Source: Candidatus Aquicultor sp.
GTDB lineage: Bacteria; Actinomycetota; Aquicultoria; Aquicultorales; Aquicultoraceae
Length of the DNA: 47,549 bases
Reading direction: 5' to 3'
Assembly (NCBI GenBank): GCA_030682615.1
Contig: JAUXNY010000082.1
Span: 1 to 47,549, forward strand
Below the pieces are notes generated by a model. That model had not been told where the DNA came from. It saw nothing but the letters and a program-made list of their open reading frames with translations, and made no database searches. Shown here piece by piece: positions 1-47,549 of this stretch (positions within the stretch are counted from its first letter, which is position 1; every line of letters starts with the position of its first letter). The translations under genes were made by a program, and so were the position numbers.

Positions 1-2553
1 GCAAAGACGGCCGGCGATATTGAGATAAAGGAAATCAAGCCGACTTCGCTCAAGTCCACCACATCGGCAAACGAGGTCACAGTAGAAATATTGACGCCGG
101 GAGTTTCTTTTGCGCAAACACCCAATGCTATGCCGGCAACATTGAAGCTGTCCAAACCAAACGCTATCTTATCCGCCGGCAACACGAAGGCAACATGGCA
201 TGTAAGCCAATCGACTACGACCACAGCGGGAAGCGTCATTCTCCGCGATATTAAATATAACGTCAGCTCATCGACAGTTTCCGGGCCGGTAGAGCTAAGG
301 CTGGGCGGAAACTCCGGCGTCACATCGGAGATAGTCAGCAACGCCAGCGTTCAGCCATCCTCGAGCCAGACGAGCTTCAAGTTCAATGTCACGGTTGTCG
401 ACACAGCGACCGGCGGCTCCTTAAACGGTGCCAGGGTGAGAATCCTCAAAGATGACGGTGTGCTCACACAGCTGTACAATCCGACTTCCGGGTCGTTTCA
501 ATTCGACCTGCCCGCCGGGGAGTACGGCATCTATATAACACGTCTCGGACACGAGGCCATCCGCACTACGATTGACATTAATGCGGAAACGGCTAGGACT
601 AGGACCTTCGGGCTTAATAAGACTGATATAGGTGTGATGGTGCCCGAAGGCGCCGCCAATATAGCTTATGAGCAGATTGAATCGCTATTACGGGACTTGG
701 GCTACCAGGTATCGGTCGTTACAGAAGATGACCTCGCGGACGCCGGACGACTGAAGGCTAATCTAAAAGCGCTCTTTATTAACTCGTCGACGGTAGACTT
801 TTCAAGCGGCAGCGTCTCGGCAATCAAAGAGTTTGTTCAGGCCGGTGGCTCGCTGTATACATCGGATATGTCGTTTAATCTGCTGAAAAACGCGTTCCCG
901 GGTAAAATCGTATTCGAGTCAAACCCATGGATTGGTCTTTCTCAAGATATTAACGCGGACATCAAAGATAAGGGGTTTGCGGACTATATAAACTCGGTAA
1001 ACTCGGCTGCGCCGCCTTCCAAGACCAACCTATATTTTAACGACCAGATGTCGCCCTGGGTCTCAATCTATAACGTTGAACCTGGGGTGGACGTTTATAT
1101 TTCCGGCAATATTAAAACAGGCGCAGGCGGCTCAACCGTCCTCAAAGATAAACCTCTGGTTGCGGGTTTTAACGAGGGGTTGGGACGCGTCGTCTACACC
1201 AGCTATTATGCAAGTCCTCAAAACGGCGCTACCGACGCAAACGGCCACAAGCTGCTCCGCTATATGGTCTTGAGCACGCTTGCGGGCAAGCATATCAATA
1301 GCCTGAAAACTCAGCTTGCGGATGATGGTTACACATTAAATAAGGTGAATGTCGGGTTGTTGAACTCCGGCGAGACATCTACCGCGTGCGGCATCACGGT
1401 CCCAACCGGAAAGGATGTCATCGTAAAGCTTGCCTGGCGGGACAGTAGCCAGAATGCATCGTACGGGTTGTCGGTTCGCCAACCGGATTCAACCTTGCGC
1501 GAAAAGACTGCAAATCAGTCTCCGGTAACTGTCGTGAGCGCGGATGCCCCAGACGGCTTCTGGACGTACCAGGTGAAAGCATTCGACGTGGGCGACGGGT
1601 ACCCGTATGTAGTGGCGACCGGGACAAGGGCCGCGACACCGCCGCCGGTTGACCCCGGTCCAAACCCGAGTGGCGGCAGTGGTAGTGGTGGCTCTTCTGG
1701 AGGCGGCAGCGATACAACGCAGGCAGTCCTGCCGAAGCCTACCGGTTTGAAGGCAGAGGCGGGGAATGGAAAGATAACGCTTACCTGGAACACCGCCTCA
1801 GCACAATCGTCGGCGCCGCAGATAGCCGGTTACAATCTCTACCGGGGAACCAAACCAACTGGCTTGGTGACACGAATCAATAGTACACCACTGACGACGA
1901 CATCATATTCCGACACAGCGGTCGAGCCGAACATCACCTACTATTACTGGGCGACGACAGTCGGCTTGGACGGCAAAGAAAGCGCGCGCTCCGACTACGG
2001 GTCAGTCTCGCTCACTGCGGTCTTGTCCGACCTTACATTTAACGATACTCCAGCAGCCGCCTGGTATATGGCCTATGTTAAAAAACTGGTCACGGCAGGT
2101 ATTATCGACGGTTACAGTGACGGTAGCTTCCGTCCGAACGCCAACATCACCCGAGCGGAGTTCTGCAAAATAGTATTGGCTGCGTTAGGCGAGGCCCCGC
2201 TGGGGAGTGCGGCTCAATCCTTTAAAGACACCGGCAGCCACTGGGCGCAAGGCCATATCGAAAAGGCAAAATCGCTAGGTTTTATTGATGGCTATAAGGA
2301 TGGGAACTTCCGTCCGGATGACAGTATCACCCGCGCCGAGATATGTAAGATGGTGGCGTATGCAAAACAATATCGTCTCGGGGAGCACCTCAACGTATTC
2401 CCGGACTGCAGCGGGCATTGGGCCGAGACATACATCGCGACCGCTAAAGAAAATGGCGTTGTCTCCGGTTTTCCGGATGGAACATTCCGCCCGTCAGCCA
2501 AGGCAACGCGCGCCGAAGCATCCAAAATGATATCAGTGATGATGGGGAAGTAG
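1..2553 (+). CDS. SLH-anchored multidomain surface protein (5' end outside window)
   Basis: The frame is open from base 1, so the N-terminus and any signal peptide lie upstream. Domains in order: a carboxypeptidase-regulatory-like beta fold (about 370-610); an alpha/beta region resembling a glutamine-amidotransferase-like fold (about 620-1290, with a GGSLYTSD-type strand-turn); a beta-sandwich (about 1300-1620); a Pro/Gly/Ser linker (about 1635-1715); a fibronectin type III domain (about 1735-2025); and three SLH repeats (2030-2550) with FRPNANITRAEF, FRPDDSITRAEI and FRPSAKATRAEA cores. SLH triplets bind pyruvylated secondary wall polymer, so this should sit on the cell surface. No catalytic motif is evident in the amidotransferase-like part, so a scaffold or adhesion role is inference. 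It is the first of six SLH proteins here. Stop is TAG at 2551. Confidence 0.85.
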   Translation, partial: AKTAGDIEIKEIKPTSLKSTTSANEVTVEILTPGVSFAQTPNAMPATLKLSKPNAILSAGNTKATWHVSQSTTTTAGSVILRDIKYNVSSSTVSGPVELRLGGNSGVTSEIVSNASVQPSSSQTSFKFNVTVVDTATGGSLNGARVRILKDDGVLTQLYNPTSGSFQFDLPAGEYGIYITRLGHEAIRTTIDINAETARTRTFGLNKTDIGVMVPEGAANIAYEQIESLLRDLGYQVSVVTEDDLADAGRLKANLKALFINSSTVDFSSGSVSAIKEFVQAGGSLYTSDMSFNLLKNAFPGKIVFESNPWIGLSQDINADIKDKGFADYINSVNSAAPPSKTNLYFNDQMSPWVSIYNVEPGVDVYISGNIKTGAGGSTVLKDKPLVAGFNEGLGRVVYTSYYASPQNGATDANGHKLLRYMVLSTLAGKHINSLKTQLADDGYTLNKVNVGLLNSGETSTACGITVPTGKDVIVKLAWRDSSQNASYGLSVRQPDSTLREKTANQSPVTVVSADAPDGFWTYQVKAFDVGDGYPYVVATGTRAATPPPVDPGPNPSGGSGSGGSSGGGSDTTQAVLPKPTGLKAEAGNGKITLTWNTASAQSSAPQIAGYNLYRGTKPTGLVTRINSTPLTTTSYSDTAVEPNITYYYWATTVGLDGKESARSDYGSVSLTAVLSDLTFNDTPAAAWYMAYVKKLVTAGIIDGYSDGSFRPNANITRAEFCKIVLAALGEAPLGSAAQSFKDTGSHWAQGHIEKAKSLGFIDGYKDGNFRPDDSITRAEICKMVAYAKQYRLGEHLNVFPDCSGHWAETYIATAKENGVVSGFPDGTFRPSAKATRAEASKMISVMMGK

Positions 2554-2574
2554 ATAACGCTGCTTCCTCATTAA

Positions 2575-2657
2575 AGCCCCCAGAATACGCGGCCGATACA
2601 AATACATGGGTATATTTGACAGTTATCATGTTTTAATCGGCTTTTCTGGGGGCTCAC
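2575..2657 (+). promoter_or_regulatory. Structured leader that would occlude the RBS of the next SLH gene
   Basis: An 11-bp perfect inverted repeat (2575-2585 with 2644-2654) encloses a second helix (2592-2597 with 2636-2641) and two small internal hairpins (around 2600-2617 and 2618-2632). The 3' strand of the outer stem contains the GGGGG at 2648-2652, the only Shine-Dalgarno-like sequence for the ATG at 2658. The fold would therefore hide the ribosome site. The pairing is read directly; regulation is inference. It does not match the c-di-GMP or c-di-AMP riboswitch signatures I know. Confidence 0.45.
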
Positions 2658-4301
2658 ATGTATAGAAAAACACTAATGCTTATTATTGCGCTAATCTGCG
2701 CCACCGTGCTGCTGTTCATCCCGTTTACGGCAAACGCCGGTTCGAACGGAAGCATATCCGGCAAGGCGTCTGCCGCCGGAACCGGAACGGCGATTCAGGG
2801 TATGTATGTTGAGGCCATGCCGGTAGATTCGAGCGGTAATTTTGACCCTGCGAGAAGCGGCACCTACAAGACCTTCACCAGCTCCGCCGGCGCCTACACG
2901 ATAGGTGGATTGCCGCCCGGTAGCTATAAAGTAATCATCAATGCCGCGCTTGCCCAAAACGATAACGCGCGTCAGTATATATTCCAGCTCTATAACGGCA
3001 AGCCTACTTGGGATGCCGCAGATATAGTAGAGGTCGAAGACGGTGTCGCCACCAACAACGTCGACGTATCGATGTACGTAGGCGGTAGAGTGACGGGTAG
3101 AGTGACGGGCGCTCCCGCGGCGACGGTTTTTGCCATACCGGTGCTCAACAGTGGCCTTCTCGATATCAACAGATATATGCGCCAGGCTTCAATCGACGCC
3201 TCGGGGAACTATACGGTAGTCGGTTTAGCGTCCGGCTATTATAAGGTTCAGGCCTACCAAATCGGCTATGCGGATGTGTATTATAACAACAAGACGGCGT
3301 TCGAAACGGCCGACAAGGTCTTTGTCGGCGCTCCAAACACCGTGCCCGGCATCGATTTTACTATGGTCGTCGGTGAGAGCGGCGGCGGGCCGGGTGGCGG
3401 TGCCGGTGAAGACGGCCCTGTCGGTGGTGGTGGAGCTGGTGGTGGCGGTGGTGGTGGCGGTGGCGGCGCAGACCCTGGAGACAAACCACCAGCGCCGACC
3501 GGCCTAAAAGCCTCGTATAAAGAGGGCAAGGTCACGCTTACCTGGAACTCAGTGACCGCAACCGGTCTCACCGGATATAATATCTACCGTGCCGAAGACA
3601 TCAAAGCGGCGGGCGCCAAGCTTAACCCGAGCGTCGCCGCCGCCGCCACGTATGTCGATGGCACGGTCGAAGGATTGAAGACCTACTATTATTACGTGAC
3701 AGCCGTAGCCGGCGGGTCGCTCGAAAGCGACCCCAGCGCCAGGGTAGAGCTCGTCATCGATGAGCTGCTCGAACCGGTCACCTTCAAAGACGTCGGACGC
3801 GAACACTGGGCCTATACCTTCATAGGCCGGCTGGCGGCGTTGAAGATAGTCAGCGGCTACAGCGACGGCACGTTTCGCCCCGGCAATAGTGTGACCAGGG
3901 CCGAGTTTGCGAAAATGATAGTCGTTGCCTCAGGCTGGCCGCTGGCGGCGCCTGCTTCACCTTCCTTCAAAGATGTTCCGGCGAGCCACTGGGCGTACGC
4001 GTATATAGAGACGGCAAAAGAGCACGGTGTTATCAGCGGCTATCCGGGCGGCGTCTTCAAACCCTCAAATAACATCAAGCGAGCCGAGATATGCGCGATG
4101 GTAGTCCGCTCGCAAGCATATCCTGTCGATAAGAGCGGCACCGCGTTCTCGGATATCAACTCGAGCCATTGGGCTTACGAGATGGTCATGACGGCCAAGA
4201 ATAAAAGCATAGTCGGCGGCTATCCGGGCGGCGTCTTCAAGCCGGACGGGCTTGCATCGAGGGCCGAGGCGAGCAAGATGATTTATTCGGTTATCCAATA
4301 A
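2658..4301 (+). CDS. SLH-anchored secreted protein with carboxypeptidase-like and FN3 domains
   Basis: This 547-residue protein has a clear signal peptide (Lys/Arg n-region, hydrophobic core, cleavage near ANA-GS). It continues with two carboxypeptidase-regulatory-like beta domains (about residues 30-110 and 140-225), a glycine-dominated linker (about 238-273), one fibronectin type III domain (about 275-365) and three SLH repeats (about 373-547; FRPGNSVTRAEF, FKPSNNIKRAEI, FKPDGLASRAEA). No enzyme active site is visible. It resembles the C-terminal half of the upstream SLH protein, suggesting duplication of an FN3-SLH module. The ATG follows GGGGG with a 5-nt spacer, and that GGGGG lies in the 3' strand of a long hairpin. 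A structural or adhesive surface role is inferred. Confidence 0.85.
   Translation: MYRKTLMLIIALICATVLLFIPFTANAGSNGSISGKASAAGTGTAIQGMYVEAMPVDSSGNFDPARSGTYKTFTSSAGAYTIGGLPPGSYKVIINAALAQNDNARQYIFQLYNGKPTWDAADIVEVEDGVATNNVDVSMYVGGRVTGRVTGAPAATVFAIPVLNSGLLDINRYMRQASIDASGNYTVVGLASGYYKVQAYQIGYADVYYNNKTAFETADKVFVGAPNTVPGIDFTMVVGESGGGPGGGAGEDGPVGGGGAGGGGGGGGGGADPGDKPPAPTGLKASYKEGKVTLTWNSVTATGLTGYNIYRAEDIKAAGAKLNPSVAAAATYVDGTVEGLKTYYYYVTAVAGGSLESDPSARVELVIDELLEPVTFKDVGREHWAYTFIGRLAALKIVSGYSDGTFRPGNSVTRAEFAKMIVVASGWPLAAPASPSFKDVPASHWAYAYIETAKEHGVISGYPGGVFKPSNNIKRAEICAMVVRSQAYPVDKSGTAFSDINSSHWAYEMVMTAKNKSIVGGYPGGVFKPDGLASRAEASKMIYSVIQ
3381..3470 (+). repeat. GGN trinucleotide tract encoding a glycine linker
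   Basis: The interval is almost entirely GGN codons, with a run of GGT/GGC from 3421 to about 3468. It encodes the flexible Gly-rich linker between the beta domains and FN3. Gain or loss of triplets would change linker length without breaking the frame. Confidence 0.75.
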
Positions 4302-4387
4302 TAATGTGGTATCTTTCTAAGTAACCAACCGTTTAATTATTTAGACGTAGCAAAATATGAAGTCTAGCCCCCATAAAGGAGACTCCA

Positions 4388-5485
4388 ATGCATCACAGCA
4401 AATATCGAATCAAGAGAAGCGCTTGGCTGCTATTTTTTACACTTAGTCTTATATTCGCTTTTGCAGCGCAGGCTGCGGCGGAAACCGTGATTCCCATCGT
4501 CTTTCCAGTAGAGGGCTCCTGCAGTTTTACGGATACCTTCGGCGCCCCCCGGGGCACGACGCGTACCCACGAGGGTATCGACATCATGGCGGCGAAGATG
4601 ACCCCCTTGGTGGCCGCAGTGGACGGTGTCGTATCGTGGCTCAACAACGGCGAGCAGACCAGCACCGCTAACGGCCTCCCATATTACAACCTCATGCTCA
4701 AGGGCGACGATGGCAACGCCTATTATTATGTTCACCTCAATAACGACATACCCGGAACCGATGATGGGATGGGTGGGCCGCAGAATGCCTATGCTCCCGG
4801 GATAGTCAACGGGTCGAGGGTGGCGGCCGGGCAGCATATAGCATACGTGGGGGATAGTGGAAATGCCGAGGAATCGGGTTCGCACGTTCATTTCGAAATC
4901 CACCAGGGCGGCTACAAGAATCCGATCAACCCGTATCCGTCGCTGATGGCCGCCAAGGCCGGCCTCTTCAAAGACATCGGGACGGACGACTGGTGTTTTC
5001 AGTATATCTTCTCGCTCGTCAAAAAAGGTGTGGTCACCGGCTATGGCGACGGGACTTTCAAGCCGACGAGCGCGGTCACGAGAGCCGAGTTTATTAAGAT
5101 GGTCGTCACGGCGAGCGGCATAGATACGCTTACTGTGCATAATGGATATTTTCCCGATGTCTCATCCGCGCACTGGGTCTCGCCTTATGTCGAAGCCGCT
5201 AAAGAATCGAACATAATCAGTGGTGATGCGGCCGGCAATTTCAGGCCGGATGTGATCATAAACCGTGCCGAGGCCGCTGAAATCGTCGTCAATGCGGCAG
5301 GTGCCAACGAGAACGCGTCCGGGGATCTCTTCTCGGACGTAGCATCTGATTTTTGGGCGTATGTTCCGATAATGACCGCGCGCAATTCCGGTATTATCAA
5401 CGGATATCCGGACGGAACGTTCCGTCCGACCGGCAACGCCAGCCGAGCCGAGTCTACCAAGATAATCTTCTCGATATGCCCGTAA
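4388..5485 (+). CDS. SLH-anchored M23 (LytM-type) metallopeptidase
   Basis: A 365-residue secreted protein. A signal peptide (residues 1-32, ending AQAAA-E) is followed by an M23 domain (about 40-190) and three SLH repeats (about 193-365). The zinc motifs are intact: H61-x3-D65 (THEGIDI) and H166-x-H168 (HVHFE). M23 enzymes cut peptide cross-links in peptidoglycan, so this is predicted to be a wall hydrolase held at the surface by its SLH domains. A good SD (AAAGGAG, 4376-4382) precedes ATG 4388. The leader has competing 5-bp pairings, AGTCT pairing either with upstream AGAC or with AGACT next to the SD. Confidence 0.9.
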   Translation: MHHSKYRIKRSAWLLFFTLSLIFAFAAQAAAETVIPIVFPVEGSCSFTDTFGAPRGTTRTHEGIDIMAAKMTPLVAAVDGVVSWLNNGEQTSTANGLPYYNLMLKGDDGNAYYYVHLNNDIPGTDDGMGGPQNAYAPGIVNGSRVAAGQHIAYVGDSGNAEESGSHVHFEIHQGGYKNPINPYPSLMAAKAGLFKDIGTDDWCFQYIFSLVKKGVVTGYGDGTFKPTSAVTRAEFIKMVVTASGIDTLTVHNGYFPDVSSAHWVSPYVEAAKESNIISGDAAGNFRPDVIINRAEAAEIVVNAAGANENASGDLFSDVASDFWAYVPIMTARNSGIINGYPDGTFRPTGNASRAESTKIIFSICP

Positions 5486-5521
5486 CTACAGGCCGGCTGA
5501 GCCCGTTATAACAAAGGAGCG

Positions 5522-5531
5522 GTCTATAGAC
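5522..5531. promoter_or_regulatory. Perfect 10-bp palindrome GTCTATAGAC
   Basis: This self-complementary decamer lies just after an AAAGGAG sequence in the 190-bp gap before the CAP-SLH gene. It could be a protein-binding site. A 24-codon reading frame opening with ATA also starts inside it, but nothing else supports translation there. Confidence 0.2.
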
Positions 5532-5638
5532 AGGCGCTTGCACAATAAGTCAAGGGCTTTACTATTTGTGAGAACTATGCAATCCTTAGACTTGCTGAAA
5601 TAATAGCCGTACCAATAGTCGCAGTTTAAGGCATACTT

Positions 5639-6673
5639 ATGGAAGCAGCCGTTTTCGTAGCAAAGGAGGAAACGATTATTAATCGAATAATCACCGCTTT
5701 GGTTATGCTGCTCATCTTATCGATTGCCTCTCCGTCTACAGCCACCGCAGCGACCTTTGAAGAGCTTGCGCTTCTCGATTTGATAAACGATTACAGGGCG
5801 AGTAAAGGCCTTGGAGAGCTGGTTCTTTCAGAACGGTTGACGCAAGCCGCTGCCGGCCACAGCCTCGATATGGCCTCAAAAGATTATTTCTCTCACAAAT
5901 CTTTGAACGGCGCTAGCTTTTCCGATCGGATAGAAGCGGCTGGTTATACCTATAGCACTGCCCTCGGCGAGAATATCGCCGGCGGTCAATGGAGGGCGGC
6001 CGATGCTTTTGCGGGCTGGAAATCGTCACCCGGTCATAATACCATCATGCTCAGTAAGGCCTATAAGGCGGTCGGGCTAGCCAGGGCATACGACACCGAC
6101 GCTAAATACCAATGGTACTGGACGGCTGATTTCGGCGGCGTGGTCGACACGTCGGTGCGGGCCGCGGAGTATTCCGAGGCCGACAATTGGGCCTATGAAT
6201 ATATCCAATGGTTGATCAAGCAGGGCATGCTATCGGGCTATCCCGATGGGTCGCTCCGTCCGGAAAATCCTATCACACGCGCCGAGTTCTCGACGCTGGT
6301 CGCGAAATCATTTAAAATAAGCGCCGGCGGGAGCAAGACCTTCCGCGACACGAAAAGACATTGGGCCAAGGACTATATCGCGGCCCTTGCCGACCTAGGC
6401 TATATCTCGGGATACGTCGACGGCTCTTTCCGTCCTGACGGCCTTATCACACGCGCTGAGATGGTGAAGATGCTTACTGGGGCCGGCGGGTTGAGAGCGC
6501 GGGCGGGCGCGCCGAATTTTTCAGATGTGAGTAACCACTGGGCCCGGGATTATGTTGCGATAGCGGCATCGAACGGGATTGTAAACGGGTATGCCGACGG
6601 CAAGTTCAAGCCGGACGCCAGTTGCCTGCGCGCGGAGACCGCCACCTGCGTCTATAGGATGGTAAACAACTAA
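5639..6673 (+). CDS. SLH-anchored CAP/SCP (PR-1-like) domain protein
   Basis: A secreted protein with a signal peptide (core LVMLLILSIA), a CAP domain (about residues 38-170 from ATG 5639) with typical HSLDMASKDYFSHKS and LGENIAGG signatures, and three SLH repeats (about 180-344). Such bacterial CAP domains are common in surface and spore proteins of Gram-positives; the activity is undefined. Start choice is open. ATG 5639 has only AAGG upstream and gives an n-region with two acidic residues. AAAGGAGG at 5662-5669 sits 5 nt before ATT 5675, which would give a much more normal signal peptide. The stop codon overlaps the stop of the convergent glycosidase gene by 4 bases. Confidence 0.85.
   Translation: MEAAVFVAKEETIINRIITALVMLLILSIASPSTATAATFEELALLDLINDYRASKGLGELVLSERLTQAAAGHSLDMASKDYFSHKSLNGASFSDRIEAAGYTYSTALGENIAGGQWRAADAFAGWKSSPGHNTIMLSKAYKAVGLARAYDTDAKYQWYWTADFGGVVDTSVRAAEYSEADNWAYEYIQWLIKQGMLSGYPDGSLRPENPITRAEFSTLVAKSFKISAGGSKTFRDTKRHWAKDYIAALADLGYISGYVDGSFRPDGLITRAEMVKMLTGAGGLRARAGAPNFSDVSNHWARDYVAIAASNGIVNGYADGKFKPDASCLRAETATCVYRMVNN
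5662..5677 (+). promoter_or_regulatory. Strong RBS in front of a possible AUU start
   Basis: AAAGGAGG (5662-5669), spacer AAACG, then ATT (5675-5677). It is in frame with the CAP-SLH protein and directly ahead of its signal-peptide core. The ideal spacing suggests initiation at AUU rather than at ATG 5639. Confidence 0.4.
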
Positions 6674-8349
6674 TACCACAGCAGCGCATTGTTTATCGCG
6701 CGTTCACCTTTGCCCTCGTTGGGGTAGTTGCGCACAGCCCCGTTGAAGTAGAGGGTGCTAGAGCCCCCGCCATCGAGGCTCATGGCATCGATGGCTCCAT
6801 GATACTTTATTTCTTCGGCCAGCTCCGCCAGGGTCATCCCCACGCTATAGAAGCTCATCCGTCCGTCGACCACGAGGATAATGAGATTGCCTTGCGGGTC
6901 GATGCCTATCGCGGTTCTCGGATGCCGCTTTGAGACGATGCTCGACTCGAATCCTTCGTTTTCGACGCTTACCTGGCCGTCCCTCATAAGACGAGGACCT
7001 CCGCCGATAGCTTTGGTGTCGTCGCGCCAGGATGGCTTAAGATTGAAATTGAGCCTGACTGTCGCGCCTATCCAAATGTTATTGGTCAGGAAGGTCTTAC
7101 CCGAGCCGATTCCCGAGAGGACTATACTGTCGAGCGGGATGGCTTTGTTTCCCGTGCCGTACCTGACGTCTACAACCGTTCCGATTATCTCGCTGCCCGG
7201 AGTAACCGTTTTGTTGATTCGCAGCTCGACTTCGGTGCCGTTGCTGTTGGTCAGTGTCGACGGACCGTAAAAAGGCGTGTATGCGACTATAGTGTCTTTG
7301 GAGGGCACCATGTCGCGAGCCTTGTTTACCCACGCTATGACGCCGGTTTTCTCGACGCCGCTTGTCGTCTCGAACGTGAGCGACGCATCGAGAGACGCCC
7401 TATCTATAAAGGTGCTTCGGTCGCTCGAGAAGCCGAAGTGTGACCGCTCGTTGATAGGGGAGGAGAGTATCTGCCCGTCAACAAGGAGCCCGCTACAACC
7501 ACTCTTGCTGTCGCTCGAGAAGAAATCGGCGTTAATGCCCGCGATCGCGTTCTTGCGTTTGGCGAGTGAGCTTAACCGTTCGAGACCCAGGAACCTGTCC
7601 TTGCCGAGCCCCAGGTTGGTAGCGGCTGAGGCATATTTGGGAATCCTCAACACATGAATACTGAAAGGACCCGAATTTTGAAAGCGGCGGTGTTTTTCGT
7701 ATGTTATCTCATTAACTGCTGAGGTTTGGATGACGAAGTCTTTGCCGACGAGGGAACGGTATATAAGCGCGGCGGCTTCAGCCCTGGTAATAGGTGCGTT
7801 TGGATGGAACGTGCCGTCCGGATAACCCGTAATTATGTAGTTCTTGGCGGCGGCCTCGATGTACGGTTGGCCCCAATAGGCGCTTGCCACATCGGTAAAT
7901 GAATTGGTGGAGATACTCGCGATAGAATAGCCTTTTGCTTGGACGAGAATCTTTGCTACTTGCGCCCTGGTGGTGGCGTCGTCGGGGCGAAATGTCTCAT
8001 CGGGGAACCCGTTCATCCAGGTCGCTCCGATGGTTTTGGAGATAAACTGAGCCGCCCAGTGGTCACTGGACAGGTCGTTAAAAGCTATAGAACCGGTCGC
8101 TTGTTTAAGCAGAAACGCTTCGGACAGAAGTTTTGCAAGCTCGCCCCGGCGCAAACCGTCCGCCGGCCTGAACCGGCCGTCTTCGCCGCCCCTGATTATA
8201 CCGTGGTCGGCGAGCGAGAGAATTTGTTTGGCGGCCCAATAATCTTTGTCGACGTCTGAAAAAGAGCTGCCGGGCGCGGCGAATGCCGCCGGCGTGAAGC
8301 TCAGTATTAGGGTTGTAAGCAGTGCTATTGCGAAAATCGTTCGCCTCAT
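6670..8349 (-). CDS. SLH-anchored phosphodiester glycosidase (NAGPA/DUF2233) family protein
   Basis: A 559-residue secreted protein read leftwards. A signal peptide (ending AAFA-AP) is followed by three SLH repeats at the N-terminal side (about residues 28-200) and a C-terminal phosphodiester glycosidase domain (about 255-559). Family signatures are visible: GINADFFSSDS, RTAIGIDPQGN and the closing SLDGGGSSTLYFNG. Human NAGPA uncovers mannose-6-phosphate; bacterial relatives are thought to act on cell-wall glycans or teichoic-like polymers. A role in trimming surface glycopolymer is therefore inference. It is the only SLH protein in this cluster with its anchor at the N-terminus and the only one on the minus strand. 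Start ATG 8349 has AAAGGTG upstream. Confidence 0.88.
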   Translation of the reverse strand: MRRTIFAIALLTTLILSFTPAAFAAPGSSFSDVDKDYWAAKQILSLADHGIIRGGEDGRFRPADGLRRGELAKLLSEAFLLKQATGSIAFNDLSSDHWAAQFISKTIGATWMNGFPDETFRPDDATTRAQVAKILVQAKGYSIASISTNSFTDVASAYWGQPYIEAAAKNYIITGYPDGTFHPNAPITRAEAAALIYRSLVGKDFVIQTSAVNEITYEKHRRFQNSGPFSIHVLRIPKYASAATNLGLGKDRFLGLERLSSLAKRKNAIAGINADFFSSDSKSGCSGLLVDGQILSSPINERSHFGFSSDRSTFIDRASLDASLTFETTSGVEKTGVIAWVNKARDMVPSKDTIVAYTPFYGPSTLTNSNGTEVELRINKTVTPGSEIIGTVVDVRYGTGNKAIPLDSIVLSGIGSGKTFLTNNIWIGATVRLNFNLKPSWRDDTKAIGGGPRLMRDGQVSVENEGFESSIVSKRHPRTAIGIDPQGNLIILVVDGRMSFYSVGMTLAELAEEIKYHGAIDAMSLDGGGSSTLYFNGAVRNYPNEGKGERAINNALLWY

Positions 8350-8639
8350 GATATCACCTTTTATTGGGGTTTTGCTCGAATCCGGTCTAAACTTCGGAAA
8401 AAGGGATTATGCCGGCTCACAGCGGTATGTGCCGGATAGAGCACTTAGCTATGTCAGATGACATGGTAACACTATAAGACGATAAATTCAATTATTAAAT
8501 AACGCAAACATGATACTAACAATGAAGGTGCCCTATTGCTTAGACCCGTCTTTTATCTTACCATTGGACTGCGATATATGTTAGAATCTTTACATTTATA
8601 GTTGCAGCTTTATTACGTCGTAGTTTAGGTGGTTGATTG
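8350..8639. other. Divergent intergenic region between two SLH genes
   Basis: This 290-bp gap separates the glycosidase gene (minus) from the subtilase gene (plus), so promoters for both should lie here. It contains a perfect dyad ATGTCA-GA-TGACAT (8451-8464) and two direct TGCCGG copies (around 8410 and 8430) on the glycosidase leader side. I see no convincing -35/-10 pair and no gene. Confidence 0.35.
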
Positions 8640-10778
8640 ATGGGCTTTCTACATAGCGAGAATTTGCGCAAGACCGCTTTCTTCGTAAGCTTCTTTCTAA
8701 TACTGTCCTATCTGAACCTGTCCATTGCGGCGGTTGGGGCAAATCCTGCGGGCAACACCGGATACACGCCGGACGCGGGCGTGAGCGAGAGTGCGCATGC
8801 GAAGCGCGTCAGCGCGGCCTCTGCGGGTGCCGCCAGGCCCGACGAACTTTTAGTTCGCTTTAAAGCCGGTGTCGACCAGGCGGCAGCCGATGCGCTTCAC
8901 AGAGAAGTCGCCGCCCGCCCATTGTCGATTATCAAAAAACTCGATATCGCGCGAGTGTTTATTGAGAGTGGCACAGTCGACGAGGCGGCCCACTATTATA
9001 TGGAGAGCGGCCTGGTCGAGTTCGCGGAACCCAATTACAGAAGGACAGCGACTGATTTTATACCAAACGACCCGCTCTACGCCGACCAGTGGGGCCTGTC
9101 CAAGATAGGCATGGGTAAGGCGTGGGAGTTAGCGGGATCGGCTCAGACGCAGGTAAAAGTCGCCGTACTCGATACGGGAGTCGATCCGAACCACGAGGAC
9201 CTCAAAGACTCGCTGGCAATAAATACATCCAACGGCGGCAAGGTCTTAGGTAAACGCTTTTTTGTCGATGGGAGTGGAAAACAGGGGAGCGACGACAATT
9301 TTACCGATGAAGCGGGCCATGGGACACATATCAGCGGGATTATCGCGGCCAAGACCAACAACTCGCTAGGGGTCGCGGGGATAGCCTCGACGGCCAGGAT
9401 AATGCCGGTGAAAGTATTGGACGATATAGGTTTCGGCGATGATGGGAGCATCGCGCTGGGCTTGATGTGGGCGGCGGACAACGGCGCGCGAATCATCAAT
9501 ATGAGCTTGGCCGGGCCGACGCCGTCAAAAACACTTGGTGAAGCGGTCAAGTACGCGCAAGGCAAAGGCGCGCTTATCGTGGCGGCTACCGGCAACGACG
9601 GGAGCGGCACGCCCAACTACCCGGCAGCCTACGAAGGTGTTATCGGGGTGGGCGCGGTAGACAGCAAAGACGCATGGATTCACCAGTCCAATTTCGGGCA
9701 GCATGTCGATGTCGTCGCGCCCGGTGTATCTATCCTGTCGACCTTTCTGGCGTCAAAATCTTATGATGGACAGGCCTATGAGGCGAATAGTGGTACTTCG
9801 ATGGCGACCGGAGTTGTGAGCGGGCTCGCCGCGCTTTTACTCGCTATCAACCCGGCACTCACACCCGAACGCGTTGAGGGCATCATAGACGTGAGCGCGG
9901 ACGACCTAGGTGCCGCCGGCTGGGACCGCTACTATGGACACGGGCGCATAAATGCCGGCGAAGCGGTTCAGATAAGCACAATCAGCACGAAACCGGCGGT
10001 AACGATTGTCTCCCCGGCGAACAACACGCAAATCACCAAATCGATTATGCCGGTTTCAGCGAATGCGTCTTCGGCAAATGCCGGAATCGCTTTCGTCGAG
10101 TTTTACCTTAACGGCGTTCGGCAAGGCACCGTGGTCGCGCCGCCGTATGTCTTCAACGTCAACACGGGCGACTTGTTCGGCAAGAATACGATAAAAGCGC
10201 AGGCTTATGACGAGAACGGCAATACCGCAAGCGCCGAGATAACCTGCTATAAGCAGACCTTCTCCGATGTGGGAGCGGAGTACTGGGCATTTGAGGACAT
10301 CGAAACGCTTGCTTCGGAAAAAGTTCTTGCCGGTTATCCGGGAGGTATTTTCATGCCCACCAAGGCGGTCGGCCGGGCGGAATTCGTCAAGATGCTCGTT
10401 GAATCCCTCGGGTTTTCTAAGAAGTCCTCTTACAGCGGTTATTTCAAGGATGTTTCATCCGCGCACTGGGCATGGCCGTATATCGAGGCGGCGTATGATT
10501 TGGGAATGATAAGCGGTTACGGGGAGAACCTCTTCCAGCCCGAGGCGCAGATAAAACGCGTGGAAATGGCCGCGATGCTCTTGCGCAGCGGGGCCTATTC
10601 GCTCGATTACTCGGGGACTACCTTTAACGATGTATCGCCCGGGCATTGGGGGTTTGTTTCGGTTATGTCGGCCCGCAATGCATCTGTCATCACCGGTTAT
10701 TCCGGGAATTACTTTCGACCGGAGCAGGCGATGAGCAGGGCGGAAGCGGCACGGGTCATCAAGAACGCACTGTATTAG
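8640..10778 (+). CDS. SLH-anchored subtilisin-like serine protease (S8)
   Basis: About 712 residues: signal peptide, an I9/fervidolysin-like propeptide (about 60-135, PDELLVRFKAG ... EFAEPNY), an S8 catalytic domain (about 145-440), an Ig-like beta domain (about 450-540) and three SLH repeats (about 541-712). The triad is complete: D178 (VLDTGVD), H227 (GHGTH) and S387 (GTSMA), with oxyanion Asn in AATGND. Predicted to be a surface-displayed protease that may process other wall proteins or degrade extracellular protein. ATG 8640 is chosen because AGGTGG (8627-8632) stands 7 nt before it; a TTG one codon upstream is possible. It is transcribed divergently from the glycosidase gene. Confidence 0.92.
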   Translation: MGFLHSENLRKTAFFVSFFLILSYLNLSIAAVGANPAGNTGYTPDAGVSESAHAKRVSAASAGAARPDELLVRFKAGVDQAAADALHREVAARPLSIIKKLDIARVFIESGTVDEAAHYYMESGLVEFAEPNYRRTATDFIPNDPLYADQWGLSKIGMGKAWELAGSAQTQVKVAVLDTGVDPNHEDLKDSLAINTSNGGKVLGKRFFVDGSGKQGSDDNFTDEAGHGTHISGIIAAKTNNSLGVAGIASTARIMPVKVLDDIGFGDDGSIALGLMWAADNGARIINMSLAGPTPSKTLGEAVKYAQGKGALIVAATGNDGSGTPNYPAAYEGVIGVGAVDSKDAWIHQSNFGQHVDVVAPGVSILSTFLASKSYDGQAYEANSGTSMATGVVSGLAALLLAINPALTPERVEGIIDVSADDLGAAGWDRYYGHGRINAGEAVQISTISTKPAVTIVSPANNTQITKSIMPVSANASSANAGIAFVEFYLNGVRQGTVVAPPYVFNVNTGDLFGKNTIKAQAYDENGNTASAEITCYKQTFSDVGAEYWAFEDIETLASEKVLAGYPGGIFMPTKAVGRAEFVKMLVESLGFSKKSSYSGYFKDVSSAHWAWPYIEAAYDLGMISGYGENLFQPEAQIKRVEMAAMLLRSGAYSLDYSGTTFNDVSPGHWGFVSVMSARNASVITGYSGNYFRPEQAMSRAEAARVIKNALY

Positions 10779-10819
10779 CCTGAGCGAGCTGTGGAATCAG
10801 GTTAAACGTTTCTGTCTCT

Positions 10820-11698
10820 TTAAGGGTTATCGGATGCGTTGGGCAGCTTTACGGTGACGGTTCTGAGGTTGGTGTTCCAGGAGACCTGAGCACCTAGACA
10901 CTCGGCGATGAACCGTAAGGGGACAAAGGTCGCGCCCGCCTTCATCGATGGCATGACATCCAAGATGACGGGCTCACCGTTGATAATGGCTACATTGTCG
11001 CCGACTGTAAGCTGGATGTTGACACCGTTGTGGTCAATGGTTATTAAGTTGCTCGCACTATCCCACACTACGGCAGCGCCGAGCTCTTCAAAGAATTTTC
11101 TAATCGGCACCAACGTGCGCCCTTGACGGATAAACGAAGGGGGGTCGGCGCAGAGCAGTTTGTCGTTGATGTAGACGAGCAGGTCGTAATTGGGGTCGCG
11201 CGATACGAAAAACATGCTCTTGGGATAGGCGATGAATTCTTGCGCGAACATCTTACCGTACGGGCCGCCATCGACCGCGCCGATGCCGACGTGCGTATAC
11301 TTTGCCTCCAGCATGTTCGCCTTATGTGTCGGGCTCTCCATGAGTCCCTTAAACGCGGCCTCTACCGAGGGTGCGCCTGCGAGGTTTTCGCCTGCAAGGA
11401 GCCATCCATCGGAGACACCGGATGCTAGAACCCGGTCGAGCAAAGACCCTGAAACCGGAGAATCATGGCTGAAGAAGTCGTGCGTTATCATCTCTTGGCC
11501 GTAACGGCGGGCCATGAAAGTGAGTTTAGGGTCGACTTCGAGTGCGTTTAGGCCGTTGGTGCGACGCTCTTTGTTGACGAGGTTGAGCATGTATTGCTCA
11601 TCGGCGGTCAGGCTGACAGCGCCCGCAGCTCCAACCGCTAGAGATGATATCAAAACTATCAGTGCTGCGATTAGAGCGATACGTGCCTTAAACCTCAT
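10820..11698 (-). CDS. Secreted CAP-domain protein with copper amine oxidase N-terminal-like repeats
   Basis: About 292 residues. A signal peptide (ending AGAVS) is followed by a CAP/SCP domain (about 30-160; LDRVLASGVS, AGENLAGA, ESPTHKANML) and a copper-amine-oxidase-N-like module (about 180-285) with the two usual motifs, RTLVPIRKFFEELGA and ATFVPLRFIAECLGA. That module is common on surface proteins of anaerobic Gram-positives and is thought to bind wall. It has no oxidase chemistry. This looks like an alternative anchoring solution for the same CAP cargo seen on an SLH anchor earlier in the cluster. ATG 11698 is preferred over an upstream in-frame ATG (11737) because an AGAGGA site precedes it and it gives a normal signal peptide. 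Confidence 0.82.
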   Translation of the reverse strand: MRFKARIALIAALIVLISSLAVGAAGAVSLTADEQYMLNLVNKERRTNGLNALEVDPKLTFMARRYGQEMITHDFFSHDSPVSGSLLDRVLASGVSDGWLLAGENLAGAPSVEAAFKGLMESPTHKANMLEAKYTHVGIGAVDGGPYGKMFAQEFIAYPKSMFFVSRDPNYDLLVYINDKLLCADPPSFIRQGRTLVPIRKFFEELGAAVVWDSASNLITIDHNGVNIQLTVGDNVAIINGEPVILDVMPSMKAGATFVPLRFIAECLGAQVSWNTNLRTVTVKLPNASDNP

Positions 11699-11991
11699 TA
11701 CAATCGTCCTCTCGACAAGCTTTTGCGAATCGTTCATGCTTTTCAGGGTATGTGCGCCGCCTGCAAAACTCGCGCGGCCGGCTCCGGTTTTATCCGACGC
11801 GCAAGCGAATGATATTGCTACAGTTATATATCGGTTCTAGAGGTAGCGACTTTAATGGGAGTTGCGAGCCGACAAAAACCACCCCGCTATTTTAAGGGTG
11901 CTGCTAAAAAGGGGCGCAAAGTGAACCCTCTTTTGATAAGATTATTGAGTCGAACGAAGCGCTGACATGATTGTTGCAGTCTAAGGTAGTT
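11699..11991. other. Divergent intergenic region before csaB-tagA
   Basis: The roughly 290-bp gap lies between the minus-strand CAP protein and the plus-strand csaB-tagA gene and must contain both promoters. I could not identify a convincing promoter pair, terminator or small gene. The right end supplies TAAGGT before ATG 11992. Confidence 0.3.
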
Positions 11992-13737
11992 ATGAAAAAT
12001 GTACTGATTTCAGGATATTACGGGTTTGGCAATACGGGTGATGAAGCGATACTCTCGTCGATGGTCACGTCGCTCAAGAGTGAAGTGCCCAACGCTGAGA
12101 TCACCGTTGCTTCGAACCGTCCTTTTGAAACAGAGGCCAAGTATGGAGTCAAAGCTATTCCACGCTCGGTCGGTTCGGTGCGCCGAGCCTTAAAGAAGAG
12201 CGACCTTTTTATCAGCGGGGGCGGCGGGCTCCTGCAAGATGTCACCAGCGTCCGAAGCCTAGTTTACTATTGCTCGCTTCTATTGCTGGCGCGTCTTGAG
12301 CGCGTTCCTATAATGATTTACGGGCAAGGAATAGGCCCGCTGAACAGATATTTTAGTAGATTTCTCACCAAATTGGCGATATCGGGCGCGAACGTGATTG
12401 CGGTACGCGACGAAGGCTCGAAAAAAATTTTACAAGAGATGAGAGTCCGTCGCGAAGTGGTCGTCACCGGCGACCCGGCGCTCCTTCTCAAGCCGGTACG
12501 GATGTCGAGGCTTAATGGATTGGACCGGCCTATCGTAGGTTTCGCCCTGCGGGCTTGGCGCGGCATAGAGTTCGGGCGCGTAGCCGCCGCCGCCGACAGT
12601 ATCAAGGCGCGCACGGGGTCGAGTATCGTGTTCATTCCATTTCATGCGAAGCGAGACGACTCGGTGGCCAAGCAGATAGTGGCAAGGATGAAAGAGCCGG
12701 CGACTGTTATCGATGGTATCGAGCTGCCGGCGGAGGTCATGGGTGTCATCGGTGAGTTGGATGTCCTGGTGGGGATGCGCCTTCACTCCAATCTCTTTGC
12801 CGCGCTCCAGGGTATCCCGTTTCTTCCGGTAGCTTACGACCCTAAAGTCGACGAATTTTCGAAAGCTGTCGGTGCTCACGCACCTTTAGCCTGCCGCGAC
12901 CTCGATGAGCAAAAACTCGTCCCCGAAGTCGAGCGGCTCTTGGCGCTCGACGGTAACTGGGGCTATTCGATTGAAGAGGCGCGCGGCAAAGCGAGGCAGA
13001 ATGCGTTGCTCGCGAAACAACTGTTGAAGGAGCGCTACATTCTAGGGGTTCGCTTCGACGCTTTCGAGATGGATGAGGCGATAGCGGCGATAGAGGACCT
13101 GATAAAAGAGCGCAAACCGCATCTCATCGTCACTCTCAATGCCGAGATGATGGTCATGGCCAAGAAAGACGATGCGTTTAGAAAGGTCTTGCAGGGCGCG
13201 CATCTTGTGGTTCCCGACAGCATTGGAATAGTATGGGCGGGCAAGCTGCGGACGCGTGTTCCGGGCATCGATATGATAGAGGAAATGGCGAAAGTAGCCG
13301 TGCGCAAGGGCTACCGTATATACATGGTCGGCTCCGAAGAAGGGATCGCCCGAGAAGCCGCGCTAAAATTACAGGAGCGTTATCCAGGTCTCAATATCGT
13401 CGGCATCGAGAGCGGCTTTTTCTCCGTTAAAGAGGAATCCGGTCTCGTCGAGCGGATTAGGCAAGCAGGGCCGGATATCCTGCTGGTCGGCTTGGGCATG
13501 GGCAAACAGGAGAAATGGATTGCCGAGCATTTGCGCCAGCTCGGTGTCCCCGCGTGTGTCGGTGTCGGGGGGAGTTTTGACGTCATAGCCGGTCAGGTAA
13601 AACGCGCGCCTGAATGGGTGAGGCACGCCGGTTTGGAGTGGCTCTACCGGTTCGTTCAGCAACCGACGAGATTTAAAAGGATTTTGGCTCTGCCGAAATT
13701 TGTCTACCTCGTCATACGCGAGCGGGGCTTGATGTAG
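11992..13737 (+). CDS. csaB: Fused polysaccharide pyruvyltransferase CsaB and WecG/TagA glycosyltransferase
   Basis: This 581-residue protein holds two enzymes. Residues 1 to about 340 match CsaB: SGYYGFGNTGDEAIL start, ISGGGGLLQD, MIYGQGIGPL and a late MRLHSNLFAA motif. Residues about 345-581 match the WecG/TagA/CpsF (GT26) family: LNAEMMVMA, VVPDSIGIVWAG, VGLGMGKQEKWI and GVGGSFDVIAG. CsaB adds pyruvyl ketals to the wall polymer bound by SLH domains. TagA-type enzymes transfer N-acetylmannosamine in linkage-unit synthesis. Fusing them in one chain beside six SLH proteins strongly suggests synthesis of their anchor. ATG 11992 follows TAAGGT; an upstream TTG (11971) is less likely. murJ follows 49 bp later. 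Confidence 0.92.
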   Translation: MKNVLISGYYGFGNTGDEAILSSMVTSLKSEVPNAEITVASNRPFETEAKYGVKAIPRSVGSVRRALKKSDLFISGGGGLLQDVTSVRSLVYYCSLLLLARLERVPIMIYGQGIGPLNRYFSRFLTKLAISGANVIAVRDEGSKKILQEMRVRREVVVTGDPALLLKPVRMSRLNGLDRPIVGFALRAWRGIEFGRVAAAADSIKARTGSSIVFIPFHAKRDDSVAKQIVARMKEPATVIDGIELPAEVMGVIGELDVLVGMRLHSNLFAALQGIPFLPVAYDPKVDEFSKAVGAHAPLACRDLDEQKLVPEVERLLALDGNWGYSIEEARGKARQNALLAKQLLKERYILGVRFDAFEMDEAIAAIEDLIKERKPHLIVTLNAEMMVMAKKDDAFRKVLQGAHLVVPDSIGIVWAGKLRTRVPGIDMIEEMAKVAVRKGYRIYMVGSEEGIAREAALKLQERYPGLNIVGIESGFFSVKEESGLVERIRQAGPDILLVGLGMGKQEKWIAEHLRQLGVPACVGVGGSFDVIAGQVKRAPEWVRHAGLEWLYRFVQQPTRFKRILALPKFVYLVIRERGLM

Positions 13738-13786
13738 GCGGGGCTACTGTGAGCATACAGGCCAGGAGATGGCGAGGAGATAATAC

Positions 13787-15373
13787 ATGAGCAAAGGCAG
13801 GGCGCTTGCGCTCTCGGCGGGCATAGTGACTATCGCAACGCTTTCGGGTCGCATATTCGGCTTCGTGCGCGAGATGGTCATTGCCAACAAGTTTGGAGCC
13901 GGCGCCGAGACCGATGCGTTTATCGTCGCGTTCACCATCCCTAATATAATCTACAGCCTCGTCGTCATGGGCGCGCTGAGTGCCTCGTTTATACCGGTAT
14001 TCAGCGGGTTGCTCGCCAACGACGATGAAGAAGAAGCGTGGCGCCTCGCGCATACGATTCTCAACCTTTTACTGATTGCCTTCGGCTTTGTCGCGGCGGC
14101 ATTGATGGTCTTCGCGCCGCAGGTAGTCTTTCTAGTCTCCCCGGGCTTTGGCTCCTCAGGCGAACAGCTTGCGCTGGCGTCGAACCTGTTGCGCATAATG
14201 GCCCCGGCGCTCATATTCCTTGGCATATCCGGATTGATGGCGGGGACGCTTAATTCATATAACCATTTCGCCACACCGAGCCTGGTCGCGCTCGTGCAAA
14301 ACGTTATAATGGTCGCGGCTATTATCTTTCTGGCGCAACGGATGGGCATCTACGCCGCCGCCATCGGGTTTCTTGCGGCTTCGGTGTGCCAAGTGCTAAT
14401 TCAGCTGCCGGCGCTGTTGAAGCGAAGATTGCCGTATCGTGCGGTGCTGGATTTGCGCAGCGAGCGCGCAAAGAGCGTCGCCAAACTATTCTTGCCGGTG
14501 CTGGTTGCTCTGGCCGCCAGCCAGTCGAATCTTATCGTCGACAAGTGGTTTGCGTCGTTTCTTGAGACCGGGAGCATATCTTATCTCAATTACGCGTTCA
14601 AAGTGGGCAGCTTGCCGTTGAACACGCTCGTCGCGGCTATCGCCATCGTCTTGTTCCCGACGCTTTCCCGGCAGGCCGCTATGCGAGACATGGAAGCGCT
14701 GCGCAACACGATATCGCTCGGCGTTCGCATTATCGCGATGGTTGCGGTACCGGCATCGGTCGGTCTTTTTGTCTTAAGCAAACCGATAATAGGTCTTCTA
14801 TTCGAGCATGGGGCGTTCGGGCCGACCGCGACGGTCGCGACTGCGGCGGCGCTTGCCGCGTACTCTTTCGGCCTGGTCGCTATGGGTCTTAATATGCTGC
14901 TCGTGCGGTCGTTTTACGCGCTCCATGACGGCATGACGCCGCTCAAGGCGTCGCTCGTCTTTATAGTCGTACTGGTAGTGCTCGATATAGTTCTCGTGCG
15001 CCCGTTGGCGCACGTCGGTCTCGCTCTTAGCTATACAATCGCTGTGAGTGTCATGGCCTTGGTCATGCTGGGCGCGCTTAGAAAGCGCCTCCAGGGCTTG
15101 GATGAGGCAAAGCTTATAGTGTCTTTCGCGAAGACTGCCTTGGCGGCGGTAGTGATGGGAGTGGGGGCGTGGTTTACGGCGTCCTACCTGAGTGCAACGC
15201 TTGCCGGCGATACTAAGCTTGCCGAGTTGATGGTAGTAGGGATTGCGATAAGCGTAGGCGCTCTTCTGTATCTTGGTGTATTGGTTCTGGCTCGGGCCGA
15301 GGAGATAGCGATGATCCGGCGGCTGATTCGCGGCAAAATCTCGGGCAAGCAGGTCGCCGCGGACAACGTTTAA
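13787..15373 (+). CDS. murJ: Lipid II flippase MurJ
   Basis: A 528-residue, almost wholly hydrophobic protein with about 14 predicted membrane spans, the usual MurJ/MVF size and pattern. The N-terminal region has the family signature SGRIFGFVREMVIANKFGAG followed by ETDAFIVAFTIPN. MurJ moves lipid-linked peptidoglycan precursors to the outer face of the membrane; some members may move other polyprenyl-linked units. SD GAGGAG (13773-13778) precedes ATG 13787. Its position directly after csaB-tagA suggests co-transcription of wall-polymer and peptidoglycan functions. Confidence 0.93.
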   Translation: MSKGRALALSAGIVTIATLSGRIFGFVREMVIANKFGAGAETDAFIVAFTIPNIIYSLVVMGALSASFIPVFSGLLANDDEEEAWRLAHTILNLLLIAFGFVAAALMVFAPQVVFLVSPGFGSSGEQLALASNLLRIMAPALIFLGISGLMAGTLNSYNHFATPSLVALVQNVIMVAAIIFLAQRMGIYAAAIGFLAASVCQVLIQLPALLKRRLPYRAVLDLRSERAKSVAKLFLPVLVALAASQSNLIVDKWFASFLETGSISYLNYAFKVGSLPLNTLVAAIAIVLFPTLSRQAAMRDMEALRNTISLGVRIIAMVAVPASVGLFVLSKPIIGLLFEHGAFGPTATVATAAALAAYSFGLVAMGLNMLLVRSFYALHDGMTPLKASLVFIVVLVVLDIVLVRPLAHVGLALSYTIAVSVMALVMLGALRKRLQGLDEAKLIVSFAKTALAAVVMGVGAWFTASYLSATLAGDTKLAELMVVGIAISVGALLYLGVLVLARAEEIAMIRRLIRGKISGKQVAADNV

Positions 15374-15397
15374 GGGCGCATATATCCTGGCAGCGGG

Positions 15398-15403
15398 TTG
15401 ACA
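15398..15403 (+). promoter_or_regulatory. Possible -35 element for the nucleoside/SAM salvage operon
   Basis: A perfect TTGACA stands 86 bp before the purine nucleoside phosphorylase start. No good -10 is seen at the expected distance, so this is tentative. Confidence 0.25.
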
Positions 15404-15489
15404 TTCAAACCTAAAACCAACATGCTTTTACTTACAGTTGGCAACGGATAAAAAAACAGATAGACGACTACTTCGAGCGGGGAATATTA

Positions 15490-17587
<2,098 letters not shown>

Positions 17588-17620
17588 GACGAATTCGCGA
17601 AATGTTTTGGAGGCGTTAGT

Positions 17621-18649
17621 ATGAAGACAATCGAGTGGAAGAACGGGAAAGTCATTTTGATAGACCAGACGAAGCTTCCGCTGAAAGAAGAGTATATAGT
17701 CACCGACGACTACCAGAGGGTCGCTGAAGCGATAAAGATTTTGAGCGTGCGCGGTGCGCCCGCAATCGGTGTTGCCGCCGCTTACGCAGTTGCGCTGGCG
17801 GCCATGAAATCCCAGGCAAAAAGCACCAAGGATTTTCTGGATGAACTCGGTGAAGCGATAAAGCTTATCGGGGCGACGCGTCCGACCGCGGTCAACCTCT
17901 TCTGGGCGCTTGAGCGAATGAAAGAAAAGGCGAGCGCCAATTCACATCTCGCGGTCAGCAGGCTCAAACGGGTTCTTAAGGAGGAGGCGGATTTAATCGC
18001 CGCCGAGGAACTCGAGATGAGCAAGAAGATGGGCGATTACGGTGCCGAACTCATCGCCGACGGCGATAACGTGCTCACACACTGCAACGCGGGGGCGCTG
18101 GCGACCGTAGACTATGGTACCGCTCTCGCGGTTATACGCTCGGCCCACAACCAGGGCAAGAAGATCCACGTCTACGCCGATGAAACACGGCCGCTCTTGC
18201 AGGGCGCCCGGCTTACAACGTGGGAGTTGATGAGGGAAAACATACCGGTCACGCTGATTTGTGACAACATGGCCGGCCATTTCATGAGCCTGGGAAAGGT
18301 CGATAAGATAGTCGTCGGGGCGGACAGAGTGGCGGCCAACGGCGACATAGCAAACAAAATCGGCACTTACTCGGTGGCGGTTCTGGCGAAAGAGCACAAT
18401 ATCCCGTTTTATGTCGCGGTTCCGGTTACGACTATCGATATCTCGATTCCGGACGGGAGCCACATACCGATTGAAGAGCGCGAATCGCACGAGGTGACCG
18501 GGTTTGGCGGCTCACAGGTCGCGACCGAGGGCGTCACCGTTGCCAACCCGGCGTTCGACGTTACGCCCAACCGCTACATCACCGCTATCATTACCGACAA
18601 GGGTGTTTTGAAGCCGCCCTACGACAAGGCAATCGCCAGGCTTTTTTAG
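17621..18649 (+). CDS. mtnA: S-methyl-5-thioribose-1-phosphate isomerase
   Basis: A 342-residue member of the aIF2B-related isomerases. It has SVRGAPAIGVAAAYAV near the N-terminus, the catalytic Cys in THCNAGALAT and the catalytic Asp in VGADRVAANGD, followed by NKIGTYSVAVLA. It isomerises methylthioribose-1-phosphate to methylthioribulose-1-phosphate in methionine salvage. Related enzymes can also act on ribose-1-phosphate derivatives, which would fit the PNP product; the specificity is not decided by sequence alone. SD TTGGAGG precedes ATG 17621. The remaining mtn genes are not in this window. Confidence 0.92.
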   Translation: MKTIEWKNGKVILIDQTKLPLKEEYIVTDDYQRVAEAIKILSVRGAPAIGVAAAYAVALAAMKSQAKSTKDFLDELGEAIKLIGATRPTAVNLFWALERMKEKASANSHLAVSRLKRVLKEEADLIAAEELEMSKKMGDYGAELIADGDNVLTHCNAGALATVDYGTALAVIRSAHNQGKKIHVYADETRPLLQGARLTTWELMRENIPVTLICDNMAGHFMSLGKVDKIVVGADRVAANGDIANKIGTYSVAVLAKEHNIPFYVAVPVTTIDISIPDGSHIPIEERESHEVTGFGGSQVATEGVTVANPAFDVTPNRYITAIITDKGVLKPPYDKAIARLF

Positions 18650-18651
18650 GC

Positions 18652-18664
18652 AGGAGGCGGCATC
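18652..18664 (+). promoter_or_regulatory. RBS before an apparent AUC start codon
   Basis: AGGAGG (18652-18657), spacer CGGC, then ATC (18662-18664). The frame is closed upstream by the mtnA stop at 18647. Downstream the first ATG/GTG/TTG in frame is GTG 18758, which would delete the first membrane helix of the transporter. Confidence 0.55.
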
Positions 18665-19579
18665 AACGAATTAGTCGGCATCATCCTGTCAATACTAATA
18701 CTCATCTCAATCGGGTTTTTCAGCAAGCGGGCCGGTCTGCTCAAGCGAGCGGATAATGTGGTCTTAAACAACATCATCGTCTACATCACGATGCCGGCGC
18801 TCATATTTCGCGCTGTTTTCGAATCTGAGCTGTCTCTATCTATAATCAAGATATCTTTGCTGGCTTTGATTATCGTCGCCGCCAGCATGCTGACGGCGTT
18901 TGTTGTGGGGCGTTTTGCGCGCAGCTCGCGCCCGACATTCGGGGCTCTCTTGATTGTGGCTGCCGTCGGCAACACCGGCTATCTCGGATTCCCGCTGACG
19001 ATGGAGATATTCGGCATCGAAAACCTGATAAAAGCGGTCTTCTACGACCTCTTCGGGACGGTGATAATCTTCTTTACAGCTGGTTTGATAGTCGCCGGCA
19101 GGTACGGTGACCGGGAGGGGAAGATAAACATGGTGCGGGAGATACTTTTGTTCCCGCCGCTTCTGGGGTTGGTCGCCGCGTTTATACTAAAGAGTGTCGG
19201 CTTGCCGAAATTTTTGCTCGACGTCATCGGGTTTTTGGCGGGAGCGACGGTGCCGTTGATAATGATCTCCATCGGGCTGGCTCTTGAGGTCGGGCAGGTG
19301 CGCCGATACAAGCTCGAGCTAGGCATAGTCAGCGCGATAAAGCTCTTTGTGGCGCCGCTCACGGCACTGGCCGGCGCGACATTGTTCGGGTTGAGCCGCG
19401 TCGACCTCGGGATAACCGTGCTGGAGGCATCGATGCCCGCGGCCATGTTCTCGATGATAATCGGGCTAAAATACGGGCTGGACAACGACTTTCTGCCGGC
19501 GGCCATCGTTACGACGACGATGATAAGCCTGGTAACGATACCGGTGTGGCAATATGTCCTGAGTTTACTGGTGGGTTAG
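18662..19579 (+). CDS. AEC (auxin efflux carrier) family transporter, apparent AUC start
   Basis: About 305 residues with roughly ten membrane helices in the AEC arrangement. From ATC 18662 the N-terminus reads NELVGIILSILILISIGFF and then GLLKRADNVVLNN and TMPALIFRAV, which matches the usual AEC first helix and loop. Starting at GTG 18758 would lose that helix, so the AUC start with its AGGAGG is favoured. A sequencing error or ATG-to-ATC change is the alternative. AEC proteins export or import organic anions; the substrate is unknown. It lies 12 bp after mtnA, probably in one operon with the salvage genes. Confidence 0.85.
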   Translation: MNELVGIILSILILISIGFFSKRAGLLKRADNVVLNNIIVYITMPALIFRAVFESELSLSIIKISLLALIIVAASMLTAFVVGRFARSSRPTFGALLIVAAVGNTGYLGFPLTMEIFGIENLIKAVFYDLFGTVIIFFTAGLIVAGRYGDREGKINMVREILLFPPLLGLVAAFILKSVGLPKFLLDVIGFLAGATVPLIMISIGLALEVGQVRRYKLELGIVSAIKLFVAPLTALAGATLFGLSRVDLGITVLEASMPAAMFSMIIGLKYGLDNDFLPAAIVTTTMISLVTIPVWQYVLSLLVG

Positions 19580-19867
19580 CGCGAGAGAAAATTGGGCTTC
19601 TGCTTAGCTGACCTGGTCTTTGACCCCACACTCGCCTGCTGGAGGCCTCGCAGCCACTTTAGAGCCACTGATACCCCTCTCGTCCTCCTGGAACGGCAGG
19701 GCTTACTCCTAAGACGCACCATGCTCAACAAAAGTCAGATATAGATAGCTTTTGCCTTACGTGGATCCTTTTGCCTGCATCTAGCTTGGATTATCCGGCG
19801 CAACACTAGGCGGCGCCGGGGCAACCACAGACCTAAACAGAAACCCAAAGTCATAATCTACCTGATT
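19580..19867. other. Convergent intergenic region without a gene
   Basis: This 288-bp stretch between the AEC gene and the convergent comF-like gene has no convincing coding frame. A short GGTC-TTT-GACC dyad followed by CCCACA (around 19614-19630) resembles the motif often found at ends of RAYT/Y1-transposase-associated repeats. No second copy or transposase was seen. It may be decayed mobile DNA or simply spacer. Confidence 0.25.
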
Positions 19868-20671
19868 TTACCTGCATTTACAAGAATCCACAACCGCGCG
19901 CCGACGGTCGCCTCGGGAAACATCGAGCGGTGTTCTGGCCACGGTCAACACGTAAACAACAGCCGCACCGCGTTGTTTAAGTGCGCTCGCGCACTCGCTC
20001 GCGGTACTTCCGGTCGTGTAGACGTCGTCGATGAGCAATACGCGCTCGGGAACTTTGCCGAAAGCCCGAAAAGCCCCCTTGACGTTGTCCCCGCGCTGGG
20101 CGAAGCCGAGGCGGTGTTGCTCCGGGATGTTTTTGACTTTCGCGAGCTTGGTGTAAAGCGGCTTATTATACCGGCGAGCCAGATGTCTTGCGAGCAATCC
20201 CGATTGGTTGTAACCGCGTTCGGCTTCTTTGAGTTTAGAGAGCGGGACAAAGGCGATGGCGTCGACCGCTTCCATCAGACGGCCCGCCTCGTCATCGACG
20301 AAGCGGCTGAGATACGCCGCAAGACGCTTGCCGTTTTTATATTTCAAAGAGTGAATCGCGCTTTTTAGGCTGCCGGTGTAGGCGCCGCCCGAGCGCGCCA
20401 GGGTGAAGTGGAGGTGTTTGCCCCGGCATTCGCGGCAGTCGGCGACCGGTCGCTCACAGGGTTTGCCGCACTTCTCGCAGACGGGGCTGGTTATCCGTGA
20501 AAAGCCGTCCGCGCAACTCGCGCAGAGCGGCGCTTTTGAGGTGCTTTCGCAGACCAGGCAGACCTGCGGGAAAATGAGCTCCGAGAAGCCGCCGAGCAGG
20601 CGGCGCAAGCCCGTCCACGTACTGAGAAATGAGCGCGGGGTGCCACTCCCTATAGGGTTATGGCGATTCAT
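19868..20671 (-). CDS. ComF family protein (phosphoribosyltransferase-like)
   Basis: A 267-residue protein read leftwards. The N-terminal third has paired cysteines typical of the ComF zinc region (CLVC, CASC, CEKCGKPC, CRECRG), then YKNGKRLAAYL and ERGYNQSGLLARHLA. The C-terminal phosphoribosyltransferase fold carries the PRPP-type motif VLLIDDVYTTGST. ComF takes part in DNA uptake, apparently helping single-strand transfer to the cytosol; many annotated members are of unproven function. The start is uncertain: ATG 20671 has no good SD, and the conserved part only begins about 30 residues in. It is convergent with the AEC gene. Confidence 0.85.
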   Translation of the reverse strand: MNRHNPIGSGTPRSFLSTWTGLRRLLGGFSELIFPQVCLVCESTSKAPLCASCADGFSRITSPVCEKCGKPCERPVADCRECRGKHLHFTLARSGGAYTGSLKSAIHSLKYKNGKRLAAYLSRFVDDEAGRLMEAVDAIAFVPLSKLKEAERGYNQSGLLARHLARRYNKPLYTKLAKVKNIPEQHRLGFAQRGDNVKGAFRAFGKVPERVLLIDDVYTTGSTASECASALKQRGAAVVYVLTVARTPLDVSRGDRRRAVVDSCKCR

Positions 20672-21080
20672 GCGGTTTTGCCCGCACTGCCGGCGCTTAG
20701 CCTATTCGGTTCGCATGTCATAATGATTAGCATAAAAACACAATAGCACACACCGATTGGCCAACTGTAAGAATTTATTATAATATTGTTAACAAATATC
20801 ACGCTACAACACACGCTTCATGCATAAAAGGCGACGGGCTCAAATACCATGTTCCGTATAGTAAAGGACGCGGCAAGCTAATAAGGGCATGTCAAATTCG
20901 CGTAATAATAAGAACCCCTACGCGGCGTGGTATGCGCGCCACCGGTTTACGGATGACGGGTGTCGTCAAAGTAACCATATTAATATGGCAATATTTACCT
21001 GGTGATTGAGTTTCCTGGGTGGTATGTATGTAATTATGGGTACTATAGATAGCACTTTCGTTTTGTAGACGGGTTCAAAG
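20672..21080. other. Long AT-rich intergenic region between comF and the cold-shock gene
   Basis: More than 400 bases without a convincing gene on either strand. The left half is AT-rich (TTATTATAATATTGTTAAC near 20772-20790) and should carry the comF promoter. The right half leads to the csp promoter. Small dyads occur, such as CATATTAATATGG near 20976, but I recognise no structured RNA. Confidence 0.4.
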
Positions 21081-21089
21081 TGGTATCAT
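21081..21089 (+). promoter_or_regulatory. Extended -10 promoter of the cold-shock gene
   Basis: TGGTATCAT supplies an extended -10 (TG-N-TATCAT). A partial -35 (TTTGTA, 21062-21067) lies 16 bp upstream. Predicted transcription starts near 21096, giving a leader of about 35 nt. Confidence 0.45.
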
Positions 21090-21129
21090 ATACCTAGGTT
21101 GTTGGTTTGTTTGGATTTAGGAGGTGCAC

Positions 21130-21333
21130 GTGCTTCAGGGAACGGTCAAATGGTTTAGCGCGGAGAAAGGCTACGGATTTATCGAGCTGGATAGCGGCGA
21201 TGATGTTTTCGTACACTTTTCTGCCATTCAGGAGGAAGGCTTTAAGACCCTCAACGAAGGCCAGGCAGTCATGTTCGAGGTGGTTGAGGGAGATCGCGGT
21301 CCTCAGGCTTCAAATGTCCAAAGACAAGTGTAA
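21130..21333 (+). CDS. Cold-shock domain protein (CspA family)
   Basis: A 67-residue single CSD protein. It starts [18 protein letters not shown] and carries both RNA-binding motifs (RNP1-like [11 protein letters not shown]2 VFVHFSAI). These small cytosolic proteins bind single-stranded RNA/DNA and melt mRNA structure. GTG 21130 is chosen: AGGAGG (21119-21124) has a 5-nt spacer to it, whereas an in-frame GTG at 21124 overlaps the SD. The gene is monocistronic, with an extended -10 promoter upstream and a hairpin terminator 34 bp after its stop. Confidence 0.95.
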
Positions 21334-21366
21334 ACATTTTGAAGCCACTGAAAACCAACAACAACA

Positions 21367-21392
21367 CCCCATGTATTTATACATGGGGTTTT
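21367..21392 (+). terminator. Rho-independent terminator of the cold-shock gene
   Basis: Perfect 9-bp stem CCCCATGTA / TACATGGGG with a 4-nt TTTA loop, followed by TTTT. Confidence 0.88.
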
Positions 21393-21613
21393 ACGTTAGT
21401 GCGCCCGGCAGGGCACACGTACTTGCCGTCAACAATTTAACGATTTAATGTAAAAAGGTATGCCGGCGATTTGCTTTGCTGGTAAACTATGTATACATAT
21501 GGGAAGATTCTAAGAATAAACGGGGCATAGAGTCGACCTGCATTTCCGCTACTGTAATTATTCAAAGTATAAGAATTGTCGGTCGACCCGAGCATAGTTA
21601 GGAGAGTATGCGC
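21393..21613 (+). promoter_or_regulatory. Leader region of the hibernation factor gene
   Basis: About 220 bases between the csp terminator and hpf. It contains a 7-bp inverted repeat (GTCGACC 21532-21538 / GGTCGAC 21581-21587), two direct GCATAG copies flanking it (21525 and 21592), and a weak TTGCTT-N17-TACATA promoter (21471-21499). A raiA-type structured RNA is sometimes found at this site in Firmicutes and Actinobacteria. I cannot confirm that motif here. Confidence 0.3.
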
Positions 21614-22171
21614 ATGGAAATAATCGTAAAAGGCAGGCATATGGAGGTAACCGATGCGCTTCGAGCATATGCCGAAGAGAAAATCGGGAGGATAAGCAAG
21701 TATTTCGACAAAATCATCAAAATCGAAATCGCTTTCATAGATGAGAAGAACCCGAGCATCGAAAAATCGAAGACCATCGAGGTAACAGTCTTCCCGAAGG
21801 GGCCTATTTTAAGAGCCAAGGAGTCCTCGACCGACATGTATGCCTCAATCGATATGGTCGTCGACAAGCTCGAACGGCAAATCAAACGTTATAAGAACAA
21901 ACTCTCCAAGAGCGCCAAAGGCTCTCCGAAGCCCGGTGAGATGAGCGCGGCTCTCGTCGCGGTCGAAGACGAGTACGATGGGCCGCGTATCGTCAAGGTC
22001 AAGCAGATTGCGGTCAAGCCGATGGACGCCGAAGAGGCGACCCAGCAGATGGAGCTTTTAGGGCACGATTTCTTTGTCTTCACCAACGCCGACACCGATG
22101 AGGTAAACGTCGTCTACAGGCGTCGCGACCATAACTACGGTTTAATTGAGCCGATTTCCGGCAAGATGTAA
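21614..22171 (+). CDS. hpf: Long-form ribosome hibernation promoting factor
   Basis: A 185-residue protein. Residues 1 to about 100 form the HPF/RaiA (S30AE) domain that occupies the mRNA/tRNA channel of the 30S subunit (MEIIVKGRHMEVTDALRAYA). A linker follows, and about residues 125-185 form the C-terminal dimerisation domain (IVKVKQIAVKPMDAEEA ... FFVFTNADTDEVNVVYRR) that pairs 70S ribosomes into 100S particles. ATG 21614 is preferred over ATG 21608 because the GGAG at 21601-21604 is 9 nt away rather than 3. In many related genomes secA follows directly; here about 5 kb of other genes is inserted. Confidence 0.93.
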   Translation: MEIIVKGRHMEVTDALRAYAEEKIGRISKYFDKIIKIEIAFIDEKNPSIEKSKTIEVTVFPKGPILRAKESSTDMYASIDMVVDKLERQIKRYKNKLSKSAKGSPKPGEMSAALVAVEDEYDGPRIVKVKQIAVKPMDAEEATQQMELLGHDFFVFTNADTDEVNVVYRRRDHNYGLIEPISGKM

Positions 22172-22256
22172 CGCCGGTCGCGCAATTGCGTTATAGTTAG
22201 AGGGAAGCACATATCGAAGAATTTGTTCGCAGTAAGGTGGCAGAAGAGGAACTCAA

Positions 22257-22904
22257 ATGAATCCAACGATAGATGACGTCTCGGTCGACGAGATCGAGAG
22301 CTTGATCTGCCAAATCGAAGAAATCAAGGCAGCACGAATCGTAGTTGGTCCGGGTCGTGGAATCGAAGAGATTCATATCTTAGCGAGTTCAGGCAAAGGG
22401 CCCAAGCAAATCTCCCGGGACATCGAATCGATGTTGATGGCGCAGTTTGGCCTACCCGTAAACCACCGTAAAATCAGTATCGCCCAGCTAGGCTCCGCCC
22501 AGACAAGGGTGCGCAGAGCGCGGCCGAAACTCGACTCGGTCCGGCACGAAGTCGATGACCGGCGGGCAAGAGTCGCTGTGACGTTGCGCCACGGAGACAC
22601 TGCATACGAAGGCCTGGCGGAGGGCGTTGCATCGAGAGCAGGAAGGCTCCGGCTTGTCGCGAGCGCTACCTTAGCCGCCGTAGAGCAGATAATCCCAGGG
22701 GACGAGGCTTTCGCCCTCGAAGACATCACGGCGATGGCTTTGGGTCGCGATACGGTGGTCGTTGCCTCGGTAGCGCTACTCGACAGTAGCGGCGATGAGA
22801 CTTATGTCGGTTGTGCTATAGTAAAAGACGATGAGCGCGAAGCGATAGTAAGAGCGGTGCTCGACGCTGTCAACAGGCGCTTGGAATTCTTGATAACCCC
22901 ATAG
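22257..22904 (+). CDS. Conserved protein of unknown function
   Basis: A 215-residue soluble protein with two parts. The N-terminal part (1-85) has an acidic helix then ARIVVGPGRGIEEIHIL and PKQISRDIESMLMAQFGL followed by NHRKISIAQLG, a pattern I associate with uncharacterised proteins of anaerobic Gram-positives. The C-terminal part (about 105-215) is an alpha/beta domain (ARVAVTLRHGDTAYEGLAEG; ALGRDTVVVASVALL; TYVGCAIVKDD). No catalytic motif, signal peptide or membrane segment is visible. SD AGAGGA (22245-22250) supports ATG 22257. It stands between hpf and a peptide ORF plus two membrane HD proteins, so a sensory or regulatory link is possible but unproven. Confidence 0.8.
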   Translation: MNPTIDDVSVDEIESLICQIEEIKAARIVVGPGRGIEEIHILASSGKGPKQISRDIESMLMAQFGLPVNHRKISIAQLGSAQTRVRRARPKLDSVRHEVDDRRARVAVTLRHGDTAYEGLAEGVASRAGRLRLVASATLAAVEQIIPGDEAFALEDITAMALGRDTVVVASVALLDSSGDETYVGCAIVKDDEREAIVRAVLDAVNRRLEFLITP

Positions 22905-23035
22905 CGTTGAGTTCTGGGCCGACATCAAAATGTTCGAGACAAAGGTGAACAATCGATTAGTTATTGAGCGGAGCGGTGCTGACCCTTCCGACAGCGAGCG
23001 GGGAAGGGGAGAGAACCTAAAAGGAGGTCTCTTTG
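22905..23035. other. Intergenic leader with GC hairpin before a tiny ORF
   Basis: It contains CCCTTCC (22982-22988) facing GGAAGGG (23002-23008), a 7-bp hairpin about 10 bp ahead of a perfect AAAAGGAGG. No longer gene is convincing here; the 65-codon frame across 22930-23127 has no SD and no family features. Confidence 0.35.
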
Positions 23036-23116
23036 TTGAAAGCCCGTATTCTGATGACACTCGTTGCCCTTGCAAGCTTGATTCTGGCCGGCGGAGCCGG
23101 CAGCAGAATGGGTTGA
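23036..23116 (+). CDS. Small ORF encoding a 26-residue signal-peptide-like peptide
   Basis: TTG 23036 lies 8 nt after AAAGGAGG (23020-23027), among the best ribosome sites in the window. The peptide begins MKARILMTLVALASLILAGG and ends AGSRMG before TGA 23114. It has a positive start, a hydrophobic core and small residues, like a signal peptide or the leader of a secreted signalling peptide of AgrD/cyclic-lactone type. It lacks the Cys and the usual acidic tail of AgrD, and no AgrB is nearby. It could also be a gene remnant, a leader peptide for the HD genes, or chance. Confidence 0.45.
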   Translation: MKARILMTLVALASLILAGGAGSRMG

Positions 23117-23130
23117 TTTTCTTTTGATGT

Positions 23131-23158
23131 CGGTCCTTCTTTATTTAAAGCAAGAAGG
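23131..23158 (+). other. Hairpin between the small ORF and the first HD gene
   Basis: A 9-bp perfect stem, GTCCTTCTT / AAGAAGGAC, with a 10-nt AT-rich loop. No run of Ts follows on either strand, so a terminator is not clear; attenuation or RNA processing is possible. Confidence 0.4.
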
Positions 23159-23200
23159 ACGACCGGCTGTCGGTTCGACTATTACACTCAAAGAGATACA

Positions 23201-24505
23201 GTGAAGGACATCACTTCTAAGGCGAGAATATTTTTTTATAGCGTATACGCAGCGGCATTTGTGGTTTTGCTTGCAAGCTTGATAACCAAGCCCTCTCTAT
23301 CATGGGCGGATGTCGCTTTTTTTGCGTTGTTCATCTTTGTCGCCGATTCTTTTACCATCTCGCTACCCAAGAACGCTTCGATTTCAGTTAGTTTCGCCGT
23401 TATTTTTGCGGCGGCGCTGCTCTTTGGTCCCCAGGCCGTAGTAATTGCCAGCCTTATAACAGTAATCAATATCAGCGACCTCAAACGCAAAATCGCCTGG
23501 TATAAGATGGTCTTCAGCGCGTGCAATTATGTGATTTCGGCCTATGCCGCAGGCTACGTCTACATCTTGACCGGAGGTTCTATCGGCGGGATAACCGTCG
23601 CCGACTTCCCGTATATAATCGTGCCCGTAGTCTTTGCGAGCACGGTTTTTTTCGCCATAAACACCGGTCTTATCGCGTTCGGCGTTGGCCTCTTAAACGA
23701 CGAATCACCCGTTGGTATCTGGCGTTTCGACTATCAGTGGCTCATCCCGAACTATTTCGCGCTCGGTGTGCTGGGATTGGTTCTGGCGCAGATATACTAC
23801 CTGACCGGGCCGGCGAGCTTTGTCCTTTTGATAGTGCCGCTGCTCATTGCCCGGCAGACCTTCCAGGTCTATATGCAGCTGCGAGGCGCGTATCTCGATA
23901 CGGTCAAAGCGTTGGTCCAGGCGCTAGAGGCCAAAGACCCGTACACGCGCGGCCACTCGGAACGTGTCGCCAAGTACGCGGAGCAAATCGCGCGCGAGTT
24001 GAAACTACCCGAAGACCGGGTGGAGACGCTTCGCTACGCCGCGCTCTTGCATGATATCGGAAAAATCGGCATCGCCCGCAAGATTCTCAACAAGCCGGGA
24101 AAACTCAACAACGAAGAGTTCAAAAAGATACAGGCGCACCCCAGAATCGGCGCGGGCATCTTAAGCGATATCGATTTTCTGGAAAAGGCAATCCCCGCGG
24201 TCTATTACCACCACGAGCACCTCAACGGACGCGGTTACGGAGAGGGCCTGGCGGGAGAGCGCATCCCGCTTCTCGCGCGGATAATGACGGTCGCCGACAG
24301 CTTCGACGCGATGACCTCGACGCGCTCGTATAGGCCGGCGATGAGCGTCGAGGAAGCGGCTGAGGAATTGATGGCGTGCTCCAACCGGCAGTTCGATGGC
24401 GAAGTCGTCGAGGCTTTCATGCGCACGCTCGACCTTTCGATGGATGAGGCCGGCCCCGAGATAAAGGAGTTGCAGCTAAGCATTGCAGTCGAGAATCCAG
24501 CATAA
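23201..24505 (+). CDS. Membrane HD-GYP-type phosphodiesterase
   Basis: A 434-residue protein. Residues 1 to about 225 form about seven membrane segments (a MASE-like sensory region of unknown ligand). Residues about 240-420 form an HD-GYP-type domain: RGHSERVAKYAEQIA, ALLHDIGKIG, ILNKPGKLNNEEF, HPRIGAGIL, YHHEHLNGRGYGEGLAGE and ADSFDAMTSTRSYRPA. The metal-binding His/Asp set is complete. The family GYP triplet reads GYG. HD-GYP proteins hydrolyse c-di-GMP, so that is the likely activity. Start GTG 23201 has only a weak AAAGAG. The next gene overlaps its 3' end, so the two HD genes should be co-translated. Confidence 0.88.
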   Translation: MKDITSKARIFFYSVYAAAFVVLLASLITKPSLSWADVAFFALFIFVADSFTISLPKNASISVSFAVIFAAALLFGPQAVVIASLITVINISDLKRKIAWYKMVFSACNYVISAYAAGYVYILTGGSIGGITVADFPYIIVPVVFASTVFFAINTGLIAFGVGLLNDESPVGIWRFDYQWLIPNYFALGVLGLVLAQIYYLTGPASFVLLIVPLLIARQTFQVYMQLRGAYLDTVKALVQALEAKDPYTRGHSERVAKYAEQIARELKLPEDRVETLRYAALLHDIGKIGIARKILNKPGKLNNEEFKKIQAHPRIGAGILSDIDFLEKAIPAVYYHHEHLNGRGYGEGLAGERIPLLARIMTVADSFDAMTSTRSYRPAMSVEEAAEELMACSNRQFDGEVVEAFMRTLDLSMDEAGPEIKELQLSIAVENPA

Positions 24506-25727
24506 GGCAAAAGTATATAGGAGTGTTGTAATATCGTTTGGCGTCGTGGCGCTCGCGGTCTACTCGCTGCGCCTGACTGCGGATAATTTCGCCATGGTCG
24601 GTTTGTTCGCGCTCGCGGCAATCATCAGCCGGCTCCTCGATATCCGCCTGCCGCAAGGGGGCAAGGTCCACATCGACACGGCGGTAATCATCGCCTCAGT
24701 CTTGCTCTTTCCGCTGCCGCAGGCGATTCTCATCATCGTTGTCGGTGTCGTCGTATCGATGCTGGTGCAGCGGTTGAAACTAAAATTTGCGGCGACGATG
24801 TACCCGCTATCGCAGCTCGTTTTAATTGTCATCGCGGCCGCCCAGGTCTTTTACGCGGTCGGCGGCGAGACCGGGAAAATCGAGCCCTTTTACGGCATAA
24901 CGGCGCTGGTATTGCTCTGCGGCGTCTATACTTTCTTGATGCTCGGAGTCGACCAACTGGCCATCTCCATCAACCGGGGAACACCGTACGTCCCCGCGTT
25001 TATATCGGCGGTCGAGTTTTTGGCCCCGTTCTATTTAGCGCTCTCATCGCTCGGGGTACTCCTTGCGATAATGTATGACGGCATGGCGTACTGGGGGTTG
25101 CTCATATTTTTCGTGCCGCTTCTGGTGACGCGCCTCTCCTTTAAGTCTTTTCTCGATATCCGCAGGGTTTACCGGAAGACGATTGAAGCGCTCGCCAACA
25201 CTATCGAGGCGCAGAACCCGCGCCGGCGCGGCCACGGCCAGCGGGTAGCGAGCTACTCGGTCGATATAGGCAAAGAGATGGGGATGCACGGGCGCGACCT
25301 GGAGCTAATCGGCTACGCCGCGCTTCTGCACGACATCGGCATGCTCGGCGTCGACGAGGATTCGCTCGACCATCTACTGGAGCAGGCGAGCGCGCAGAGC
25401 GGCGAAGCCCCGCACGCCATCATCGGCGCGGAGATAATCGAAGAGGTCGATTTCTTAAAAGACGCCGCCGACATGGTCCGCAAGCACCACTTCCCGATAG
25501 ATAAAGTCAGCTCGCCCTCCGAGCTGTCTCTCGGCGCACGCATCATCAACGTCGCCAGCTCATTCGACAAGTTCACCCGGTCGGACAACCCCGACGAGCG
25601 CCTCACCGCCTACCAGGCCATAACCCGCATCAAGAAAGACCAAGCCATAGTCTACGACCCCAAAGTAGTCCGCTCCCTCATCAATGTGCTCCGCAAACAG
25701 GGGAAATTGATGGAGTTTGTGAGCTAA
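24483..25727 (+). CDS. Membrane HD-domain protein, degenerate paralogue of the upstream HD-GYP protein
   Basis: About 414 residues with the same layout as its upstream neighbour: multiple membrane segments (to about residue 225), then an HD domain (about 240-414) keeping RRGHGQRVASYSVDIG, ALLHDIGMLG, KHHFPIDK and a late ASSFDKFTR. The NKPGKLNNEE segment and the GYP-like loop are lost or altered, so c-di-GMP hydrolysis is doubtful. A regulatory partner, or hydrolysis of another nucleotide, is possible. TTG 24483 overlaps the previous gene by 23 bases. An AGGAG at 24519-24523 is followed by ATA 24531, which would remove 16 residues. Alignment with the paralogue favours the longer form. Confidence 0.82.
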   Translation: MQSRIQHKAKVYRSVVISFGVVALAVYSLRLTADNFAMVGLFALAAIISRLLDIRLPQGGKVHIDTAVIIASVLLFPLPQAILIIVVGVVVSMLVQRLKLKFAATMYPLSQLVLIVIAAAQVFYAVGGETGKIEPFYGITALVLLCGVYTFLMLGVDQLAISINRGTPYVPAFISAVEFLAPFYLALSSLGVLLAIMYDGMAYWGLLIFFVPLLVTRLSFKSFLDIRRVYRKTIEALANTIEAQNPRRRGHGQRVASYSVDIGKEMGMHGRDLELIGYAALLHDIGMLGVDEDSLDHLLEQASAQSGEAPHAIIGAEIIEEVDFLKDAADMVRKHHFPIDKVSSPSELSLGARIINVASSFDKFTRSDNPDERLTAYQAITRIKKDQAIVYDPKVVRSLINVLRKQGKLMEFVS

Positions 25728-25793
25728 GCCGGACGCATGCGGAAAGCATCTAACTAAGAATTCCTAAATAATTCAGCAATTCGGATTAACGGA

Positions 25794-25823
25794 TTGACGG
25801 ATATGCAGTATATCCGTCATAAT
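25794..25823 (+). promoter_or_regulatory. Toxin-antitoxin promoter with operator dyad
   Basis: TTGACG (25794-25799), 18-bp spacer, CATAAT (25818-25823). A perfect 10-bp inverted repeat, TGACGGATAT / ATATCCGTCA (25795-25804 and 25810-25819), covers the -35 and the spacer, as expected for autorepression by an AbrB-type antitoxin. Confidence 0.55.
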
Positions 25824-25841
25824 TGCATTGAGGTGGTAATC

Positions 25842-26093
25842 TTGATAAGGCGATTAACAGAAAGAAGCAGTGTAAGCATTCCTAAAGAGAATCTTGAACA
25901 TGTCGGTGTGAATCCGGGGGATTATTTCGAAGTGTCGGACGACGGCAAGCGGATTATCCTCACGCCGAAAGTCGTTGATGACAAGTTTTCAGAGAAAGAG
26001 TGGGAAGAGCTTGAGTCGCTAGCCAAAGAGGCGGGCAAGAAATACAAGACAGCAGCCGCAGCTAAGAAGCACCTCGAAAGGCTGTCCGAGTGA
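25842..26093 (+). CDS. AbrB/MazE-like antitoxin
   Basis: An 83-residue protein with an N-terminal swapped-hairpin DNA-binding fold (RRLTERSSVSIPKENLEHVG, NPGDYFEVSDDGKRIILTP) and a charged helical tail (SEKEWEELESLAKEAGKK) likely to wrap the toxin. TTG 25842 is chosen because GAGGTGG (25830-25836) lies 5 nt upstream; the longer frame from 25794 would begin inside the promoter. Its TGA stop overlaps the start of the RelE-like toxin gene (GTGA, 26090-26093), the standard arrangement for a toxin-antitoxin operon. Confidence 0.82.
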   Translation: MIRRLTERSSVSIPKENLEHVGVNPGDYFEVSDDGKRIILTPKVVDDKFSEKEWEELESLAKEAGKKYKTAAAAKKHLERLSE

Positions 26094-26365
26094 ACTACGA
26101 GTACAAACCTTCCTTTGAGCGAATGTTTAAGAAGCTTGAACCGGGTGCGAAAATACGGGTAGTCGATGCGATATTCTCACTAATCGACTTTTTCGAGACC
26201 GGTCAACGAACCGTCGGTCTCGGACTAAAACAGCTCCGGGGTGATTTTTGGGAGATTAGAGTCGACCTTAAAATCCGAGTTCTTTTTGTTTTCGAAAGTG
26301 ATACGGTCAGCTTCATAATCGTCGGAACCCATGACGATATCTCGAAATTCCTTCGCAGGTCTTAG
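26090..26365 (+). CDS. RelE/ParE-family toxin
   Basis: A 91-residue protein with the RelE/ParE fold pattern: YKPSFERMFKKLEPGAK start, GLKQLRGDFWEIRVDLKIRVLFVF centre and FIIVGTHDDISKFLRR end. RelE-like toxins cut mRNA on the ribosome; ParE-like ones poison gyrase. The catalytic set is not distinctive enough to choose. GTG 26090 overlaps the antitoxin stop by 4 bases, implying translational coupling. A strong hairpin follows the stop. Confidence 0.85.
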   Translation: MNYEYKPSFERMFKKLEPGAKIRVVDAIFSLIDFFETGQRTVGLGLKQLRGDFWEIRVDLKIRVLFVFESDTVSFIIVGTHDDISKFLRRS

Positions 26366-26373
26366 AACAAGCA

Positions 26374-26412
26374 GAAAGCAGGCGACAAAGAGAAACTTTG
26401 TCGCCTGCTTTC
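26374..26412. terminator. Hairpin terminator between convergent toxin and DsrE genes
   Basis: A perfect 17-bp stem (26374-26390 / 26396-26412) with a 5-nt AGAAA loop stands between the stop of the toxin gene (26365, plus) and the stop of the DsrE gene (26419, minus). T-runs are short on both sides, but the stem is very strong and the position fits a shared bidirectional terminator. Confidence 0.75.
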
Positions 26413-26418
26413 CCTCTA

Positions 26419-26778
26419 TTAGAAACTAACCACACTCGACTCGGAAACTAAATTGGCAAACTTAACCGCGTCAATGGATGAGGCGTTCAACGTTTTAAGG
26501 TCTTCTTCTGTCACCCCACGGGCAACCAAGCAAGCCCCTCAAACATACACTGGAACGTTCCCCTTGACCACTTTCTCGATTAACTCAACAAGAGGTGGAA
26601 GGCCGACCCCATGCACGCTCTTGGCCACCGCCTCCTTTGTCAAATACGCCCCCTCGCCAAGCAGAGCGATGCCCACCTCTATGCCGGCCTCATGAGCGCC
26701 CACAGCAGTAACAAAGGCTAAGGTACACTTAGTCGGATCATCGGTCGCGTGGGTGACAACTACCAGAATCTTTTTCAT
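26419..26778 (-). CDS. DsrE-family protein with in-frame UGA (candidate selenoprotein)
   Basis: Read leftwards from ATG 26778 (AAAGGAG, 6-nt spacer) the frame encodes MKKILVVVTHATDDPTKCTL ... VKGNVPVYV, then TGA at 26541-26539, then continues GACLVARGVTEEDL and so on to TAA at 26419, 119 codons in all. DsrE-family proteins normally have VCGAC at this point, so UGA (codon 80) replaces the first Cys of a CxxC-like pair. The 39 codons after UGA still match the family, and total length is normal. A hairpin lies 3' of the UGA at SECIS-like distance. Selenocysteine insertion is the best reading; a recent Cys-to-stop mutation is the alternative. DsrE folds serve sulfur or thiol-redox transfer. Confidence 0.72.
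26507..26529 (-). promoter_or_regulatory. Candidate bacterial SECIS hairpin
   Basis: On the minus strand GGTTGCCC-GTG-GGGTGAC can form a 7-bp stem with two G-U pairs, a 3-nt GUG loop, then a mismatch and two more pairs. The loop starts 20 nt after the UGA and has G at its first position. This fits the published loose model for bacterial SECIS elements (loop about 16-37 nt after UGA, G in the first two loop positions). A GGGC/GCCC alternative pairing overlaps it. Confidence 0.45.
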
Positions 26779-26939
26779 CTTCAACTCCTTTCATAATTTC
26801 TTTTTATGTCTCCTTCTCCTTTAAGTAAGTTATTAAACATCGTTGTTAGAGCTGGCCGGGAAAATCTAGACAAACTTAAAAGGGCATTTTCGACCAAACA
26901 TGCCATCGTCAACCGACATGCTTCTACCAATCTTCTCCA

Positions 26940-26968
26940 ATGACCATACTCGCGAAAAGTGCTACAAT
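26940..26968 (+). promoter_or_regulatory. Possible secA promoter
   Basis: ATGACC (26940-26945), 17-bp spacer, TACAAT (26963-26968), about 100 bp upstream of the secA start. The -10 is good and the -35 partial. Confidence 0.4.
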
Positions 26969-27070
26969 ACGTGTGGTTATTCGGAAATCGCACAGCCCTC
27001 CGATATTCTGGATTAAGATTACCGACTGCTGTATCCTTAAATGTGATATCACAACTGGAGATGAAGAGAA

Positions 27071-29596
27071 TTGTTTAAGGCACTTGAGAAGGTCCTCCGC
27101 ATGGGGGAGGGCAAAAAGTTTAAAATGCTCGAAGATAGGGTGGAAGCGGTCAACGCGTGGGAGCCGGAAATGGCCCCGCTCAGCGACACCGAGCTTAAAG
27201 CGAAGACCGCCGAGTTTAAGGCGCGTCTCGCCGAGGGTGAGACGGTCGACGACATCTTGCCGGAAGCGTTCGCGGTCGTGCGCGAAGCATCCAAGCGTGT
27301 CCTCAACATGCGCCACTTCGATGTCCAGATAATGGGCGGAACAGTCCTTCACGAGGGCAAAATAACCGAGATGAGAACCGGTGAGGGTAAGACGCTCGTC
27401 GCGACGCTTCCTGTATACCTCAATGCGCTTGAGGGCAAGGGAGTCCATGTCGTCACCGTCAATGATTACCTGGCCAAGCGCGATAGCGAGTGGATGGGGC
27501 AGATATACGAGTTTTTGGGCTTCAGGGTCGGCTTGTTGCAGAACGACACGCCGCTCGAGGTAAAAAGGGAAGCCTATAAGGCGGATATAACTTACGGCAC
27601 GAACAACGAGTTCGGCTTCGATTACCTGCGCGACAACATGGTCAGCCATATCGACCAGCGCGTCCAGCGCGGCCGTCACTTTGCCATAATCGATGAGGTC
27701 GACAGCATTCTCGTCGATGAGGCCAGGACGCCGCTTATCATATCGGGCCAGCCGGAGCAGTCGGCCGACACCTACTATACTTTTGCGCGGATTATTCCCA
27801 AGCTCAAAAAAGGCCGCGACTACGACGTCGACGAGAAGCATCGCACCGTTGCGGTGACCGAGGAGGGCGTCACGCGCGTCGAAGAAGCGCTCGGCATCGA
27901 CAACATGTACGACCACATCAACAGCCAGCTCGTGAACCACCTGCAGCAGGGGCTCAAAGCACAGGCGCTCTTTAAGAAAGACGTCGATTACATCGTCAAA
28001 GACGGCGAGGTCATCATCGTCGATGAGTTCACCGGCCGCCTGATGGAAGGGCGCCGCTACAGCGAGGGCCTGCACCAGGCGATAGAGGCCAAAGAGGGCG
28101 TACGAATCAAGGAAGAGAACCAGACGCTTGCCACCATCACCCTGCAAAACTACTTTCGCATGTATGAGAAGCTCGCCGGTATGACCGGTACGGCCGCGAC
28201 CGAGGCCGACGAGTTTATGCACATATATAAATTGGCGACGGTCGTCATCCCGACCAATATGCCTATGATAAGAGATGACATGGCCGACCTCATCTACAAG
28301 ACCGAGGAGATCAAGTACAAGGCGGTCATCGACGATATCGTCGAGCGCAACAAACAAGGGCAGCCGATACTGGTGGGCACCGTCTCGATTGAGCGGAGTG
28401 AGCTTCTCGGCAAGATGCTCAAGCGCCGCGGCGTCAAACACGAAGTACTAAACGCCAAACACCACGAGCGCGAGGCCGAGATAATCGCGCAGGCCGGCCG
28501 AAAAGGCGCGGTTACTATCGCGACTAACATGGCAGGTCGAGGCGTCGACATAGTTCTCGGCGGCAACCCACCCGAGCCGGGCGAGGCCGAAGAGGTCTTG
28601 GACGCCGGCGGCCTGCATGTTATCGGTACCGAGCGCCACGAGTCGCGCCGTATCGACAACCAGCTCCGCGGCCGCTCGGGTCGCCAGGGAGACCCCGGCT
28701 CCACCCGGTTCTATCTATCGCTCGAAGACGACCTCATGCGTCTCTTCGGCTCGGAGAGAATCGGCAATATTATGGAACGGCTCGGCGTTCCCGACGACCA
28801 GCCGATAGAGCACAGCATGATATCGAAGTCGATTGAGACCGCGCAGAAACAGGTCGAGGCGCAGAACTTCTCGATACGTAAGCATGTCCTCGAATACGAC
28901 GACGTGATGAACAAGCAGCGTGAGGTCATCTACAATGAGCGCTTTGCGGTGCTCACCGGCGAAGACTTGCATGAGCGCGTGCTCGAGATGATAGACGATG
29001 TCATGTCGGGCGCGGCAGCGATATTCACCGGCGATGAAAAATACGCCGAGGCCTGGGATTGGGACGGCCTCTTCGCCTATATCAACCAGCTCTTCACGCT
29101 GGGTTGGGGCAGGGATTCGATTGACGACGCGACGATTACGCGCGAAGAACTCGGGGAGCGGCTCATCGAGAGCGCGAGGGCTGCATATATGAAACGCGAG
29201 GAAGAGCTGGGCCCGGAAGTTCTCCGTGATATAGAGCGCATGGTTGTACTGGAGGTAATCGATAACAAGTGGCGCGAGCACCTCTACGAGATGGATTATC
29301 TCAAAGAGGGTATCGGTTTGCGCGCCATCGGCCAGCGCGACCCGCTTATCGAGTACAAATCGGAGGCGTTTGGGGCCTTTAACGCGATGAGCGAGGGCAT
29401 CAAAGAAGATGTGCTCCAATATATGTACCATGTGAAGATCGTCCGCGACGAGCCCGAGCGCCCGAAAGAGAAGGTCTTGGTGACCAGCGGCGGTGGGGAA
29501 GGGCCGAAAAAGCCCAAAGTCAACGATGACAAGACCGGGCGAAACGACCCGTGCCCGTGCGGAAGCGGCAAGAAGTACAAGAAGTGCTGCGGCTAG
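27071..29596 (+). CDS. secA: Protein translocase ATPase SecA
   Basis: An 841-residue motor ATPase that drives preproteins through SecYEG. Visible parts: Walker A in [14 protein letters not shown] (about 100-113), [13 protein letters not shown], Walker B-type [21 protein letters not shown] (about residue 205), the preprotein cross-linking region, [11 protein letters not shown]-like motif ([15 protein letters not shown]) and the helical wing. The C-terminus has the zinc SEC-C motif [16 protein letters not shown]. Length is ordinary for SecA1. TTG 27071 begins the canonical N-terminus ([17 protein letters not shown]); GGAG lies 10 nt upstream. It would export the many SLH proteins of this window. 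prfB follows 41 bp downstream. Confidence 0.97.
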
Positions 29597-29637
29597 ATTA
29601 TTAAACCGAAATCAGATTCGATTAGGGGTGCTATAGA

Positions 29638-30763
29638 TTGGCAACGGATTTTAGTGAAGAGATAAGCTTGGTACGTGACAAGATACGAGACATAAAGGAT
29701 TATCTTTGACGTCGACACTAAGCGCGATGAGATAACAAAGCTTGAAAAAGAGGCGAGCAAGCCGGGCTTCTGGGACGACCAGGAAGCCGCGCAAGCCTTG
29801 ATGTCGAAGATGAGCGATATAAAAGACGACATCGTAGCCTGGGAGAAGGCGGATGATGACGCCGAAGAACTCGAGATAATGAACGAACTCGCAGTCTCCG
29901 AAGGCGATGAGGCGCTCGCCTCCGACGTGGAGCGAGACTTCAGGCGTTTGAAGAGATACGCCGACGACCTCGAGCTGCGGAGCTGGTTTACCGACCCGCT
30001 TGACAGCCACAGCGCCATCGTCACCGTCCACCCCGGGGCGGGCGGCACCGAGTCGCAAGACTGGGCCGAGATGCTCATGCGCATGGTAATCCAATGGTCG
30101 AAAGATAAAAACTATCAGGCGAGCGTCTATGAGATTGCGGCCGGCGACGAAGCCGGCATCAAGACCGCGACCTTTACCATCCAAGGGAAATACGCTTACG
30201 GCTTTCTGCAGGCGGTGCGCGGCGTCCATCGCCTCGTGCGGATATCTCCGTTCGATTACGGCGGCCGGCGCCACACCTCGTTTGCGTCGGTCGATGTCAT
30301 CCCGGAGGTCGAGCGCGACGTCCAAATCACTATCGACCCTGCTGATTTAAGGATAGAGACCTACCGCTCAACGGGCGCGGGCGGCCAACATGTCAACGTG
30401 ACCGACTCCGCGGTGCGAATCACGCACACCCCGACAGGCGTTATGGCCCAGTGCCAGAACGAGCGCTCGCAAACTAAGAACAAAGAGACCGCGATGATAA
30501 TCCTCCGCGCCCGCCTATACGAGCGCATTCAGGCGGAGCAGGCGCGCGAGGCGGCCGAGCGGCACAAGCAAAAAAAAGAGATAGCCTGGGGGAGCCAGAT
30601 AATGTCGTATGTGATGCACCCCTACCAACTCGTCAAAGACCACCGCACCGGCGTCGAGAAGGGCAACGTCCAGGCGGTTCTCGACGGCGACCTCGATGAT
30701 TTCATAATCGAGTACCACCGGCAGCGGATTTCGGAAGCCGCCGATGAGCAGAGGGCGACATAA
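29638..30763 (+). CDS. prfB: Peptide chain release factor 2 with programmed +1 frameshift
   Basis: The first frame starts at TTG 29638 (SD AGGGGTG) and reads 23 codons to CTT TGA (29704-29709). Skipping T29707 continues in the +1 frame (from 29708) to TAA 30763, about 374 residues in all. The slip site CTT-TGA-C is preceded by AAGGAT, placed like the internal SD of other prfB genes. Low RF2 lets the ribosome stall at UGA and shift, an autoregulatory loop. The anticodon-like SPF motif (about 203-205) and catalytic GGQ (about 248-250) are present, confirming RF2 that reads UAA/UGA. A plain ORF call begins only at 29798 and misses the N-terminus. Confidence 0.96.
29692..29710 (+). promoter_or_regulatory. 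prfB programmed frameshift site
   Basis: Internal SD-like AAGGAT, then TAT, then CTT TGA C. The frame-0 UGA at 29707-29709 is bypassed by a +1 slip on CTT. Confidence 0.93.
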
Positions 30764-30829
30764 TAGACCGGCACCCAAACCCGGAGTTTCGGGAGCATTA
30801 ATAATCATGTTAGTTGAAAGCTGATAACC

Positions 30830-31582
30830 ATGACTAAACCTAAAAAGCCGACCATCAAACTCGAAGCCGACCTCCACGTCCATACGGTGGCCAGCGGGCA
30901 CGCCTACAGCACCGTGGAGGAGATAACGAAGGAGGCGGCCAGGAGGGGTCTTAAGATGGTCGGGCTTACCGACCACGGCCCGGCGTTGCCCGGCGGCGCA
31001 CACCGGTACCACTTCTGGAACCTGCGCATAATGCCGGCCGAACTCAACGGCGTCCACGTTCTCAAAGGAATCGAGGCTAACGTCACCAACGCCAACGGCG
31101 ACCTCGATTTGCCCGAAGATTATCTCGCGCCACTCGAGCTGGTCCACGCCGGGTTTCATCCGAATTGCGGCTACGTGAGCGGCTCGGTCGCGCAGAATAC
31201 CGAAGCTCTTTGCCGGGCGATGGATAATCCGTTGCTCGACTTTATCGTCCATCCCGGCAACGCGAAATTTCCTATCGACCCCGAGACGCTCGTCGAAGCC
31301 GCGGTCGAGAAGGGCATCCCGCTCGAAATAAACAACAGCTCGTTCTTGCCGACCACCAGCCGGCCGGCAGCCTACGATTATGATTTGGCTATCGCAGAGC
31401 TTATCCGCGAGAAGCGCTCGCATGTTATAATAAGCAGTGACGCTCATATATACACACAGGTAGGCGTCTTTGACCAGGCCTTAGAACTGGTTACCTTAGC
31501 GGGCATAACCGAAGACCAAATCGTAAACACCTCGGCTCAAAAAGTGCAGGACTATCTTGCCTCAAGGAGAGCCCGGCGTTAG
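30830..31582 (+). CDS. PHP-domain phosphoesterase (YcdX-like)
   Basis: A 250-residue PHP protein with the metal-binding motifs of the YcdX/polymerase-type branch: LHVHTVASGHAYST, LTDHGPALPG, a Glu in GIEANVTN, HAGFHP, VHPGN and a final SSDAH. The complete His/Asp/Glu set points to a trinuclear-metal phosphatase. Substrate is unknown; relatives include histidinol phosphatase. A DUF2993-like gene follows 8 bp after the stop, so the two are probably one operon. ATG 30830 is preceded by only a weak SD. Confidence 0.88.
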   Translation: MTKPKKPTIKLEADLHVHTVASGHAYSTVEEITKEAARRGLKMVGLTDHGPALPGGAHRYHFWNLRIMPAELNGVHVLKGIEANVTNANGDLDLPEDYLAPLELVHAGFHPNCGYVSGSVAQNTEALCRAMDNPLLDFIVHPGNAKFPIDPETLVEAAVEKGIPLEINNSSFLPTTSRPAAYDYDLAIAELIREKRSHVIISSDAHIYTQVGVFDQALELVTLAGITEDQIVNTSAQKVQDYLASRRARR

Positions 31583-31590
31583 GAGTTAGC

Positions 31591-32280
31591 GTGAAACGCT
31601 GGTGTATAATCACAACACTAATCATAGTCTTGGGCGTATTCTTCGCGATAATCGTCCCGACCATCGTCAGTTACTCGATAGAGAAGACCGTTATCGAGAC
31701 TATCCGCCGCGATTACGACCTCAAGGATTGCGCCTACGTCCGCGTCGACCACAGTTATCTGGAACTCTTTCGCGGCAAGATAGAGCGCGTTTACATCGAA
31801 TGCACTAAGAGCGAGTTCAACGGCATCAAAGCCAAGAGCGTCGTCATCACAGTCAAAGACATCGAGTTCGACGTCAAAAAGACCCTGCAGACGCGTGACG
31901 CCGCGATTCGTGACATCGGCAGGGCCAGAGCGAGCATAGTCGTCAGCGAAGCTGAGATAAACAAGTTTATCGCGAGAAGTCATGACGATTTGAAAGGTTG
32001 GCGCCTCGACCTTAAGCCAAATGAGGTTGTCGCAAACGCCGAAATCGAGATGATAGGCAAGCTCGATGTTTCGTTCAGGCCCAGGCTAAAGGGGGACCGG
32101 CTCGTTCTCGAGCCGACCGAGGCTAAGTTCGCAGCCACCGACAGCCTCGGGCTAAGCGAGGCTAAGAACTGGATAGGCGAGATAGGACTCGATCTTCCCG
32201 TGAGCGACCTGCCGTTTAATATGAAAATCACCAAAGTGCTCGTTCAAGACAACCAGATGTTGGTCAACGCGGGCAACTGA
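31591..32280 (+). CDS. Membrane-anchored DUF2993 (LmeA-like) protein
   Basis: A 229-residue protein with one N-terminal hydrophobic anchor or signal (residues 5-25, IITTLIIVLGVFFAIIVPTI). A beta-rich body fits the DUF2993 pattern: VDHSYLELFRGKIERVYIEC, KAKSVVITVKDIEFD, VVSEAEINKFIA and a late LPFNMKITKVLVQDNQMLVN. LmeA of mycobacteria, in the same family, binds phospholipid and aids lipoglycan elongation; a lipid-binding envelope role here is inference. The SD TAGGAG contains the stop codon of the preceding PHP gene; start is GTG 31591. The gene ends in TGA, one example of UGA used as a true stop here. Confidence 0.72.
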   Translation: MKRWCIITTLIIVLGVFFAIIVPTIVSYSIEKTVIETIRRDYDLKDCAYVRVDHSYLELFRGKIERVYIECTKSEFNGIKAKSVVITVKDIEFDVKKTLQTRDAAIRDIGRARASIVVSEAEINKFIARSHDDLKGWRLDLKPNEVVANAEIEMIGKLDVSFRPRLKGDRLVLEPTEAKFAATDSLGLSEAKNWIGEIGLDLPVSDLPFNMKITKVLVQDNQMLVNAGN

Positions 32281-32366
32281 CAGCGCCCGCACCTCGTTTC
32301 AAGTGAGTTTTAGCAATTCCAGCCCGGATGGGCGTATGCAAGCGGTCACCGAAATCTCGAAGTTAT

Positions 32367-32395
32367 TTGCCGCGCGGTGCAAAACGCGCTATAAA
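32367..32395 (+). promoter_or_regulatory. Promoter of the split transketolase genes
   Basis: TTGCCG (32367-32372), 17-bp spacer, TATAAA (32390-32395). Predicted start near 32402 gives a leader of about 95 nt holding a 7-bp hairpin (CGCCAAA 32418-32424 / TTTGGCG 32432-32438) and a second CCGG-rich hairpin near 32448-32465. Confidence 0.5.
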
Positions 32396-32497
32396 GATAG
32401 ATGGGATTAATTGTTAACGCCAAAACAGTGCTTTGGCGAGGCATTGCCGGCCGGCTTGCGCCGGTCATATCATATGCGGATTGTGAAAGGAGCAGAC

Positions 32498-33352
32498 TTG
32501 ACCACGCACACGACAAACAAACAGGCGACCGTCTCATTGGTAGAGGCGAAAGCCAGGACTATAAGGACCCGAATAATCAACATGCTTGGCGCGGCAGGCT
32601 CGGGTCATCCGGGCGGCTCGCTATCGGCGGCCGATATCGTTACGACACTCTATTTCCATGAGATGAACCATAATGCGGCGGAGCCGCGGTGGCCGGGCCG
32701 CGACCGTTTTGTCTTAAGCAAAGGGCACGCCGCGCCGGTCCTGTACGCGGCACTCGCCGAGAGCGGCTATTTCCCCAGGGAAGACCTTGCGACGTTGCGC
32801 AAGATAGACAGCCATCTCCAGGGACACCCCGATATGAATAAAACACCCGGTGTTGAGATCTCGACCGGCTCGTTGGGGATGGGGTTCTCGGCGGCGGTAG
32901 GGATGGCGCTGGGCTTGAAGATAGACAAAAGCGAATCGCGGGTCTATACGCTCATCGGCGACGGTGAGTCTCAGGAGGGGATAATCTGGGAGGCGAGCAT
33001 GTTTGCGCCGCAGCACAAACTAGACAACCTCGTCGGCATTCTCGATTATAACAATTTGCAGATAGACGGCCGTGTAAGCGATATCGTCGATATCCGGCCC
33101 GCCGCCGCGAAATGGTCGGCTTTCGGCTGGCACACGATTGAAATCGATGGACATAACATTGAGCAGATAATTGGCGCCCTCGACGAGGCGAAATCGATAA
33201 AGGGTAAACCGACTATGATAATCGCCAACACCGTAAAAGGTAAAAACGTCTCATTTATGGAAGGGCAAGTCGATTTTCACGGGAAAGCGCCGTCCAAAGA
33301 TGAGGTCGCGCAGGCCTGTGGCGAGATAGAGGCATCGGGACCGCTCGGCTAA
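32498..33352 (+). CDS. Transketolase, N-terminal subunit
   Basis: A 284-residue protein equal to the thiamine-diphosphate-binding N-terminal domain of transketolase: GSGHPGGSLSAADIVTTLYF, DRFVLSKGHAAPVLYAAL, STGSLGMGFSAAVGMALG, and the TPP motif GDGESQEG ... LDYNNLQIDG. It works with the C-terminal subunit, encoded 122 bp downstream, to move two-carbon units in the pentose phosphate pathway. TTG 32498 is chosen: AAAGGAG (32486-32492) lies 5 nt before it. The longer in-frame opening at 32411 would overlap the leader hairpins. Confidence 0.92.
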   Translation: MTTHTTNKQATVSLVEAKARTIRTRIINMLGAAGSGHPGGSLSAADIVTTLYFHEMNHNAAEPRWPGRDRFVLSKGHAAPVLYAALAESGYFPREDLATLRKIDSHLQGHPDMNKTPGVEISTGSLGMGFSAAVGMALGLKIDKSESRVYTLIGDGESQEGIIWEASMFAPQHKLDNLVGILDYNNLQIDGRVSDIVDIRPAAAKWSAFGWHTIEIDGHNIEQIIGALDEAKSIKGKPTMIIANTVKGKNVSFMEGQVDFHGKAPSKDEVAQACGEIEASGPLG

Positions 33353-33474
33353 GCGTCGAGTAACGATAGCCTCATTTACCCAGAGGTTGCCCGCAGAGAT
33401 AGTCGCCCGCTTATCGGGCTTAATATGCACGTTCAATGGTCCAATAGAAGGCGAGACAGATAGTAAGGAGCACG

Positions 33475-34410
33475 ATGTCCGAGAAGAGAGCGACGCGCGA
33501 AGCGTATGGCGAAACACTGATAGAGTTGGGTCGAGTAAACCCGAATATAGTCGTCTTAGAGGCGGACTTGGCGAAGTCGACAACGACGATAAAATTTAAG
33601 AAAGAATTTCCTGACAGGTTTTTTGATTGCGGCGTCGCCGAGCAGAACATGATGGCGATGGCGGCGGGTCTCGCGACGACCGGCAAAATATGTTTTACGG
33701 GCTCGTTTGCGATGTTTGCCACGGGTCGCGCGTTCGAGCAGGTGAGAAATACGATAGCGTATCCCTCTCTCAATGTTAAAATATGCCCCACGCACGCCGG
33801 TATAACGGTCGGAGCCGACGGCGGGTCGCACCAGACCATCGAAGATATCGCGCTTATGCGCGTGATTCCCGGCATGACCGTCATCGTTCCGGCCGATTAT
33901 TACGAGGCGAAAAAGGCGATTGCCAAAGCGGTGGAGATAGACGGACCTGTCTACGTGCGCCTCGGTCGTGCGACGTTGCCGATGATATTCGACGAGGATT
34001 ACGATTTCGTTCCCGGTAAGGCGATTGTCCTTAGGGAAGGCACGGATGTCACGATTTTTGCGACCGGCATTATGGTAAGTAGCAGCCTGGTAGCGGCCGA
34101 GAGCCTTGCTAAAGATGGTATTAGCGCCGAGGTTATCAATATATCTACTATAAAACCACTAGACGATAACGCTATAATAGAATCGGCGGTAAAAACCGGA
34201 AGAGTGGTAGTAGCAGAGGAACATAGCATTATTGGTGGACTCGGGAGCGCTGTCGCGGAGTTGTTATGCGAGAAGCATCCGGTACCGGTAGCAAGAGTGG
34301 GAATAAAGGACGTTTTTGGGCGCTCAGGCGAGCCGGCCGAGTTGCTAAAATATTACGGACTAACCGACGAAGACATCTCCCAAGCGGCGAAAGGTCTACT
34401 GGGCAAGTAG
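33475..34410 (+). CDS. Transketolase, C-terminal subunit
   Basis: A 311-residue protein matching the pyrimidine-binding and C-terminal domains of transketolase: VLEADLAKSTTTIKFKKEFP, DCGVAEQNMMAMAAGLA (catalytic Glu), THAGITVGADGGSHQTIEDIA, YVRLGRATLP and EEHSIIGGLGSAVAELL. It completes the split enzyme with the gene upstream; such splitting is common in anaerobes and archaea. ATG 33475 has TAAGGAG (33463-33469) upstream. Confidence 0.93.
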   Translation: MSEKRATREAYGETLIELGRVNPNIVVLEADLAKSTTTIKFKKEFPDRFFDCGVAEQNMMAMAAGLATTGKICFTGSFAMFATGRAFEQVRNTIAYPSLNVKICPTHAGITVGADGGSHQTIEDIALMRVIPGMTVIVPADYYEAKKAIAKAVEIDGPVYVRLGRATLPMIFDEDYDFVPGKAIVLREGTDVTIFATGIMVSSSLVAAESLAKDGISAEVINISTIKPLDDNAIIESAVKTGRVVVAEEHSIIGGLGSAVAELLCEKHPVPVARVGIKDVFGRSGEPAELLKYYGLTDEDISQAAKGLLGK

Positions 34411-34454
34411 ACGCGCGAGCCCCATTTTCCCGCAAAGCATACCGGCATAGACCT

Positions 34455-34483
34455 TTGCTTTATCTCAAGCCTTCTGGTAGCAT
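34455..34483 (+). promoter_or_regulatory. ftsEX promoter
   Basis: TTGCTT (34455-34460), 17-bp spacer, TAGCAT (34478-34483) with TGG directly before it (extended -10). Start near 34490 gives a short leader to ATG 34508. Confidence 0.5.
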
Positions 34484-34507
34484 ACCGATTTTGGGAGTGA
34501 TAGTAGC

Positions 34508-35197
34508 ATGATTAGAATAAAGAACGTAACAATGTCATATAAGGGGGCTCATCGTCCCGCACTAAAGGACATCAACGTCGATATCGACCGCGGTGAATTC
34601 ATCTTCTTGGTCGGTCCCTCAGGTTGTGGTAAATCTACTTTTATACGCTTGTTGCTTAGGGAATTGATACCCACAAAAGGCGATATCTTTATTGCCGGGC
34701 ATGACCTTGTCAACATGCGCCGCTGGCGCGTGCCGCTGCTCAGGCGCAACATAGGCTGCGTCTTTCAGGATTACAAACTTCTTCCCAACAAGACAGTCTA
34801 CGAGAATGTCGCATTCGCGCTCGAGGTTATCGGGCGCCCGACGAAAGTCATCAAAGCGCAGGTTCCCGAGGTCATACGGCTCGTCGGTCTTGAGGAGAAG
34901 CTTAATAATTACCCGGATGAACTCTCCGGCGGTGAGCAGCAGCGCGTCTCGATTGCGAGGGCTTTCGCCAACCGTCCGGCCATTATCCTTGCAGACGAGC
35001 CGACCGGAAATCTCGACCCGGCGAGTTCGAGCGGCATCATGTCGCTTCTGAACAAGATAAACCGGACTGGGACGACGGTTTTGGTCGCGACGCACGACCG
35101 CGAGATGGTCGACAGCATGCGCAAACGTGTCATCGCGCTTGAGGACGGGGTTCTCATGCGAGACCAGCAACGCGGTGTATACGGTTACGAGGAGTAA
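34508..35197 (+). CDS. ftsE: Cell division ATP-binding protein FtsE
   Basis: A 229-residue ABC ATPase. It shows Walker [11 protein letters not shown] (about residue 36), Q-loop [20 protein letters not shown], signature [15 protein letters not shown], Walker [13 protein letters not shown] and the switch His in ATHDRE. With FtsX it forms the complex that controls septal peptidoglycan hydrolases rather than transport. A long-coiled-coil M23 hydrolase encoded two genes downstream is a likely target. ftsX starts 76 bp later. SD GGGAGTG precedes ATG. Confidence 0.96.
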
Positions 35198-35273
35198 TGT
35201 GAAGGAATTCAGGGGAACGATCGCCGGCAAACCCGGAATTTCTGTGTTGAATATTTAGAAGGAGCCGAACTTT

Positions 35274-36152
35274 ATGCAATTTCGTCCTTTTTACTTCTTG
35301 AAAGAGTCTTTGGTAAGTTTCAAGAAAAATTGGGTCATCAGTATGGCAGGCATCACCACAGTCGCACTATCGCTGCTGCTGGTAGGAGCTTTCATGCTCT
35401 TCGCGTTCGCGATGAACAACATCATAAAATCGACCGAGCAGAAGGTCGAAGTAGTGCTTTTCCTGGCCGAAGGGGTACCCGCCGAATCGGTCGAAGCGCT
35501 CCAGGCTGAGATCATCTCCTGGGAAGAGGTGCAGAAGGCAACCTATGTCTCCAAAGAACAGGCGCTCGGCAGGCTTAAGCAAGAATTCAAAGAGTCGGAC
35601 ATGCTCGAGATGCTCGAAGGCAACCCGCTGCCGGCGTCTCTAGAGGTAACGCTTAAGAATCCGCAAAAGGCCAACGATGTCGTCGACCGGTTAAAGGGAC
35701 GTTCTGAGATTGACGATATTAGACACGATAGAGAGACTGTTGAGCGGCTGTTTCAGGTAACCAGGGTCGCGCGGTGGTTCATCGTGGTCTTCGTTGGGCT
35801 GCTCGCTTTTACATCCCTGGTTCTTATCGCTAATGCGATTCGCCTCGCGATTTACGCGCGACGCAAAGAGGTGGCGATTATGCGGCTCGTCGGCGCGTCG
35901 AACTGGTTTATCCGTTGGCCGTTTTTGCTCGAGGGTATCTTACAGGGCTTCATCGGCGGTATTATCGCGGCGCTACTGCTGTACCTCGCAAAAGTCATGC
36001 TCATAGATAAGATAAAGGGCGCGCTGGTGTTTCTGCCAATCAGTTCGAGCCCGCAGGAATTCTATCAACTAATATTTGCTTTGCTTGCTGCCGGGATGTT
36101 CATCGGCGCGGCAGGGAGTGCCATAGCTCTACGGCGATTCTTGAGAGTCTAA
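35274..36152 (+). CDS. ftsX: Cell division protein FtsX
   Basis: A 292-residue membrane protein with four predicted spans: one near residues 22-45, an extracellular loop of about 120 residues, then three near 170-200, 220-245 and 265-285. It has the FtsX/permease core (FVGLLAFTSLVLIANAIRLAIYARRKEVAIMRLVGAS, split across the second and third spans). The large outer loop normally binds the coiled coil of a peptidoglycan hydrolase such as EnvC, PcsB or RipC. SD AGAAGGAG precedes ATG 35274. Confidence 0.95.
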   Translation: MQFRPFYFLKESLVSFKKNWVISMAGITTVALSLLLVGAFMLFAFAMNNIIKSTEQKVEVVLFLAEGVPAESVEALQAEIISWEEVQKATYVSKEQALGRLKQEFKESDMLEMLEGNPLPASLEVTLKNPQKANDVVDRLKGRSEIDDIRHDRETVERLFQVTRVARWFIVVFVGLLAFTSLVLIANAIRLAIYARRKEVAIMRLVGASNWFIRWPFLLEGILQGFIGGIIAALLLYLAKVMLIDKIKGALVFLPISSSPQEFYQLIFALLAAGMFIGAAGSAIALRRFLRV

Positions 36153-36270
36153 AATGGCAAGCAGGTGCGGTTGCTATACGTAAGCTTGAGGATTACGCGC
36201 CCTTATGTAGTGCGCTGGTTGACTTGCCAAGCCTCCAATGCTTAACTAGTAGCTAATCAAAGGTGGAGCC

Positions 36271-37518
36271 ATGGGTATTACTACTGCGTTGCGGCAAAAA
36301 ATAACAGCAGTAATTGCGATATTAGTCATTATCTCTCAAGTTAATCCTGCCTTTTCTTCTGCGGTCTCCACTAAGAAAAGCGAGCTAAACGGCGTCAACA
36401 GCCGTCTCAAACAGACTCGTGAAAAGATAAAGCAATCCAAAGCCCAAGAGGCCAGGCTCGTCGGCGAGATAAAATCGGTCGACGACAGCGTATTTGCCGC
36501 TCAAAAAGAGTTGGACCGGTTCGACGCCGAGCTCAAGAAGGTAGGCCTGAAGCGCGGTGTGACCGAGCGCCAGCTCGAAGTGTTACAGGTAGAACTATGG
36601 GATACTGAGCAGGAGCTGGAGCAGACCTCCGCAAAACTCGACGAACAGAAGACTCTTCTAGACAACCGCGTCGAAGGCATGTACAAACGCGGAAGCGCGG
36701 GCTACCTCGACGTTCTGCTCAACGCGAGCAACTTCACGAGCTTTCTCAACCGGATGCGTTTCCTGGAGTACGTCGTGGCCCAGGACATCAATATAGTCGG
36801 CCGGATAACCGACACCAAAGACATCATCGAGCAGAAAAAGCGCGATGTCGAACAGAACAAAGTCGCCGTAAACGGTGAGCGCGTCAAGTTGGTCGCTGAG
36901 GAGCAGCGTATCAAAGAGCTGACCCAAGCGCGGCTGACCAAGAAGAAGGCTCTCCAATCCGAGAACGGCAGGAAACAAGCGCTTCTTGTACAGATAAAGG
37001 ACAACCGTTCAGCATATGAGTTGGCCGAAGACCAGCTTCTCGATGAGTCGTCGCGACTTACCTCAAAAATAAAGGAGTTGGAACGCAAGGCGCGCGGGAG
37101 CGGGCGCTCTTCGGTGCGACCGAGCGATTTCTCGCCGGGCGCTTTTGCTTGGCCGACCGATGGCGATGTTACATCCTCGTTCGGCATGAGAAAGCATCCC
37201 ATACTGGGTGTAACGCGTATGCACACCGGCATCGACATCGGCGCGCCTTCCGGTCAAGCGGTTATCACGGTCGACGATGGCGTGGTCATCCAGGCCGGAT
37301 GGCTTAAAGGATACGGACAGACCGTAATCGTCAGTCATGGCGGCAACTTAAGCACCCTATACGCCCACCTCTCATCGATCAGCATCTCCGACGGGGAAAG
37401 CGTTTCGAAAGGGCAGACGGTTGGCAAGATAGGCTCGACCGGCCTGTCTACCGGCCCCCACCTCCATTTCGAAGTGCGAAAAGACGGCGAGCCGCAGAAT
37501 CCCATGAACTGGTACTAA
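36271..37518 (+). CDS. EnvC/PcsB-like coiled-coil M23 peptidase
   Basis: A 415-residue secreted protein. A signal peptide (about 1-30) is followed by a long heptad-rich coiled coil (about 35-270), a short Ser-rich linker and an M23/LytM domain (about 290-415). Zinc motifs are intact: H318-x3-D322 (HTGID) and H397-x-H399 (HLHFE). This is therefore likely an active endopeptidase rather than an EnvC-type activator with lost metal residues. Its place directly after ftsEX and its coiled coil indicate control by FtsX at the division site. SD AAAGGTGG precedes ATG 36271. Confidence 0.92.
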
Positions 37519-37659
37519 TAAATCCTCAGTAAAACCGATCTGCGTCCATTCGTTGACTCCGGTTATTCTATTGTAGCCCCAATATTTCGCAAGCTATGGC
37601 GGATACCCCTGTTTTTGCTTATACTATTAAAAGTCATTGTATTAAAAGAGGTGTAAGTT

Positions 37660-38865
37660 TTGGATAGAAAAGTCTTAGCCGCAATTGGAGTCGCACTCGC
37701 GTTTTTGGTAGTCTTCGCAACATTCGCCGGAGGCATGTTTCTCGGCAAGATGCTGGAGCAGCAGCGTACGGCGGCGTACCAGGAAGGATTACCGTCGGTT
37801 CAGAAGGTTCAGGAAGTGTTCTCGATAATCGACCACGCCTATGTAGAGGAAATCTCAGAAAAAAAGCTGATAAATGGTGCTGTGGAGGGTATGCTCGAAG
37901 CTCTCGATGACCCGTATACCCACTACTTCGACAAGACACATTTCGACTCGTTCATGGAGGAGACAACAGGGCATTTCGATGGTGTCGGCATTGTCATAAG
38001 CCAGAACAAAGCGAAAGAATTGGTCGTGATATCGCCTATCGACGGCACCCCGGCACATAAGGCGGGCATTAAAGAGAACGATATTATAACGAATATAGAC
38101 GACAAAGCGACCAAGGGCATCAATAGCGACGAGGCGGTAAAGCTCATTCGCGGAAAGCGCGGCACGAAGGTCAAGCTGACGATGCGCCGCGAGGGCACGA
38201 AGAAGCCGCTCGTTTTTGACCTGGTAAGGGCACAAATCAACATCCCGAACGTCTCGTCCGAAAAGGTCGATGGCGATATCGGTTATCTTAGGCTCCACCA
38301 GTTCAACGAGCAGACCCAAACCGACCTCAAGAAACACTACGAAAAACTCAAGTCGCAAAAGGTAAAAGGCGTCGTCTTCGACCTTAGAAACAATCCGGGC
38401 GGCATTCTCGAGCAGTCCGTCGACGTGGGAAGCATGTGGATAAAGTCGGGCGCTATCGTAAAGGTCAAATCAAGGACCGGCCAAATCGAATCGAAAAATG
38501 CGAACGGCGGGGCCGATCAGACGATGCCCCTCGTCATTCTCGTCAATAAAGGCAGTGCCAGCGCCGCTGAAATCGTCGCCGGGGCTTTACAGGATTATAA
38601 GCGGGCCGTAATAGTCGGTGAGACCACTTTTGGTAAAGCGTCGGTACAGACGGTCATTGATCTTTCGGACGGGTCGGGGATATTGCTCACGACCGATAAG
38701 TATCTGACACCGAAAGGGCGGATGATTCACAAAAAAGGAATCAAGCCCGATATCATCGTCAAATTCGACCCGCACAAAGATAAAGAGGACGTTCAGCTTA
38801 AGAAAGCCAAAGAGGTTTTGAGGGAGCTAATCTCGGGGAAGCGGATACTTAAAGCGGCATCGTAA
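37660..38865 (+). CDS. C-terminal processing peptidase (S41, CtpA-like)
   Basis: A 401-residue protein with an N-terminal signal anchor (about 5-28), a PDZ domain (about 105-185; GVGIVISQN, IIGTNID-like DIITNIDDKATKG) and the S41 protease domain (about 190-385). The Ser-Lys dyad is visible: Ser in NKGSASAAEIVAGAL and Lys in TTFGKASVQ. Such proteases act outside the membrane on wall hydrolases and damaged proteins; the adjacent hydrolase is a plausible substrate. TTG 37660 is preceded by AAAGAGG (37645-37651), 8 nt away. A bidirectional terminator follows. Confidence 0.94.
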   Translation: MDRKVLAAIGVALAFLVVFATFAGGMFLGKMLEQQRTAAYQEGLPSVQKVQEVFSIIDHAYVEEISEKKLINGAVEGMLEALDDPYTHYFDKTHFDSFMEETTGHFDGVGIVISQNKAKELVVISPIDGTPAHKAGIKENDIITNIDDKATKGINSDEAVKLIRGKRGTKVKLTMRREGTKKPLVFDLVRAQINIPNVSSEKVDGDIGYLRLHQFNEQTQTDLKKHYEKLKSQKVKGVVFDLRNNPGGILEQSVDVGSMWIKSGAIVKVKSRTGQIESKNANGGADQTMPLVILVNKGSASAAEIVAGALQDYKRAVIVGETTFGKASVQTVIDLSDGSGILLTTDKYLTPKGRMIHKKGIKPDIIVKFDPHKDKEDVQLKKAKEVLRELISGKRILKAAS

Positions 38866-38896
38866 GGCCGCACCCGCCGGCGACGTGCGCAAATAA

Positions 38897-38928
38897 AAAT
38901 AGCCCAGAGCGTCTGCCCTGGGCTATTT
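38897..38928. terminator. Bidirectional terminator between ctpA-like gene and convergent unknown gene
   Basis: An 11-bp perfect stem, AAATAGCCCAG / CTGGGCTATTT, with a 10-nt loop. The minus-strand copy is followed by TTTATTT; the plus-strand copy ends in TATTTGATTT. Confidence 0.88.
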
Positions 38929-38938
38929 GATTTCAATG

Positions 38939-39376
38939 CTACATCCGGTCGTCGTCGTCGATTTCGTCGAAGAGCTCCGCCGGTGCCTCTTCGTCGTAGC
39001 GTGACGCCGTAAAGATCTCGCGATTGACGCGATTTGCGCGCTTATTGTCCTCTTCAATCGGGGTGAGCTTCAGGATTTTAATGTCATCGACCAATTCTAT
39101 TACGCTCAAATTGTTATCATAAGGGAAGAAACGTAAATAATTAAAGCTGAGGATGTTCAAGAATATGCAGCCGTTTACGATGAGAGTCGAGGTCTCGGCG
39201 TTAGAAAAGACTTTAACCACGACACCTTCGCCCTCGCTGATGGTGCTGCCGTCGACGTTGTAGGCATACTTGACACTCTCGAGGGTCTCGAGGGCGCGTC
39301 GCATGTCTTTCTTGTTAATCAGGATGCCTTCATTGACGATACAAGGAGCAGGTGAGGCATGACGAAAGTTTTGCAT
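38939..39376 (-). CDS. Unknown protein with acidic C-terminus
   Basis: A 145-residue protein read leftwards that I do not recognise. A Cys occurs near residue 12 and another in IVNGCIFLN. The middle (about 25-110) alternates strands and helices (MRRALETLESVKYAYNVDG, GEGVVVKVFSNAETSTLIVNG, YLRFFPYDNNLSVIELVDDI). The tail is strongly acidic, ending DEIDDDDRM. No signal peptide or membrane span. GGAGG (39386-39390) supports ATG 39376. It is divergent from rnr and convergent with the ctpA-like gene. Soluble cytosolic protein; function unknown. Confidence 0.75.
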   Translation of the reverse strand: MQNFRHASPAPCIVNEGILINKKDMRRALETLESVKYAYNVDGSTISEGEGVVVKVFSNAETSTLIVNGCIFLNILSFNYLRFFPYDNNLSVIELVDDIKILKLTPIEEDNKRANRVNREIFTASRYDEEAPAELFDEIDDDDRM

Positions 39377-39485
39377 CGATTATAACCTCCGAGTCTGTTG
39401 CAAGTTACTTGCTCATTCTATAACAGTTACCGGAAACCGTAAATACCAAAAAATCGAATATGGTGAAAACTTTGAGGGGTGTTAA

Positions 39486-41621
39486 ATGCAGATAACGCGT
39501 GAGCTAATAAAGCTGATGAGTAAGAAGGGATACGCGCCGCAGGACCTGGACGGGCTGGCGGCTGAACTTCAGCTTCCGGGCGTAGACAAGCATGATATAA
39601 AGAAAGCCCTGGCCTTGCTCGAAGCCGAAGGGAAAGTCCTGCAGACGAAGAAGGGCAAGTATGCATTGCCGGCGCAGCTCGATTTGGTCATCGGCGAGCT
39701 GCTGGCGAACAAGGCCGGATATGGTTTCGTCAAGACCTCCATCGGCGATGTTTTCGTTCCGGCGAGCAAGATAAACGGGGCCATGCACGGTGATAAGGTC
39801 GCGATTCGCATTTCGCGAAGAAAGACCAGACAGGGTCCGCGCAGCGAGGGCGAGATAGCGCGCATACTGGAGAGGGCTTACGAGACGGTCGTCGGACGTT
39901 ATGACCGGCACGGCAAGATAAGCATAGTAGTCCCGTCGGACAAGCGCATACAGTACCAGGTCTTTGTCCATAGAAACGATGCTATCGACGCGAAAGACGG
40001 GGACATGGTCGTAGCCAAGATACTCGAATACCCGGATGGAGTGCGCGCGGCGCGCGGGAGCATCATCGAGATAATCGGCGATGAGACGTCGCCGACGATA
40101 GAGATAGACGTCATCGTCCGCGAACACAATCTGAGCACGGAGTTTACGCCGGCGACCATGGCCGAGGCCGTATCGGCGCCCGATAGCGTCATCGTCGCCG
40201 ATACGCTGGGGCGCAAAGATTATCGCGGTGTCTTTACGGTAACGATAGACGGGCTCGACGCCAAGGATTTCGATGATGCCATCAGCATCAGGCGCGACCA
40301 TAGCGGTCACTTCCACCTCGGCGTACATATCGCCGATGTCTCTCATTATGTGGGCATCGGCAGCGCGCTGGACCAGGAGGCTTACGAGCGCGCGACCAGC
40401 GTCTATCTGGCTGACCGGGTGTTGCCGATGTTGCCGCATAAGCTCTCGAACAATATTTGCAGTCTCAACCCGCGTGTCGACAGGTTGAGTCTCTCTGTCG
40501 AGATGGTCGTCGATGAGGTCGGCGAGGTAGGCGATTTCGAGATATTCAACGGGGTGATAAACAGCAATTACCGACTGACCTATGAGCAGGTCGACGAGGC
40601 GTTTGCGACAGGGGTCTTCCCGGATGCGGATGTTCGCGACCTTCTCGTCTCGATGCGCGAGCTGAGCGATGTTCTAGAAGGTAAGCGCTTGAGGCGGGGG
40701 AGTCTCAATTTTGAGACTATCGAGCCGAAGGTGATTCTCGATGCCGATCTCAAACCTTTAGAGGTCATAGTACGCGAGCGTACCGCCGCGACCAAGCTTA
40801 TCGAAGAAGCGATGATTCTCACCAATGAGACGGTAGCCGGCTTTATGTATTGGCAGGATTCACCGATGGTCTATCGCGTCCACGACAAGCCCAACGAGGA
40901 GAGCCTCGTTCAGATAGAGGAACTTATCGAGAACCTCCATTATCCGGTCAAGAAGCTCAAAGGGGCGCATCCGAGGGTAATCCAGCAAATAATAACACAC
41001 GCGCACGACAAGCCGGAGAAGTTGCTCATAAACAACCTTTTGCTGCGGGCGATGAAGAGGGCGAAATACACGCCGTCGAGCATGCTCCACTTCGGGTTGG
41101 CTTCACAGAATTATACCCATTTTACCTCGCCAATCAGGCGCTATCCCGACCTCATCGTCCACCGTCTGGTCAAGGCTACACTCGACCAGAGTTTATCCGA
41201 GCCCGAGCTGGTAGGAATGGTCGATAGTCTCACCGAGATTTGCGAGCATAGCTCCTACATGGAGCGCGAAGCCGACGATGCCTCGCGCGAATCGGTCGAT
41301 GTCAAGCTTTGTGAGCTTATGAAAGCGCATATCGGAGAGGAATTCGATGGGACGATAACGGGCGTCGCGGGATATGGATTCTTTGTTCAGCTCGCGAACA
41401 CGGCCGAGGGGCTCGTGCATATTAAGGACATAACCGATGACTATTACGAATACGATGAGGCTACTTTTACGCTGCTTGGGCGGCGCACGGGGCGGACGTT
41501 TCAAATCGGACACACTGTGCGGGTCCAGATTACGAACGTCGTCATCGGTGAGCGCAGGATAGACTTTGTGTTGGCCGAGGAGGAACAAACTCGTAAGAAA
41601 CGCTCTAAGGGGGCAAGATAG
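39486..41621 (+). CDS. rnr: Ribonuclease R
   Basis: A 711-residue 3'-5' exoribonuclease of the RNB family. It has an N-terminal winged-helix region (1-60), cold-shock domains (about 65-230), the catalytic RNB domain (about 245-570) with DGLDAKDFDDAIS containing the metal Asp residues and HFTSPIRRYPDLIVHR, and a C-terminal S1 domain (about 620-700; GVAGYGFFVQL, GLVHIKDI). A short basic tail (RKKRSKGAR) ends it. RNase R degrades structured RNA and non-stop mRNAs during trans-translation, fitting its place before smpB and tmRNA. SD GAGGGGTG precedes ATG 39486. Confidence 0.96.
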   Translation: MQITRELIKLMSKKGYAPQDLDGLAAELQLPGVDKHDIKKALALLEAEGKVLQTKKGKYALPAQLDLVIGELLANKAGYGFVKTSIGDVFVPASKINGAMHGDKVAIRISRRKTRQGPRSEGEIARILERAYETVVGRYDRHGKISIVVPSDKRIQYQVFVHRNDAIDAKDGDMVVAKILEYPDGVRAARGSIIEIIGDETSPTIEIDVIVREHNLSTEFTPATMAEAVSAPDSVIVADTLGRKDYRGVFTVTIDGLDAKDFDDAISIRRDHSGHFHLGVHIADVSHYVGIGSALDQEAYERATSVYLADRVLPMLPHKLSNNICSLNPRVDRLSLSVEMVVDEVGEVGDFEIFNGVINSNYRLTYEQVDEAFATGVFPDADVRDLLVSMRELSDVLEGKRLRRGSLNFETIEPKVILDADLKPLEVIVRERTAATKLIEEAMILTNETVAGFMYWQDSPMVYRVHDKPNEESLVQIEELIENLHYPVKKLKGAHPRVIQQIITHAHDKPEKLLINNLLLRAMKRAKYTPSSMLHFGLASQNYTHFTSPIRRYPDLIVHRLVKATLDQSLSEPELVGMVDSLTEICEHSSYMEREADDASRESVDVKLCELMKAHIGEEFDGTITGVAGYGFFVQLANTAEGLVHIKDITDDYYEYDEATFTLLGRRTGRTFQIGHTVRVQITNVVIGERRIDFVLAEEEQTRKKRSKGAR

Positions 41622-41708
41622 CCGTTAGCTGTACGTTATGGTTGAACGACTCGCTACGACGTGTTATTTCAGTCAAGAGTTATCGCTACAATCTCGGTCG
41701 TGAAGTGA

Positions 41709-41714
41709 TATAAT
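41709..41714 (+). promoter_or_regulatory. -10 element directly before smpB (near-leaderless mRNA)
   Basis: A perfect TATAAT ends 8 nt before the smpB ATG, so transcription should begin about 1-2 nt before the start codon. There is no Shine-Dalgarno sequence in the gap. The -35 region is poor. Confidence 0.45.
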
Positions 41715-41722
41715 TCATTAGC

Positions 41723-42190
41723 ATGAAAACGGAAAGAATCGCGGCCAAAAACAGAAAAGCATACCATGATTACCATATCGATGAGACCTATGAGGCAGGA
41801 ATGGAGCTTAAAGGGTCTGAGGTCAAGTCGATTCGCGCCGGCAAAATCAATCTGCGGGATAGCTACGCGCGGATAGACGACGGCGAGATGTGGTTATTCA
41901 ATGTCCATATAAGCCCCTATAGCCATGTAGATAAATTTACGCAGCCCGACCCGATTCGGCCCCGCAAACTACTACTGCACAAGAAAGAGATACTGCGCCT
42001 GATAGGAAAGACAAAAGAGAAGGGTTATACGCTCATACCTCTCAAGGTCTATTTCAACAACCGTGGCAAGGCGAAGGTCGAGATAGGGTTGGCAAGAGGT
42101 AAGCTCCTCCACGATAAACGCAAGGACATCTCCGAGCGTACCGCGAAACGCGACATCGAGCGCGCGCTCCGCGAGCGGCAGAAACAGTAG
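41723..42190 (+). CDS. smpB: SsrA-binding protein SmpB
   Basis: A 155-residue partner of tmRNA, normal length. Motifs: AKNRKAYHDYHIDETYEAGM, LKGSEVKSIRAGKINLRDSY, HISPYSHVDKF and the basic C-terminal tail (KGYTLIPLKVYF; KGKAKVEIGLARGKLLHDKR-type end) that reads the empty mRNA channel. It binds tmRNA and brings it to stalled ribosomes. tmRNA is encoded 131 bp downstream and RNase R upstream, so the whole rescue pathway is clustered. No SD precedes ATG 41723. Confidence 0.96.
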   Translation: MKTERIAAKNRKAYHDYHIDETYEAGMELKGSEVKSIRAGKINLRDSYARIDDGEMWLFNVHISPYSHVDKFTQPDPIRPRKLLLHKKEILRLIGKTKEKGYTLIPLKVYFNNRGKAKVEIGLARGKLLHDKRKDISERTAKRDIERALRERQKQ

Positions 42191-42231
42191 GGTCGAGCGC
42201 TTGGTATGCTGAGCGTGAGAGCGCTGGTCCA

Positions 42232-42260
42232 TTTACAGCGGAAGCTTAATTCTATATAAT
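42232..42260 (+). promoter_or_regulatory. tmRNA promoter
   Basis: TTTACA (42232-42237), 17-bp spacer, TATAAT (42255-42260): a near-consensus housekeeping promoter. It predicts a precursor leader of about 55 nt containing a GCCGGC hairpin (42291-42296 / 42307-42312), to be removed when the tmRNA 5' end is cut. Confidence 0.7.
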
Positions 42261-42321
42261 TTACATAGGGTTTTGTACATTGAAAAATGCGCCGGCGGTT
42301 AATATTGCCGGCCAAAAATAT

Positions 42322-42664
42322 GGGGGCGACAGGCTTCGACTGAGGTTGGTTTCGGCAAGAGAAGCGAGTCGAGCTCAGACAACTCGTTAAACTATCTGAC
42401 AAAAAACAAACGCAAACGAACCAATTGCACTAGCCGCTTAATTGTGGCTCGTCAAACTAGAGATTGCTCACATCTCTAGGGCGACGTCATCATAGTGAGC
42501 TCACTTCACCCGGACGCCCATAGGGGTTGAAGAAAATCTTATGGGATAGCGACCAGTTTACCCTGACTGTGGGGATGCCGGAAGCGAATAACAAACATAG
42601 TCTACACTCGTAGATGCTCTTGTGGAAATGCCTGAGGACGTGGGTTCGATTCCCACCGCCTCCA
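42322..42664 (+). ncRNA. ssrA: Transfer-messenger RNA (tmRNA)
   Basis: The 5' end GGGGGCGACAGGCTTCGAC and the 3' end, with T-arm GTGGG-TTCGATT-CCCAC and acceptor CGCCTCC, pair as a tRNA-like domain. The CCA is not encoded. The tag frame starts at GCA 42412 and reads ANEPIALAA followed by TAA (42439-42441), a typical degradation tag ending in ALAA. Pseudoknot-rich sequence fills the rest. It rescues ribosomes on broken mRNA together with SmpB. Confidence 0.97.
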
Positions 42665-42665
42665 C

Positions 42666-42700
42666 AAAAATAGGCCGCCTTTTATAGGTGGCCTATTTTT
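42666..42700 (+). terminator. tmRNA terminator
   Basis: AAAAATAGGCCGCCT / AGGTGGCCTATTTTT, about 15 bp with one G-U pair and a 5-nt loop, ending in a T-run. Confidence 0.92.
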
Positions 42701-42704
42701 ACGC

Positions 42705-42733
42705 TTGCATATAGAACATATGTTCGTTATCAT
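42705..42733 (+). promoter_or_regulatory. Promoter with a LexA (SOS) box in its spacer
   Basis: TTGCAT (42705-42710), 17-bp spacer, TATCAT (42728-42733). The spacer contains AGAACATATGTTCG (42713-42726), 13 of 14 bases of the Gram-positive LexA/DinR consensus CGAAC-N4-GTTCG. LexA bound here would block polymerase. The only downstream gene in this direction is the GGDEF-EAL gene at 42915. Confidence 0.7.
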
Positions 42734-42914
42734 ATAGAAACTTCATGCGCAACCCGCTCTTGTTTCAGAACCGCCGTCACCCATCTTCGTGCCCCTACGT
42801 GTCCATCTCGTCATATTCTTTAAGGTTTTTCTCAGTAGACCGATATTTTTAGAGTAGCATTCAAGCTCTGTCGAGATTTAAAAATATATTTCAAGAGCAC
42901 AAGGGAGACGACCA
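42734..42914. other. Leader between the LexA-box promoter and the GGDEF-EAL gene
   Basis: About 180 bases. A 35-codon frame from ATG 42750 has no ribosome site and no recognisable features, so I do not call it. The last bases provide AAGGGAG before TTG 42915. Confidence 0.4.
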
Positions 42915-45900
42915 TTGCAGGAACGTTTTGATTTTCTGGAAAACTTATTGGAAAATTCTACAGTGGCGACCTTTGTTATAGACAGGGACCACAAGGTAAT
43001 TTTCTGGAACAATGCCTGTGAAGAACTAACCGGCACAGACAAATCTGAGGTTATCGGCACCACCGACCACTGGAAGGCGTTTTACAGTCACCAGCGACCA
43101 TGCTTGTCAGATGTGGTAATCGACGGTGACTATAGCGAACTTTCGAATCTATACAAGAAACACAGTGAGTCGAAACTAGCACCGGGCGCCATCAGAGCGG
43201 AAGCATGGTACGAAGATCTGGGCAAAGAACGCAGATTTGTTGTATTTGAAGCCGCACCTATCCATGATGCGCAGGGCGAGCTAGTCGGCGCGATAGAGAC
43301 GCTCCAAGACTTCACCGAACACAAAAGCCTCGAAGAAGCCTTCATGGATGAACGAAATTTCAACGCGGCGGTGTTAGAGACGGCGGGCGCGATTGTGGCT
43401 GTACTCGACCAGGATGGCCGTATCGCACAATTCAACCGTGCCTGCGAGCAAGCGACAGGCTACACGTTCGAAGAAGTGCGCGGAAAATACGTGTTCGACC
43501 TCTTGATTCTCCCAGAAGAGAGAGAGGACGTTAAGCGCGTATTTCAAAACCTGAAAGCGGGACAGTTCCCCAACACCTATAAGAATTATTGGATGGCCAA
43601 GGATGGCAGTCGGCGCCTCATCGCATGGTCAAACACTGCGTTAGTCGGGCACGATGGGAATGTTAAGTGGGTCATCGCTACCGGAATCGATATTACAGAG
43701 AATCATAAGGCCGAAGAAGAATCGACGTTCAAATCCCTGCTTCTTGATTGCGCGATGGACTCGGTCGTCGTCCATGACTATGAGGGAAATCATATCTACG
43801 TAAATGAAGCTGCCTGTAAACAAAGAGGTAAGACGCGCGAAGAGCTTCTCAACATGTCCGTCAAAGACTTCATCCCTCCCAAGCTCGTGTATCGGTTCGA
43901 CGAGAGAATCGAATTATTGAAGAAGAACCGCAGCGTGGTCTTCGAATCGTTTCACACAAAACCGGACGGGACTTTGTTTTACGTTGAGGTCCATGCCGGT
44001 GTTATCGAGCTTCAAGGTGAAGACGTGGTCATCTCTACAGCACGTGACATCACCGACCGTAAGGATTCCGAGAGACTACTCAAAGAGAGTGAGGAACGCT
44101 ACCGTCGCCTGGTGGAACTTTCACCGGTTGCGCTAGCAGTCCATAGCGGCGGAAAGGTCGTCTACGCGAACGCGGCCGCAGCGAAGCTCCTTGGGGCCTC
44201 GAAACCTGCCGAGCTCATCGATAAACCGGTGCTTAGCTTTGTCCATCCCGACGACCAAGCTCTGGTAAAAGAGCGTGTCGCTCTGATGATGCAGGGCAAC
44301 GAGGTCGATTTAACCGAAGAAAGGTTTGTGCGCCTCGATGGTGGGATAATAGATGTCGAGGTAGCGGCCTCTCCGATTATGTACAACGGCAAGCAGGCTA
44401 TCCAAGTCGCAGTTAGGGATGTGACTGAGCACAGACAAGCGCTGGCCGCTGTCGTGGAGGCGAAAGAGCGGGTGGAACAGCTCTACCGGGTCATGCCGAG
44501 CGCCGTGTTCACCGTCGACAACGAGTCTCTTATCACTAGTTTCAACGATAAAGCGGTTGAGATAACCGGCTACGAGTCTTCCGAGATTATCGGGAAAAAA
44601 TGTGCGGTTTTTTCGCTGGATCCTTGTGTTAGCAAATGCGGCCTGTTCTCAGCGGACGTGTTGAAACCCATTATGGGCAGGGAGTGTACAATACGCCGCA
44701 AAGATGGCCAAATCCGGACTCTTTCGAAGAACGTGGATGTAGTTCGCGACGCCGACGGCAACGTCATCGGCGGTGTTGAGAGTTTTGAGGATATTACCGA
44801 ACGCAAGCACGCTGAAGAGATGCTCAACTATATGGCATTTTATGACCTGCTTACTGATTTACCCAACCGCACGCTACTATCCGACCGGCTTATCCTGGCC
44901 ATCGCCAACGCCCATCGCAGCGGCAATATGATGGCCTTGCTCTTCCTTGACCTGGATAGGTTCAAGACGATAAACGATACGCTTGGCCACACCGTCGGCG
45001 ACAAATTACTCCAGCAAGTAGCCGACCGGCTCAAAGGGTGCCTTCGCGAAGGGGATACTATAGCTCGTCTTGGCGGCGATGAATTTACGTTGCTCTTGCC
45101 GCAGATAGAGACGGTCGATGACGCGACAAGCGTTGCGCAAAAAATAATCGATGTTTTGAAGCCATCCTTTGACTTCGATGGCCGGGAACTTCATATAACG
45201 ACGAGCATCGGTATTGCGCTCTATCCGAGTGACGGTAAAGACGTCCAGTCGCTCTTAAAGAACGCTGACATCGCGCTCTATCGTGCAAAAGAACAGGGCA
45301 GAAATAATTACCAGCTCTACACGCCGTCGATGAATGCCAAAGCGTTCGAGCGGCTGGCGATGGAAGTCAGTATGCGAAAAGCGCTTGAACGCCATGAGTT
45401 CGTGGTCTATTACCAACCGCAAGTGGACTTGAAGACCGGAGCGATAATCGGCATGGAAGCCCTGATTCGCTGGCATCATCCCGACCTAGGTCTGGTCTAC
45501 CCGGCGGAGTTTATCCCGATGGCTGAGGAGACGGGCTTGATAGTGCCGATAGGCGAATGGGTGTTGCGTACCGCGTGCGAGCAGAACAAAGCTTGGCAAG
45601 ACGCGGGACATGTTCCGATAAGGATGGCTGTCAATTTGTCTTGTCGCCAGTTCCAGCAGGTTGACTTAGCTGAGAGGGTGGCGCGGATTGTAAAAGAGAC
45701 CGGCCTCGACCCAAGGTATCTGGAGCTGGAGATAACCGAGAGCGTTCTCATGAAAGACGCCGATGCGGCGGTCGATACGCTCAACAAGTTGAAGAAAAAA
45801 GGAATCTTTATATCGATAGACGATTTCGGCACCGGGTATTCATCCCTTGGATATTTGAAACGGTTCCCGATTGACGTTCTCAAAATAGACCGGTCGTTCA

Positions 45901-46133
45901 TCAGAGAGCTGAGAGCCGGAACCGAAGACGCGGCAATCGCCACCGCGATTATAACGGTCGCGCACACGATGAAGCTGAAGGCGCTTGCGGAAGGCGTCGA
46001 GACTTTGGAGCAGCTGGAGCTCTTGAGGTCGCTCAAGTGCGATAGCATGCAAGGCTTTGTCTTCAGCCGCCCCGTACCCGCCGAAGAAGCGTCCAAAATA
46101 TTGGGCGATGAGCGCCAGATTCGCGTAGCTTAG
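42915..46133 (+). CDS. Multi-PAS diguanylate cyclase/phosphodiesterase (GGDEF-EAL)
   Basis: A 1072-residue cytosolic protein without membrane spans. Five PAS-type sensor domains (about 1-130, 145-260, 268-380, 390-505, 515-630) precede a GGDEF domain (about 636-800) and an EAL domain (about 815-1065). GGDEF is intact at 720-724, with an inhibitory RxxD site at 711-714. EAL is intact at 848-850 (EALIRW), as is the [13 protein letters not shown] loop. Both synthesis and breakdown of c-di-GMP are therefore possible. The fifth PAS has a Cys cluster ([16 protein letters not shown]) that may bind metal or sense redox. TTG 42915 follows AAGGGAG. A LexA-box promoter lies upstream. Confidence 0.95.
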
Positions 46134-46367
46134 CATACCGGCTGAATCCGCTTTTACAGAATCCATCTCTAGAAATCGCACGTCAACTCAGAGCCCTTCA
46201 AGGTTGCGTATCCTCGATGCCCCTAAACTCAAACGCCTGCGCACAAGTTTGCTCCAAAACTACGCAAAATATCCCATAATCTTTATTATATTGACCTCAT
46301 TTTAGCTATAATGAGGAATGTTGTTTGAGTGCGGCATTTTTAAGCGAAGCGTTAAAGTGGAGGCAGA
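46134..46367. promoter_or_regulatory. Upstream region of murI with -10 and overlapping dyad
   Basis: TATAAT at 46307-46312 is a good -10, but the -35 is weak (TTTATT 46282-46287, 19-bp spacer). A perfect 7-bp inverted repeat, CCTCATT / AATGAGG (46295-46301 and 46310-46316), overlaps the -10 and could be an operator. No gene is seen in this gap. Confidence 0.4.
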
Positions 46368-47201
46368 ATGGACAGCAGGCCGATAGGCATATTCGACTCG
46401 GGGCTCGGCGGCTTGACCGTCGTCAGTGAGATTATGCGCCAACTGCCGCACGAGCAGACGCTTTATTTCGGCGATACCGCCAGGTTTCCTTATGGGCCGC
46501 GCAGCGCGGAGGAACTCCGGGGTTTTGTCTTTGAGATAATCGACTTCTTGCTCATGTATGATGTTAAGTTCATAGTGATAGCCTGTAATAGCGCGTCGGC
46601 GGCCGCGCTCGAAGCGGCCCAGCAATTCTATAGTATCCCGATTATCGGCGTCATCGAGCCGGGAGCGCGCGCGGCGGTCCAGGCGACGCGGAACCGTCGC
46701 GTCGGAGTAATAGGCACGCAGGCGACGATATCGAGCGGCTCATATATTACCTCCATGAAGACCATAGACGCCGGGGTCAAAGCCTATTCGCTGGCTTGCC
46801 CGGAGCTCGCGGATTTCGTTGAGCGCGACGAGATAACAGGCGAGAAGGTGGAAGGGGCTATCAAATGGTACCTCGACCCGTTGGTTCGCGACGGTATCGA
46901 TAGCTTGATTCTAGGGTGTACGCACTACCCGCTGTTGTCGGATACGATTGCCAAAGTCGCCGGAGACGATATCACGTTGATAAGCTCGGCCGAAGAAACC
47001 GCGCGCGAACTCAAGGAATTTTTGCAGCGCAAAGATAGCTTGCGTGAAGGCAGCGCAAGACCCGAGCCGAGATTTTTCTCGAGCGGGGATGAGGGTGTTT
47101 TTGGGCGGCTGGGGGCGCGGTTTTTAGGACAGGAGATAGCCCGTGTCGAGCGCGTGCGACTCCCTTTGAAAGCAAAGGTGAATCGCGTTGAAAAAGGATA
47201 G
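46368..47201 (+). CDS. murI: Glutamate racemase
   Basis: A 277-residue enzyme that makes D-glutamate for peptidoglycan. Motifs: IGIFDSGLGGLTVVSE near the N-terminus, FGDTARFPYGPRS, the first catalytic Cys in IACNSASAAAL and the second in LGCTHYPLL. Two catalytic Cys and the Asp/His partners are present. SD TGGAGG (46355-46360) precedes ATG 46368. The next gene overlaps its end by 14 bases. Confidence 0.95.
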   Translation: MDSRPIGIFDSGLGGLTVVSEIMRQLPHEQTLYFGDTARFPYGPRSAEELRGFVFEIIDFLLMYDVKFIVIACNSASAAALEAAQQFYSIPIIGVIEPGARAAVQATRNRRVGVIGTQATISSGSYITSMKTIDAGVKAYSLACPELADFVERDEITGEKVEGAIKWYLDPLVRDGIDSLILGCTHYPLLSDTIAKVAGDDITLISSAEETARELKEFLQRKDSLREGSARPEPRFFSSGDEGVFGRLGARFLGQEIARVERVRLPLKAKVNRVEKG

Positions 47202-47549
47202 AATAATCTGGCTCACTAGAGGAGCTATTATTGCGGCGATGTATGTGGCGCTTACCGTGACGCCGCCGCTTAATGTCATAAGCTTCGGTATGGTCCAATT
47301 CAGGCTCTCCGAAGCCCTCAGTATTTTGGCGTTTTTTGAGCCGGCGGCGATACCGGGCTTGTTCGTCGGATGCTTGCTGGCAAATAGTATCGGAACGCTC
47401 ATGGGTACATCTTTGGGCATGCTCGACATAGTATTCGGCTCGCTCCTGACCTTGCTTTCAGCGGTGTTTATATGGAGAATCAAGCAGCCCTTGCCGGCTT
47501 TGACGGCGCCCGTGGTGCTCAATGCTTTCGGCGTTGCCGCGCTTCTGAA
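47188..47549 (+). CDS. QueT-like transporter, start only (runs off window)
   Basis: TTG 47188 opens a frame overlapping the murI end and still open at the last base, about 120 residues. It has a short basic N-terminus (KKDRIIWLTRG), then hydrophobic spans with the QueT-family pattern YVALTVTPPLNVISFGMVQF, RLSEALSILAFFEP, AIPGLFVGCLLAN and GMLDIVFGSLLTLLSAV. QueT proteins are ECF-type substrate-binding subunits predicted to import queuosine precursors. AAAGGTG (47174-47180) supports this start. It is translationally coupled to murI; no preQ1 riboswitch can fit in the overlap. Confidence 0.88.
   Translation, partial: MKKDRIIWLTRGAIIAAMYVALTVTPPLNVISFGMVQFRLSEALSILAFFEPAAIPGLFVGCLLANSIGTLMGTSLGMLDIVFGSLLTLLSAVFIWRIKQPLPALTAPVVLNAFGVAALL

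Follow-up and report, generated by a model that had tools for sequence, protein, structure and literature searches.

A conserved island of SLH genes with enzyme cargo beside a CsaB-TagA fusion gene in Candidatus Aquicultor

Genes of the locus and extent of the island

Candidatus Aquicultor (Actinomycetota) is a groundwater bacterium belonging to an uncultured class. The window, meaning the whole stretch of DNA analysed, covers bases 1 to 47,549 of contig C153 in a 2.14 Mb genome of 153 contigs (G000:C153), and its csaB-tagA gene is 97% identical to the counterpart in Candidatus Aquicultor primus. The genes at the left end of the window are as follows.

1..2553, + strand: P1, SLH protein (Pfam), 5' end cut off at the contig start; 850 aa visible, of which aa 679-845 form the SLH triplet
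2658..4301, + strand: P2, CarboxypepD_reg repeats and a C-terminal SLH triplet (Pfam), 547 aa
4388..5485, + strand: P3, M23 endopeptidase with SLH triplet, 365 aa; zinc motifs HxxxD and HxH kept
5639..6673, + strand: P4, CAP domain with SLH triplet, 344 aa; the triplet that was modelled
6670..8349, - strand: P5, N-terminal SLH triplet with NAGPA phosphodiester glycosidase domain, 559 aa
8637..10778, + strand: P6, subtilase (S8, Fervidolysin prodomain, Big_7) with SLH triplet, 713 aa
10820..11737, - strand: P7, CAP with Cu_amine_oxidN1, no SLH, 305 aa; between the SLH genes and csaB-tagA
11971..13737, + strand: P8, CsaB-TagA fusion, 588 aa, TTG start; CsaB at aa 11-303, TagA/WecG at aa ~356-585
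13787..15373, + strand: MurJ-family flippase, 528 aa, in the same direction as P8
15490..16311, + strand: purine nucleoside phosphorylase-like (PNP-like) gene, right flank of the island; named from its translation, not from a family search

An earlier note on this DNA had described six triple-SLH proteins and a CsaB-TagA enzyme at positions 1-13737. Pfam indeed places three SLH stretches in each of P1 to P6 (6/6 proteins), and P8 matches TIGR03609 and PF03808. The protease, M23, CAP and NAGPA cargo named in that note is recovered as Pfam domains in P6, P3, P4 and P5, respectively; the motifs DTG/HGTH/GTSMA (S8), HEGID/HVH (M23) and DGGGSS (NAGPA), which we take to be the catalytic motifs of P6, P3 and P5, are all kept. 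On the other hand, the designation of two further proteins as scaffolds was a guess: P1 contains no Pfam domain except SLH (its homologue in G002 has 1090 aa), and P2 carries CarboxypepD_reg repeats. Nor do the SLH genes lie directly before csaB, because the gene of the non-SLH protein P7 intervenes. The genes of P4 and P5 converge with a 4-base overlap, and the remaining gaps from P1 to MurJ measure 41-287 bp. A single operon was rejected because P5 and P7 lie on the minus strand; the locus is thus an island and not one operon or transcript. A cotranscribed csaB-tagA-tagO-SLH operon is likewise not what is found here, since the strands are mixed and no tagO occurs among the window proteins scanned.

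In the comparison with relatives that the earlier note had proposed, the gene order is conserved in four genera of the family, g1, g2, g4 and g6. Occasional members are missing: no NAGPA gene was recognised in the G008 stretch, and the G010 contig, which begins inside the island, has neither an M23 nor a CAP-SLH gene. In both G002 and G008, the contig extends upstream into a block with genes for an SLH-SpoIID, an SLH-amidase and one further SLH protein, and this block matches contig C9 of the window genome gene by gene; in G002, the left and right flanks lie ~39 kb apart. By this synteny, the island of the window genome probably continues on contig C9 (SLH amidase, SLH SpoIID), the join between C9 and the window being inferred, and probably spans ~40 kb with at least nine SLH genes. 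The island reported at 1-13737 exists, but it is larger than that interval and its first protein is truncated. Genes for PMT_2-type mannosyltransferases lie inside the island in G008 and G004 (L076:1578-3182, 8812-10347; L078:9043-10557) and are absent in the window.

The genome encodes 18 SLH ORFs, of which 6 lie in the window and a further 3 on contig C9. The six in the window lie no more than 12 kb upstream of the genome's only PS_pyruv_trans gene, a clustering with a binomial P of ~5e-10 against random placement, a crude null that ignores tandem duplication. The description of the island as self-contained went too far: half of the genome's SLH genes are located elsewhere, to judge by the contigs, and no TagO, MnaA or wall-ligase gene was found among the 19 window proteins scanned. 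One of the SLH proteins elsewhere, cut by a contig edge (L091:2-946; G000:C50), has a C-terminal D-glucuronyl C5-epimerase domain, an unusual SLH cargo. Other parts of the window hold two overlapping HD_5 (HD-GYP-like) genes at 23201-25727, the first of which matches MASE9 weakly, and a gene for a PAS-GGDEF-EAL protein at 42915-46133, which together are cyclic di-GMP-type signalling genes, as well as a tmRNA gene with the tag peptide ANEPIALAA at 42322-42665.

SLH triplets and the CsaB-TagA fusion

In SpaA of P. alvei, each groove for 4,6-Pyr-ManNAc is built by Trp13, Gly29 and Arg43 from three different SLH domains, and this pattern is proposed as a predictor of working grooves (PMC6081394). 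In the window, Trp13, Gly29 and Arg43 are all present, in circular order, in 18/18 SLH repeats; consequently, all 18 grooves are predicted to bind. Repeats without the polymer-binding residues, which the earlier note had counted against its own reading, do not occur in this set. The Trp/Gly/Arg set is typical of SLH domains generally and is a weak discriminator, so the residue check serves as a consistency test and not as proof. Among the other SLH proteins of the genome, 25/26 repeats carry the three residues and one has Ser at position 29, a count of regular-expression repeats that leaves out protein C50 entirely, part of the Pfam repeats elsewhere and the short C96 ORF. The SLH triplets in and near the window share 31-58% mutual identity, except for one close orthologue.

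Structure prediction of SLH triplets, another check put forward earlier, was applied to that of P4. The AlphaFold2 model (18 sequences) has a pLDDT of 90.4 and is closest to the SLH structures of Sap and SpaA (3pyw, 6bt4, 7sv4; TMq 0.77-0.83), and many of the Sap/SpaA structures matched are ligand complexes. Towards the SLH of OmpM1 the score drops sharply to a weak similarity (E 0.13).

The CsaB half of P8 scores 290.1 bits with TIGR03609 against an equivalog cut-off of 213.1, so that the genome's one PS_pyruv_trans gene is above the CsaB cut-off, and the TagA half matches the WecG/TagA glycosyltransferase family PF03808 with 207 bits. In TagA of T. italicus, Asp65 is catalytic, and roles are described for Thr37 and for Arg214, Arg221 and Arg224 of the C-terminal appendage in the available part of PMC6493773. 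The TagA half keeps all of these residues as well as Asn39; the equivalents in the fusion are D416 (catalytic Asp65), T388 (Thr37) and R560, R567 and R570 (appendage arginines), and the model of this half superposes on 5wb4 with a TMt of 0.94. In the CsaB half, an R-x-H motif (MRLH) and a Lys 20 residues on correspond by motif and spacing to R306, H308 and K328 of P. alvei CsaB, and the equivalent of P. alvei R148 was placed, by eye only, at R146; no CsaB crystal structure was matched in the sequence search of solved structures. Both halves look catalytically intact, the CsaB half tentatively so.

In the alignment, the CsaB C-terminus passes straight into the TagA N-terminus, and in the model of the fusion (pLDDT 87.6) a single helix at aa 335-353 leads into the first TagA strand. 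In P. alvei, TagA and then CsaB act successively on the lipid-linked precursor, according to the portion of PMC6030368 at hand, and a fusion of the two is therefore chemically sensible. CsaB above the cut-off is found in 9/36 genomes of the class, and all 9 cases are frames of 583-604 aa that also hold a WecG match. The phylum sample of 296 genomes contains only 8 such CsaB proteins, again from these Aquicultoria; these counts refer to CsaB matches above the cut-off within Actinomycetota, and weaker matches in longer frames and other phyla lie outside them. No CsaB-TagA fusion is described in the titles or abstract beginnings of the csaB/TagA/SLH papers listed, and in the parts of PMC6030368 and PMC6801904 available, the word 'bifunctional' is absent and 'fusion', where used, carries another sense. 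The two consecutive polymer-building enzymes are joined in one protein, which could lend itself to direct expression and assay.

Linkage across the class and loss in a sister genus

SLH proteins occur in 12/36 genomes of the class, and a CsaB-family match is present in all of them (12/12); class genomes without SLH proteins contain such a match in 2 of 24 cases (G006 and G011), both under the cut-off. In the phylum sample, 32 of the 296 genomes have at least 5 SLH matches, and each of these 32 also contains a CsaB-family match, which is weaker than E 1e-30 in 7 of them; the other 264 genomes have one in 50 cases. Genomes of the phylum with 1-4 SLH matches contain a CsaB-family match in 7/35 cases and none in 28/35, which implies that a few SLH domains do not predict CsaB. 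Many of the matches in these phylum counts are weak and the genomes are related, and the binomial and Fisher values ignore this relatedness.

Within the class, the CsaB homologue has an SLH gene no more than ~5 kb away in 10/10 testable genomes; of the 12 SLH genomes, this count leaves out G003 and G009, where the contig ends first. SLH genes scattered in relatives with no link to csaB, which the earlier note had named as evidence against itself, were thus not encountered. The linkage is also present in two other families of the class (G035 and G026-G028), and G035, G026 and G027 each have an S8-SLH gene close to the CsaB gene. In G035 (L097:4823-10824; G035:C6), a gene for a 602-aa CsaB-TagA fusion stands on one strand with an S8-SLH gene and a DUF5693 gene, overlapping the S8-SLH gene downstream by 32 bases and the DUF5693 gene upstream by 56 bases. 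In G026-G028, the CsaB homologue is unfused and under the cut-off, and a WecG gene is absent from the genome. The unfused CsaB gene of G027 (L098 and L099; G027:C2) lies beside glycosyltransferase genes, a Wzt_C ABC exporter and an ABC2 membrane protein, with SLH genes nearby. Two distinct polymer systems within the class thus seem to have SLH genes linked to them.

The genus g3 (G005, G006 and G007; 97-100% complete) has zero SLH matches and zero CsaB matches above the cut-off. The island flanks, namely the C9 336-aa left gene and the PNP-like right gene, are separated by 1.9 kb in G005 and by 8.5 kb in G006, with neither csaB-tagA nor murJ between them; in G007 the flanks are on two contigs. 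When outgroups are included, the tree of the other MurJ copy nests g3 in the family and has the fusion-bearing G009 branching first; in an unrooted tree built from four flank proteins, g3 stands next to G009. The two trees differ in detail, and by both of them loss in g3 is simpler than repeated gain; the locus behaves as a unit that the sister genus lost. With the 12/12 co-occurrence, the 10/10 testable linkage and the polymer-binding residues in every window repeat, this loss supports the earlier proposal that the SLH set and the predicted anchor-making enzyme belong together. G006 as a maker of the polymer was considered and rejected: the PS_pyruv_trans and TagA-like genes on its contig C15 are only 21% and 32% identical to the fusion halves, and their cluster also contains genes for Wzy_C and a bacterial sugar transferase.

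In a MurJ tree that omits further G007 fragments, the island MurJ copies group in a separate clade, which contains 0/5 g3 copies. The same lineage provides the best MurJ of SLH-less families, e.g., that of G033, so MurJ is at most a candidate for a dedicated exporter of the polymer.

Four proteins are still encoded at the island locus in G006: SpoIID, 51% identical to the C9 orthologue across 400 aa; one amidase, 56% identical across 194 aa; another amidase, 43% identical across 197 aa; and the CAP protein, 59% identical to that of G002 across 174 aa. No SLH was found in the SpoIID or in either amidase. In the position of the SLH domains, these three proteins (L166:8465-13401; G006:C1:42465-47401) have in common a 67-aa domain, whose other two copies are 43% and 27% identical to the first, and a Lys/Arg-rich stretch. 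This basic module has a pI of 11.0-11.8 (about 11-12) and a net charge of +30 to +33; the SLH triplets of the Aquicultor amidase and SpoIID have a pI of 4.9 and a net charge of -4 to -5. The module has no meaningful match in Pfam (E up to 5) or among solved structures (PDB sequences), and the NCBIfam search (E up to 1) picked up nothing beyond the amidase part and chance matches. Against plasmids, the best 5 of 11 records align residues 130-197, beside or in the amidase part. By eye, the strand/helix pattern resembles SPOR domains; no SPOR family was matched. Among 336 ORFs in 335 kb of G006, the module is confined to its 3 source proteins, and it occurs in 0/104 ORFs in 103 kb of G005 and G007 and in 0/395 ORFs in 461 kb of SLH-bearing genomes.

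One tentative reading, to which we give somewhat less than an even chance, is that wall enzymes at this locus switched anchors in the sister genus after CsaB-TagA was lost, with the basic module as the replacement. This exchange is read from one genome, G006, because these enzymes are missing from the G005 locus and that of G007 runs into contig edges. If true, the module would be a previously undescribed type of wall-anchoring domain, and the locus would preserve in nature an anchor swap that followed the loss of the anchor polymer. As a natural knockout, g3 shows which cargo enzymes persist there when SLH anchors are absent, and it points to a replacement module; the purpose of the SLH anchor is thereby testable on orthologous enzyme pairs from Aquicultor and g3. 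The CAP protein beside csaB carries Cu_amine_oxidN1 in the SLH-bearing genera, and only the CAP domain is present in g3 (L166:5387-6037, L167:6388-6972); the Cu_amine_oxidN1 domain may therefore depend on the polymer too.

Proposed mechanism and comparison with known systems

Based on the results presented above, the locus is likely a surface-display island, in which the fusion would make a pyruvylated polymer and the SLH triplets would hold cargo enzymes on the wall. The chemistry of the polymer, the role of MurJ, the surface location of the proteins and the activity of their cargo, as we infer them, would fit together in the following way. ManNAc would be added to undecaprenyl-PP-GlcNAc by the TagA half and then given a 4,6-pyruvate ketal by the CsaB half of the same membrane-associated polypeptide. 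Export of the lipid-linked unit would fall to a flippase, for which the neighbouring MurJ is a candidate, and enzymes encoded elsewhere would fix the polymer to peptidoglycan. The SLH triplets, those of the six island proteins as well as those encoded elsewhere in the genome, would then grip the pyruvylated end, and the protease and wall-remodelling enzymes would be kept on the wall non-covalently.

The domains, residues, conserved gene order, co-occurrence and co-loss seen in the genomes also bear on two other explanations. Under plain tandem duplication, csaB would be a neighbour kept by inertia in one family, with no functional coupling. SLH genes are numerous in the family (16-71 SLH repeat matches per SLH-bearing genome), and the divergence among the triplets noted above is what an old expanded family would give. 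However, the linkage recurs in the families of G035 and G026-G028, in the latter with an unfused CsaB; the cargo domains differ and their gene order is held across genera; and SLH and CsaB-TagA are jointly absent in g3. Duplication without coupling is thus improbable, and still less credence is due to the view that the SLH proteins bind peptidoglycan or another polymer directly, in the manner of OmpM, with CsaB-TagA making an unrelated teichoic-acid-like or capsular polymer. That SLH domains can work without CsaB is known from OmpM of diderm bacteria, according to the available part of PMC10628300, and the 28 SLH-poor phylum genomes that have no CsaB-family match are in keeping with this; direct binding nevertheless sits poorly with the P4 model, a covalent triplet of Sap/SpaA fold with weak likeness to OmpM1 SLH, with the pyruvate-binding set in all grooves of all six proteins, and with the joint occurrence and joint loss of SLH and CsaB. 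A surface-display island therefore remains the preferred reading. The earlier observation was right apart from small corrections, and the interpretation attached to it is partly supported, being right in its core and too strong in the word self-contained.

The closest known counterpart is the csaB-tagA-tagO-slhA-spaA locus of P. alvei, in which CsaB and TagA are likewise encoded with SLH genes, TagA and CsaB act successively on a lipid-linked precursor, and SLH triplets bind pyruvylated ManNAc, according to the parts of PMC6801904 and PMC6030368 available. There, csaB and tagA are separate genes in one transcript with tagO, whereas Aquicultor has a single fused gene, no tagO among the window proteins scanned, mixed strands and mostly enzyme cargo. 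Bacillota csaB/tagA pairs (L048, L049 and L054) have the same order and are 35-50% identical to the fusion halves, but they are two genes 6-9 bp apart; no SLH genes were recognised by a regular-expression scan in 13-22 kb around them. The csaB cluster of B. anthracis encodes S-layer proteins. In the available portion of PMC6801904, this S-layer cluster likewise brings CsaB and SLH-anchored surface proteins together, and it also encodes polymer O-acetylation and Wzy-like functions. In Aquicultor, by comparison, csaB and tagA form one fused gene, and most of the cargo consists of enzymes.

The combination of SLH anchoring and CsaB is best known in Bacillota. CsaB-dependent SLH anchoring and csaB-tagA-SLH clusters were already known from P. 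alvei and B. anthracis (PMC6801904, in the part available), and the matches listed for the Aquicultor, Aquicultoria and OPB41 literature include no paper on this locus. As far as literature searches show, the CsaB-TagA fusion, the hydrolase-rich Aquicultoria island and the loss in a sister genus, with a possible exchange of anchors, are new. In comparison with the known systems, the locus is a conserved hydrolase-rich SLH/CsaB island in an uncultured class of Actinomycetota, outside the usual Bacillota setting.

Follow-up and report, generated by a model that had tools for sequence, protein, structure and literature searches.

DsrE-like selenoproteins have been described on several occasions. 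The Sargasso Sea yielded two UxxC sequences in 2005 (PMC1088965), Desulfovibrio vulgaris was added in 2006 (PMC1794560), and the GOS ocean survey of 2008 listed "DsrE 1" and "DsrE 2", the latter with 15 Cys homologues (PMC2398784). A 2026 review places DsrE-like selenoproteins (WP_014524487.1) among the families of largely uncharacterized function (PMC13188914). In DsrEFH, a persulfide is carried on DsrE-Cys78, of which TusD-Cys78 is the counterpart, and E. coli TusA feeds TusBCD (PMC3397948). YedF is a TusA–DsrE fusion tied to selenium metabolism (PMC5322559), and reductive DsrAB has been reported together with DsrEFH in two Aquicultor genomes (PMC10591310).

We analyzed a window of DNA from Candidatus Aquicultor sp. 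(the whole stretch of 47,549 nucleotides, to which all window positions below refer), in which an earlier note had proposed selenocysteine (Sec) insertion in a DsrE-family gene. The sequence evidence supports this proposal: we put the probability that this is a functional selenoprotein gene, with UGA codon 80 decoded as Sec, at about 94%. The three grounds for doubt that the note had named (no Sec machinery in the genome, a TGT or TGC codon in relatives, and loss of conservation past the UGA) were each contradicted by the data described below, and its remark that DsrE-like selenoproteins were already known is borne out by the cases of 2005, 2006, and 2008. The Aquicultor gene is a further member of this known class. 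Like the published proteins (PF02635), its product has a Pfam DsrE domain and Sec in a UxxC motif, and its gene has a downstream bacterial SECIS-like (bSECIS) element; as compared by description only, it differs in its lineage (Aquicultoria, new for the class), in the breadth of its orthologues (at least six phyla), and in that no Cys orthologue was found. In the openly readable literature, we found no account of how widely the Sec-only form occurs, of its conserved SECIS, or of its pairing with tusA. Since the published sequences were compared by description only and the subscription literature lay mostly outside the search, we claim no new family.

The DsrE-family gene, its product, and its neighbors

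The gene occupies positions 26419 to 26778 on the minus strand, starting at ATG (26778-26776) downstream of a Shine–Dalgarno-like AAGGAG (26785-26790, minus strand), and encodes 119 residues. As had been noted, the translated frame continues past the UGA: 79 codons lead to the TGA at 26541-26539, the only one inside the frame, and 39 more lead to the TAA at 26421-26419. A standard ORF caller stops the gene at this UGA, and automatic annotation often truncates selenoproteins. When the TGA was read as Cys, the translation matched the Pfam DsrE model from residue 2 to residue 117 (58 bits against a cutoff of 22.7; E 1.3e-15), so the family similarity spans the UGA, as claimed earlier. Codon 80 is the first position of a U-G-A-C motif with Cys83 as the partner residue. 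The UxxC pattern was present in every Sec-form relative read, and Cys homologues have CGAC, CSAC, or CTQC at this position, in agreement with the view that the UGA stands in place of the first Cys. Just 3' of the gene lies an intrinsic-terminator-like hairpin (26373-26413, minus strand; 18 pairs, a 5-nt loop, and a T-rich tail); about one such site would be expected by chance in the stretch, and this one is unusually long. The neighbors of dsrE are a divergent secA and a toxin-antitoxin-like pair. The MazE-like antitoxin gene (25794-26365, plus strand) lies just past the terminator and overlaps a small downstream ORF that has no Pfam match.

An AlphaFold2 model generated from 23 orthologues had a mean pLDDT of 96.3, and the solved structures best matching this predicted structure were DsrEFH, YchN, and TusBCD subunits. 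The product would consist of one domain with the DsrE/TusD/YchN fold, with Sec where YchN-type and DsrE-type proteins have their active-site Cys. It resembles DsrE of DsrEFH and TusD of TusBCD in fold (2hy5, 2d1p) and in the active-site residue, which carries sulfur in the known systems, but has Sec instead of Cys and an extra Cys three residues on. It also differs in being encoded by a single gene: adjacent F/H or C/B partner genes were sought at the locus and not found, and for this reason we did not file the gene as DsrEFH or TusBCD. Any partner in Aquicultor would have to act in trans. E. coli YchN (PDB 1jx7) shares the fold, and its CxxC-xxxRG motif aligns directly with UxxC-xxxRG (a profile search placed CKTCTDGRG of YchN against (U)xxCxxARG of the family), although YchN has Cys rather than Sec and the two sequences are only weakly similar (16% identity over the matched structures). 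YedF likewise associates TusA and DsrE domains and has a CGxC motif in its DsrE part (PMC5322559), whereas the corresponding units here are two adjacent genes in sister lineages, non-adjacent in Aquicultor, with Sec in the DsrE part.

Of the 19 distinct UG[AS]C-group sequences, which come from Rubrobacteraceae, Rokubacteria, Acidobacteria, Myxococcota, and Chloroflexota, 14 have a small tusA gene encoding a CPxP motif, in the same orientation as dsrE and 14-121 nt upstream of it. None was seen beside dsrE in the UKGC and UGGC groups, and no conserved dsrE neighbor other than tusA was found across the family. The Aquicultor dsrE has no tusA neighbor, though its own subclade usually has one, and no trace of a former tusA upstream of it rose above noise. 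One TusA is encoded elsewhere in the genome, near AprB-type ferredoxin-like and sulfide:quinone oxidoreductase-like genes (translations named by eye). In two Chloroflexota genomes, the Sec-dsrE gene is immediately preceded by a methyltransferase gene that itself contains an in-frame UGA (DLWTGU-I-x-GALLE; L055:27-1000 and L056:2147-2960); presumably, this methyltransferase resembles the known arsenite-methyltransferase selenoprotein family.

Sulfur chemistry, in which sulfane sulfur from a TusA-type donor is relayed or reduced, appears to be the most likely activity of the protein, at roughly even odds. The DsrE-type fold, the sulfur-carrying Cys78 of the known relays, and the tusA pairing together favor selenol-based handling of sulfane sulfur, and the pairing of tusA with dsrE in the window's subclade and in sister lineages is what suggests a selenol-based persulfide relay or reductase. 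Decoding of UGA codon 80 by the cell's own SelA, SelB, SelD, and tRNA-Sec, directed by a bSECIS hairpin that starts 13 nt downstream, is strongly supported by the sequence. In the proposed sulfur chemistry, Cys83 would act as the resolving partner for a Se-S intermediate, through which the sulfane sulfur would be passed on or reduced. The main rival on function accepts Sec insertion but takes the protein for a general UxxC thiol oxidoreductase that reduces disulfides or peroxides, and not for a sulfur-relay or persulfide enzyme. The UxxC pair itself agrees with this reading, as do the prevalence of thiol oxidoreductases and their homologues among bacterial selenoproteins, of which they make up most (PMC1088965), and the 57 of 71 distinct sequences that have no adjacent tusA, Aquicultor included. 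It fits less well with a DsrE/TusD-type fold in which Sec sits where the sulfur-carrying Cys does, and with tusA being the most consistent neighbor in the window's own subclade; we consider it a real possibility, short of probable. As for the selenol-based relay, since tusA is missing beside dsrE in Aquicultor, as it is in most of the family's other groups, this function is uncertain for the Aquicultor genome.

Conservation of the UGA codon and of a downstream hairpin

We compared the Sec codon across relatives. Scanning bacterial and archaeal genomes gave 28 loci in which dsrE codon 80 was readable, and it was TGA in all 28. Among 396 Actinomycetota genomes, each of the 26 matches scoring 108 bits or more contained one TGA, and among 400 Chloroflexota genomes, each of the 39 scoring 101 bits or more contained a TGA. 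Direct reading of the codon covered 71 distinct sequences; the remaining Chloroflexota rows are known only to contain one inner TGA. Because the search profile has Cys at the UGA column, a Cys orthologue would have scored higher, so that the search was biased against a Sec-only result. The same codon in all 28 loci and all 26 Actinomycetota matches excludes chance. All closely scoring orthologues, from Actinomycetota, Chloroflexota, Rokubacteria, Myxococcota, Acidobacteria, and Poribacteria, had UGA, and none of those found across these six phyla had Cys at the Sec codon.

The sequence past the UGA is also conserved. Compared with Candidatus Aquicultor primus, it showed two synonymous and no nonsynonymous changes, and compared with a Chloroflexota orthologue, it gave a dS of 0.55 and a dN of 0.10, values much like those before the UGA; post-UGA dS is somewhat lowered because the hairpin overlaps this region. 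In near and middle relatives alike, dN was well below dS, and the C-terminal part was conserved. The post-UGA frame is under purifying selection.

The earlier note had described a hairpin with a G-first loop beginning 20 nt after the UGA. The hairpin itself was confirmed, while its position needed correction: the stem begins 13 nt after the UGA, and it is the loop that begins at nt 20. This putative bSECIS element, GUUGCCC-GUG-GGGUGAC (26510-26526, minus strand), has a 7-bp stem, a 3-nt loop (26519-26517), and a UGA-to-loop distance of 19 nt, and its stem length, GUG loop, and spacing agree with the published bSECIS rules (PMC13188914). In an alignment of 22 sequences, 99.4% of cells were paired, and two pairs had changed on both sides. 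Among the 71 distinct sequences, 50 cells had changed on both sides, compared with a mean of 18 (maximum 28) after shuffling and at most 17 in slid versions. One pair occurred as CG, GC, UG, or AU and was always paired, the two outermost pairs were looser (86-89% paired), and the loop was GUG, with GGG in 7 of the 71. Codon choice was constrained as well: at four consecutive hairpin codons, third-base identity among same-residue pairs was 0.90-0.91, while the other codons of the gene averaged 0.45, and 22 of 23 genes encoded Arg87 by CGT, a codon that they seldom use for Arg at other positions (6/49). Single-sequence folding gave a z of -1.9, weak evidence by itself, and an Rfam search over 26400-26800 returned no SECIS family, only chance-level snoRNA and frameshift-element matches.

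These observations bear on the possibility that the gene is decaying and its TGA arose by nonsense mutation, leaving a 79-residue fragment or nothing. Such decay has a parallel in the related genome G003: its long dsrE copy is frameshifted by 1 nt near codon 12, and a second, truncated copy lies about 2 kb away. The window copy is intact, however, and the recurrence of this TGA across orthologues from at least six phyla, the conserved frame and family similarity past it with dN below dS, and the covarying hairpin refute a pseudogene for the family and make one highly improbable here. The truncated G003 copy adjoins an antitoxin-like sequence, with fragments related to the window's MazE-like/small-ORF pair beside it (L021).

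Sec machinery and UGA usage in the genome

The Sec machinery, which the earlier note had named as the first thing to look for, was located in full in the host genome (2.14 Mb, 153 contigs, with the window on contig 153). The genes selD (with its own in-frame UGA) and selA and the N-terminal part of selB are consecutive at the end of contig 17, and a C-terminal selB fragment and tRNA-Sec (72.6 bits; gathering score 47) lie at the start of contig 4. Since selB is split over two contig ends, we read this arrangement as an assembly break within one sel cluster. The selD UGA stands in the motif UAAK, and downstream of it lies a hairpin whose loop is GGG (L033, 1531-1560). We located tRNA-Sec in 22 of 28 carrier genomes, the others being possibly incomplete. 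The selA gene was present in 21 of 25 carriers of the Sec form of dsrE, in 22 of 26 genomes with non-Sec forms, and in 8 of 9 near relatives without the gene; its co-occurrence was dropped as a discriminating test, as non-carriers have selA about as often.

UGA might instead be read as Trp, Gly, or Cys, through code reassignment or leaky read-through, without selenium. UGA stops are indeed scarce within the window, where the 31 ORFs of at least 180 aa end in TAA (16), TAG (14), or TGA (1), and this rarity would suit such a reading. Against it, the claims that UGA is a normal stop elsewhere and that RF2 is present both held. The LmeA/DUF2993-like gene (31591-32280) terminates at TGA exactly where its domain ends, and RF2 is encoded in the window with its own UGA-dependent programmed frameshift site, CTT-TGA-C, at 29704. 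With complete Sec machinery, a SECIS-like hairpin, and the UGA at the redox position of the family, reassignment has an even smaller chance than gene decay. In RF2, the N-terminal part lies in a different frame from the main ORF (29798-30763, plus strand). The window also contains a tmRNA gene (42322-42667, plus strand; 185.7 bits) and a raiA RNA (Rfam RF03072, 162 bits; 19599-19841, minus strand) about 1.8 kb from a raiA-type hibernation factor gene on the opposite strand (21608-22171, plus strand). A sequencing or assembly error turning TGT or TGC into TGA, conceivable in so fragmented an assembly, is already refuted and has a negligible probability, as relatives at 97%, 96%, and 86% identity and remoter ones, in independent genomes from many studies, all keep the TGA.

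Descent and meaning of the Sec-only family

The nearest named relative at the locus was Candidatus Aquicultor primus (class Aquicultoria, Actinomycetota; 97% protein identity), and the nearest outside the genus were Myxococcota and Chloroflexota orthologues with 82-87% identity, the phylum search around the Myxococcota carrier covering 7 genomes. The Sec form of dsrE was absent from one genome of the same genus and from the other Aquicultoraceae genomes searched. These gaps, together with the closest kin outside the genus lying in other phyla, suggest that the Aquicultor gene was likely acquired horizontally. No relative was found in the viral contigs searched, and plasmids yielded only two distant records, of which the Microvirga one was of the Ser type.

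In a tree built with the Sec column masked, the Sec forms, a Ser-x-x-Ser group, and the remoter Cys forms were separate, the exception being a single Cys row, very long-branched and of unsure placement; the joining point of the Ser group was not settled by the tree. The closest-scoring non-Sec forms were Ser/Ser, and the Cys forms were more distant. The Ser-x-x-Ser DsrE proteins (L086, L087, L089, L090, and L091, one of them on the Microvirga plasmid) probably have no thiol chemistry at that site.

A more far-reaching reading, which we regard as unlikely, is that of a Sec-obligate DsrE subfamily in at least six phyla, with the near-invariant SECIS core GCCCGUGGGGU, that would act with TusA as a selenol relay of sulfur (or selenium) and in which Cys could not replace Sec. 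Under Sec obligacy, the inability of Cys to replace Sec in the reaction would account for the lack of a Cys form inside the clade. That Sec was never found swapped for Cys in this family marks a reaction in which selenium seems hard to replace, and the pairing with tusA provides a concrete, testable hypothesis for this selenoprotein family, namely a selenol-persulfide relay.
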